A stretch of 64,000 nt of DNA. Source: Sipunculus nudus. Taxonomy: Eukaryota > Annelida > Sipuncula > Golfingiida > Sipunculidae. Shown here piece by piece: positions 1-64,000 of the stretch. Under the pieces are notes generated by a model, which saw only the letters and a program-made list of their open reading frames with translations, was not told the origin of the DNA and searched no databases. Both the position numbers and the translations under genes were made by a program. Each line of letters starts with the position of its first letter. Positions within the stretch are counted from its first letter, which is position 1. The stretch spans positions 78,640,142 through 78,704,141 of the forward strand of contig CM049306.1 in NCBI GenBank assembly GCA_026874595.1, in the 5' to 3' direction.

Positions 1-1627
1 AGTTCTAGAGGTCTGATCTCTTTTGGTCTAAATAGGTCGACGGTCAAGATCAGGGTTAACAAAAAGTACACACAATCGTTTTTCCACATATCTTAGTCAA
101 AATTAATTGTAGCTACATATGTGTAGCTGCCTCCATCTGCTATTACCATGGTTACGCATTCCTGGGAGAATTCATGATATTCCATGTATGAGGTCTCTTT
201 TTCTTTGATAATTTTTAAGCTAGAGAGGTCAAGTTTTTCGTTTCACCTAGCATTGGTTATACGAATCTTGCGAAACAACGAACCGTTTCTCGTCAAACGA
301 GATAAACATGAATTTACCGTTTTTGTTCTACTGACCGAATTTCTCAAGCAGATGCTCTGAAAGATACATATCTGATAGAAAAACAAAACTCTAACAAGGC
401 TGTTGTTTTTATTTAAAATAGGTCAAAGGTCAAGGATAAGGTCACATAAAACTATAACATATATTATTATGATGATAACATTGTCAAATATTCCCCTATC
501 TACACAAACCATACCTCATTTTATTCCTCTATGCATTACCCATAATGCGATTAGGTCAACTGTCATCCAGGTTGTGTCCGTTTGTCAGTATATCAGTATG
601 TCTGTGTGCTTGCCGGTTGTTGTCGATTTCGCCTGCCTTCATGTTCTTGAGTCTGATATAAGTACACAACAGTGCTATTGTTTCTGCTTTTCCTGAACAT
701 TGTTCATTCAAATATCTGTTTTCACATGTTCCTCTGTCATCCTGTCTCTCTGTATAATTGTCTTATTGCAAGCGACCCATTGTCGTCTTGTTTGTCCGTT
801 TGTTTGTCAGCAAACAAAACACAAAATTTATGAATCGATTTAATGAATTTTCTAGGAAAGCTCGGCAACAATACAGGACACAATTGATTAAATTTTGGGA
901 CGACACGGATCAGAATCTGGATCAAGGATTTTATTCGAGAAAATAATGCATATCTGACAATGCCATACAATGTAATACGCTGCTTTTATTTATTTTTTTT
1001 TTTTGTAAATAGATGGCGCACAGTGTCAGTATGCTTTATAATGTTCGGTGATTTGCTACTGTGTTAACACACATTACTGACTAAGCTATATGAGGTTAAG
1101 AAGCACCATTGACGGAGGTCTGCGCTCTCAGAGTACTTTCCGAGTTCATTATCAAATCTATGTAAAATATGTTATTTTGGCCATCGAAACGATTGTATAT
1201 CAATGTTTATGCATTCATCATGGTAAATACTTAAATAGAAGGAAATTAATCCTGTTCATACTCAGCCAATTAAAACCCCCGGCCCCTCCCCTCCCCTTTT
1301 AGAGCCGAAACAAACTTTTTAAGGGTTTCAAACCAAAATTCGCGACCATGATCCCCTCCTTCCAACACCAAAGGACCTTTTTTAGGTTTTCTTCTAGTCT
1401 TCCCTGGAACGACCCTCCATTTTCCGAAATCCTTGCTCCGCCCCTGCACAAAACTAGCATTGAACGATAGGGTCAAGTGATGGATAACCTGTGAGTATAA
1501 ATGCTGCATTACACTTCGTTACAGTTACAAGGTATATAAATATAATAAAACTTACCAGAACTTGGCCTAAATCACCAAAGCGGGACCACCACTAGTGAAC
1601 AGTGCTGGTCTCGGTCTTACAACTGGG
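1..1627. other. Nongenic AT-rich flank
   Basis: No supportable gene. Short open frames start mostly from non-ATG codons and match nothing recognisable. The 'aggtcaaaggtcaaggata' string at about 419-437 resembles a motif seen again near 48.5 kb (degenerate dispersed repeat). On the minus strand 1425-1447 reads caggggcggagcaaggattt, a hAT-type MITE end; the matching other end is not clear. Confidence 0.5.
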
Positions 1628-1925
1628 CGTCATCCTCTGATATTACTTTGAGCTAATTGTTGTGCAACCTACAAACATATGAACTCATGCAAGGCCATCA
1701 CTGTGAGGTCACGGTTGTGAATACGTCGCGGTGTCACATTCTGCCGTCATTCTGTGTTATCACTGTGATTTCATTGTTGTGATACAGACATGAACTAATG
1801 CCACACCCTAACAGTGAACTCACGGTTTGAATTTCACTGCGGTTTCACATTTTTGACGTCATCCTTTGATATCACTGTGAACTCACTGTTGTGTAACAGA
1901 CATTAGCTCACTGCATTGACTTTCC
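1628..1925. repeat. Diverged tandem repeat, unit about 110-120 bp
   Basis: Three partial units begin gtcatcctctgatattact (1628 on), gtcattctgtgttatcact (about 1750) and gtcatcctttgatatcact (about 1858). Each is followed by a gtgaactcac-ggttgtga type segment. The spacing is uneven, so the units are old. Confidence 0.6.
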
Positions 1926-1998
1926 TACGAGTTAACAGTTGGTTCATAGCTACGAACTCACACCTGTGACTCCCTGATGATCTCGAGTCAGCTTCATA

Positions 1999-2258
1999 GG
2001 GCTGTCCTACTTAAGCGACTCTACAGGCGACCAGACTGTCGCCTCATGGTCGCCGAAAACCGGGCGACAGGACCTCCGTTACGACAATAGTCTACGACAA
2101 TCTACAATCTACACATTTTGAAAATCCAGAGGCTACTCCTTCGACGTCACGCATCTTGGAGCGACTACAGGCGACCATACAGGCGACCACCCGGCGACCA
2201 TGAGGCGACAGACTGGTCGCCTGTAGACGCCTGTAGAGTCGCCTAAGTGGGACAGCCC
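1999..2258. mobile_element. Fold-back / MITE-like element with ~70-bp terminal inverted repeats
   Basis: The left end GGGCTGTCCTACTTAAGCGA is the near-reverse-complement of the right end (...gcctaagtgggacagccc). The arms share repeated 'caggcgacca' and 'gtcgcctcatggtcgcc' blocks over about 70 bp. The element is flanked on both sides by CATA (1995-1998 and 2259-2262), a possible 4-bp target duplication. No coding capacity. I did not assign a superfamily. Confidence 0.7.
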
Positions 2259-2262
2259 CATA

Positions 2263-4863
2263 AGTCTTGAATGGGTAGTGCTTTAAGCCGTAAATGAGTC
2301 AGTTGGACAGCAACTAAGTGCGGTGGGAAATAAATAAGTATAAAATGTCTTGCGAACGTTCCGCGGGGTCGTAATTTGCTTGTGATTTGCTCTAAAAATG
2401 TCTAAGAATAATCGTCATATGCGTATTTGGGTAATGTTCGCAAGTCTTCGTAAAACCCCAAATAAATCTCAACAGTTTGGAGATAATCTTGCGCAAGTCT
2501 TGTGAGAGCAACGGGCATTCGTCAGCTCATTTCTCAACCTATTCACAAAATGTTCACGTACTGCTTTAGGAATATTCATTTCCCCGAATAAGCATACCTT
2601 AGCCTTTCACGTCGATCGGAAGATAATCGTGTGACATATGTACGAATGTCTTAAGAATGGTGTACGACGTTTATTAATCTCTTACTCCTCAGGATCAAAA
2701 GTTTCTTCTTAATCCATGTTAAGAACAGGTTTCACAGCTTGCTGGTCCCTCTCCTGTCACTGGTATCTGGACAAGAACTGAATCTAAGAAAGCATTTCAA
2801 TGAATTTCAAGGTTTAACAAAATGCTCAAGTGTTGGTCGGTTTGCCGGTCGCAAGAATTTCGCGCCACATGCGACATGCTCGAGGTTCGTTTTTCTCGAA
2901 ATATGCGCAACAACTTCGCATGTGTCGCGAAATGTCCGTGATTGTGCCCTAGATTAGGGAGACATTGTAGTCGCATTCTCTTCAAGTTTGTGGAAAAGAC
3001 CGGAGTTCGGCAACACTACACAAGATATTCGCACATACGTTGTGAGAACTACTCACAAACTAATAAAGATAGGTTTATGGCTCAAATGGTACGACTCATT
3101 CTAAGAAAAGCGTCTCAGAATGTTCGACTTTTCCATATTTTCGGGATGCAAATCGTTCGCGTACCCCGTGAAAACCCTACTTCAGAGCGCCACTTAATTT
3201 ATAGTTTAACTGATCAATGGATGTTTTACTGATTATGAAACAATGAATTACCGATAAATAAGGGGGGGGGGGGGGGGAGGATTAGCTCGCCGAATAATTG
3301 TTGCATCTATAATGTTGCTACCGTTCATGATTTATGTCATAATCATATCAGTTTCTAACCTGATGATTTCGGATCACTAGCTGTGCATCGATAACACAGC
3401 CTTGGGTTACCCGGGCTTCTTCTTATTAATCGAGCCTCTTAAACTTTTATATATATTTACCAAAAAAGTACATAGAAAATCACAAAATTTTCATGTCAAA
3501 GTTTGTCTTGTATGTTGATTGCACACTGAGCCTGGCATGCAGTTTGGGCCAATGCCTGCAGCATGCTACCGGAGCTTACGCGGCATGGAACTCTTCCACA
3601 CTGAGGTGTATCATTAAAAAATGTCTAGAGGGGTTTCATTGGCTTAGACATGGTAATCGATGAAGAGCCATAAATAGTAGAATTAAATTACCGTAAACGA
3701 CGTAATAAGCGCCCCTCCCGTATTAAAGCCCCCCCCCCCCCCCCCATCGGATTTTGGGGGAGATCACTTTAAGGGATGAGTCATCCTCTCCCTAGTTAAT
3801 ATAGCGTGGCGCAATGTAATGCCTAAATTTCTTCCAGTCAAAATAAAAAGTTGCCGCCATTTTTTCTTCCATCTCCGTCAGGCTTTATCATCTAATATGA
3901 TAATAATGTTGTTGCAAACCACAAAGACAGTTGTCAGTTGTGTCACAGATTATATTGATTCTATCCGTGAAGGCCGACACTGCAGATGTCCAGGCTGATC
4001 GGGTGATGATAATCCTCGTTGAATTCAGGTACGTATGTTGATGTACCGTTCAATAAAATATTTACTTGGACTATGTTATTTCTCATAATTAAATTTTGTC
4101 TCTTAAATATTTGTAATAAAACAATGAAGACGTCCTTCAAACTATATGCCGCATTTGTCAATGTACCTGACGTGAAACTAATTACAGCTGAAATAATGCC
4201 CTAATTAACCATTTGCGAATTATCAGTAACCTACGGGTTGCACAGTGAGATGAACTTTTTACTTTTTTACGTCCAATATCAATTTTTATCATCTTTCAAA
4301 CTATTTATGTTTATCATAATTTTATATGAGCATTTTAAATGTTCTTCTACCTTATTAGGCGGTAACTTTTATTAAAGTTCATTTATTACTATCCTTATAA
4401 TTCCTCTTCACCCGCAAATGAAATATCCATGTGATTGCACTTGTGCCATTGGCTCACGTATAAATCTTCATTTTATAAATGAAAACTGAACAATATCATT
4501 ATTGGTAAACCATAAAAAATGGAAACTGCATATCCTGCAGTATTACCAAAAAATAAAATTTTAATTCTGAACATTAAATTACAAACAACTATCTCAACGC
4601 AAAATATGCCGTCCTTAGTATAAATGTAAAGGATGAGGAAAAACAAAAGGCAGTGGTATTTACTGATATTTCCGTTGACTGGATATGTGATTACTGTTAA
4701 TCTTAATATTAGAGACTCATTAGCCCATGAATATTTATACAATTCAACCACGACATTTAGTGTGTGGTTGTGCGTGTCCATTATAGAATTATATTCAGAT
4801 GGGGGGGGGGGGGGCTGTCAAGAAGAACATTCAAGACTTCCACCTTGGCCAACGCGGTAACCA

Positions 4864-4897
<34 letters not shown>

Positions 4898-5307
4898 GCT
4901 GTCGGTTCTGGATACCCGGAGGCCGTGTCTTCTGGGTATTCTGCTTATCGAAGTGACAGTGTGAACACATTTTCGCCTAAGCTTAATTTTCGAAAATCGA
5001 ATACCGCCTGATAGGCTTCCAATACCGAGATACGCTTCCAAAAGGTAGAAAGTGTTTGTCAAAGAAATTACGAGCATTTTTTGTGTGCATTTGGTTTTTA
5101 TAACGGAAGTGTAGAACAGAGCGGGTGACGACCTCAACCAACTCCCTTTACTCAATTCTCGACCGCATCTGATTGCATTAAATATAAGCATAAATTCAAG
5201 GTATTTTTTAAAACGCACAGTGAGAACTCCTTCAATTTTTTCACTAATCTGTGTATTCTGGATGTAAATTTGTCGTCAAATCCAGTTAATGTTAATAACT
5301 CCAATAA
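2263..5307. other. Nongenic region with homopolymer tracts and one hairpin
   Basis: No gene recognised. It contains a poly-G run near 3262-3277, poly-C runs at about 3728-3745 and 4863-4895, a poly-G run at 4801-4814, and the hairpin listed separately. The short open frames over these runs (Gly or Pro runs) are artefacts. Confidence 0.5.
2857..2933. repeat. Imperfect hairpin, 18-bp arms
   Basis: Arm ATTTCGCGCCACATGCGA (2857-2874) pairs with TCGCATGTGTCGCGAAAT (2916-2933), 17 of 18 positions, with a loop of about 41 nt. It is CG-rich in an AT-rich setting. Function unknown; it may be the relic of a small transposon. Confidence 0.55.
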
Positions 5308-5310
5308 AAT

Positions 5311-7407
5311 GTCCAAATGAACGTGTCACGTCGGATGTTAGACAAGACCTTATCTGAATATAACTCCTACCTTCCATACTCAGCATGCATGTTGATTTCT
5401 CAGAATTTTAAGATTTCAAAATGCATTTAAATATACATTGCACCTATATCATTAAAGATATAAATCCTGGCCCTACCATCTGCCCGTATATAATAATTGA
5501 AAGCATTTGATTTGATAAAATTAATAAAATATTTAATGAATTGTTTCGTGAATGTTATCCTAACCACCCACGAAATTTCCCCACGATCTCTACAGAAATG
5601 TTGCATAAAATTTTTTACAGAGAAACCAGGGGTGAAACAAAATACCTCTCACCATAGAAAAAAAATCGAGAGCCGACAAATGCGAACCTATCCACTAAAA
5701 ATAGTCAAGAGATATTCTGAGGTTACAAAGGTATCACTAATATATTCGGTGAAATGCTTGAGATGATTGACAAATATGAAGTGGGGCGTTTAGCTCATTA
5801 TGGCGTCTCGAAACGCAGAATGCTTGAAGCGTCCCTCATTATTTGAATGACACAAGTGAACATTTTCCTTAATTCAAGCTAGTGTCCTGTGGGTCCAGCC
5901 GCACAACTGAACATACACACCTAAGACAATAACCATTTTTTCAGCTTTTTTTCAGGTTGCGGTGTATGCCTTGGTATATAGGTGGTTATTAATTAATTTA
6001 TTTTACATGTTTTATCTATTCTGTTATTTTTAGTGTTTTTGTAGAAAGGCCAACATGTTATGACCACGCTTCGATCCTTACCGGACAACGAGGATGTTTA
6101 TGCGAGGTTAGTTTAAAGCGCCTTCTGTTGGGAATATTGGCAGACGAAACGAAATTAATCTCAGATTTGAGCCAGTGAAGCCACCTGCTTGTAAATTTAT
6201 AAACAAATGTCCGAAGACGACAAAACAACATAAACATGTTCAACTGGTCTCTCTCTCTCTCGGTGCAGATCCATGGGGGTGGGGATGGTCTAGACCCCAA
6301 ACCCCTTCTCCCGACCATTTTGCCAGTTAAGTTGTGAATTATGTTTTAAAAATTTTTCTCAGAACTAATATACACTGTTTAACATATATTTTCACATTTT
6401 TTATGCTAGGTATTGGTTTTATAGATCCGTGTACAGCTGACCCCAGTCTCAACTTCTGATGTGGACCAAAAAAATGTCCAAATGAACGTATCACGTCGGA
6501 TGTTAGACAAGACCTTATCTGAATATAACTCCAACCTTCCATACTCAGCATACATGTTGATTTCTCAGAGTTTTAAGATTTCAAAATGCATTTATGTATA
6601 CATTGCACCCATATCAATCAAAATATAGGTCCTGGCCCAACCAACTGCCCGTATATCATAATTGAAAGGATTTGATTGGATAAAATTAATTTAAATATTT
6701 AATGAATTGTTCCCTGGGTGTAATCCTAACCAGTCACGAAATTTCCTCACGATCTCTACAGAACTTTTGCATAAAATTGTTCACAGAGAAAACAGGGGTG
6801 AAATATAATACCATTCGCCATAGTAAAAAATGGATAGCTGACAATGGCGAACCTATCCACTAAAACAGTCAAGGAATATTCTGAGGTTACAAAGGTATCA
6901 CTGATATATACAGTAATATGCCAAGGATGATGGCCAAATATGCAGTGGGGTGTTTAGCTCATTATGGCCTTTCGAAACGCAAAATGCTTGAAGCGTCCCT
7001 CCTTATTTGAATGACACAAGTGAACATTTTCCTTAATTCAAGCTAGTGTCCTGTGGGTCCAGCCGCACAACTGAACATACACACCTGAGACAATAACCAT
7101 TTTTTCAGCTTTTTTCAGGTTCCGTTGTATGCCTTGATATATGGGTGATGATTATTCAATCTATTCTACATGTTTTATCTAATCTGTTATTTTTATTTTA
7201 TTGTAGACAGGCCTACATGTTATGACCATGTTTCGATCCTCGGACAACGAGGACGTTTATGCGAGATTAGTTTAAAGCGCCCTCTGCTGGTAATATTGGC
7301 AGACGAAACGAAATTAATCTCAGATTTGTACAAGTAAAGCCACCTGCTTGTAAATTTATAAACAAATGTTCAAAGACGACAAGCTACATAAACATGTTAA
7401 GGTGATC

Positions 7408-7454
<47 letters not shown>

Positions 7455-7640
7455 AGATCCGGGTGGGGGGGGGGGGGGGTAAGGTGGTCTAGACCCCAAA
7501 CCCATTCTCCCGACCATTTTGCAGGTTAAGTTATGAATTATGTTTTAAAAATGTTTCTCAGAACTAATATACACTATTTAACATACATTTTCACATTTTT
7601 TATGCTAGGTAATAGGTTTTATAGACCCGTGTACAGCTGG
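5311..7640. repeat. Tandem duplication of a 1165-bp unit
   Basis: Copy 1 runs from gtccaaatgaacgtgtcacg at 5311 to about 6475; copy 2 starts with gtccaaatgaacgtatcacg at 6476. They stay similar through the 'ctagtgtcctgtgggtccag' block (5880 and 7045) and the ctct-rich stretch (6247 and 7411). Copy 2 has a far longer (CT)n and poly-G. The tail of the unit (from 'ttttcacatttttt') is the same sequence as the 221-bp satellite downstream, so the satellite probably arose from this unit. Confidence 0.8.
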
Positions 7641-8000
7641 CCCCAGTCTCAGCTTTTTATGTGGACCATTACATTGCGTCTGTGTGATTCTTTCGCGTTA
7701 CTGTATTTATTATATATGCTGTATTTCTTGTCATACTATTAGTTCTCAAAAGATAATGACGGGTTCTCACTGATGCATGAGAACCCGGATTTAAAATTTA
7801 CTGCCTTAACAAAATTAGCCCCCCCCCCCCAATCGGTGCCTGGTCATGTCTTTTTATATTACATGCATGTATACACTATAATATATAACAAAAAATAATT
7901 ATATGTTTAAAACATATAAACATGATATGTCCCCCTTGTGAAAAAAAATCCTGGATCCCCGCCTGCACTTTCTGTCTGTCTGTCTGTCTTTCTCTCTCTC

Positions 8001-8051
<51 letters not shown>

Positions 8052-8610
8052 AGATCCGGGTGGGGGGGGGGGGGGGGGGGGGTAGGGTGGTCTAGACCCC
8101 AAACCCATTCTCCCGACCATTTTGCCGGTTAAGTTGTGAATTATGTTTTAAAATGTTTCTCAGAACTAATATACACTATTTAACATATATTTTCACGTTT
8201 TTTTATGCTAGGTAATAGGTTTTATAGATTCGTGTACAGCTGGCCCCAGTCTCAGCTTTTTATGTGGACCATTACATTGCGTCTGCGTGATTCTTCCGCG
8301 TTACTGTATTTATTATATATGCGGTATTTCTTGTCATACTATTAGTTCTCAAAAGATAATGATGGGTTCTCACTGATGCATGATAACCCGGGTTTGAAAT
8401 TTACTGCCTTAACAAAATTAACCACCCCCCCCCCCCCCCAAGCGGTGCCTGGTCATGTCTTTTTATATTACATGCATGTATACACTATAATATATAACAA
8501 AAAATAATTATATGTTTAAAACATATAAACATGATATGTCCCCCCCCGTGAAAAAAAATCCTGGATCCCCACCTGCACTTTCTGTCTGTCTGTCTGTCTT
8601 TCTCTCTCTC

Positions 8611-8661
<51 letters not shown>

Positions 8662-8990
8662 AGATCCGGGTGGGGGGGGGGGGGGGTAGGGTGGTCTAGA
8701 CCCCAAACCCATTCTCCCGACCATTTTGCCGGTTAAGTTGTGAATTATGTTTTAAAATGTTTCTCAGAACTAATATACACTATTTAACATATAGTTTCAC
8801 GTTTTTTTATGCTAGGTAATAGGTTTTATAGATTCGTGTACAGCTGGCCCCAGTCTCAGCTTTTTATGTGGACCATTACATTGCGTCTGCGTGATTCTTC
8901 CGCGTTACTCTATTTATTATATATGCGGTATTTCTTGTCATACTATTAGTTCTCAAAAGATAATGATGAGTTCTCACTGATGCATGAGAA
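7641..8990. repeat. Long-variant satellite units (~610 bp) with (CT)n and poly-G
   Basis: Two units spaced 610 bp apart, for example 'ataattatatgtttaaaaca' at about 7895 and 8505. Each is a 221-bp satellite unit plus about 390 bp of extra sequence carrying poly-C, a 'gtctgtctgtctg' (CT)n tract and poly-G. Open frames here encode Leu/Ser runs and are not genes. Confidence 0.8.
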
Positions 8991-11900
8991 CACGGGTTTG
9001 AAATTTACTGCCATATTTTCACATTTTTTTATACTAGGTAATAGGTTTTATAGACCCATGTACAGCTGGCCCTAGTCTCAGCTTTTTATGTGGACCATTA
9101 AATTGCGTCTGCGTGATTCTTTCGCGTTACTGTATTTATTATATATGCGGTATTTCTTGTCATACTATTAGTTCTCAAAAGATAAAGACGGGTTCTCACT
9201 GATGCATGATAACCCGGGTCTGAAATTTACTGCCATATTTCCCCATTTTGTTTATGCTAGTTAATAGGTTTAATAGATTCGTGTACAGCTGGCCCCAGTC
9301 TCAGCTTTTAATGTGGACCATTACATTGCGTCTGCGTGATTCTTCCGCGTTACTGTATTTATTATATATGCGGTATTTCTTGTCATACTATTAGTTCTCA
9401 AAAGATAAAGACGGGTTCTCACTGATGCATGATAACCCGGGTCTGAAATTTACTGCCATATTTCCCCATTTTGTTTATGCTAGTTAATAGGTTTAATAGA
9501 TTCGTGTACAGCTGGCCCCAGTCTCAGCTTTTTATGTGGACCATTAAATTGCGTCTGCGTGATTCTTTCGCGTTACTGTATTTATTATATATGCGGTATT
9601 TCTTGTCATACTATTAGTTCTCAAAAGATAATGACGGGTTCTCACTGATGCATCATAACCCGGGTTTGAAATTTACTGCCATATTTCAACATTTTTTTTA
9701 TGCTAGTTAATAGGTTTTATAGATTCGTGTACAGCTGGCCCCAGTCTTAGCTTTTTATGTGGACCATTACATTGCGTCTGCGTGATTCTTCCGCGTTACT
9801 GTATTTATTATATATGCGGTATTTCTTGTCATACTATTAGTTCTCAAAAGATAATGACGGGTTCTCACTGATGAATGATAACCCGGGTTTGAAATTTACT
9901 GCCATATTTTCACATTTTTTTATGCTAGGTAATAGGTTTTATAGACCCGTGAACAGCTGGCCCCAGTCTCAGCTTTTTATGTGGACCATTACATTGAGTC
10001 TGCGTGATTCTTCCGCGTTGCTGTATTTATTATATATGCGGTATTTCTTGTCATACTATTAGTTCTCAAAAGATAATGACGGGTTCTCACTGATGCATGA
10101 TAACCCGGGTTTGAAATTTACTGCCATATTTTCACGTTTTTTTATGCTAGGTAATAGGTTTTATAGACCCGTGTACAGCTGACCTCAGTCTCAGCTTTTT
10201 ATGTGGACCATTACATTGCGTCTGCGTGATTCTTCCGCGTTACTGTATTTATTATATATGCGGTATTTCTTGTCATACAATTAGTTCTCAAAAGATAATG
10301 ACGGGTTCTCACTGATGCATGATAACCCGGGTTTGAAATTTACTGCCATATTTCCACATTTTTTTATGCTAGGTAATAGGTTTCATAGATTCGTGTACAG
10401 CTGACCTCAGTCTCAGCTTTTTATGTGGACCATTACATTGCGTCTGCGTGATTCTTCCGCGTTACTGTATTTATTATATATGCGGTATTTCTTGTCATCC
10501 TATTATTTCTCAAAAGATAATGACGAGTTCTCACTGATGCATGAGAACCCGGGTTTGAAATTTACTGCCATATTTCCCCATTTTTTTTATGCTAGTTAAT
10601 AGGTTTTATAGATTCGTGTACAGCTGGCCCCCGTCTCAGCTTTTAATGTGGACCATTACATTGCGTCTGCGGGATTCTTCCGCGTTACTGTATTTATTAT
10701 ATATGCGGTATTCCTTGTCATACTATTAGTTCTCAAAAGATAATGACGGGTTCTCACTGATCCATGATAACCCGGGTTTGAAATTTACTGCCATATTTCC
10801 ACATTTTTTTTATGCTAGTTAATAGATTTTACAGATTCGGGTACAGCTGGCCCCAGTCTCAGCTTTTTATGTGGACCATTAAATTGCGTCTGCGTGATTC
10901 TTTCGCGTTACTGTATTTATTATATATGCGGTATTTCTTGTCATACTATTAGTTCTCAAAAGATAATGACGGGTTCTCACTGATGCATGATAACCCGGGT
11001 TTGAAATTTACTGCCATATTTCCCCATTTTTTTTTATGCTAGTTAATAGGTTTAATAGATTCGTGTACAGCTGACCCCAGTCTCAGCTTTTAATGTGGAC
11101 CATTACATTGCGTCTGCGTGATTCTTCCGCGTTACTGTATTTATTATATATGCGGTATTCCTTCTCATACTATTAGTTCTCAAAAGATAATGACGGGTTC
11201 TCACTGATGCATGATAACCCGGTTTTGAAATTTACTGCCATATTTCCACATTTTTTTTATGCTAGTTAATAGGTTTTATAGATTCGTGTACAGCTGGCCC
11301 CAGTCTCAGCTTTTAATGTGGACCATTACATTGCGTCTTCGTGATTCTTCCGCGTTACTGTATTTATTATATATGCGGTATTTCTTGTCATACTATTAGT
11401 TCTCAAAAGATAATGACGGGTTCTCACTAATGCATGATAACCCGGGTTTGAAATTTACTGCAATATTTTCACATTTTTTTATGCTAGGTAATATTTTTAT
11501 AGATTCTTGTACAGCTGACCTCAGTCTCAGCTTTTTATGTGGACCATTACATTGCGTCTGCGTGATTCTTCCGCGTTACTGTATTTATTATATGTGCGGT
11601 ATTTCTTGTCATACTATTAGTTCTCAAAAGATAATGACGGGTTCTCACTGATGCATGATAACCCGGGTTTGAAATTAACTGCCATATTTTCACATTTTTT
11701 TATGCTAGGTAATATTTTTATAGATTCTTGTACAGCTGACCTCAGTCTCAGCTTTTTATGTGGACCATTACATTGCGTCTGCGTGATTCTTCCGCGTTAC
11801 TGTATTTATTATATGTGCGGTATTTCTTGTCATACTATTAGTTCTCAAAAGATAATGACGGGTTCTCGCTGATGCATGAGAACCCGGGTTTGAAATTTAC

Positions 11901-14085
11901 TGCCATATTTTCACGTTTTTTTATGTGAGGTAATAGGTTTTATAGACCCGTGTACAGCTGGCCCCAGTCTCAGCTTTTTATGTGGACCATTACATTGCGT
12001 CTGCGTGATTCTTCCGCGTTACTGTATTTATTATATATGCGGTATTTCTTGTCATACTATTAGTTCTCAAAAGATAATGACGGGTTCTCACTGATGCATG
12101 AGAACTGCCATATTTTCACATTTTTTAATGCTAGGTAATAGGTTTTATAGACCCGTGTACAGCTGGCCCCAGTCTCAGCTTTTTATGTGGACCATTACAT
12201 TGCGTCTGCGTGATTCTTTCGCGTTACTGTATTTATTATATATGCTGTATTCTTGTTATACTATTAGTTTTCAATAGATAATGACGGGTTCTCACTGATG
12301 CATGAGAACTCGGGTTTGAAATTTACTGCCATATTTTCACGTTTTTTTATGCTAGGTAATAGGTTTTATAGACCCGTGTACAGCTGACCTCAGTCTCAGC
12401 TTTTTATGTGGACCATTACATTGGGTCTGCGTGATTCTTCCGCGTTACTGTATTTATTATAAATGCGGTATCTCTTGTCATACTATTAGTTCTCAAAAGA
12501 TAATAACGGGTTCTCACTGATGCATGATAACCCGGGTTTGAAATTTACTGCCATATTTCCCCATTTTTTTATGCTAGTTAATAGGTTTTATAGATTCGTG
12601 TACAGCTGGCCCCAGTCTCAGCTTTTAATGTGGACCATTACATTGCGTCTGCGTGATTCTTCCGCGTTACTGTATTTAATATATATGCGGTATTTCTTGT
12701 CATACTATTAGCTCTCAAAAGATAATGACGGGTTCTCGCTGATGCATGAGAACCCGGGTTTGAAATTTACTGCCATATTTTCACGTTTTTTTATGCGAGG
12801 TAATAGGTTTTATAGACCCGTGTACAGCTGGCCCCAGTCTCAGCTTTTTATTTGGACCATTATATTGCGTCTGCGTGATTCTTCCGCGTTACTGTATTTA
12901 TTATATATGCGGTATTTCTTGTCATACTATTAGTTCTCAAAAGATAATGACGGGTTCTCACTGATGCATGAGAACCCGGGTTTGAAATTTACTGCCATAT
13001 TTTCACATTTTTTATGCTAGGTAATAGGTTTTATAGACCCGTGTACAGCTGGCCCCAGTCTCAGCTTTTTATGTGGACCATTACATTGCGTCTGCGTGAT
13101 TCTTCCGCGTTACTGTATTTATTATATATGCGGTATTTCTTGTCATACTATTAGTTCTCAAAAGATAATGACGGGTTCTCACTGATGCATGAGAACTGCC
13201 ATATTTTCACATTTTTTAATGCTAGGTAATAGGTTTTATAGACCCGTGTACAGCTGGCCCCAGTCTCAGCTTTTTATGTGGACCATTACATTGCGTCTGC
13301 GTGATTCTTTCGCGTTACTGTATTTATTATATATGCTGTATTTCTTGTTATACTATTAGTTTTCAATAGATAATGACGGGTTCTCACTGATGCATGAGAA
13401 CTCGGGTTTGAAATTTACTGCCATATTTTCACGTTTTTTTATGCTAGGTAATAGGTTTTATAGATTCGTGTACAGCTGGCCCCAGTCTCAGCTTTTAATG
13501 TGGACCATTACATTGCGTCTTCGTGATTCTTCCGCGTTACTGTATTTATTATATATGCGGTATTTCTTGTCATACTATTAGTTCTCAAAAGATAATGACG
13601 GGTTCTCACTGATGCATGATAACCCGCGTTTGAAATTTACTGCCATATTTTCACATTTTTTTATGCTAGGTAATAGGTTTTATAGACCCGTGTACAGCTG
13701 ACCTCAGTCTCAGCTTTTTATGTGGACCATTACATTGCGTCTGCGTGATTCTTCCGCGTTACTGTATTTATTATAAATGCGGTATTTCTTGTCATACTAT
13801 TAGTTCTCAAAAGATAATGACGGGTTCTCACTGATGCATGATAACCCGGGTTTGAAATTTACTGCCATATTTTCACATTTTTTTATGCTAGGTAATAGGT
13901 TTTATAGATTCGTGTACAGCTGGCCCCAGTCTCAGCTTTTTATGTGGACCATTACATTGCGTCTGCGTGATTCTTTCGCGTTACTGTATTTATTATATAT
14001 GCGGTATTTCTTGTCATACTATTAGTTCTCAAAAGATAATGACGGGTTCTCACTGATGCATGAGAACCCGGATTTAAAATTTACT
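8991..14085. repeat. Satellite array, unit about 221 bp, roughly 23 copies
   Basis: Head-to-tail units containing 'aatttactgccatattttc', 'gtgtacagctggccccagtc', 'tatgtggaccattacattgc' and 'tctcaaaagataatgacggg', recurring every 221-222 bp. Two units (near 12105 and 13193) share a short deletion. The unit length is not a multiple of three, and the repeated ~63-73 residue open frames are chance products. Confidence 0.92.
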
Positions 14086-14850
14086 GCCTTAACAAAATTA
14101 GCCCCCCCCCCCAATCGGTGCCTGGTCATGTCTTTTTATATTACATGCATGTATACACTATAATATATAACAAAAAATAATTATATGTTTAAAACATATA
14201 AACATGATATGTCCCCTTGTGAAAAAAAATCCTGGATGCCCGCCTGCACTTTCTGTCTGTCTGTCTGTCTTTCTCTCTCTCTCACTCTCTCTCTCTCTCT
14301 CTCTGTGCAGATCCGGTTGGGGGGGGGGGGTAGGGTGGTCTAGACCCCAAACCCATTCTCCCGACCATTTTGCCGGTTAAGTTGTGAATTATGTTTTAAA
14401 ATGTTTCTCAGAACTAATATACACTATTTAACATATATTTTCACGTTTTTTTATGCTAGGTAATAGGTTTTATAGATTCGTGTACAGCTGGCCCCAGTCT
14501 CAGCTTTTTATGTGGACCATTACATTGCGTCTGCGTGATTCTTCCGCGTTACTGTATTTATTATATATGCGGTATTTCTTGTCATACTATTAGTTCTCAA
14601 AAGATAATGATGGGTTCTCACTGATGCATGAGAACCCGGATTTGAAATTTACTGCCTTAACAAAATTAACCACCCACCCCCCCCCCCCCCCCCAAGCGGT
14701 GCCTGGTCATGTCTTTTTATATTACATGCATGTATACACTATAATATATAACAAAAAATAATTATATGTTTAAAACATATAAACATGATATGTCCCCCCC
14801 TCCCCGTGAAAAAAAATCCTGGATCCCCGCCTGCACTTTCTGTCTGTCTG

Positions 14851-14899
<49 letters not shown>

Positions 14900-15326
14900 A
14901 GATCCGGGTGGGGGGGGGGGGGTAGGGTGGTCTAGACCCCAAACCCATTCTCCCGACCATTTTGCCGGTTAAGTTGTGAATTATGTTTTAAAATGTTTCT
15001 CAGAACTAATATACACTATTTAACATATATTTTCACGTTTTTTTTATGCTAGGTAATAGGTTTTATAGATTCGTGTACAGCTGGCCCCAGTCAGTGATGC
15101 ATGATAACCCGGGTTTGAAATTTACTGCCTTAACAAAATTAGCCCCCCCCCCCCCCCCAAGCGGTGACTGGTCATGTTTTTTTTTATATTACATGCATGT
15201 ATGCACTATAATATATAACAAAAAATAATTATATGTTTAAAACATATAAACATGCTATGTCCCTCCTGTGAAAAAAAATCCTGGATCCGCGCCTGCTCTT
15301 TCTTTCTGTCTCTTTCTTTCTGTCTG

Positions 15327-15385
<59 letters not shown>

Positions 15386-15420
15386 ACACAGACAGAGACA
15401 CACAAACGCACGCATTTTTC
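14086..15420. repeat. Right-flank long-variant units with (CT)n/poly-G
   Basis: Three copies of the long variant (motif 'ataattatatgtttaaaaca' near 14179, 14759 and 15227), the last two truncated. They mirror the left flank, so the short-unit array sits between two blocks of long units in the same orientation. The block ends in a (CT)n tract at about 15337-15383. Confidence 0.8.
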
Positions 15421-17329
15421 ACACCCGATTCGCTGTATGTTAAACATGACTCTCCAAACTATTAAAAAAAGAGACTCAATATAACGTCTGACCCATGGAT
15501 GTAATAATTTTAAACACAGGCGGTGCCTCCTGGCCTTAAAGGACAAAAGATTAACATCACAACAGAGTCTGGATAAAAATTAAAAAACAAAAATCAGCTG
15601 TGACACTGAAACTTACAAAACATGAGTTGTTGATTTCAGGTGTCTCGACCCACCTGTATGCACTCACAACCAGGCTAAATTCTTCCAATGACCTCGCTTT
15701 AATATGCTACACTTAAGAGAAAATGTATTCTAGGATACCAGATAAGCGCATTTATATCGAAAATAAGGAAGCGAGATTTAGGCATATCTTACATGATCAA
15801 AGATCTAGAATGAATTAAGGATCATCATACCATCAAACATTTACATTTTTTAATAGATTTTTCAAACCTGTATACTAAAGTTTGTGAAAAACGTGAGTAT
15901 GCATATTTAATTTTACAGACTCAATATTTTGAATATTAATAATACTAGTGTTTTACCTTTTTTTAAATAGCAGTCGATATTCAACATTAAAGCGATTTAA
16001 CAATGGCTGTTAAATATTCTTTGGACAAAAGAAATTTTGGACTTGGAAAGACAAAATTATGTGACATCATCACTTTTTTTAAACAAAAACCTGCCAGTAA
16101 ATCAGTATACATATTACATATTTTATATAATATATAAACATGTAATTTATAGAGGACTTTGTAGAAAATGTAGAGAGACGGGTGTAAATGATAAAATCCG
16201 TTTGACGGCCAAGCTGTACAATAAACGGCCATGCACACATACACACATTATTTTTTAGTGAGTAAATTATTAACAAAGACAATAAAATAATTGAAAGCGT
16301 TCATTTATTAAAAAAATAAAAATTCAACAAGGAACATAGGTTGTAGAGATGGAAAATATATCAATTATTTTTACCAATATAATACTGTCCTGTCTAATAT
16401 ATTGTTTAAAAGACAACCTGCAAAGCCACATATACCAACAGAACTGTTGCATGCATATAATCTTAACAATGTCCAAGAGGGGTAACTTGCAAAAAAAAAA
16501 CAAGATGAATGAGTTATATATAATATAATTCTATCCTGTTTTTTTTTTTTGTATACATTGGGGATATTGGAAACTGAATGAGACAACCAAATACCAATAC
16601 TCAAATCCTCTATAAGTTAAGGAGAAATCATAATTTGGACTAAACATATATTAATGGGTCACTCAATCAATCGGATGAATTAAATTTTTAATCATTATTC
16701 TGTATGTTTAAAAATGTTAACAAGGAAGTTTTGTATTTATCCAAGCAGCTCGAACTGTTATATTACTTTTGTGCACTGCAAATTTCTTATACATCCGGAT
16801 TCCAATGTGATACTGAATACAGTCGAACCTTTCAAATGCGACCAACCAAGGGATTGGTCTGAAGTGGTCGTTGTATATCTGTTGATGTTTTATATTAAAA
16901 ACACTTATTACTACATTATATACATGAACTTTTCGTGTATGCATGATTCCTGTCCTAGCGTAAAAAGCAAACAAAAATCCTTGACATGGACAGGGTCGAA
17001 AAGGTTATCATATTTAAGCCCACTAAGGCAGTTGACAGTTGCTGTATTATTAACATGTTCACTCATATATTTTTTTAACTGTATAGGTATATAACGAATT
17101 AGTTGGTGGTAAAGTGTTAGTGTTAAAAAATGTCGGTCTTTACTGCTATATTTTGTTGCAACGCAACATAATTATTATAAATATTTTAAATATAAAAGAT
17201 ATATTTTGATTTTTTGTTGGTCCAATACATGAATCTTAACAGTGTGTATATAATAATTACAGTTCAGTATTTATTCAGAATGACAAAATAAATGTGGCTA
17301 AACTTCTGTGCGTGTGTGTGTGTGCAAAG
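15421..17329. other. AT-rich nongenic spacer between two satellite arrays
   Basis: No gene, RNA or clear repeat seen. Contains simple A- and T-runs and a short (TG)n at about 17309-17323. Short open frames on both strands overlap each other and have no recognisable domain. Confidence 0.5.
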
Positions 17330-20300
17330 TCAGGAGGACTATAAAATCTGCTATATACAACTACAATATGGTCCTACTATAAATTCTGGTATTTAAAACA
17401 TCAAAATTGTCAAACCTCAAATGGAACCTAAATTCTTGTAATTATAACATCAGTATGGTCCAACGTCAGATGGACCCGTAAATTTTTTGTACAGCCGCAA
17501 ATGGTCTAACGTTAGACGGATATTTAATTTTACTATACAATTCTGGTATATACATTAAAAATGTCAAAGGAAACTCTAAATTCTGGTATATGCAACAACG
17601 AACTGGTCCAAGTTTAGGTGGACGCCACAGTCTGTCATACACAGCAGCAATTAGGCCTAAGGTCAGAGGGAATCTAAATCCTGGTATATACAACTAAAAT
17701 ATTGGTCAACGTTAAATTAACTACAAAATGTTTTGACACATACAATATGACCAACGTTGCAACGTCCAAGATCAGACTTAAAATGCTGGTATGTAAAACA
17801 TCTCTAAAGTGAAATATCCGAAGGACTCATTTCACTCAAATATACATCCTAAACATCCTTATCTTGGTATATACAAATCTATCTTGTCAAATATCAAATG
17901 TCTCTATATCATGGTAAATTTGACATAAACAGGCTCAAATCTTTTACCTAAATTATCAATATGGCCAAAATTTCAAACGGAATCTCTATGCAATACGAAT
18001 AGTGCGAATTTAAAACTGATACAGACATCAATAACAATATCCAGATTCAAACTCTGTATCCTGCTATATACAAATAGTCATTCAACAGCATTAGATAGGC
18101 TCCTGGTCATAATATAAACAAAATAAAGATTTTTTAAATTCATATGTATTCAATGTTATTTTATTACAAGCAGTATATAGGAAAAATTCAAATAAGTTCA
18201 AAACCCTGTATCTTAATTGTAAGTATGGTCAAACAACCGGTGGACTGTATTTTTTTTTATATTCAGCCTGAATAAGGTCAAGTGTCAGATTTATCTGGAG
18301 GTTTTTAAAGATAAAAGATCACATTGACCCAACGTCAGTTGAATTCTAAAATATAGTAAGCACACGACCTATAAGCTCCAATGGCAGATTTACTCTGAAT
18401 CCTGGTATATAAAACAACCATATGTTCCTAAACCATAAGGTAATAAATCCTGGTATAAACAACATACAAATTGTGTAATGTCCAATGGCGCTGATTTTTT
18501 CGATATACATATTCCTTACGGACAAACATCAGGGGGACATATTATGCAATGTCAAATGGCCCTGATTCCTTTTATGTACAACTCCCTTTCGTTCAAACAT
18601 CAGGGGCACTTTTAATCCTGGTATATGCAACAGCAATATGGTCCAGCGGGATAAGGTACTTAATAGTGGTATACACAACATACAGATTGTGCAATGTCCC
18701 ATCTGCAACATCAATATGGTCCTACGGCGAAAGGTACTAAATCCTGGTATATAAACAACATATAAATAGTGCAATGTCCCATGCCACTGATTCCTCTTAT
18801 ATACAGATGCCTTATGGTCAAACATCAGGGGGACTTTAAATCCTTCTATATGCAATAAAAATTTGGTCCTACGGCATAAAGTATTAAAATCCTGGTATAA
18901 ACGACATACAAATTGTGCAATGTTCCATGGCGCTGATTCCTTATATATACAACTTCTTTACGATCAAACATCAGGGGGACTTTTAAATCCTAGTATATAC
19001 AACGACGATATGGTGCTACGGCAAAGGTACTAAATCCAGGTAAAACAACATACAAATTGGGTATTGTCCCATGCCACTGATTCCTCTTATATAAATATCC
19101 CTTATGGTCAAACATCAGGGGCACTTTAAATCCCTTGTATATGCGATAACAATTTGGTCCTACTGCATAAAGTACTTTATCCTGTTATAAACAACATACA
19201 AATTGTGTATTGTCCCATGCCACTGATTCCTCTTATATACAGATGCCTTATGGTCAAACATCAGGGGGACTTTAAATCCTTGTATATGCAATAACAATTT
19301 GGTCCTACGGCATAAGGTACTAAATCCTTTTATAAACAACATACAAATTGTGTATTGTCCCATGGCACTGATTATTCTTATGTACAGATCCCTTTCGGTC
19401 AAACATCAGGGGGACTTGAAATCCTTGTATATGCAATAACAATTTGGTCCTACGGCATAAGGTACTAAATCCTGGTATAAACAACATACAAATTGTGCAA
19501 TGTCCCATGGCACTGATTCCTCTTATGTACAGATCCCTTTCGGTCAAACATCAGGGGGACTTGAAATCCTTGTATATGCAATAGCAATTTGGTCCTACGG
19601 CATAAAGTACTAACTCCTGGTATAAACAACATACAAATTGTGTATTGTCCCATGGCACTTATTCCTCTTATATACAGATTCCTTTCGGTCAAACATCAAG
19701 GGGACTTGAAATCCTTGTATATGCAATAACAATTTGGTCCTACGGCATAAAGTACTAAATCCTGGTATAAACAACATACAAATGTGTATTGTCCCATGGC
19801 ACTGATTCCTCTTATGTACAGATCCCTTTCGGTCAAACATCAGGGGGACTTGAAATCCTTGTATATGCAATAACAATTTGGTCCTACGGAATAAAGTACT
19901 AAATCCTGGTATAAACAACATACAAATTGTGTATTGTCCCATGGCACTGATTATTCTTATGTACAGATCCCTTTCGGTCAAACATCAGGGGGACTTGAAA
20001 TCCTTGTATATGCAATAACAATTTGGTCCTACGGCATAAAGTACTAAATCCTGGTATAAACAACATACAAATTGTGTATTGTCCCATGACATTGATTCCT
20101 CTTATATACAGATCCCTTTCGGTCAAACATCATGGGGGACTTTAAATCCTTGTATATGCAATAACAATTTGGTCCTACGGCATAATGTACTTAATCCTGG
20201 TATAAACAACATACAAATTGTGTATTGTCCCATGGCACTTATTCCTCTTATATACAGATTCCTTTCGGCCAAACATCAGGGGGACTTTAAATCCTTGTAT

Positions 20301-23300
20301 ATGCAATAACAGTTTGGTCCTACGGCATAATGTACTAAATCCTGGTATAAACAACATACAAATTGTGCAATGTCCCATGGCACTGATTCCTCTTATGTAC
20401 AGATCCCTTTCGGTCAAACATCAGGGGGACTTGAAATCCTTGTATATGCAATAACAATTTGGTCCTACGGCATAAAGTACTAACTCCTGGTATAAACAAC
20501 ATACAAATTGTGTATTGTCCCATGGCACTTATTCCTCTTATATACAGATTCCTTTCGGTCAAACATCAAGGGGACTTGAAATCCTTGTATATGCAATAAC
20601 AATTTGGTCCTACGGCATAAAGTACTAAATCCTGGTATAAACAACATACAAATTGTGTATTGTCCCATGGCACTGATTCCTCTTATGTACAGATCCCTTT
20701 AGGTCAAACATCAGGGGGACTTGAAATCCTTGTATATGCAATAACAATTTGGTCCTACGGAATAAAGTACTAAATCCTGGTATAAACAACATACAAATTG
20801 TGTATTGTCCCATGGCACTGATTATTCTTATGTACAGATCCCTTTCGGTCAAACATCAGGGGGACTTGAAATCCTTGTATATGCAATAACAATTTGGTCC
20901 TACGGCATAAAGTACTAAATCCTGGTATAAACAACATACATATTGTGTATTGTCCCATGACATTGATTCCTCTTATATACAGATCCCTTTCGGTCAAACA
21001 TCATGGGGGACTTTAAATCCTTGTATATGCAATAACAATTTGGTCCTACGGCATAATGTACTTAATCCTGGTATAAACAACATACAAATTGTGTATTGTC
21101 CCATGGCACTTATTCCTCTTATATACAGATTCCTTTCGGCCAAACATCAGGGGGACTTTAAATCCTTGTATATGCAATAACAATTTGGTCCTACGGCATA
21201 ATGTACTTAATCCTGGTATAAATAACATACAAATTGTACAATGTCCCATGGCACTGATTCCTTATATATAAAACTTCTTTACGATCAAACATCAGGGGGA
21301 CTTTTAAATTCTAGTATATACAACGACGATATGGTGCTTCGGCAAAGGTATTAAATCCAGGTAAAATAACATACAAATTATGGAATGTCCCATGGCTCTA
21401 ATTCCTTTTATATACAACTCCCTTTCAGTCAAATATCACGGGGACTTTTAATCCTGGTAAATGCAACAACAATATGGTCCAGCGGCATAAGGTACTAAAA
21501 GGTGGTATAAACAACATAAAAATTGTGCAATGTCACATGGCACTGATTCCTTATATAGACAACTCAATTTTGGTCAAACATCAGGGGACTTAAATCCTGG
21601 TATATGCAACAAGAATATGGTCCTACGGCGTAAGGTACTCAATCCTGGTATACATAACATATAAATTGTGCAATGTCCCATAGCACTCATTCCTTTTATA
21701 TACAACTTCGTAATGGTCAAACATCAGGGGGACTTTTAAATCCTGGTTTATACAATTACAATATGGTCCCACGGCATAAAGTACTAAATCCTGGTATAAA
21801 CAACATACAAATTGTGAATTGTCCCATGGCACTGATTCCTCTTATATACAGATTCCTTTCGGTCAAACATCAGGGGGACTTGAAATCCTTGTATATGCAA
21901 TAACAATTTGGTCCTACGGCATAATGTACTTAATCCTGGTATAAACAACATACAAATTGTACAATGTCCCATGTCACTGATTCCTTATATATAAAACTTC
22001 TTTACGATCAAACATCAGGGGGACTTTTTAATTCTAGTATATACAACGACGATATGGTGCTTCGGCAAAGGTATTTAATCCAGGTAAAATAACATACAAA
22101 TTATGGAATGTCCCATGGCTCTAATTCCTTTTATATACAACTCCCTTTCAGTCAAACATCACGGGGACTTTTAATCCTGGTAAATGCAACAACAATATGG
22201 TCCAGCGGCATAAGGTACTAAAAGGTGGTATAAACAACATAAAAATTGTGCAATGTCACATGGCACTGATTCCTTATATAGACAACTCAATTTTGGTCAA
22301 ACATCAGGGGACTTAAATCCTGGTATATGCAATAAGAATATGGTCCCACGGCGTATGGTACTCAATCCTGGTATACAAAACATATAAATTATGCAATGTC
22401 CCATAGCACTCATTCCTTTATATACAACTTCGTAACGGTCAAACATCAGGGGGACTTTTAAATCCTGGTTTATACAATAACAATATGGTCCCACGGCAAA
22501 AGGTACTAAATCCTGGTATAAACAACATACAAATTGTGTATTGTCCCATGGCACTGATTCCTCTTATATACAGATCCCTTATCGTCAAACATCAGGGAGA
22601 CTTTAGATCCTTGTATATGCAAAAACAATTTGGTCCTACGTGATAAAGTACTAAATCCTGGTATAAACAACATACAAATTCTGTATTGTCCCATGGCACT
22701 GATTCCTCTTATATACAGATCCCTTATCGTCAAACATCAGGGAGACTTTAGATCCTTGTATATGCAATTACAATTTGGTACTACGGCATAAAGTACTAAA
22801 TCCTGGTATAAACAACATACAAATTGTGTATTGTCCCATGGCACTAATTCCTCTTATATACAGATCCACTATGGTCAAACATCAGGGGGACTTTAAATCC
22901 TTGTATATGCAATGACAATTTGGTCCTACTGCATAAAGTACTTAATCCTGGTATAAACAACATACAAATTGTGTATTGTCCCATGCCACTTATTTCTCTT
23001 ATATACAGATCCCTTTCGGTCAAACATCAGGGGGACTTTAGATCCTTGTATATGCAATAACAATTTGGTCCTACGGCATAAGGTACTAAATCCTGGTATA
23101 AACGACATACAAATTGTGCAATATCCCATGGCACTGATTCCTCTTATATACAGATCCCTTTCGGTCAAACATCCCGGAGACTTTAAATCCTTGTATATGC
23201 AATAACAATTTGGTCCTACGGCATAAGGTAATAAATCCTGGTATAAACAACATACAAATTGTGCAATGTCCCATGGCACTAATTCCTCTTATATACAGAT

Positions 23301-25675
23301 CCACTATGGTCAAACATCAGGGGGACTTTAAATCAATGTACATGCAATGACAATTTGGTCCTACAGCATAAAGGACTAAATCCTGGCAAAAACAACATAA
23401 ACATTGTGTATTGTCCCATGGCACTGATTCCTCTTATATACAGATCCCTTTCGGTCAAACATCAGGGGGAATTTAGATCCTGGTATATGCGATAACAATG
23501 TGGTCCTACTGCATAAAGTACTAAATCCTGGTATAAACAACATACAAATTGTGTATTGTCCCATGGCACTAATTCCTCTTATATACAGATCCACTATGGT
23601 CAAACATCAGGGGGACTTTAAATCCTTGTATATGCAATAACAATTTGGTCCTACGGCATAAGGTACTAAATCCTGGTATAAACAACATACAAATTGTGCA
23701 ATGTCCCATGGCACTAATTCCTCTTATATACAGATCCCTTTCGGTCAAACATCCGGGGGACTTTAAATCCTTGTATATGCATTACCAATTTGGTCCTACG
23801 GCATAAGGTACTAAATCCTGGTATAAACAACATATAAATTGTGCAATGTCCCATGGCACTGATTCTTCTTATATACAGATCCCTTTCGGTCAAACATCAG
23901 GGGGACTTTAAATCCTTGTATATGCAATAACAATTTGGTCCTACTGCATAAGGTACTAAATCCTGGTATTAACAACATATAAATTGTGTAATGTCCCATA
24001 CCACTGATTCCTCTTATATACATATCCCTTATGGTCAAACATCAGGGAGACTTTATATCCCTTGTATATGCAATAAAAATTTGATCCTAAGGCATAAAGT
24101 ACTAAATCCTGAAAGAAACAACATACAAATTCTGTATTGCCCCATGGCACTAATTCCTCTTATATACAGATCCCTTATCGTCAAACATCATGGAGACTTT
24201 AGATCCTTGTATATGCAATAACATTTTGGTCCTACGGGTTAAAGTACTAATTCCTGGTATAAACAACATACAAATTGTGTATTGTCCCATGGCACTAATT
24301 CCTCTTTTATACAGATCCACTATGGTCAAACATCAGGGGGACTTTAAATCCTTGTATATGCAATGACAATTTGGTCCTACGGCATAAAGGACTAAATCCT
24401 GGCAAAAACAACATAAAAATAGTGTATTGTCCCATGGCACTGATTCATCTTATATACAGATCCCTTTCGGTCAAACATCAGGGGGACTTTAGATCCTGGT
24501 ATATGCGATAACAATTTGGTCCTACTGCATAAGGTACTAAATCCTGGTATGAACAACATACAAATTGTGTAATGTCCCATACCACTGATTCCTCTTATAT
24601 ACATATCCCTTATGGTCAAACATCAGGGGGACTTTAAATCCCTCGTATATGCAATAACAATTTGGTCCTACGGCATAAAGTACTAAATCCTGGAAGAAAC
24701 AACATACAAATTCTGTATAGTCCCATGGCATTAATTCCTCTTATATACAGTTCCCTTATCGTCAAACATCAGGGAGACTTAAGATCCTTGTATATGCAAT
24801 ATCAATTTGGTCCTACGGCATAAAGGACTAATTCCTGGTATAAACAACATACAAATTGTGTATTGTCCCATGGCACTAATTCCTCTTATATACAGATCCA
24901 CTATGGTCAAACATCAGGGGGACTTTAAATCCTGGTATATGCAATAACAATTTGGTCCTACGGCATAAGGTACTAAATCCTGGTATAAACGACATACAAA
25001 TTGTGCAATGTTCCATGGCGCTGATTCCTTATATATACAACTTCTTTACGATCAAACATCAGGGGGACTTTTAAATCCTAGTATATACAACGACGATATG
25101 GTGCTACGGCAAAGGTACTAAATCCAGGTAAAACAACATACAAATTGTGTATTGTCCCATGGCACTAATTCCTCTTATATACAGATCCACTATGGTCAAA
25201 CATCAGGGGGACTTTAAATCCTTGTATATGCAATGACAATTTGGTCCTACGGCCTAAAGGACTAAATCCTGGCAAAAACAATATAAAAATTGTGTATTGT
25301 CCCATGACACTGATTCCTCTTATATACAGATCCCTTTCGGTCAAACATCAGGGGGATTTAGATCCTGGTATATGCGATTACAATTTGGTCCTACTGCATA
25401 AAGTACTAAATCCTTGTATAAACAACATACAAATTGGGTATTGTCCCATGGCACTAATTCCTCTTATATACAGATGCCTTATGGTCAAACATCAGGGGGA
25501 CTTTAAATCCTTGTATATGCAATAACAAATTGGTCCTACGGCATAAGGTACTAAATCCTGGTGTGAACAACATACAAATTGTGCAATGTCCCATGGCACT
25601 GATTCCTCTTATATACAGATCCCTTTCGGTCAAACATCAGGGGGACTTTAAATCCTTGTATATGCAATAACAAAA
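17330..25675. repeat. Satellite array, unit about 145 bp, roughly 50 copies
   Basis: The core unit contains 'ggtcaaacatcagggggact', 'aaatccttgtatatgcaata', 'atttggtcctacggcataa', 'aaatcctggtataaacaaca' and 'gtcccatggcactgattcct'. Copies before about 18430 are strongly diverged; from 18430 to 25675 they are regular. The repeated 75-residue minus-strand frames are 145 bp apart, so each copy changes frame; they are not a gene. The array ends about 0.7 kb past the 3' end of the megasynthase. Confidence 0.93.
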
Positions 25676-26290
25676 TAAAGATTATGGGCAGTTTACCGAG
25701 ATAAGAATGCAACAAGTTGGAAGACCACTGCGATGCATTCCTCGATATGACTTATATCACGAATAAATTTAGGCCATACAAGCTAAATTTGAATGCCAAC
25801 TGTGTCGGGTTGTCACGGCTAAAGTATGCAAATGAAGGGATACCTCAAGTGATATGATACCGCTGTTAACTCCCGTTCATGTTCTTAATGGGCAAATTAT
25901 CTGGAAAGAGAGATTCCTCCCAAACCAATGACACCTAACGATGAGAGATTTTCTCAGTGGATACTGCATAAAAAATCATCTCACTGTCCGAATGAAACAA
26001 TCCAATTTTTTTTTATTAATGAGGAGCTCTTTTTTATCTATATGAGCCTCAGGCCCTTATAATACGAGAGATACTGGAAAGGAACTGGCAATCGGATAAA
26101 CACGATCCTCCTAAAGCTAGGTTCCTAGTCCCTTATAGGATAGATGATTTGACAATTACATCTTTAATACAAATGCTCATGTACACTAATGTTATGTGAA
26201 TAAAAGTGTTAGATAGGCATAAACTTGTTCAATTATAGTACATATTGACATTTATCTTTACAGATACATAGCTTACCCAGGCGGCCCTGC
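25676..26290. other. Nongenic stretch between satellite and megasynthase 3' end
   Basis: No open frame or known repeat recognised. It includes the expected 3' UTR and downstream sequence of the megasynthase gene (minus strand), though the transcript end cannot be placed. Confidence 0.4.
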
Positions 26291-26293
26291 TGT

Positions 26294-26299
26294 TTTATT
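26294..26299 (-). promoter_or_regulatory. Candidate polyadenylation signal AATAAA of the megasynthase gene
   Basis: AATAAA on the minus strand about 84 nt after the stop codon. A GGGTAAGC donor-like string follows shortly after, so a 3' UTR intron is also possible. The signal alone is weak evidence in AT-rich DNA. Confidence 0.35.
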
Positions 26300-26382
26300 A
26301 CCATCAACCTTCTTGTACCGTAGAACAGTAATGGACAGGAGCAGTAATGAGGAAACCATTGACCAAGGCTTCTTTTTATCCA

Positions 26383-26515
26383 TCAGATCATGGCCATCAG
26401 TATTTTTCGTGGTCCCGTGAACGATCTTCTTCCATGAGCAACCAAGTAGTTGTCTACCAGGAGCAGGTCTCCTTGCTGCCATGGAAACACAACCTCGTGC
26501 TGCTTCAAAGTCTCT
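26383..26515 (-). CDS. Megasynthase terminal coding exon: C-terminus of SyrP-like dioxygenase
   Basis: 133-nt exon found by hand in a stretch with no long open frame. The acceptor is a pyrimidine-rich run ending ATAAACAG|A at 26516-26519; AG from exon 3 plus this A makes Arg 4508. It encodes [30 protein letters not shown] and [13 protein letters not shown], then TGA at 26383-26385. This is the family's standard ending: WQxGD, the DN-x-x-x-x-HGR block with the distal iron-binding His (4535), and an Arg (4544) placed to bind 2-oxoglutarate. It lies 3.46 kb from exon 3, so automated gene models may miss it. Confidence 0.9.
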
Positions 26516-29500
26516 CTGTTTATGAGAGGAGAACTCAAATGATAAAAGCTGTTTGGTTCATCACAGTTGGTAAACGATCTAGCTCTTAAACCAGATAATC
26601 AGTTACATAGGGTTGTAGTAAATAAGTCAAGTCAGCAAATGTGTTAGACATTAGGAAGAAGACCTACAGACTTAATGCAAACCTATGCAATGGGATAAAC
26701 ATCATGCTTCCTTTCCGGACCGTTACTATCAGGTACATGTGTGACATGTATATGTACAATGAAAAGCACTGAACATTTTTAACCCGAGTGCATGCACCAA
26801 TTACACAAACGTCACTGTTGAAATACTTGCATAGGTACACACGACACAAAAATGAATGTGAGTGGCACCATTAGTCTTGTGTACGAGAATGTCATTAAAG
26901 ATGTATTGACATAAATAATTTCAGGCTTCAAACAACTCTTCGGCTATGTGCACAGATGCATGAAACAACTATATGCAGGACTCGTAGTCTAAAGCGACTA
27001 CGCGTAACCGCTGATATCAGAGTAGTAAAGATGAAGTAAGGAATGGCGTAGGTGGTAAGGGGAAATAGTATGAGATGGATGTCTGCCACGTAAACATGAT
27101 TGATCAATACCGCAAATCAATCCTGCAAAAAGGGCATTAAGTGGAGCCACCTATCTGGTTTACGAATACACTTTCCAAGATGGACGATCATGCCATATTT
27201 CAGACCATTACCTTGACCTACTCCTGAGATCTGAACAATTTTCACCAAAAAGAATATGTACGAATAGATGCCACGGGTTTAAACGATTGAAAATAGCGAA
27301 ACCAGTCTTGGGAACAAGAGGGAAGAGTCAAAGATCTATAAATATGCACAATTTCATGCCGATACTGCAATACACTCCTGGGAGAAGGGCATTAATTCCA
27401 TGAAAACTAGAAGCTAAGTGGCACTTCCTATGTGGTTTTGCATGCAAACTTTCCACGATGGATGAACATGCCAAATTTCATAACAATACTTTGTACTCAC
27501 CAGTACACGGTGGAGGAGCCAGAATCTATGGATATGCATAGTTTCAGGCAAATACTGAGAAACGCTCCTGAGAAAAATGCATTCATTTATTCTAATAAAA
27601 CGGAAAGGTAAGTGGCGCCAACTGTCTGGTTAACTAGAAAAATCTCAGGATGGCTGAACATTCCAAATTCAGACCAATACCTTGACCCTCTGCTAAGATG
27701 TGAGCAATTTCACCCAAAGCACCCGTCCAAATAGACGCCAAAGGAAAACGATTGCAGACAGCGCCACCAGCCTTAAGTATATGATGAAGGAGTCCAAGAT
27801 CTATGAATATGCACGATTTCAGGCCAATACTGCGAACCACTGCTACAAAAAGGGACATTTATCTATTCGAAGTAAACGGAAAGGTGGGTTGCGCCAACTG
27901 TCTGCTTGACAAGAAAACTATGTAAAATGGATGAACATGCCACATTTCAGACAGATAACTTTGAAATAAATTTTCCCAATACGTAATGCTTTCATCGGAC
28001 TTTTTTTTCTGATAAGAAATTATAAACATGTCATAAAACTATTGTAGATGCATACTGAATTCAAAATTATGAGTATGGATACATATTATTTATTATCCAT
28101 GTACAGCTAACTTTATACAGCCACAGAGAGCTTAACAACCATGAATGGTATCATTAACCTGGTACGGTGACTAATGTAATTAATAAATCTATTTTTTAAA
28201 GCCTTTGGAAATCATTCTTGTCAATATTACCAATAGATAACCTGAAATCTAAATTTCTAGTGGCTTGATGAAAAAGATGTTGATAATCTGATGCCATGCT
28301 AGATGTAACTGCTTTATACTGCTAACATTTATGGTAAAATGATTCTATTCAATCATCATACTTTAGCCAAAATCATCCATGTGGAACCATTAAAGACAAT
28401 TGTTATAAGAATTATTGCTGAGATTATTTTTGTAAAATATTAAACAAATTGGCTTCGGTGGCATCTGTCGAAAAAGTTTTGCAGGTCTATAACTCATATA
28501 GGAAAATACAGCAAACTGGCTAAGTTCAGCTTCCTGTAAATCAGCCAAAAATTACTAAACCAAGACCATTTGAACAAACATGAATTATCAACATTTGAAG
28601 ATAATTCATATTTAAATTTAAGAATTTGGTCACGTGTTTTTTTTTTTTTTGGAAGATCTTTTAGCCACTGAGCTAAAATAGGCTCTGAAGGAATATGAGT
28701 AATTCAGCTTCCCATAACTCAGCCAAAAGTCACTGAACACAGGTCATTTAAACAAACTTATAAAGCATCACCCGAGGATCATTTCCTGGTGATGTTTACC
28801 AATTTTGCTACATGCTTTCAGAGAACAAGTTTTTGTAGCCTACAATATGATATGGGCACCGATGAACCCCGTACCAAAACAGGGCTGATGCAGGTGGCGC
28901 CACCAATATCCCATTGGCATAAAATTTTGGTGATGAAAGCTCCAGCCATCTCTGCGATTGTAATTTTCGAATGCTTAATGACTAAGTTCAATGTCCTGTA
29001 ACTGGGCCAAAAGTCACCGAACTGGAAATATTAGAAAGAGATAGTTTTGGGAATCTGTTTCGGAGAAAGGGTTTTAAGCCTTTTTTCCTATAACTTTTTC
29101 CATATAAAAGTTAATGCAGATACCTTAAAAATAAGTTTAATCCGATAAAGTTTGACATGGGACTGAATCTTACATACAAATTGGAGCGGATAGCTCCGAC
29201 AGTTTCTGAGATAGTATGTGTACGGACAACGTTGACGGCGGACGGACGACGCGGCGCAATCGCATCAGCTCACGGGTTCGCTAAAAATACCAATATATCT
29301 AAATATAACAGTATTCCAATGCGACTGCCTTATCATCTTGTCGTGCACAAATGACCATAGGTATCTCATTAACCAAACTGAAGGATACAAGGGCAGGAAT
29401 CATACCAAATAATTCTAATGCCGCTGTTATGCTGCGCCTTAAGCGTTTTATGTCTGAGTCACTTGCAGCCGTATAACTGTAGGTGTACATTAAATTTGGT

Positions 29501-32500
29501 GTGGATACCGTCGGGAAGAAAAAGTACTTTTAGCCATAGATAAGACAAAAGAGTAAAATACAGAAGCATTTACACCTTATATAGCAAATTAAAAAATCAT
29601 AAAACATCCTTATTTATTATATGACTCCCATATTCCAGAATGGTGCTGAACGAATGTGCGAATTATAGGAAATTAAAAATTAAATCTTATATTTGTTTCA
29701 TCCTATGAAAACTGTAACACGTAACATCTTTTTGGTGAATAAAGTTTTTTACGAATGGCGTGGCGTGTGATCGAAACATCAGAAGACTTACAGGAATGCA
29801 GTTTTTTTTTTGCATATCTTGTCATTTATAACGTTTCGGCGCTCAGATAAACAAGTTATTTTTCAAATACGTCTGTAATAAAACAGACATGGAAATGTGT
29901 GAAAATATGTTTTCACGAAAAGGGCATCAAATAATAATGCACAATTATTCTTTAATATTGCTTTCAAAACCAACCTTATATGGGAGATGTGTTCTTCAGG
30001 GATGTGGGAACCATCAGCGTAGGTTACGAATTTCTGCATGTCTTCTGGGTCCAGCAGTGACGTCATGACCGTCGAGGTCTCAGCTGGCTGACCTGAAGGG
30101 TGAAAGAGATGGGCGTGGTTGAACCAGACCGTCGCCCCAGTTTCCGGATGTTTGCGGGTTGGGGGAAACTTCCTTTCCGTGTGGAGGGTCCCATCATCTT
30201 TCCATCGCCAAGTAACATTACTTCTGTTCAAGAACTCTTCTACCTCAACCGAACTGTCAGTTCCGAATGTGTCTTGCCAACTCTTGCCTGAGAATGACAG
30301 ATTTAACACAATAAGTGAATTGATAGTGTGTATATATCTCTGAACATTAATATTTGTTTTATTAATATAGGTATCTGAATAAATTTGAATTATCAATTTT
30401 TACTAGTTAAATTATCATAAAGCAGTAACTTTTATAACATTTTTAATAAAATATATGAGTCCCGGTTAAACATATAAATTTTTTAATATCTCTTAATCTT
30501 ATGTTTGATTTTAGTTTTTACCATTTACCATTTTACCAGGTAATTTCGTATGATCTTGCATTCAAATCTCGTTTGAGTTTTGATGAAAGAATATATTAAT
30601 ATGTAGTGCAAAGACTTACAAAGCCCGTATCCTCGCGACGGGGAATTAGTGATATATCGAAGGCCTTTCGTCTCCATTGATTGCCGGATATCTGGTCGGA
30701 TTGCTTCCAGGACCTTTTGGGAGTCGGCAATGGACGTTTCTCCTCCACATCCTACTCCCGGTGGAGTGTAACAGAAGAACAGAAGCTTTCTGGGTGGGGT
30801 TGAGGTGTAGGACATTTCGTTATGGACCGCCACGTCATAACGGCTGGGATATTCGGTAGATGTAAACACGTTGTTTGTGACGTACGTCCGTGGCGTTATG
30901 CCATCTTTATAGTCAGTTCTGGCGCCTTCTTTTCCGCTCAAAGCTACAGTCATTCTAGAGAAGTCATCCGGTGTGGCCATACACCAGTCCCTGAAAAGCA
31001 GCGCTCCCTTTTGCCTCAGAAGAATGTTGACTGCGTGTCTCTGATCTGGGTAACTCTGGAGAAGTCCAACTAAATCTTTTGATGACTCAACCCCTGGCAT
31101 CAATACATATGGAAAACTTGGTGCCGCGGCAGAAGTACATTCGAAATGAAATTGATTGGTGATATTTCTAGGCAGAGTTTTCAAAGAGGTCATGGTGCTC
31201 CCACCTGCGATGTGGCTGGCAAATTTAACACAGGTGTTGTAACGTATTACATCATTTATCGAAACTTTCTTTCTCAGCCGTTCACTAATGCGTGACGCAA
31301 GTGTTATAGCTTGCAGTGAGTCAAGCCCCATATTTTCAAATGTTTCATTTTGCTTCCTGTCTAAATTGGTTCTATCCAACATCAACAGCTCCGACAAAGT
31401 TGTCATCACAACTTCTGATATCATTGGAAACTCCGTAGACATGCTGGAAACAGACTCCTTGGGCTGGGAGGATTTCATGAACTGTAAAGAAAGTGACGTT
31501 TCCGGTCTGGGAGCATTAACGAATGGATTTGTCATATCTGACCTGCTGTGGTCTGCCTTGGATTCATTTATTAATATCTTTTCCTGGACCAAAGTTTCAT
31601 GATGTACGTTGGCCTGGTAATTCAGTGCATCCGGTCGCACAACATGACCAGTCCATAGCTTCAGTACATCTTTAGTAATCAAGGGCCTTTCCCTTTTCAC
31701 TCCAATCATTTCTTCTTCTTTATCCAGCAAGTCAAGACACCCCTCTCCAAGCACGACAAGCTGAAGAGGCTTTTGCAGGGCGGTGTTACACATGATCGTG
31801 ACGGCTGTTTTATTATTCAAATTTGTTCCAACAAAGCAAGTACTGCTTGGAGTTGCCCCAATGCTCCACCTTATATCCCCATCTGACGATCGAAACATAT
31901 ATCTCTTCACACTGGAAACTGCCTGTTTCAAGGTCTCGTCACGTGAATGATGATCTGAGGGTAATTCCCAATTGGCCATTAGCCGAATAAATGCACACAT
32001 ATCCTGCACTGAAGTATAAATCCCATCAGCTGGAAGCAGTCCTTCCTCGCATTCAAACAAGGGCACTCTGTGACCTTCTGTGTCAAAGCTACCTGGAGAA
32101 GATTGAAGTGATTTTACTGTCCATTCGGCGGATGTTGACTTCATATGCAAAGACTGAAAAATGTGTTTGGCCACGAGACACGCATATCCGCACCCTGTGA
32201 TCCTAGCAAGAGCGTGTCCTAAAAGTGAGATACCAAATATGCTTATACTACATTGCTTTCCAGGCGGAAAATGCAAATTGCTCTTTGATAAAGCATTTAA
32301 AAGCTGCAGCGAACTGTATTCCTCAACTGTGTCATCCTCGCTTTCGGTACAGAAATTAGGTGGCAGGTTAGGCAGACCTGATGTGTGAGTTGCTAAATGT
32401 TTTAACGTAATAGTTTGCATGGGACTTGGCACAAATTCACGTATTTCGGGGAACACCTGTATCAGTTTAGTTTCCCTCTCCACAAATCCCTGATCAGAGA

Positions 32501-35500
32501 GTAGGCTGTGAAGAGTGAGCAGAAACAATGAAGAAAGACAGCCTATTGGATACACGCAATTTTCATCCGGCGAATCTACGTGCTGAAGTGTGGAACATTT
32601 GTCAATCCTACTAGATCTTTCATGATTGCTATGACCGAATCCAAAGTGAGTTGTTTTTCCACAACTATTGATTAGACTTACATTCAAGCCAAAGTTCTGA
32701 TGTGGAACTCCGAGAATGTCACCCACTAAGCTGTTCACCTTTTCATATTCTTCTTGCTGCTTATTGGGTATTTCTCCGGTATCGCCATCAGTCTGGGTCG
32801 ATGCATCTGTTCGCCTAATACCTCTCAAATTCGGTATGGGTTTCTCTATCCTTTCACCAACTGTTTCTCTTTTAGGAATCATACACGTCTTCTGGCAAAA
32901 TGGAAAGAGTGGCAAAGAGGTGATTTGCACATTATCCTCCTCAGCAAACAAATGGTCGAAATGTATTTCAACACCTTTGCACCATAGTGAACCCAGGGCC
33001 TCAGTTATTCCTCTGGTGATGTTAGCATCCTTCAAAAGAGGAAATGTGTTTGACTCAGGATAACACTGCTTTACCATTGAACAAAGCGTTTTGCCAGTGC
33101 CAAGTTCAATAAACAGGGTATTTTTTTCAATAATCTGACTGACAGCTTCTGTAAACCTCACAGTCTCTCGGACATGTTTCGCAAAATACCCTGGCACAAT
33201 CTCAGTAATCCATGTACCCGTCATGCTCGATATTAAAGGTAGTTTTGGCGTAGACAATGACAACTTTTCCTGTACCTGTTCTATTTTTTGCATCACAGGA
33301 TTGACTAGATGCGAGTGGAAAGCATGCGAGGTGTTTAGCAGCTTAGTCTTTATTCCTGACAACTTGCACAATTCTTGTACAGCTTCTATATCTCCGCATT
33401 GACCGGACACGACTACTTGTGATGGACTGTTGATGGCGGCAATATCTAAGTCAGCTGATATCTTCTCTATTAGTTTCCTGGTTTCAGTTTCCCCTGCATT
33501 AACAGCTAACATGGAACCCCGGACTGACAGTTTCCGGAACGTTTGCCATCGTGTCACTAGAAGTGACAGGGCATCTTCAATTGTTAAACACTCCGCAAGT
33601 GTAATGGATACAATGTCACCTACACTATGCCCAAGTAAGGCAGAAGGCTTGCAACCCATTTCCAAGAGAGCCTTACCTGTACAGTATCCAATTATAAAAA
33701 GGCACAGCTGGGCGTAGGCAACTTCCTTATCTTTGTTTACTTCAGCCATGATTATACTTGACACATCGATCCCGTGCCTGCCTTTGAGGATATCAGTTAT
33801 ATGTTTCATATGGCGTCCAGCGGATGGCATTGCTAAAGAAAGCGCTTTGCCTATTCCACTGTATCCGGTACCTTGTCCAGGGAATAGGAAAACGACATAA
33901 GGACTAGAGGGACATACGGACATTTCTTGATGAAGGCGTGTTTGGTTAAGTTTGGTTAACCATTCGCTTGCTGAAAAACCGCATACTGTAATTCTGTTTT
34001 GGAATGACTGACGTCCTGTTGCTAACGTATATGCTATGTCACCAAGTGAAGCAGTGTTGTTGGAGTTTGAAAGGAACTGTTCCAGTTCGCATATTTTATC
34101 ATTCAATTGTTCTTCCGTCGGAGCACTTAATGGAAGCAACCAACATTTTCTACAATTCATTGCCACATCAGAGTTTTTTCTCTTGGCCGACCTTAGTACT
34201 ACATGAACATTTGTACCGCCTTGTCCAAACCCGTGCACTTCCGCAGTTACATGTTTCCCTCCGTGTTTCTGGTCTATGTTTACTGCTTTTGTGTTGACGA
34301 TAAAAAGCGTTTTCGAGAGGCTGTCTGTTTCCTCTGGAAAATCCGTAAAATATGGACACGGTGGAATAACGCCATTGTACAAGGCCAGACTAGCTTTGAT
34401 GAAGCCAGCAACACCCGCACTAGAACCAGTATGGCCTATTAAGCCTTTGACAGATCCCAAGTGAATGGGTGTGTCGTTCTGTGATTTGTATGCATTTGCA
34501 AGAGCTTGCATTTCCGTGAGATCACCAAACAATACGCCTGAACCATGAGCCTCGACAAAAACAGGGTGGCCTTCGGTAAAACCTGCATCATCCCGGGCTG
34601 CTCGGACAACAGCAGTTTGTTGGGTGAGGTTTGAGGCGGAATAGCTAATTTTATTCCATCCATCATTATTCAAAGCTGAGCCAATAATATGTCCATATAT
34701 CCTCCTTCTTGAGTTTAATGCTTGCTCCGAGGACATCATCACAATGACACCTATCCCGCAGCTTCCAACTGTGCCGTCTGCGGACTTGTCAAATGGGCAG
34801 CAATTCCCACTAGGGGATGTTATCATGCCGTTTTGGTGTACATAACCTTGCGTTTCTGAGCAAGCTAAATCAACTCCACCAGCCAAAGCTATGTTACAAT
34901 CTCCAGACTGGATGGCCCTTCGTGCCATGTGGATGGCGGCTAGAGAAGAAGCACAGGCACTTTGGATACATAGTGCTGGCCCAGTTAGACCTAATTTGTA
35001 TGCAACAAGAGCGGGTGCTGTGTCTGGTAAATTGTTTCTTAAAATATTATAAATGTCAGCCTCGTCAAACGTATTAACATCGGGATCAGTTAAATGACCC
35101 TTCATAAGAACATTATCTTTATAGATATTTTCCCCGACGCCGATGAATATCCCGATTGTCTCAGAGCAATAGTTTGGAATAATACCAGCGTCCTCCAGGG
35201 CATGATATGAAACCTGCAAGAGTTGTCGATGCTGGGGATCTGTAAGTGCACTCTCTCGAAAGCTCATTGAAAAGAATTCATTATCAAATGCAAACTGGTT
35301 CTCTATGTGACCTGATACAGGAACAAAAAACTTCTCATTTGAAACCTTCTGTTTACTGTTCTTAAAGACTGTACTATGTACTGCGAGACATGAGGTTCCA
35401 GAGACTATATTCTCCCAGAATTCTTCTGCATTATCTGACTTTGGGTATTTACAAGCGATTCCAACCACAGCAATTTCACATGTTCTATTACCAAGGTCAC

Positions 35501-38500
35501 CATCTGCAACCGATGGTTGTAGATATGGTTGAACACTTTCCAGACGTCCTGAAATCATATGTGCTTGTTCTGAAATGGTTTTAAACTGAAATAAATCAGC
35601 GACTGTGACAGTCACCCTAAAATGTTCTTCTAGCTGAACCTTTAAAGGAAACAGACTTAATGAACTGCCTCCAAGTTCAAAGAAACTAATGCCATCATCT
35701 CCTTCATCAATGTCCCTACTGAGCACATTCCCCCAAATGGCTCGTACACCAACGGCACAGCTTGCCTTGGAACTTGAAGTCTTCATGAGACAGGAGCTAT
35801 GGTTGGGCTGAACAGAAATCTTTGCTAGTGCATTAGAATCGACTTTTTGACTCAGAGTAAGAGGGAAATTTTCGACCAAAACAAAGCGTGAAGGAATCAT
35901 ATGTCGTGGTAGACTATCTCTGCAGTGCACTGAAAGGTCTCTTGGGGGAATTTCATTGTTCTCACTTACGTAGAAAGCAACAAGTTCATGCTCATTGGAT
36001 TTGCTTGCGTTTTCCATTGACATAACATGAACCTGTAGGATCTGCGGGTGACGAAGTAAAACCTTACCCACTTCATGTGTGTCTACCCTGTAACCATGGA
36101 TCTTTACCATGCCATCCTCTCTTCCAATGTAGTGTATGCATCCGTCAGCGTCCATATTGACCAAATCACCAGTGTGGTAATACATGGCACCGTCCTCATA
36201 AGCAGTCAAGCGCTCCTTTGTTAGAACTGGCTGATTCAGATACTCTGTCAGTAGTCCCTCACCACCTATCCAAAGTTCCCCAATAAGACCTAACGGTACT
36301 GGTGACCCATACTTGTCAACAATCTGTAATAAACAACCAGGTACCGGCTTTCCGATTTGTGCATTAAATGGCTCATACCCAGCAAGGTTGTGCATTGTGC
36401 TAATACACATGGCCTCTGTCGGGCCATAGACATTGAAGAATCGTCCAGGATATTTTCCTGTAGAGAGCACCTTGTTTATAGTAGTCTTGCATGCCTTTTC
36501 TCCGCCCATGGACAGCACCTGAACAGACTTGAACATTGCTGGATTATGAGATGCCAGAAAGTTAAATACAGCTGTTCCAAGAACACATATATCAATTTCA
36601 GCCTGATGAAGCAGGGTCTCAAAGGCAAGGGGCGACAGCAGGTCAGACTGCTCAACCATAACCACCGTAGCTCCAAACATAAGGGGCATCCAAAAGTCTA
36701 AGAATGTTGCATCAAATCTGAAACTATTGATTTGAGCAACTTTACTGTCCCTCGTCATTTCAAACTTTGAGTTCAATGCATGTAAACGTTGGACAACTGC
36801 TTTGTTTGACAAACTTACGCCCTTAGAAGTCCCCGTTGTGCCCGATGTATATATGTAAGCAAAGGGGTTCACCAAGTCGATGGCCACCGCGTTTACCGTT
36901 TTCGGGTGTTGTTCGTATTCAATTAGATCCATGTCTTCCATATGATGCAAGGATAATTCGGGGATTATTCCCAGCGCTTTTGATCCAGCTAGGTCTACAA
37001 ATACAGTTTTGCAATTGGTATCATTCTTAATGAACAAAAGTCTCCCTTCCTCTTCTGTAGGATCCATATAGACAAACGGTTTGCCACTCAAAACAATACC
37101 GACCATGACAATGGTTAACTCAATTCCCCTGTTCATGCAGACACCGATGATGGACGTGGGACTTCCTGTGCTAATAATATGGGATATCATGGCAGATTTA
37201 TCGTACAAGTCACCATAGCTGATTGATTTATCTTTATTTATGACAGCAACGGCATTAGGTGCTTCCTTGAATGTGGTTTTCAGTTGGTCAGCATATGCCA
37301 TGAGATTTGTGTGTTGATAAACTTGCGATTCGGAACAGTGTTGTTTGTATAGGTCACCTGAAACCAATGGCAAACTAATCCAAGGAGGGGAAGTAGATTC
37401 TTTCAATGCTGCTTTCAGGAATTCCATATACCCTTCTCCAAGTGAAGTGATCACGTCTCGGTGGAACATGGAGTCATCATACGTGATTGTGCCAGTGATG
37501 TTACCTTTCCCTTTTACCTGCTGAAAGTCCCAACTTAGGGGATTTTTGCAGCATTTCATATCACGTTCAATATTCACAATGTGTCCTTTCAAAAATCCCT
37601 TTGGCAGAAAGTCATCCACTTTCATTTCTGTAAAATTAAACATAACTGCAAGCAGAGCGTCTGCTAGTTCGCCTTCTCCAGGGTCAACGGCAGTCCTCTT
37701 TCTTAAACTGCTAACTATATCAGAGAGTGATATTTTCAAGTGAAGTGAACAAGCCAACAAGTTTTGCAGAACCGTTTTAGCCAAGTCACAAAATGACTTC
37801 CGTCTATTCATTCCAAAATTTGTTCTGACAGGAAATGTCCTAATGTTTGGTCCAATTCGTAAATTTGAACAGCCGTGTGATCTTGTTGAAAATATTACCG
37901 CTACGATAATGTCATCCTGGCGAGACGTTTTGCAGAGGAGACATTTGAGGACCGTTAGCAACACAGAAGCAGGAGTTAGTTGGTGAAGGTTGCAAAATGC
38001 CATCATTTGTTCTGTTAGTTTCTCGTCGAAAGGTAAAATGATAACGCCTCCCGTGCCGTTCAATGTCGTGGGTTGGGTTGCATATGGAAATCTGCAACGG
38101 CAAAGCGACTTGCTGACATATTCTCAAATTTACGAATGCAGTACTGTTGCAGCAAAATCGTGGTATGACTAGTCATGGTTTCTCCTTAGAAGCAAATATA
38201 TGCAAGCTATTATAATTTTTTCACGGTTTTATTTTATTTTAAATCATCATTCTACATTTCTCATTTTAAAAACAACAGTAGCTTTACACAAGCTGTATAC
38301 TAGTTTTTACAATTTGATCACGGGTATTTTTTTTAAATCATCATTACAACATTTCTAATTAAAACATGTAGCAAGAGGTTGGAGAGAAACACTTACTGTA
38401 ACGGTTGCATGCCTTGCAGGTTTTCAGTCCAGAAGTTTATGTCGGCTTCACCGTTAGGATTGTCCATTTCATTCCCTGCCTGCAGTAACTGAGGACTAAC

Positions 38501-41500
38501 AGATTCTAAAATTGGAGATTCTTCAATATCTGTTTTTATCAGGACATCTTCATACAGGCACCACAAGTCCCTCATAAGATATATAACAGAATCAGCGTCT
38601 GCTGCAATATGGTGTATGACAACTGAGAATATCTGTTTCTTGATTCCACTTTCACAAAAGTCAAATTCGTACAAATGAAAACGAATAGGAGAAGCAGCTT
38701 CAAGATCAAACGGTATATGAATGTCCCTAATAACTTCCTCTGGTACCGTTCTATCGGCTGTGTATTTGTCAATCCTAGTAACACGAAAACATTCTTCCAG
38801 TTCTATCTCAGGAATTTCTTCCATTATTAGCGCATCGTCTTTCAATTTATATCGCACTCGAAGCACCATGTGCTTCTGCAGAAGTCTCCTGATTGACAAC
38901 TTGAGCATAGCTTTTTCAAGTTCCCCATCCATCTGTAAAACAAGTGGAATATTGTATCGTGGAGAATTCGGTAGCTTCTCGTGTTCCAAAAACAATTCTT
39001 GCTGCAAGGTTGTTGTGTTACAATAAACATGAGGTGGTTTCAAATCATAAGCTGCTTTGAACGTTTCTTCATTTGCGGTGTCAGCTCTGACTTCGCGTTC
39101 TTTAGGTAGGAAGCTTTTACTCACAAATTCTTCAATGTTAGTACATGTTAACAGCTGAAGAGGTTTTAGTTCCAGACCCAGCTGGCTCTGGCAGATTGAT
39201 GAAATTTTCACAGCTAATAGTGAGTTTCCACCATTTTCAATAAACCCTAGATTGAAATCTACACACTTGCCAAAACATTCTCGTATCACTCTTTGTACTT
39301 TATTGTGCTGATATACTGGAGTCTCCAAATAGCTGTCTAAATGAGAACATTCAAATCCAGAGTATTTAAGCTTGTGCCTATCGATTTTCCCAACCATGTT
39401 CACAGGAAAATAGGACGTAGGGTTGATGTAAGATGGGACTGCATGCGATGGGAGTTTATGTCTCAGTGTTTTCCACAGATTTTGAGCATGGAATTGTGAT
39501 TCACTGTTCACCAGAACATGTAGACCTATTTGATTTTCTCCGTTTCCATCTTTAGTTATCACTGCTACTGCATCATCTATCGCTTGATATTTAATTGCAG
39601 CACTTTCTACTTCTCCTAACTCAATTCTGTGGCCCCTTATTTTGACCTGGCGGTCTTTTCTCTCCAAAAACAGAATGTTGCCGGAAATATCCCTGACTCC
39701 AATGTCTCCTGTTCGGTAAAGCATTCCTTCTCCCGTCGGATCAAAGCAGTCAGGTACAAATACACGTTTCGTTTTTTCGGATAGGTTATGGTAACCATCT
39801 GTAACACCTATTCCCCCAATAACGATCTCCCCAGGAACTCCAGGCGGCACGAGCTGCATGTTATCATTCACAATATAAATGGTTGTATTCTCAAGTGGAT
39901 TTCCCAGAAAATTCCTAATACATTTGTCCTTTGAACTGAATGTGTGAGAAAGTGCATAAATCGTGACTTCTGTTGGACCATAAAGGCTCTGAAACGAACC
40001 TACACCATGTTCTAGCACCTTTCTAACTTTGTGTTCGTTAGGCTTTTCCCCTGCGATGAATAGATATTTCAATCTCGAGAAGACACCACTGATGGCATAA
40101 TCAGATATAGTGTGGAATAGGGCTGTCGGGAGGCACATCATGGTCAAATCCAATTTCTTGATTGTTTGAATGTATGCATTTGAAGACGAGAGGAGCGTGG
40201 TATAATCAATGAGAACAAGGGTTGCTCCATTTGTAAGGCTGGCGTATAAATCAAATACAGCCATATCAAAACTGAATGAACAGCTCTGGCCAACCCTATC
40301 ACCTACATCTAGGTTGAAGTGTCCAGCTTTCTTTACCCTTCCCACAACACATTTGTGAGTAACACACACACCTTTTGGGTTTCCAGTAGATCCGGAAGTA
40401 TATGTTATGTAGCACAGATCGGACGGCTTGTTCCTGGTGTCGTATGGATCAGGGCCAAAATCACATTCAGAACTGTTATCATTGTCAGTTGTAACTACCA
40501 ACTGCTGTCCTTCATAGTTCCACAAATGCTTTATGTCCTCCGTTAGAACAACCGCTGGTTTCAGGTCTCTAAGAATGTACATTATCCTATCGTCTGGTAA
40601 GTCTGGATCTATATAGACATAGTAGCAGCCGGCAAAGAGGCTTGCGAGACAACAGACCACCGTGTTCACACTCTTATACATCAAGATCCCAACACATTTC
40701 CTTTCTGTAATGTTGTGTTGCAACTGCTGGCGCAGTCGCCATACTCTGTTCAAAAGATTGGCATATGAAAAACTTTGGAGGCCATGCTCAAGGGCGATTG
40801 CATTTGGTGTCTTCTTGACTTGTTTGAGAAAGAGGGAATCAAGTGTGGAGGGAGTCGGTAACTCTGCGTGTGTTTTTCTCATGTGGTGTTGTAACTTAAT
40901 TTTCTTATTTTCTGACAGAATGTCTATGCTTTTATATGGTGTGTCCAAGTCGCAGCTGCTCCGGATGATAAAGTTCACCCAATGTTCAAGGAACCCTTCA
41001 ACAAGCCAGTGAGGAAATAGGGACTTTTTGTAGGAAAGGGACATGGAATATACCCCTTTTTCTTTCACATACGAAACATTGATTTCAAGATCATTTTTCG
41101 TCTCAGCTGGGTATACTTCAATAGGCTCTGCACTTTGGTGAGGATGAACATCTAATGCATTTTGGAATGTAAATACAGTTTTCACACTTTCAAAATGCGT
41201 CTTCCTGTCCGAAAGACTAGAGACAAGCCTTTCATATGGAATGTAATATTCTAACATTTGCTGAAACGCATCCTTTGTTCTCAGTAATAGAGTTCGCAAT
41301 GATGGGTTTCCGTCAAATCGTAATCGAATGACGGATAGATCAGCAAAGAGGCCAACGGAAGACATAAACTCTGACAGTGTCCTGTTTGCTGTGGTCACAC
41401 CAAGGATAAGGTCATTTGTGTTGTTATATGTAGACAGCATTGCCCCTAGTGTAGTTAAGAAAACAAGATTTGGGGTGACGCCGATGATTTTCGCCATTTC

Positions 41501-44134
41501 TTCTAGTCTGATGGTTTGTTCTACTGTGAGGGAACCATGTATCAATCCCGCAACATTAGGTGGGTTGCAACTGACTGAACTCTCGCTGAAATGTGCAGGT
41601 AGACTAGCTGGAAAGGAATCTTCCATTTCTGTTTCCCAGTATTCTTGTCTCTTTTCAAATTCTACACAACCTTCACTATACACGTAACTACAGAAGCCGG
41701 CATATTTTTGGTACTGGCTGTTTTCTGTCGGGTTTAACCTATGGTCTGATTCTTCACCTGACAATCTGGAGATGACTTGTTTAATAATCAGACCAATGGA
41801 TGTACCATCACATATGATATGGTGTGCCGCAACGCCTAAATAGGTGTTGCCCTTGTTTGCAGTATATATGCTGAATTTGATCAAAGGTTTCCCAGAAAAT
41901 GGATCAAATTCTATTTCTCTCATGTGCGCTTTTATTGCCTCCTCGTTAACGTTAGAAATACATGAAATAATTTGATAACCTCCTATCGTTCCCTCTGAAG
42001 CATCCACGGTTAGATATCTTCGCATAAAGCTTCCGTGACTGGCAGCGTAGTATGAACCTGCAACATGTCTGTTCTCTTCACAGATGTCCATAATAACTTT
42101 TGAGAATGCACTGCTGCAGAAGCTGGTTTTCAGTTTATAAAGATTCAGGACATTGTTGGCTGTACCTTTTGGATGCATCACTTGGTGTAAAAGAATTCCT
42201 TGTTCTTGAGGGCTGACTGCCGCGGTTGCTAAATAAGCATTGGTTGTATTGGAGGGGTTACTGACTGAACAGGCGGAGGGTTGGTCAGTGTTGCTGTAGT
42301 TCTTTACATAGGCACATAGCTCATCAACAGAACAATCCTGAAGAAAGAATGACACTGGAACCACCACTGAAAATTCTGATTCAATTTTTGCATACATTTC
42401 AAATGCCAATAAGGAATGGCCGCCTGATCTTAGAAAAGATCTATCAACTTTCCCGCCGGTTCCTAGTTTGTCTGTCCAAATTTTGTGCAGTACAGAAACA
42501 TCCCTTTCGTAATTCTTCTCACTTGAGTTACCTTCTGTGGTAGTCTTATCAATTGTTTCTTCTATAAGAGCAGCCATTTTCTTTCGATCAAGCTTGCCGG
42601 AAGACATCTTTGACAAAGTTTCAACTGAATAGAAGGTGTTTGGTATCATATACTGAGGCAAGTATTTACTTAAGACTATTCTTAGTTCTGTCTCAATTTC
42701 TTTGTCAACAACCTCAAGTTGTTTGTGTTGCCAATTCTTGGTATCCTGAGAAAATTGTAATAATGCACATATTTTCACAGATTCTGCTGATCCTATTGTG
42801 GCAACAACTGCTTCTGAAACTAATATACTCTTTCTCAGCACATCCTCAATTTCATCCAAATTCACACGATTTCCCCTCACTTTTATCTGCCGATCATTTC
42901 GCCCAATACAGAACATCCGCCCGTCATAACTTCTCTTTACAAGGTCTCCTGTTCTGAAGTAACGAGTGTCGTCTATAGTAATGTACTTCTTGTTTGTTAA
43001 TTCCGGATCTTTTACGTATCCACTACTCAAACAAATGCCTGATACATAGAGGTGATAATTGTCAATGCCATCTTCAACTTCAAGACGGATACCTACATTG
43101 TCAATAGGTCTACCGATTGGTATCATCACATTTGTTGTGCAGTCTTCTTTGCTGACTACATGAAAGGTTGCATTAAACCCAGACTCTGATGAACCATACA
43201 AGTTCAAGAGAGTGCATTCTGGGGCTAGTTCTAATACAGACCGCGCAGTGTTAGAGGATAGGGACTCTCCACTGGACACCATTATTCTGAGATGTTCTAG
43301 CAAGTTGATGTTATCGGCTGTATCAAAATATGGAATCATTGCGTTCAACATGGTTGGGACCAGCACCAACCGTGAGACCTTGTTTGCATGTGCATGTTTG
43401 AGAAGAGCTCGTGGATCGGAGGAAATACGTTCTGGTATAATAACTGTTGGGATCCCCTGAATAAGACCACCAAACATCTCCCAGTAGCAGTCAGCAAATG
43501 CAACAGAGGTCTTGAATGCTATTCTTTCATCAGTGTGAAATGGAAAAGTAGTCCACATCCAGTTGAACATATTATATACACTCTCCCCTGTCACAATAAC
43601 GCCCTTGGGTTCAGCCGTTGATCCAGAGGTGTACACTATTGTCAATGGAGTACCCTCTGAGTCGTTGTTGGTAGTCGATTGGTTTATTACCGGAGACGAA
43701 TGAATAGACCTGTCTTTGAGTGCATCATGTAGACTGATGACCCTATATGCAGACTGCGTAGAGGTCAGCGTATTTGCCCTTTGAGAGGTTAACACCAGAG
43801 TGGTATCACAATCCTGCAACATGATTTGCACTCTCGCCTGAGGCAGAGTTACATCAATAAGCAGGAAAGTAGCGCCTACTTTCATGGCGGCAAGAGCGGA
43901 AGCAATCATTTCAACTGAGCGGGGCATCATGATGGCAATTACGTCGGTTTTTTCATGCTGGCCTAGCAGAGGTTTCATTACTCTGAGGCACCGTTGATAC
44001 AACCGGCTGAACTCTTCATACGTCACTTCCTGTCCACTGCACTTGATGAAGGCCGCTCCCTCCGCTTTTACTTTACAGACATCCTCAAAGAGCTCCACGA
44101 GTTGACGTCTCCCATCCATTTTCTTGGCTGCCAT
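26383..44134 (-). CDS. Hybrid NRPS-PKS megasynthase with pseudo-beta-lactamase and SyrP-like dioxygenase domains
   Basis: Assembly-line enzyme for a peptide-polyketide small molecule. The CDS joins 44134-38397, 38091-30620, 30287-29975 and 26515-26383 (13,656 nt, 4551 aa plus TGA). Every junction keeps frame and restores a motif. Domain order with residues: A1 20-525, T1 540-615, C1 635-1080, A2 1095-1590, T2 1605-1675, C2 1700-2165, A3 2175-2665, T3 2685-2760, KS 2783-3210, AT 3310-3615, beta-lactamase-like 3720-4035, T4 4130-4205, SyrP/TauD-like dioxygenase 4235-4551. There is no signal peptide, so it is probably cytosolic. The T domains would need a phosphopantetheinyl transferase encoded elsewhere. 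Start chosen at 44134 because that ATG has A at -3 and G at +4 and lies just after a TTTTTCAG acceptor-like site; an in-frame ATG at 44164 is the alternative. There is no thioesterase or reductase. The catalytic motifs of the carrier, C, KS and AT domains are intact, so the gene looks functional. The exact product is unknown. Confidence 0.93.
26516..29974 (-). other. Intron 3 of the megasynthase gene, with dispersed repeats
   Basis: 3459 nt from GTTGGT (29974) to AACAG (26516). It holds a copy of the composite repeat seen again at 55.2-58.3 kb. Its left part (27115-27965) is a degenerate tandem repeat of roughly 200-280 bp, recognised by recurrent 'gccacctatctggtt'-like and 'gaacatgccaaatttca'-like segments. 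No additional coding exon was recognised inside it. Confidence 0.8.
26640..29292. repeat. Composite dispersed repeat, copy A (in intron 3)
   Basis: It shares ordered segments with 55.15-58.30 kb in the same orientation: first 'acctacagacttaatgcaa', then 'gtcttgtgtacgagaa' with gtggcaccat, later 'cttcccataactcagcc' and 'agtcactgaac', then a (GAC)-rich tail ending cgcatcagctcacgggttcg. It has no coding capacity that I can see. The copy here lacks the 180-bp tandem expansion present in copy B. Confidence 0.7.
29975..30287 (-). CDS. Megasynthase coding exon 3: middle of SyrP-like dioxygenase
   Basis: 313-nt exon bounded by TTCTCAG|GC and AAG|GTTGGT. The split codon T+GC gives Cys 4404, so exon 2 ...GYGLC continues as [12 protein letters not shown]. 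The exon contains [20 protein letters not shown] and [16 protein letters not shown], segments typical of the SyrP/TauD family (HP-x-TGE-x-VWFN and the xDGS-x-I motif). The donor is GTTGGT rather than GTAAGT, so it is weaker, but the phase match with the last exon is exact. Confidence 0.9.
30288..30619 (-). other. Intron 2 of the megasynthase gene
   Basis: 332 nt from GTAAGT (30619-30614) to TTCTCAG (30288 is its last base). Joining across it creates one Cys codon and restores the dioxygenase sequence. Confidence 0.9.
30620..38091 (-). CDS. Megasynthase coding exon 2: second half of C2, A3-T3-KS-AT-pseudo-beta-lactamase-T4, start of dioxygenase
   Basis: Open for 7472 nt. The acceptor is TTGCAG|A at 38092-38094, and the first base completes a Gln codon begun in exon 1. 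The resulting sequence runs smoothly from [13 protein letters not shown] into [10 protein letters not shown], the linker expected in the middle of a condensation domain. The first in-frame start-like codon downstream is only a TTG, so this exon is not an independent gene. It ends CTTT|GTAAGT in the first third of the dioxygenase domain, after the iron-binding HNE motif. It encodes residues 1914-4403 plus parts of the split codons at each end. Confidence 0.93.
31215..31442 (-). other. Terminal carrier domain T4 (ACP type)
   Basis: [23 protein letters not shown] gives a PKS-style GLDSL phosphopantetheine site; the Ser codon is at 31317-31319 (residue 4171). It follows a low-complexity Ser/Pro-rich linker (about residues 4085-4130). 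It is the last carrier of the line and sits directly before the oxygenase, which may therefore act on the chain bound here. Confidence 0.88.
31725..32672 (-). other. Degenerate serine beta-lactamase-like (PF00144-type) domain inside the PKS module
   Basis: About 315 residues between the AT and the last carrier domain. The fold signature is clear: [14 protein letters not shown] near the start, [36 protein letters not shown] (family hallmark TH-T-SGLP), PPGKQ...[11 protein letters not shown] and [14 protein letters not shown]. The catalytic residues are not conserved: the SxxK motif reads C-L-S-S (3764-3767), with Cys for the Ser nucleophile and Ser for Lys; the YxN motif reads I-S-I (3862-3864); and the final HxG/KTG motif is not evident. 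It is therefore a pseudo-enzyme, or a domain using a different chemistry from normal family members. Its role in the assembly line is unknown. Confidence 0.8.
32985..35483 (-). other. PKS module KS-AT
   Basis: Ketosynthase with the full triad: Cys 2959 in SACASS, His 3095 in EAHGSG and His 3133 in [12 protein letters not shown], plus DPQHRQLLQ. It accepts the peptidyl chain from T3. The acyltransferase has [11 protein letters not shown], the nucleophile in GHSVG (Ser 3402) and HAFH (3502-3505); HAFH at this position usually marks malonyl-CoA rather than methylmalonyl-CoA use. No ketoreductase, dehydratase, enoylreductase or methyltransferase follows, so the added unit should stay a beta-ketone unless an external enzyme changes it. 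Confidence 0.9.
35550..39037 (-). other. Third module C2-A3-T3, split by intron 1
   Basis: The condensation domain has HHIAADA (1841-1847), with Ala for the usual final Gly, and is interrupted by the 305-nt first intron. The adenylation domain has [27 protein letters not shown] and a C-terminal QKVD Lys motif. The carrier domain has LGGSS (Ser 2723). The A4 region reads F-D-A-T-F-L, so Asp235 is conserved; hand-aligned pocket residues are D, A, L, A, S, G, V, C, I and K. The intron excludes any reading of this locus as a bacterial operon. Confidence 0.86.
38092..38396 (-). other. Intron 1 of the megasynthase gene
   Basis: 305 nt from donor GTAAGT (38396-38391) to acceptor TTGCAG (38097-38092). 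AT-rich with stops in all relevant frames. Removing it restores a continuous C2 condensation domain, which is the main evidence for it. Confidence 0.9.
38397..44134 (-). CDS. Megasynthase coding exon 1: A1-T1-C1-A2-T2 and first half of C2
   Basis: Open for 5738 nt without a stop, encoding residues 1-1912 and two bases of codon 1913. It carries the loading module, the complete second module, and C2 up to just past its HHxxxDA motif (residues 1841-1847). The exon ends CA|GTAAGT, a consensus donor; the open frame stops at TAA within the donor itself, which is why the C2 domain appears broken unless spliced. A TTATTTTTCAG acceptor-like string at 44151-44161 suggests that a 5' untranslated exon lies upstream. 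The unbroken length is unusual for an animal gene. Confidence 0.93.
39110..42232 (-). other. Second module C1-A2-T2
   Basis: Condensation domain with intact HHIICDG (residues 771-777) for peptide-bond formation. It is followed by an adenylation domain with [33 protein letters not shown] and VGKIDRHKL, and a carrier domain with GGNSL (Ser 1638). The A4 motif reads F-D-M-A-V-F, so the alpha-amino-binding Asp is present and a normal alpha-amino acid is expected. Hand-aligned pocket residues are D, M, F, A, F, A, L, I, Y and K. I do not predict an amino acid from this. No epimerisation or methylation domain is present. Confidence 0.87.
42290..44077 (-). other. Loading module A1-T1
   Basis: Adenylation domain with the P-loop motif [12 protein letters not shown] (about residues 168-179), [22 protein letters not shown] and the catalytic Lys in SSGKLDRKK. 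The carrier domain has GGHSL with the phosphopantetheine Ser at 574. No condensation domain precedes it, so it starts the chain. In the A4 region the usual F-D-x-S-x-W reads F-A-D-C-Y-W (213-218): the position equivalent to GrsA Asp235 is Ala. My hand-aligned pocket residues are A, D, W, M, V, S, L, F, N and K. In known A domains loss of Asp235 goes with substrates lacking a normal alpha-amino group (aryl, hydroxy, keto or beta-amino acids); applying that here is inference. Confidence 0.85.
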
Positions 44135-44640
44135 GTTCTTTGATTCTATCCTGAAAAATAACATGACAAGAGGGAATGAGGTTATTGTTAACAGTCATTT
44201 ACAAAATCATTCTTGTTGTCTTCCCTAATGATTTCACCAGTTGCTTTGTCATATAGGTCCACCATTGTTAGATTCTCTGTAAAACAATATTACATTAGCA
44301 TAGCCCGACAGGCTGACACGAAGGTCTTATTTATTTTTTTTTTTATTTAATATAAATGTATAACAACAGGTGAAAATAACACTTGGGACAGCGTGTTTAA
44401 AAAAAATATTATTATCATTTTAATGATTTGGTCAATCATGCATAGTCATGTTCAGGGCCTATAAATTAAAGGAAACATTCAAGGATCATATATGCATCAT
44501 GTTTTTTAAGTATATCAAACATATATCAAATTTATAAACATAGTTTCAGGTAATACTTGGTAATACAATTACAAAATAAGTCATATTGGTAACTATTAAC
44601 TACAATGGCTCATATAGGACATACGGAATATTATTTTTTT

Positions 44641-44678
44641 CTCGTTCCCATGCGATACTATCGCGTGGCAACGAGATA
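44641..44678. repeat. Palindrome around GCGATACTATCGC, copy 1
   Basis: CTCGTTCCCATGCGATA is followed by an inverted TATCGCGTGGCAACGAG with almost no spacer. It shares its centre (cgatactatcgc) with copy 2 near 45.58 kb, so the two are one family. Origin and function unknown. Confidence 0.6.
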
Positions 44679-45562
44679 ATTATCTATGGCGTTGGCAAGA
44701 AATATATATATAGATAGACAATACAGTAAGACCTACATCTTAAATCCTAAGGCGTGTTTATCTGCACTTTATTAAGATTATGGACAAATAAATGCATGCA
44801 TATGGAGCGGGCTTAATATGCTGAGACCTAAAATAGTTCAACAGCGACTCTTACAACACTCAAGGGCCATGTTTGTTCAGAGAATGTGAGAGCGGAGCGA
44901 GGGGGGGGGGGGGTTACTTCGTATAAAACGTGTCATATAAATTTTCTTAATTTGAAATAGATAACTGAAATATTTAATGTCGAATGCTGTAAGAAGGAAA
45001 TTTAGCAATATATTTTAGTTTAAAAGGTTTAATTCCCTGAAAAAGGAGAAAAGATGCATAATCCCCCCCCCGCCTATAATGAAGTGTCATGGTTGATCCT
45101 TTTGCTGTGAGATTATTCCTTGAGACGTAACACAAACATACATGTTGTTTTACTTGTTCGGTATATCTCAGGTTATAAAACCCTAATCCTTAACCCGAAC
45201 TATAAAAAATTTTAAGATTTCCCGGGAAGATAAAACACAAACAAGTGTTTCTAATTATTTTTATATGTTTAGTACACAAGGGTTTATATCACCCTAGCCC
45301 TAACCTTTAAAAAATCAAAAGTGTTTTCCCTGGACACATAAAAAATGGGCGAGTTGAGCCAATGCAATGAAATAATCAAGCAACGCCATTAAAGCTGCTA
45401 TATAATTTTTCTCAAAACATACTAACAAACAATTTAATTTGCATTATTGCTCTGACACACAAAGGATAAGAGACCACAGATATTCCTGTCCAACTGAGGG
45501 CTTTCGCTGGCATGGTATTCTATCGCTGGGCCATGCGATAATAAAGGCGCGGGAACTAATAA

Positions 45563-45605
45563 TTATCCCGTTGCCGCGCGATACTATCGCGGGGAAACGG
45601 GATAA
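45563..45605. repeat. Palindrome around GCGATACTATCGC, copy 2
   Basis: TTATCCCGTTGCCGCGCGAT pairs with ATCGCGGGGAAACGGGATAA across a tiny loop. A shorter related inverted pair (tatcgc...gcgata) lies about 45 bp upstream at 45516-45535. The sites may be ends of a small mobile element. Confidence 0.6.
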
Positions 45606-46155
45606 AAATAATTTTTATGTATATCTTATACGAGCCACCGTAATAAACGCTCAAAGTGCGAGGAACAATAACAGAAAAGAATGTCTATTTCAGCCGGCGG
45701 AAAGTTCATCCCTGCATTCATATCACTGCGCTCATAACTACAAGTGCACAGAAATATTCACCAAATCAGGGAAAAGTATGAAATTAAAAAGGAACTTTTA
45801 AATTGAGGTAAACAGATGCCATTTTACAAACTGAATCCAGCCATAGAGCAAAGTTTGTGTTCCCATAAAACTTCGTCGCGTTGTTCTTCTATGCAATTAA
45901 AGGGTGATTGTTGATGTGGTCTATTTGAATATTTTGTTCTTCTCTGCAAGTAAGTGGTGATTGTTGACATGGTATATAGAAATATTTTATCCTACCATGC
46001 AAGTATTTGGTGATTGTTGATAAGGTATATAGGAATATTTTATCCTTCTATGCAGATTGGGTGATTGTCGATAGGGATTATAGGATATTTTATCCTTCTC
46101 ACCATATAATATTGCAACATTTGCATAAATATAGGATTAAGTGATCTTTAATACC

Positions 46156-46435
46156 GGCTTCTGTGGTTCAGGGGTAGAGCGCAGAACTCAAAGCCGGGAG
46201 ATCGTGAGTTCGAATCTCCGCCAAGGCGGTGAGGTTTTTCACAGTCGGCCCCCACCCAGGTTGAGCATTCTGCAGGCTTAATGGGAAGGTTGTGCCCAAC
46301 GGCCTTGCTCCACTCACAAACGAGTGCGCCTTTCGGGTGTCCTCGGTGGTATGATTACCAACCCGGCGGCCGCAGATGCAGTTGTCAACGGGCCTGGTTA
46401 ACGCGAGAATATAAAATGAGATGAAGCGGGTAATA
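46156..46435 (+). mobile_element. tRNA-derived SINE
   Basis: The head has a polymerase III box A (TGGTTCAGGGG, 46164-46174) and box B (GTTCGAATCTC, 46208-46218) at tRNA-like spacing. About 200 bp of non-tRNA body follows (contains 'ttgagcattctgcaggctta' and 'gtatgattaccaacccggcg'), then an A-rich tail near 46425. The anticodon arm does not fold properly, so this is a SINE rather than a tRNA gene. Flanking duplications were not identified. Confidence 0.8.
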
Positions 46436-46713
46436 CTGCCCTGTCACGTAGTCCGAAACCGGAATGGAAATTTGCAGATTAACATATACTTAGTAAAGCT
46501 AGCATTAAAAAATGGAGGCGGTAACCACCAAAAAAATTAAAAATCTCTAATTGATAAGACAAATTGTATTATAAGTTTAAAGAGTTCAAAGAAATAAAGA
46601 ATGACAGCAAAGTTGATCTTTAAAAAGTTGTATTCTTGGCGTGTTTGTTAATAAAGCGTTACACAGATGCCTATAAATGTCACATGTTTCTTTATACAAT
46701 AATGTGCGCTTGC

Positions 46714-46715
<2 letters not shown>

Positions 46716-46786
<71 letters not shown>
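46716..46786. repeat. (AT)n microsatellite
   Basis: About 35 uninterrupted AT dinucleotides. Overlapping Ile-Tyr-rich open frames are artefacts of it. Confidence 0.95.
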
Positions 46787-48849
46787 CATAACACATGGTT
46801 GCAATGAAAGGCCGAAAAAGTATATTAATTATTGTTTGATTTATAACACACGGATAAATATACGCCCATTCCATCAAGTTGTGTTGGTTCAATTACAGGT
46901 CATATGGTACTTAACATTATTTTGTGTGTCATTTGAACAAAAAATATGATTTGCGTATTCAAATGTTGTCCTATTTTTTTTCTTTTAAAGCAAACATTTC
47001 AGAGTTCTTTTTTTGTTATACTTTTTATCATGGAAAACCCGCTTTCATTGGTCGGAACCTTCCTGGCTGTTGACAGCTTCAGTGTTCGCAAAACTCAACA
47101 AAATATAGGGCGTTGGTTACGTGAAAGGATTCAAGAACGAGTGTTCATTGACCACTGTTTAGGGAATGTTCCTCTGATTATGATATTCAATGTGTGTATG
47201 TGTACGTGTAAATGCTACCATGCATAACTTTTGTTCAATAAATATATTGTTCACAGCGAGTGTCTAATTATTAATGTTGACCCGTTCATAATATATCCAA
47301 AATATATCCGTTTTTAGCTTTATTCCTGGCGATTAACCTAACGATTTATAATCTTAACTAAAATAATACCGCCTGTGAGTTACAGTCCATAACACAAAGA
47401 AAGGATAAACTTCTAAACTTTGTCGAGAGTCGCCATCAGTAAAGAACCGGTATAATCTTATTCAGTCCATCTTTATTTTAGTTGTGAAGGATTATTCATG
47501 TCTGAAATGAGCAGAGTTAATTCATTAGAAGAGATTTCCCTTAATAAATAAGCAAAACTGTACCGGGTGATGTGCTGTGCAAAAATAACCAATCACAGGT
47601 AAGGTCACGACTACATCCACCCATTAGCTGCGCTAGAGTACTTAGGTGTAAACGATCAAGTGACAACTCTAAAAATATGTCGATCGTTCGCTTATAAGCA
47701 TGACATTTTGAATGTAATTGGACAAACTGCCAAAGGGGATTTTTTTTAATATGTGAGCTCACACTGGTTTAAACATAAGACTGATAAATGTTCCATGAAA
47801 ACTGAGAACTTGCCTGTCTGTATCCGTAAGTTTGTGAATTGATCACTGAAGGGTTTGTTGAACTCGGGTAAGGTAATCTATAAAATAAAATATTGGATTG
47901 GGAACTGTTTCACCTGTAAGGTCGACATTTTGTGTGCTCGGTTCACGTGCTTAATCTTCTTGGATTCCCGAGGCCACTTGATTTTAAGAAGAGAGGTCAT
48001 TAAATGCTTGTGTGACTACGTGCCGGGTATTCCACTCGTCTGGTTCTTAGCGTATGGGGTTTTGAGCCATTTTTATATATGTTGATTTGTAATAATATTG
48101 TGACAAATCTTAAGTTCCTTACAAGAAAAGCGGCATGCAGGTGGCGAAATGGTACACGATATGTCGTATTCTCCCCTCTCAACGGAATAAGCTAGAGGGG
48201 ATAATAAAGGTACGCCTCCGTTCGTGCGTCGATCCGTCCGTCGGTCCGTCTGTCCTCCGTCCGGAATGGACTTGTGGATCGATTTTAAGCCAACACATTT
48301 GACAAAAACCTTTCCTCCTTTACATATAGCTCACCTACGCACAGATTAAAAACCTTTTGATTTTAGGTCAAACGCCACAGGACTAATTTCTTAAAAAAAC
48401 CTTGTGGGCGCATTTGAAGCCAAAGAGTTTGACCAAAACCTGTCATGGTCAACATATCACTCACTCCACCTCAGATGAGAAATCCTTTTAAGTTTGAGGT
48501 CACAGTATCAAAGGTCAAGGTCATAGAAATGCCCTGCTAATTTTCATATTGTCATATACACCGTGTTAGTTATGCTCCCGTACGAGGGGAAGCTCCACTT
48601 CGCGTGCCCATTTTACAGAAAGGGTCACTCGCGAATGTTTAAACGAGTATCCATACGACTTCATAAAAACATAATTGCTTTTTTTAAAGCAATGTCTTTG
48701 ATTCTCTGCAGGCAGTTTTTTTTTTTTTTTGCTAGGCCTGGTTTGTTGTAGGTATTTTTCGACGCTTGCCTTCACACGGCTTGGCGAGTCTGTTTCACGG
48801 ATTTATCGTGTTAATATACAGTATATACAGAAATAGTTCTTAATATAAA
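46787..48849. other. Nongenic region with a degenerate dispersed repeat
   Basis: No gene recognised. An open frame at 46946-47227 (inner ATG near 47030, MENPLSLVGTF...) has no family I know and no supporting context. The 48190-48560 segment ('cgtgcgtcgatccgtccgtc' to 'gtcaaggtcatagaaatgcc') looks like a dispersed noncoding repeat of a type common in molluscs (my recollection, unverified). Confidence 0.4.
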
Positions 48850-49400
48850 TACCAAACCTTTGAAAATTATAGACAAATGGAATAGAGATATGAACAGTGA
48901 CTACCATGATCTTCTATTTGAGGCCTTTAGGAACATAAAAAAAAACATAACAATATTAGACGATTTAAGAATGTTCCAGTTTAAATTACTTCACAGATGT
49001 ATAGCCTTAAACCCTTTTTATATCTTATCGGAAAAAAGAAACCACATTTGCTCTTTATGCATGTCTGAACAGGAAACTTTGTCACATGTATTTTATGAGT
49101 GAAAAGAAACACAAAACCTTCTTTTCCAAATTTAGAACTAGCTGTCAAGATTTCATATCATGGTGAATGAAGAAAAAGTTAATGAAATAACTGTACTTTT
49201 TAACAAGAGCAATAACTGTTTGATTGATATGTTGTTCCTTCGAATAAAGAGACACATATACACTTGTAAATGTAATAATGCAAAAACGGTTTTCACTAGT
49301 TTAAAATAATACGTTGAAAAAATATATAACACTGAGAAAAAAATTGCTGCCAAAAATAGAAAAACTTCCTCTCATAGGAAAAAATCGGGCACATTAAATA
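48850..49400 (+). pseudogene. LINE (non-LTR retrotransposon) ORF2 C-terminal remnant
   Basis: One frame reads MFQFKLLHRCIALNPFYI, then KRNHICSLCMSEQETLSHVF, the C-x2-C...H region found after the reverse transcriptase in many LINE proteins. A stop falls where the following conserved Trp or Cys would be. Further along in the same frame, LIDMLFLRIKRHIYTCKC and YVEKIYNTEKKIAAKNRK match the usual ending of these proteins. The reverse transcriptase core and endonuclease are missing, so this is a dead 5'-truncated copy. I cannot name the clade. Confidence 0.75.
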
Positions 49401-50574
49401 ATTTGTTCATATTGGCTGACAATAACTGAAACTTCAATCGATCTTTAATGAAAGTTCACCTGTGTGAAAAAAAGGAAAGAGGGAAACTAGGGGAATATAA
49501 ACATTATATTTGTATGCGAACTGCGACAGGAGGATGAACCGTCCTTGATCAATTTAATGGTTTTCTCCGCATATCTCAGGAGCGGGTCCAGGATTTAGGA
49601 AAAGCGGGCTCCAACCTAGGAGGACTAATAACAAAACCTAAAGAAAGGTCCCCAGGTCCGGGAAAGTTCCGAAAGGATTGGTCTTAAACCCTAAAACGAT
49701 TGCGGCGGCTGATCTGCAGGATTTGGTAAAACCAAACAACCAGCATCAGGACCATACATTTAGAAGGGCAATTTCAGCAGACATGAACTCTAATTTACAA
49801 AATGACATACTACTTTAAAGGCTTTGTGATTTTAAGGATTTTCTGTTTCTGGAAATTGAACGATGTGATATGTTTTCTTCTATCCTGTATAAACAGCCAA
49901 CACTTAATAATCCTGTTTCATTTGACTGCCAACAGCAACATATATTTTGTGTGATAAGGTTTTAATCTTTTATTATTAATTCCCGTAGACGGGTGATGAT
50001 CAGTTATATATCTGGCGACTTTCTGTTATCTGTCAGATTAAATATATTAAAATGAATTAAAGTACAGCATCGCCAACAATGCTGCTGCCGCCGTGAAAAA
50101 GTGTTACAGAGATCCGTTCTCATGAACGTTTTTGCCTTTTGGGTTACCTGTAAGCATCAGGTATTGCCGCGTGCACTGGACTGGATTTTGCATCAGTCAA
50201 AAGTTTTCGGCTTATTCATTGATGTATTCTCTATGGCTAAGTGAGCCGCCAGCTTTAGGAAGGACTGATTCCTTTTATGCGGTTGCGGTCACGGTAGTTA
50301 TCCGACCAGCCATCTGACAAAGTTTTTGTCGGATCATGTAGCGATCGATCCGACAAATGCATTTTAACGGATGGGGTCGGACGAGGAATTCCGCTGAAGT
50401 GTATACGTCACATAGGGTTCCCCAGGATTATTACGTGTTTATCGGTGTATGACAAGAGGAAAAACGTTTCCCGCCTCAAAACATCGATTTAAACCATGTT
50501 TATATGGAAACATTTGTCTGTCATTAACTGGAGTGTAATTTGCCCAATACATGTATCTGTTTCGATTCAAGCGG
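49401..50574. other. Nongenic region
   Basis: No gene seen. Around 49579-49615 the plus strand has 'agcgggtccaggatttagg', resembling worn hAT-type MITE ends seen elsewhere in the window. Confidence 0.4.
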
Positions 50575-50583
50575 CTGGTTTCC

Positions 50584-51132
50584 TAGACTGGTACCCTGCT
50601 CTATTAAGGCCCTCAAGCCAAGCATAGAGACAGGCGTTCAACGCCATCTTCAGTACTCCCAGTTGCAACTCCTGACCTACCTGTAGACTGGTTCCAACTC
50701 CAGTCTGTACGCTCACACCGATTGTCATGGACGTTCTCGCAATCCTGGCTGGTTATCCGTGAAGATTACTTATAAAAATTACTTTCTTTAGTTTTTTAAA
50801 GTTTCCAAATATTGAAAAATTAGTTTTTGCACAAAAATTGACTGATGGATGTATAGATGATACGAATCATACGATATACTGAATACTTGATATTCCACTG
50901 TACGTGGCATTGGTTTATTATCAATATCTATTAACCTAATCATAAATGTCACACGAAATGTACAGCCAACTTTATACAACTTCTCTGAGCAAACGAAATG
51001 CTTATTTTTATCATATATGATTCAGTCTTGAGTTGGAACCAGTCTGCCGGGAGTCCTGAAGATGGCGTTGTACGCCCGTCTCTATGATTGGCCTAGAGCA
51101 GCGGTGCCATAATAGAGCGGGGTACCAGTCTA
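50584..51132. mobile_element. Mutator-type MITE with long inverted repeats and 9-bp target duplication
   Basis: The left end TAGACTGGTACCCTGCTCTA matches the reverse complement of the right end (tagagcggggtaccagtcta). Similarity of the arms extends for about 120 bp, including 'cgccatcttcag' versus 'ctgaagatggcg' and 'gactggttccaactc' versus 'gagttggaaccagtc'. It is flanked by perfect 9-bp direct repeats CTGGTTTCC (50575-50583 and 51133-51141). Long terminal inverted repeats with 9-bp duplications are the mark of the MuDR/Mutator superfamily. There is no transposase, so it is non-autonomous. The intact duplication suggests a fairly recent insertion. Confidence 0.85.
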
Positions 51133-51141
51133 CTGGTTTCC

Positions 51142-54100
51142 TATCTTTTACTGCCAATTACACAATGCAGGGATATATTTATATATATTTTACATTAATA
51201 TTATGGCACATATACAAACATCGTTTTTATCCGCAATCTGGACCGCATAAAATTAACAGGCCTTGCTGCAACCGCATGACGCTGCCGCAACCGCGAAAAG
51301 GGAATCGTAGCTTTATTCCATCGTCACTCGATCTGGACCGCAACTGCAACAATTCCTGGGTCTTTACCAGCGTTTGGATATATGGTTAATAAAAGTAATA
51401 TATTCGTCAATTAAAAAAATATTAACTCTTCTGAAAAACTACTGTGTCACTATTGTGGAGTCTTTTATTTCAATGCCGTGGTGTATTTATTGAATCGTGT
51501 GTGGCTACAGGTATTCCCAGAAAGAAAATAAGGAATTATGTTTGTAACAATTCGACTTTTGATGTTAAATCTCACTTGGTTTCATTAATCAATACAGGGC
51601 TGGTACTAGCTTGTATAGGTGCATGGTGTTATGCAGTTTGATGTGAATTTAAGAAGGTCCTTTTCATTTCTCACAGTTCGGTCGCGCTTTTTATGAATGA
51701 TATTTTACCTGTCCTCGTTGATTTATTGCCGCAAGAGACATGTAATGTGAATGTTTAAAATGTAACTCCAATGACAAAATCGTATTTGATTTTTACCCAT
51801 TTGTCATGCGCTTTTGCTGTTCATATAACAATTGTTGTAATCTTCGCTTGACGGAGGAAATCAAGGTTAACAGCAACAACAACATGGCGGTGTATTATAC
51901 ATTAGGCTATGGTTATACGTGGTTTTCATGGCTGAATTATCAGGGGCGTGTTTAGAGAGGGCGTAACATGCCCCCCCCCCGTAAAATCTGTTCAACAAAT
52001 TTTTAGGGGGCACCCAATTTCGTAAAATGTCAGGGCCGCCCAAAACCTTTTGCAAAATAAGCTCAAAAAGTTGTATTTGTAAGGCCCCGGCCCTAGTTTA
52101 AACAGTTTCAATTTAATAACAGTATAGGATGAGATACTCTAACGAGCTCTATGACAGACCAAACAAATTCCTCATTGGAAGCTGCTGCTTATGCATGGGT
52201 CATGTTGTGTTATGTATGGGGCACGACAGTCCTGGCAGGTAGCCAATAAATACCAGTTCTGTGATTCTTCCAGGTAGCGTCAGTATGTGGTGTCCAAACC
52301 CCGCCGTTTTTTTTTTTTTTTTTTCTTTTTTTTTTTTTCTTTTTTTTTATCTAACTTAAAGAAGGCCCGATGAGTGGAAGGGTCAGGAGGTACACAGTAA
52401 CGGGGACAGGACGGCCCCTGGGGGGCCCAGATCCATCTCGAATTTCGTATAGAGTAGAAATATATGGTTAAAAATGTAGAAGTCCTATTCAGTTTTTATT
52501 TTGGCTTATATTAATATTAGTGAGGAGACCCCGCGAGGGTCCGGGTTGTTGAGGTGTGTCCTATATATAGGGCTATAGAAATGCGCATCCCGTTTGGCAT
52601 TTGAGAAATATGTATACGGAGTTTTTAATCCAATTTGAGGAGCCTAAATTAAGGGACCCGTACCGGCCAAGAATTTCCTATAAGGACCAGTGAAATGTAT
52701 AAAAATGTAGATTAATTTTATTTTAGCCTAGGAATTTCCAATGACACACAAGAAAAAGCTCGAATTTGATAAAGTCACGTGTTTTGCGAAACGTAAATAT
52801 TGAGTTTCTATCATAGTGAGTGATTCAAAGGGGCCCGGGCCCGTCAGGCATTTCCTATGTGAAGAACACCAGTAAATACTTGAAAATGGGAAAATCTCTC
52901 TTGGTTTTAAGTTAACTTGCATTTATATAGCTGTCATCAGGACGACCGAAAGGAGCCCGGCTAAATGCTTGTAAATGAGAAACTTTTTTTTGTGTTAGAT
53001 TTTAGTTTTAATAGGAAGTGATCAGAAGGGCCAATGGGGACCCGCGCCCATGAGTTTCCAAGGGCACAAAAACAGGCTTGACGATGAAATCTCAAATTTA
53101 AGTCTCTCATTTTCTTTAATAGCAGAACCTATTTCATATTGGTTTTAACCCGTCGGATACAAAGGGCTTGAATTGGCTAAGAGTTCTTGAGGCCCATTAG
53201 AATGCATGGAAATGTAGAAAGTCCTGAGTAATGGTGCACAATTGTTACGGTATACAACAGAATACTAAATCTTATTTAGGACAACAGATCCGTATACATG
53301 AACGAATTTAACCAAAAAATAATATTTATTTGCATTCATTAATGGTCCGGAGGGCAATGGAAAGCATACACTTTCGTTTCGGAAGTACATGCCGTTTGTT
53401 TTCAATGTATTCTTTTATTCTGTTTAAGTATAGATCAGGTATAAAATGTAGATTAGTTGCTTTTGTTAATTATTCGTGTATATAATTATTCAAGATACTA
53501 TATTTATTTATTGATTCATGATGAGTATAAAACGATTCAGTGGAGAGGCCCCTTTGATTTTATTTATTATTATTTTTTTTAATTTATCTGGGCGTTTTCT
53601 TTGTGTGTCCGGTGGTTGGGGGGGGGGGGTTCGCTTTCCTGTTTTATAAATCCCGGGCTCCCTATATATGTAAGCATGCTATATATATCTTGTCGATTAT
53701 CATTTTATCAGGAACCAATATACTTTCCTATTATTGTGACAGACCAAGAATGGATGTGTTTTAGATCAAAATATTAAATATTTAAATTCATACGAGCAAA
53801 TATAGGTCTGGTCTTATTTATTATTAAACGTTTTTATCATACATAGCAAATATCCCCAGAAAGGAAACAAAACATTGGTAGTTCTTTAGATCTCTGTGGT
53901 GGAACATATGTGAACCGTGCGCTAGTGTGTATCAAAAAGAATTTATTTTTTTTTTTTGCAGAATCACAGTAATCATCGATACAACTTCCACTGCTGATCT
54001 AATTAACACCTGTCAAAGTGTGTAACCATCTGACGCATCTGCGCTCGCCTTGGCTGCGGCACTATAACTTTTTAACCCCTTATTATGTTCCTGTAAATAT

Positions 54101-54559
54101 CTTTTTATTCTTCGTTGTTTTAATTGGCTTTTCGTTATTGAGATAGTTTTGATGTTGATAGTACATATAACATGAGAGGCACATTTTGTAGTGTGATTAA
54201 CCTCCTGTAGGTCGCTTGCCTTGAGCTTATAGCTAAGAATGCCTGTATGCTAAGACCTCCGTATGATTTTTTTTTATTCAGTTTTGCATGGTGGATAAGG
54301 TATATATATATGAGAATATACGTTGCATTACATGGATAAAACTATGTTTCCCTCAGTAACAGTCCATTCTTTAGTATACAGCTGAATACGTAGATAGCCT
54401 TGGATTAAAACCGAATAAAGAGTTCATTACATCCATAACAAGTGATCCGTGGGTCATGACTGACCTGTTGACAATATGTCCTTGCACAGTCAACTAATTA
54501 CGATAATGCAGGTGGCATCATTATTCATGTATATTAGCTAAAGTTCATCAAGACCCATA
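51142..54559. other. Nongenic region
   Basis: No gene recognised. It includes a poly-C with repeat-like flanks at 51940-52080, poly-T at about 52307-52348, a poly-G near 53620, and short AT-rich stretches. Weak ~230-bp similarity between 52430 and 53240 (segments ending 'aaatgtaga') is too degraded to call. Confidence 0.4.
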
Positions 54560-55149
54560 AGCACAACAAATTTGATGACAATCCAACCAGCCTTTCCTGG
54601 GGAATTTTGTGTGTATTTTGCATTATTTCTGGGGTGCTCAAACATACCCCAAAACCCTGAGAATATAGGTCACAATGACCGAATTTCAGGTTTCTGGGGA
54701 GAACTTTTGAGGAACTCTCAGGATATCAAGTTAGAAGATTCTGGGCCCAATGGTTATGATTTGTGCCCTACTTTGGTTTAAAATTTCAGTTATTCTGAGG
54801 GGTGCTTATAAGCCCCATAGCTCAGAAAATATGGGTAACAGAGACCTAATTTCACGTTTCCCAGGAGACTTTCATGGAACTCCCTGGATTTTAGGTTAGA
54901 AGATTTTAGGTCAAATGGTTATTATTTGTGCCCTGCTTATTATCAAATTTTTAATAATGCTGGGGGAGTTTATAAGCCCCATAGCTCAGAGAATATGGGT
55001 AACAGAGACCTAATTTCAAGTTTCCAAGGATATTTTTCACAGACCTCCCTGGATGACAAGTAAGAAGATTCTAGGACCAATGGTTACAATTTTTGCCTTG
55101 TTAACGGACCACCGCATCTGTAAAGGTCTAAAAAATAGAGAAAAAAAAG
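54560..55149. repeat. Degenerate tandem repeat, unit about 177 bp, three copies
   Basis: Each unit contains 'gggtaacagagacctaattt'-like, 'ctccctggat' and 'gaagattctaggtc'-like segments. The same core recurs inside the 330-bp units at 58.3-60.1 kb, so the two blocks belong to one family and flank copy B of the composite repeat. Confidence 0.7.
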
Positions 55150-55878
55150 GTTAAACTAACAAGGCCTACAGGCCTAATGCGAACCTGTGCATATGGATAT
55201 ACACCAGGTATAACGCTTCAATGCTGAACCACTACTTTTCATATATATGAACAATGCAAGTACTAAACATTTTGAACAAGAAACAATACACAAACATCAC
55301 TGCTGAAATTCTGGCATGGGTGCACACAACACAAAAATTATTGTAGGTGGCACCACCAGTCTTGTATACGACAAAGCTATTTGACATGTATAAATATGCC
55401 CAATTTCAGGCTGATATATCAAATTCCTCCGTAGAATTAAGCAGGCACACACACTTTGCAAAAGTCATTGTAGATGGCGACACATGTCTTGTGAACGAGA
55501 AAGCCATTAAAGACACATAGACAGGTCAGAATATCAGGCCAATACATCAAACTTACCTTGAGTCTGATGCATGGGGCTGACCAGGCTTAGGTGAGAAAGG
55601 CTGTTGCCCCGAGTGTACTGTGACAAATTACTGGCTTAGGCTTCTGCACTGAGTGAACTCTTGACCTGCACCTGGCTAGACTGAGTAAACTTTTGACCTG
55701 TACCTGGCTGCACTGAGTGAACTCTTGACCTGTTGCATAATCTGACACAGTTGGCAGTCTGCCAAAGCTATAAATAAATCCAGGCTGACCTTTTGCCTAT
55801 TGCCAAATCTTAAATAGTAGCCACACAATTGCATAAGCTCACAGATTGGCTCCATATGCAGCCCTAAGGGGCATGACA

Positions 55879-55964
55879 CCCATGAGGTGATCACATGATA
55901 CTCATGAGGTGATCACATGCTACCCATGAGATGATCACATGCTGCCCATGAGGTGATCACATGC
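55879..55964. repeat. Minisatellite, 22-bp unit, four copies
   Basis: Units read acccatgaggtgatcacatg with one or two changes each. Each unit contains the palindrome TGATCA. Confidence 0.85.
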
Positions 55965-56734
55965 CTTGTGCTTGGCTGCACTGATTGAACTGTTGACCTA
56001 TATTTGGCGGCACTGAATGAACTCTTGATCTGTTGCCAAATCTAAAACAGTTGGCAGTTTCTCAACCCATATTCAAGAAACATACACAATCTTGGCCTGT
56101 TATGTAACTCTGCTAAAATTTATCCAACACAAACCATTTGAACAAACTTGAGAAGGCTTGCCTCTGGGATCATTTCTGTAAAATATTGAACAATTTGGCT
56201 GGACTGTTTACAAGAAGAAGACTTTTAAAGTTTTTTTCAGCTTTTTTCCTGTAAAATCTAAGTAAATGCAGATAGCAAAAATAAGCTGAATCCATCAAAA
56301 TTTGATATGTGACTGATAATTGCATAAAATTTGGGGATGGTAGCTCCTGCTATTCCTGAGAAATTATGAGTTAGTGTACAGATGATATGTAATATCATAA
56401 ATCTACATTTTTGAAAAGCTTTTAAAAAACATTCTTGTCAATATTTTCATTAGATATTCTGAAATCTAAATGTCTACAGGCATGATGTAATGGATGCTGA
56501 TAAACTGGTGCTAGGCTAGATGTATCTGCTTCACACAGCTAACATATATGGTAAAATGACTCAATTCAATCTTTATAATTCAGCCAAAATTCATTTTTGG
56601 AACCATAAAAGACAATTATTATTAGAATGATTCAGGGAATTATTCTTGCAAAATATTAAACAAACTGGCCTCAGTATCATCAGTCGAAAAACATTTTGTA
56701 GGTTTATAACTCATATGGGAAAATACAGCAAAAT

Positions 56735-57660
56735 GGCAAAGTTCAGCTTCCCATAACTCAGCCAAAAATCATTGAACCAAAACCATTTAAACAAACTTGA
56801 ATTATCAACTTCTAAGGATAATTATTGTGTGAGAATTAAGAATTTGGCCCAGTGGGTTTTGAGAAGAAGACTTTTGTAGCCACTTAGCTAGCATGGGCTG
56901 TTATGGCATATGACTAAATTCAGCTTCCCATAACTCAGCCAAAAGTCACTGAACTAAGACCATTTGAACAAACTTGAATTATCAACATCTAAGGATAATT
57001 ATTGTGTGAGATTTTAGAATTTGGCCCAGTGGTTTTTGAGGAGAAGATTTTTGTAGCCACTTAGCTTACATGGGCTGTTATGGCATATGACTAAATTCAG
57101 CTTCCCATAACTCAGCCAAAAGTCACTGAACTGAGACCATTTGAAAAAACTTGAATTATCAACATCTTAGGATAATTTATGTGTGAGATTTAAGAATTTG
57201 GCCCAGCGGTTTTTGAGAAGAAGATTTTTGTAGCCACTTAGCTAAAATGGGCTTTTATGGCATATGACTAAATTCAGCTTCCCATAACTCAGCCAAAAGT
57301 CACTGAACTAAGACCATTTGAACAAACTTGAATTATCAACATCTAAGGATAATTATTGTGTGAGATTTTAGAATTTGGCCCAGTGGTTTTTGAGGAGAAG
57401 ATTTTTGTAGCCACTTAGCTTACATGGGCTGTTATGGCATATGACTAAATTCAGCTTCCCATAACTCAGCCAAAAGTCACTGAACTGAGACCATTTGAAA
57501 AAACTTGAATTATCAACATCTTAGGATAATTTATGTGTGAGATTTAAGAATTTGGCCCAGCGGTTTTTGAGAAGAAGATTTTTGTAGCCACTTAGCTAAA
57601 ATGGGCTTTTATGGCATATGACTAAATTCAGCTTCCCATAACTTAGCCAAAAGTCACTGA
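56735..57660. repeat. Tandem block, ~180-bp unit, about five copies, with dimer periodicity
   Basis: Units begin 'cagcttcccataactcagcc' at about 56745, 56924, 57102, 57279, 57460 and 57638. Alternate units share variants ('actaagaccatttgaacaaa' versus 'actgagaccatttgaaaaaa'), giving a 360-bp two-unit repeat. Confidence 0.85.
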
Positions 57661-58299
57661 ACTGAGACCATTTGAACAAACTTCAGAAAGCACTACCCTA
57701 GAATCATTTCAGTGGGATATTAAACAATTTGGCCATTTCGTTTTAGAGAAGAAGTTATTTGTAGCTGTCAGTATGATACGGGCATTTATGACTCCCGTAC
57801 AAAAAGGCCGATGCAGGTGGCGCCACCAATACCTCAATTTCAGATATGACTCATTTGACCAACATTGGCATAAAATTTGGTGATGATAGCTCAAGCCATT
57901 TCTGAGATTGTAATTTTAGTATGCATTAGTGGACAGATGATTAAGTTCAACTTCCTGTAACTCGGCCAAAAATCACCGAACTTAAACCATTCGAACAAAC
58001 TTAAGAGATATTGTTCCAGGAATCATTTCTGTAAAATATTGGACAATTTGGCTGAACAGATTCGGAGAAGAAGATTTTTTAAGCTTGTTTAGCTTTTTCC
58101 CTATAAAATCTAAGAAAATGCAGTTAGCCAAAAAATAAGCAAAATCCGATAGAGATTTTTAGATGACTAATTTTATGCATAAAATTTCGTGATGCTAATT
58201 CGTGCCGGTTTCAAGATAGTATGGGTTAACGTACACACGACGGACGACGGACGCCGGACGACGCCACACCATCGCATAAGCTCACAGGTTCGCTAATAA

Positions 58300-60150
58300 A
58301 AAGTTCAGGTGGAGCCACCAGTCTGCAGGATCTAATGAAAGACTCCATGATCAATATGCATGCAAAGAATCATGGTAATAAATGCATTAGTTGTTCAGAT
58401 AATGGAGCTTTATATCATATTTTTAATTATTCTGGGGGGTATTTCTGAGCCCCGTAGCTTTGAGAATATGGGTAACAGAGACCTAGTTTCAGGTTTCCAG
58501 GGAGACTTTTCATGGATCTCCCTGGATGTCAAGTTAGAAGATTTCAGGTCCAGTGGTTAGGATTTGTGCCATGTTAACAGATGAACGCATCTTAACAGGT
58601 CTAAAAAATAGAGAAAAAAAATCGTAAAAATCGAAAAATACAGGTGGCACCACCAGACTGCAGAAACTGATGAAACATTCCATGATTAATATCCATGCAA
58701 AGAATCATGGTGATCAGTACAATAGCTGTTCATATCCTTGAGCTTTTGTTTCAAATTTTCCATTATTCTGGAGGGTATGGGTAACAGAGACCACAGAGCC
58801 TTTTCATGGGCCTCCCTGCATGTCAAGAGAGAAGATTCTAAGTCCTGCCGTTACAATTTGTGCCCTGTTAACAGATTACCACATCTTAAGAGGTCTCAAA
58901 AATGAAAAAAAAATTCGTAACAATCGAAAAATACATGTGGCACCACCAGACTGCAGAAACTGATGAAACATTCCATGATCAATATCCATGAAAAGAACCA
59001 TGGTGATCAATGCATTATTTGTTCAGATACTGGAGCTTTTGTATCAAATTTTCTATTATTCTGGGGGGTACTTCAGAGCCCCAAAGCTAAAAAGTTTATG
59101 GGTAACTGAGACCTAACTTAAGGTTTCCATGGAGACTTTTCATGGGCCCCTCTGCATGTCAAGAGAGAAGATTCTAGTTCCAGACGTTACGATTTGTGCC
59201 CTGTTAACAGATGACAGATCTCAAGGTCTCAAAAATAGAGAAAAAAACTCGTGAAAATAAAAAAAAAATACAGGTGGCGCCACCAGTCTGCAGAAACTGA
59301 TGACATATTCCATGACCAATATCCATGCAAGGAATCATGGTGATCAATACATAAGTTGTTCAGATACTTGAGCTTTTGTATCTAATTTTCCATTATTCTG
59401 GGTGGTACTTCGGAGCCCAACAACTCAAAGTTTATGGGTAACAGAGACCTATTTTCAGGTTTCCAGGGAGACTTTTCATGAGCCTCCCTGCGTGTCAAGA
59501 GAGAAGATTCTAGTTCCAGGCGTTACGATTTGTGCCCTGTTAACAGATGACCGCATCTCAAGGTCTCAAAAATAGAGAGAAAAAAACTCGTGAAAATAAA
59601 AAAAATACAGGTGGCGCCACAAGTCTGCTGAAACTGATGAAACATTCCATGACCAATATCCATGCAAATAATCATGGTTATCAATGCATTATATGTTCAG
59701 ATACTGGAGCTTTTGTATAAAATTTTCTATTATTCTGGGGGGTACTTCAGAACCCCATAGCTCAAAAAATATAAGTAACAGAGACCAAATTTTAGGTTTT
59801 CAAGGAGACTTTTCATAGACCTCCCTGTATATCAAGAGAGAAGATTCTAGTTCCAGTCGTTACGATTTGTGCCCTGTTTACAGATTACCGCATCTTAAAG
59901 GTCTCAAAAATAGAGAAAAAAAATCGTTAAAAAAAAAATTAAAAAAAAAACAGGTAGCGCCATATGGGTAACAGAGACCTAATTCCAGGTTTTTCAAGGA
60001 GATTTTTCATGAACCACCCTGGATGTAAAGTAAGAAGATTCCAGGTCCAGCGGTTACAATTTGTGCCCTGTTAACGGACAGACGGCCGGACGGACGACGA
60101 ACAAAGGGTGATCGCTATAGCTCAGATGACTTACAGTCAGCTGAGCTAAA
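58300..60150. repeat. Tandem block, ~330-bp unit, about 5.5 copies
   Basis: Units start near 58310, 58642, 58936, 59272, 59608 and 59955 with 'caggtggcgccaccagtctg'-like sequence and hold the 177-bp core seen at 54.6-55.1 kb. The block ends with a GAC-rich tail and an 8-bp-stem hairpin (TAGCTCAG...CTGAGCTA, 60118-60148). Part of one long composite element from about 54.56 kb. Confidence 0.8.
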
Positions 60151-60949
60151 AATGAATGGTTATTATAAAGTAATAAAGGGAGGGTACCGGAATATATAGT
60201 AAAATATATATTAAAATATATATATTTTCTACTCATATATCACTGATTTTGAATGAATCTTAAGGCCTCTTCCAAAAAAGGTTTCTTACAGAGGCACTTT
60301 TTCAGAAATCAGTGCGGGCGAGCAAATTTATAAAAAAAATTCTTGTTTTAAAAACGTAATGTGATCTCAATGCATTGGCAAAAAACAGTATAGAAATTGT
60401 GACTTTGCAATTTGAACAATTTAGCAACATTTGACCTGTGACTTTGGATAGGATGCTTTTGGATTCCTGATAAAAAGTTTAAGCCACCTCTCACGTACAA
60501 CACAAGGAAGAACAGCATAAGAAAAGCCTGTGCAAACAATCGGTCTCAAGTAACTTACCTAGTTTTTGCGCATATGTACAGCCTGTATATAGATTGATTG
60601 GGAAAAATAGAATGTACAAAAAATTATAGGCATCATTGATACATAGTAGCAGGAGCGAAATTTCCTGTTGCCAGGGGGGGGGGGGGGCGCTTCCAATCCA
60701 GCCAATCACACACATACACACACTTTCTATATATAAATAATGTCATCTGTGGTGGATCCAGAATCCAAGGGGGGAGGAGGGAGGGGCCCGTATATAGATT
60801 ATAGAGCCACTAAGTTCGTAGGCCTACATGCTCAGACGTTTTGCAGTCGTGAGCCCCCTATACTAAAATCCTGCGCACGCCGTTTATTGCACACTTTCGG
60901 AACCGCGAGTCTGTTTTCTCCGTAGGCGTGGACCCCAGGCAATTCACAG
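60151..60949. other. Nongenic region before transposase fragment
   Basis: No gene recognised. Poly-G runs at about 60676-60687 and 60770-60785; 'gtggtggatccagaatccaa' at 60750 resembles a hAT-type MITE end. Confidence 0.4.
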
Positions 60950-61125
60950 CAGACAAGCGCCCCCTGTTGATCACTGGCAAGAGCAAAACGCCTCGATGTT
61001 TCCGAGGTGTTTCCCAGTTACCCTTGCCGTATTCCAACAATAAAAGTGCCTGGATGACAAGCGATCTGTTCCGAGGCTGGCTACATGATTTAAACAGAGA
61101 CATGGCAAGACAAGACCGCAAGATC
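60950..61125 (+). pseudogene. Tigger/pogo-like transposase fragment
   Basis: Encodes KRPLLITGKSKTPRCFRGVS and NKSAWMTSDLFRGWLHDLNR, nearly the same as the copy at 62.94-63.12 kb. The 5' part is missing. The 3' part is cut at 61125/61126 by cagggggcgtagcc-like DNA (cagggGCGTAGCCAGG), the start of a hAT-type element. Dead fragment. Confidence 0.8.
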
Positions 61126-61240
61126 CAGGGGCGTAGCCAGGATTGAGGGAGGGGAGGGAGCCATAATCAGTAGCGGATCCAGAAATTCGAGAACGGGGGG
61201 GGGGGGGGGGGGATATGTATGGGTATTATGAAAATTAAGT
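61126..61240 (+). mobile_element. hAT-type MITE end(s), incomplete
   Basis: CAGGGGCGTAGCCAGGATTG begins exactly where the transposase homology stops (candidate 8-bp duplication GCAAGATC at 61118-61125). A second similar end, cagtagcggatccagaaatt, lies at 61166. The matching right end and the second copy of the duplication were not found, so the extent is uncertain. Confidence 0.5.
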
Positions 61241-61607
61241 GTTATATATGTGTGTGTTTGTATATGTATATATATTGTTATTATTATGACTATACGTTAT
61301 ATATTTTAGTGTATGAAAATATAGATTTTTTTTTTTATTTTCAGTTATGAAGCATGGTTTTATTAACGGGGCCGAATCACGTATCTGACCTGAATAAAGG
61401 TAATCCCTTGGAGCTTTTATAAAAATGGGAAAGATAACGTGGATATCACCGTACACAGGCAGCTTGTTTTGTTTATATCAACGTGTTCATAATATGTGGG
61501 TGCGCTACAAGGGCATCTGGCAGCAAGGCAGATAAGCCAGAACTTTGCAAATTACCTTTTGCAACAAGTCACCTTATTACCTCCACATATATGCAACCTA
61601 CCACCCA

Positions 61608-62192
61608 AAGCCCAAAACACATTGACGCGCGCGTCACGCGCGCGTCACGCGCGCGTCAAGCGGCACGCGTCAAGCGTCAAATCTGGAAAAAGTCGCTCCA
61701 CTCTTTATCAATGACAAAACGGACTAACGCGTGCATCACGCGCGCGTCAGGCGTCAGCTATCACTCCTGGAGCGATTTTTGACGCGTAACGCGCGCTTGC
61801 CGCGTGGGGATTCCTGATAATGACATATCTAAAGAGAGGGTTTTCCTCCCAAGTACTCGCATTCTATATTAACCTGAAGGTTAAACTATAATTATTTATT
61901 TGTATCTGGATAGATATCAAAGCAACACAAATATGTATATATCGTTAAGCATAGTGATTGAGTTCTGTCATTTTAAACATATTTGTAATATAAAAAATAA
62001 CGTATACATATTTTTATACAATTAAACCAATGCTGATTATCAAAATTACTATTTTTACAAAGATAAACAAAAAATACAATAGGTGATTAGTTAAAACCAT
62101 CCAATCAGACGCGTGTCGTGCGCATTGTAGCCGCGTTAGTGTGTTTTGAATTTGTCGCGAGCCGCACGCGCGTTTAGTGTGTTTTGGGCTTA
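61608..62192. mobile_element. CG-rich TIR element (unclassified MITE)
   Basis: The left end AAGCCCAAAACACATTGACG mirrors the right end (cgtttagtgtgttttgggctt, 62171-62191). Inside the left end is an array of (ca)cgcgcgcgt(ca) palindromic units (61624-61680), with more at about 61727-61800 and near the right end (62108-62173). The interior is AT-rich. No target duplication could be settled. The CG-rich palindromes stand out against the AT-rich surroundings. Confidence 0.6.
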
Positions 62193-62537
62193 AGGTTACA
62201 TGCTTTCCCGTTTGTCAACATTGCTGTATTTACAAACACATTGTTGATAAACAAATTCATACATCCTTCATTAAATTTTCAGAACCAAAATACCCTCAGA
62301 TTATTTTTATGTACACAGTGGAAGCCAGATTCCCATAAATTCTTTTTTTTTTGAAAATGTAGATGAATGTGCATCTTTAAGGTTAATTACAGGTATACAT
62401 GGGGAGGGTACGGAAGGGGTAGGCCTATACCCCCCCCCCCCCCCTCCCATTTTGGGATTTTTTTTTCGAATATGCAATGTAAAGAGGACATTTTGAGGCA
62501 TTTTCGAGCCATTTTGGTACAGCCGCAGATGTTGAGA

Positions 62538-63395
62538 CAGCATTATACACGTGGTTTGCCGACGCCCGCCCCAGAGACTATCCCATCTTAACTGCGATAT
62601 TGGAGGAGAAAGCAAACCAACTTGCTCTCAAGCTTGGCCGTACGGACCTCAAAGCAACGAATGGTTTGATCTGCCGATGGAAAGAGCGTTATGACGTCAA
62701 GTTAAAAAAAGCCCACGGAGAAAAAAGCGACGCTGATGCCCCAGCGGCAGACACCTGGTCAACAACAATACTGCCCGAACTACTAGAGTCATTCCACCCA
62801 AAGGATGTGTATAACGCTCACGAGACAGGGATTTTCTTTCGTGCACTACCAGATGGACTTTGGCCTTAGCGACTGAAAAACTATGAGGAAGTAAAAGATC
62901 CAAGGAACGCCTTGGTTTTGGTCTCTACAAACATGGATGGCAGCGACAAGCGCCCCCTGTTGATCATTGGCAAGAGCAAAATGCCGCGGTGTTTCCGAGG
63001 TGTTTCCCAGTTACCGTATTTCAACAATAAAAGTGCCTGGATGACAAGCGATCTGTTCCGAGGCTGGCTACATGATTTAAACAGAGACATGGCAAGACAA
63101 GACCGCAAGATCGCCCTAGCGCTTGATAACTGTGCAGCGCCCATCCGAAGGATGACGCTAACGATCTGACACGCGCGCGGCTTTTATACCTGCCACCAAA
63201 CACTACTTCGGTCATCCAGCCATATGACATTGGCATAATTCGAAACCTCAAGTGTCTGTATTGTTGGAAAGTTGTGTCGCGTATGGTCAGTGGCGTCAAT
63301 TTTTCTTTCAAAGTGGGGGATGACTGTGTATATTAATATACACACACACACACACATATATACCTTTTTCAGCGTCTCTGAGTGACATATTCAAC

Positions 63396-63427
<32 letters not shown>

Positions 63428-64000
63428 AATATATATTTATATATATATATATATATATATACTTATTCATATTTCAAATAAGTATAATATTTTAATAGAA
63501 AATAAGTTATTTTGTAATTCAAAGCAAGGTTTAGATATAACATTTTTTAGTTAATGGATCCAAAGTCTTTAATTCTATTTATTAATATTTTTCATTGAAA
63601 TATAATAATATTATTCTCTGAAAAGTGGGGGGGGGGGGGGGTGATTACATTGGCCATCCCCCCTTGTCCAAAAGTGGGGGGTATATATACCCCACCAATC
63701 CCCCCCACCCCCCTAATATTGACGCCCGTGCGTATGGTAGCACACATCGATTACTCTGAACAGGAATGTTCTGTCACTGAACTGGCGCGCTCGTTCACAG
63801 TACTTGACGCAATGCACATGCTCAAGGCTGCCTGGGACGAAGTAAAATAGATAAGCATTGTCAACTGTTTCGCTATAGCAGGATTTATTGCGCCTTCGGG
63901 GGTAAATATCGCAACGGACGGCATTACCGATAGGGAACAAGCACCAGACGGGATGACAGCTCAATACATATTTTGTCATTGACACACAACTAGAGTGCCA
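62538..64000 (+). pseudogene. Tigger/pogo-like DDE transposase, broken and split by a MITE
   Basis: Reading along the strand: DVETALYTWFADARPRDYP and ATNGLICRWKERYDV (CENP-B-type helix-turn-helix); VYNAHETGIFFRALPDG, where the first catalytic Asp (usually N-x-DE) is His; a stop after LWP; ALVLVSTNMDGSDKRPLLII; WMTSDLFRGWLHDLNRDMAR; LDNCAAP with the second Asp; a frameshift into RLLYLPPNTTSVIQPYDIGI; the MITE; then TVLDAMHMLKAAWDEVK, a stop, and ISIVNCFAIAGF. It runs off the right edge. Stops, a frameshift and a lost catalytic residue make it inactive. Confidence 0.88.
63288..63730. mobile_element. hAT-type MITE nested in the transposase
   Basis: 443 bp with terminal inverted repeats CAGTGGCGTCAAT and ATTGACGCCCGTG (11 of 13 match as inverted repeats), flanked by perfect 8-bp duplications CGTATGGT (63280-63287 and 63731-63738). 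Removing the element and one duplication restores the transposase reading S-R-M-V-A-H-I-D. The 8-bp duplication and CAG-type ends fit the hAT superfamily. The interior holds (CA)n, (TA)n and poly-G and has no gene. Confidence 0.9.

Follow-up and report, generated by a model that had tools for sequence, protein, structure and literature searches.

A spliced, chromosome-embedded hybrid NRPS-PKS gene with a beta-lactamase-like insert and a fused TauD domain

Two giant frames (1933 and 2532 codons) plus two small exons on the minus strand of the window raise the question whether they form one host gene for a hybrid NRPS-PKS assembly line, of which type this assembly line is, how long it has been resident in its genome and what it would make. 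The window is the whole stretch of 64,000 nucleotides that was analysed, i.e. 78,640,142-78,704,141 of a 110.9-Mb contig within an assembly of 1.43 Gb and 153 contigs.

Gene model and domain order

A KS search of the genome revealed four long-frame copies in tandem on one contig, i.e. the window copy (W) and the copies D, A and B, and tblastn with the window protein found the same exon order in all four. Joining the exons of the window copy in phase across three GT-AG introns (Table 1) results in a protein of 4551 residues followed by a single terminal stop, which is the length claimed in an earlier note on this DNA. For intron 1 an alternative acceptor at 38112 is likewise in frame and leads to 4558 residues; we favoured the acceptor at 38091 because its TTGCAG is kept in 4/4 copies and matches the spacing of a paralogue on contig C3, and this choice gives the length of the earlier note. 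Introns 2 and 3 retain their splice dinucleotides in every copy that was aligned, which means W, D and B at exon 3 and the intron-2 donor and the full set of four at exon 4, and their flanks are partly alike among the copies. Splicing is thereby predicted from the sequence and from conservation among the tandem copies, and chance is excluded as the source of the frames and domains. The N-terminus is uncertain, since the proposed start ATG at 44134 is ATA in copy D and ATT in copies A and B, whereas all four copies retain two other in-frame ATGs, one lying 10 codons upstream at 44164 and one 5 codons downstream at 44119 (positions read by hand). TTTTTCAG/GATA just 5' of the start could alternatively serve as a splice acceptor; comparison of the window copy with A and D found no upstream coding exon kept in either within 9 kb. 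Elsewhere in the window, satellite arrays lie 3' of the gene (8791-14088 and 18704-25673; units of 222 bp x24 and 145 bp x48), additional arrays occupy 56742-57683 and 58796-59938, and an open frame of 164 codons at 4781-5275 is without any match in Pfam.

Table 1. Exons, introns and domains of the window gene, with positions counted within the window
Feature	Position	Strand	Details	Basis
Exon 1 (coding)	38397..44134	-	A1-T1-C1-A2-T2-C2 first half	frames, Pfam
Intron 1	38092..38396	-	phase 2, GTAAGT...TTGCAG, inside C2	
Exon 2	30620..38091	-	C2 second half-A3-T3-KS-AT-[beta-lactamase-like]-ACP-TauD first part	
Intron 2	30288..30619	-	phase 1	
Exon 3	29975..30287	-	TauD middle	
Intron 3	26516..29974	-	phase 2, holds dispersed host repeat	
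Exon 4	26383..26515	-	TauD end with distal His (AHGRR), stop codon	
A1 adenylation (initiating)	42560..44107	-	Ala at Asp235 place, Asp one place on	
T1 carrier	42299..42517	-	GGHSL	
C1 condensation	40880..42229	-	HHIICDG	
A2 adenylation	39365..40843	-		
T2 carrier	39125..39337	-	GGNSL	
C2 condensation	37401..39067	-	HHIAADA, split by intron 1	
A3 adenylation	35811..37313	-		
T3 carrier	35541..35768	-	GGSSL	
KS-AT	32781..35483	-	QSACASS Cys, EAHGSG and GHTG His, GHSVG Ser, HAFH	
Beta-lactamase-like region	31521..32783	-	PF00144 profile 44-251 of 329, CLSS at SxxK	
ACP	31206..31493	-	GLDSL	

Pfam on the joined protein bears out the claim of a spliced hybrid NRPS-PKS-dioxygenase gene with the order A-T-C-A-T-C-A-T-KS-AT-[beta-lactamase-like]-ACP-TauD. 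Above the cut-offs are three AMP-binding domains, two Condensation domains (one split by intron 1), four PP-binding stretches, ketoacyl-synt N and C, Acyl_transf_1, Beta-lactamase and TauD; exon 3 on its own has no Pfam match, and Pfam detects neither a TE or reductase nor a terminal C domain in the window protein. Core motifs are found in A1-A3, T1-T3, C1, KS (Cys, two His), AT (Ser, His), ACP and TauD, and the A, T and C domains follow each other in C-A-T order as in modular NRPSs, with the exceptions of the Asp235 place of A1, the HHxxxDA of C2 and the last core motif of A3, which is QKVD compared to GKxD in A1 and A2. The earlier note took the carrier, condensation, KS and AT motifs to be intact throughout: this stands for T, C1, KS, AT and ACP but not for C2, which carries HHxxxDA instead of HHxxxDG. 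As HHxxxDA is also present in copies D and B and in the C3 paralogue, it represents an inherited variant and not a newly arisen defect. The PKS part consists of one module of the type I modular kind, with KS Cys-His-His, AT Ser/His and ACP Ser, and these catalytic residues are kept in all four tandem copies.

In A1, the alignment places Ala where ordinary A domains have Asp235 and an Asp in the next place, for which we assume the numbering 235/236; its first signature pattern is without match in 4/4 copies, and several other signature patterns are unmatched too. Its further code positions, read by eye as W, V, V, S, L, F and N, presumably resemble the beta-alanine code VDWVISLADK, and HAFH in the AT we take to be a sign of malonyl. 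The TauD domain joined across the exons matches its Pfam profile with 3.5e-40 and shows the iron ligands HNE and AHGRR (HxE...H), with a PDB match to At3g21360 (4.4e-36). The term SyrP-like thus agrees with the profile and the HxE...H signature at the level of the TauD family.

Host location and type of the KS

The claim that the spliced gene is host-encoded agrees with its place on a 110.9-Mb contig and with a repeat inside intron 3, for which 7740 first-look candidates exist in the genome, 40 of them, when scored, giving 100 matches on 14 contigs; being dispersed over many host contigs, this repeat excludes contamination. Condensation-domain matches (n=29) are distributed over C1, C3, C4, C7, C8, C9, C11, C13 and C14 with 0/29 on bacterial-looking contigs, several of the matches being weak and perhaps belonging to other families. 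The C3 paralogue, found by tblastn and C-domain search, has the order A-T-C-A-T-C, is 34% identical over 1963 aligned positions and has an intron whose position agrees with that of intron 1 to within a codon and whose phase is identical, as read by hand from the DNA. The intron therefore probably predates the split of the two genes, and the gene family is probably old. Upstream of this paralogue (3117-3548 of its locus) we observed a frame of 144 codons in which GDVETNPGP, presumably a 2A-like ribosome-skipping motif, comes after a hydrophobic stretch. A further NRPS-like locus (C8:72884001-72894000) is spread across several frames and probably broken, and two TauD-like places elsewhere in the genome (L120, L121) have no match to the window protein.

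The earlier note had called the enzyme animal-type, which does not hold for its KS-AT. The best PDB sequence matches of the KS-AT are modular PKSs such as CurL, which we take to be bacterial (416 bits and down), fungal PKSs rank below these, and 0/50 PDB sequences under 1e-60 are named fatty acid synthase. A pattern search of genome contigs yielded at least 594 stretches and 339 relatives, of which the best 80 loci, all bacterial, were kept; these are 31-35% identical. In 71/80 of these loci an A domain lies upstream of KS-AT on the same strand, in 59/80 within 900 bases, which is the hybrid position and marks the window KS as being of bacterial hybrid type. Compared to the host's own FAS/AFPK-like KS places (n=7; 27-39% identity over 56-266 residues, best 79 bits), the ten best bacterial KSs among the matches listed reach 264-281 bits with 36-40% identity, so by this comparison to host places the window KS is not of the animal FAS-like PKS (AFPK) kind.

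A KS tree points in the same direction: the window KS and two copies group with bacteria, i.e. with KSs that follow A-T, and apart from two host FAS-like rows, their branch measuring 2.25 changes per column; the sister row is L104, with a support of only 81. The tree was made with a quick method and SH-aLRT from 100 rows, matches spanning <220 residues being dropped, and includes further KS domains of the loci and two host FAS-like fragments. As the bacterial rows were picked by likeness to the query, it shows type and not source.

Two origins other than an old resident gene have to be weighed against these data. Bacterial DNA of a symbiont or contaminant misassembled into the host would fit the bacterial type of the KS-AT and the presence of bacterial-looking contigs in the assembly, but it is at odds with the 110.9-Mb contig, the three GT-AG introns, the dispersed repeat in intron 3, the four tandem copies, the C3 paralogue with the same intron and the distribution of condensation-domain matches; we rejected it on the contig, the repeat and this distribution, and consider its probability negligible. 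A recent horizontal transfer of a bacterial cluster would likewise explain why the KS groups with bacterial KSs and apart from the host FAS-like KS, yet a KS identity of 36-40% to the ten best bacterial rows listed, the branch of 2.25 changes per column and an intron common to a 34% identical paralogue make it very improbable. The sequences are compatible with an old horizontal transfer.

As for the bacterial-looking contigs themselves, those between C60 and C89, also C123, carry FabF and COX1 genes in a number of near-identical versions, which looks as though more than one strain of an associated bacterium had entered the assembly. Apart from these contigs, the COX1 search matched one short fragment on C5, and no mitochondrial contig was recognised. 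A search of the assembly for RuBisCO found none, the control being matched in 5/14; molluscan haemocyanin and AMO likewise had no match, with their controls unmatched as well.

Tandem copies and the beta-lactamase-like insert

The window copy is the only one of the four that is open throughout (4551 codons). A2 is broken by a one-base frameshift in copy D and by a different frameshift in copy A; copies A and B have further shifts in common, located in exon 3 and in the part of exon 2 that encodes TauD; and copy B additionally shows HLxxxDG in C1 and SGLT in the A1 core. Diverged copies have dN/dS values of 0.24-0.39 in three segments, calculated on open segments only (for copy A, residues 1-1222 and exon 2; per domain, exon 2 only). 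Copies A and B agree by 99.8-99.9% over the compared segments, and their dN/dS values of 0.70 and 0.10 are uninformative since they differ by just 0.1-0.2%. Identity between W and B is 0.879 for residues 1-1222 and 0.955 for residues 1223-1912, both in exon 1; this patchiness suggests gene conversion between the tandem copies.

The insert between AT and ACP matches PF00144 with 5.7e-22, and its best PDB matches are beta-lactamase-family hydrolases, the best with 1e-9. The catalytic SxxK of serine beta-lactamases and PBP-type thioesterases is missing, reading CLSS in 4/4 copies, and the two other active-site motifs are not recognisable and were, by eye only, judged lost. The dN/dS of the insert is 0.45 for W-D and 0.26 for W-B, compared to 0.31 and 0.65 for AT and 0.28 and 0.28 for ACP, so that the insert is under constraint despite its catalytic stripping. 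For a PKS module, a conserved insert of this kind is an unusual component.

These data bear on two further explanations. The frameshifts in D, A and B imply that the locus may be decaying, and together with the HLxxxDG and SGLT of copy B they would agree with a tandem family in decay in which the window copy is open by chance and no product is made; we regard this as rather unlikely, given a window copy open over its full length, the dN/dS of the diverged copies, and the listed catalytic residues being kept in D, save the beta-lactamase-like ones. The insert, in turn, could be an active fused PBP-type (SurE-like) thioesterase with a Cys nucleophile which releases the product, as the PF00144 match, the Cys kept at the place of the catalytic Ser in all four copies and a gene without any other release domain would allow. 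PBP-type thioesterases are described as stand-alone enzymes, having a Ser/His/Asn/Lys tetrad in addition to a lipocalin-like domain (PMC11735501). Judged by this description, SurE-type thioesterases are, like the insert, kin of penicillin-binding proteins and beta-lactamases, but the insert is fused and has lost its SxxK. With Ser at the place of the SxxK Lys in 4/4 copies, the remaining active-site motifs not recognisable by eye, and the top PDB matches being beta-lactamase-family hydrolases (best 1e-9), an active thioesterase is improbable.

Relatives, proposed product and meaning

No locus with the same domain order was found among the 80 bacterial loci kept as the best of the 339 relatives, the flanks being of unequal length. 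TauD lies within the fetched flanks in 8/80 loci (30-38% identity), in 6 of them downstream of KS-AT, and occurs in two plasmid matches from Variovorax and Nostoc. Comparison with the closest parallels shows NRPS parts followed by KS-AT in the Variovorax and Nostoc plasmids (L026 and L027; TauD 33-34% identical to that of the window) as well as in Colwellia (L080; TauD 34%) and Aquimarina (L081; TauD 30%). TauD is separate in Nostoc, Colwellia and Aquimarina and located behind a C domain in Variovorax, whereas it is fused in the window gene, and the three modules scanned, i.e. those of Variovorax, Colwellia and Aquimarina, have a KR where the window gene has the beta-lactamase-like domain. Beta-lactamase-like matches were obtained in 2/80 loci, and in 0/80 within 1.5 kb downstream of KS-AT; this search by tblastn with the degenerate window domain is a weak test that may miss divergent ones. 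In L039 and L103 such matches lie near bacterial NRPS-PKS genes, outside the PKS module. Among plasmids, no single place covers 80% of the protein of exon 2 (2432 records with a match), and the beta-lactamase-like domain is matched in 58 records; among the eight of these records that were listed, the annotation is serine hydrolase in seven and absent in one.

Hybrid NRPS-PKSs are already known from nematodes and rotifers; for the domain order of the window gene we found no description among the top-ranked open-licence papers. The nemamide synthases PKS-1 and NRPS-1 of C. elegans are animal-encoded and combine PKS and NRPS modules (PMC8363725). Judged by the accessible description, they include beta-alanine among their amino acids and have divergent A domains, consist of two proteins with a TE domain on each and a named KR, compared to one protein in the window, and neither TauD nor a beta-lactamase-like domain is among the domains named there (PMC8363725). 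Bdelloid rotifers possess eukaryote-encoded hybrid NRP/PKS clusters of bacterial style, most of which fall into a clade of their own, separate from other metazoan copies, and show enrichment towards chromosome ends; the order of the window gene is not named in the accessible text (PMC11258130). Suring et al. 2023 reported NRPS genes in Lottia, Modiolus, sea stars and a brittle star; these mollusc and echinoderm genes lie on short scaffolds with doubts about contamination, in contrast to the chromosome-embedded window gene, and the accessible text describes neither a hybrid nor a domain order for them (PMC10531068). Were the host a mollusc, their clade could be where the window gene family belongs. 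For mollusc genomes, validated bursatellin-oxazinin clusters are reported (PMC12833800). The earlier note knew of no described animal enzyme with this order, and among the top-ranked matches in the open-licence literature we found none either.

Taken together, we consider it somewhat probable (roughly 0.55) that the gene is a host-encoded assembly line of bacterial type, long resident in this eukaryotic lineage, which makes an oxidised product of a tripeptide and a malonyl unit. This reading is supported by the domains and motifs, the host location, the exon order of the four copies, the kept splice sites, the dN/dS values, the KS, AT and ACP catalytic residues kept in all copies and the likeness of the KS-AT to modular PKSs; it is weakened by the frameshifts in D, A and B, the HHxxxDA of C2, a release domain not being found and the unpredictable substrates of divergent A domains, as noted for the nematode enzymes in the accessible text (PMC8363725). 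In the model we propose, A1 would load an initiating acid, possibly a beta-amino acid such as beta-alanine, onto T1, and C1 and C2 would add two alpha-amino acids, A2 and A3 not revealing which. KS-AT would then add one malonyl unit and, as there is no reductive domain, the product would be a tripeptidyl beta-ketoacyl-ACP. The C-terminal Fe/2-oxoglutarate oxygenase (TauD) may hydroxylate or otherwise oxidise this ACP-bound chain, and the beta-lactamase-like domain, at the usual place of reductive domains, may be kept as a structural or docking pseudo-domain. For release, the amide nitrogen between the second and third amino acid could attack the thioester to form a five-membered tetramate without a classical release enzyme; alternatively, a hydrolase could act in trans.

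A wider picture is tentative and less probable: an old animal-resident hybrid family, at one time taken over from bacteria, may make an oxidised, beta-amino-acid-primed peptidyl tetramate or open beta-keto acid, with a dead beta-lactamase-like scaffold having replaced the reductive part of the PKS module, and tandem expansion on a single chromosome having been followed or accompanied by partial decay. Should the host be an animal, a hybrid gene that is embedded in a chromosome, bears introns, exists in several copies and retains most catalytic motifs would lift the doubt about contamination for this genome, and would predict a metabolite, as yet undescribed, with a minimal skeleton defined well enough to be searched for.
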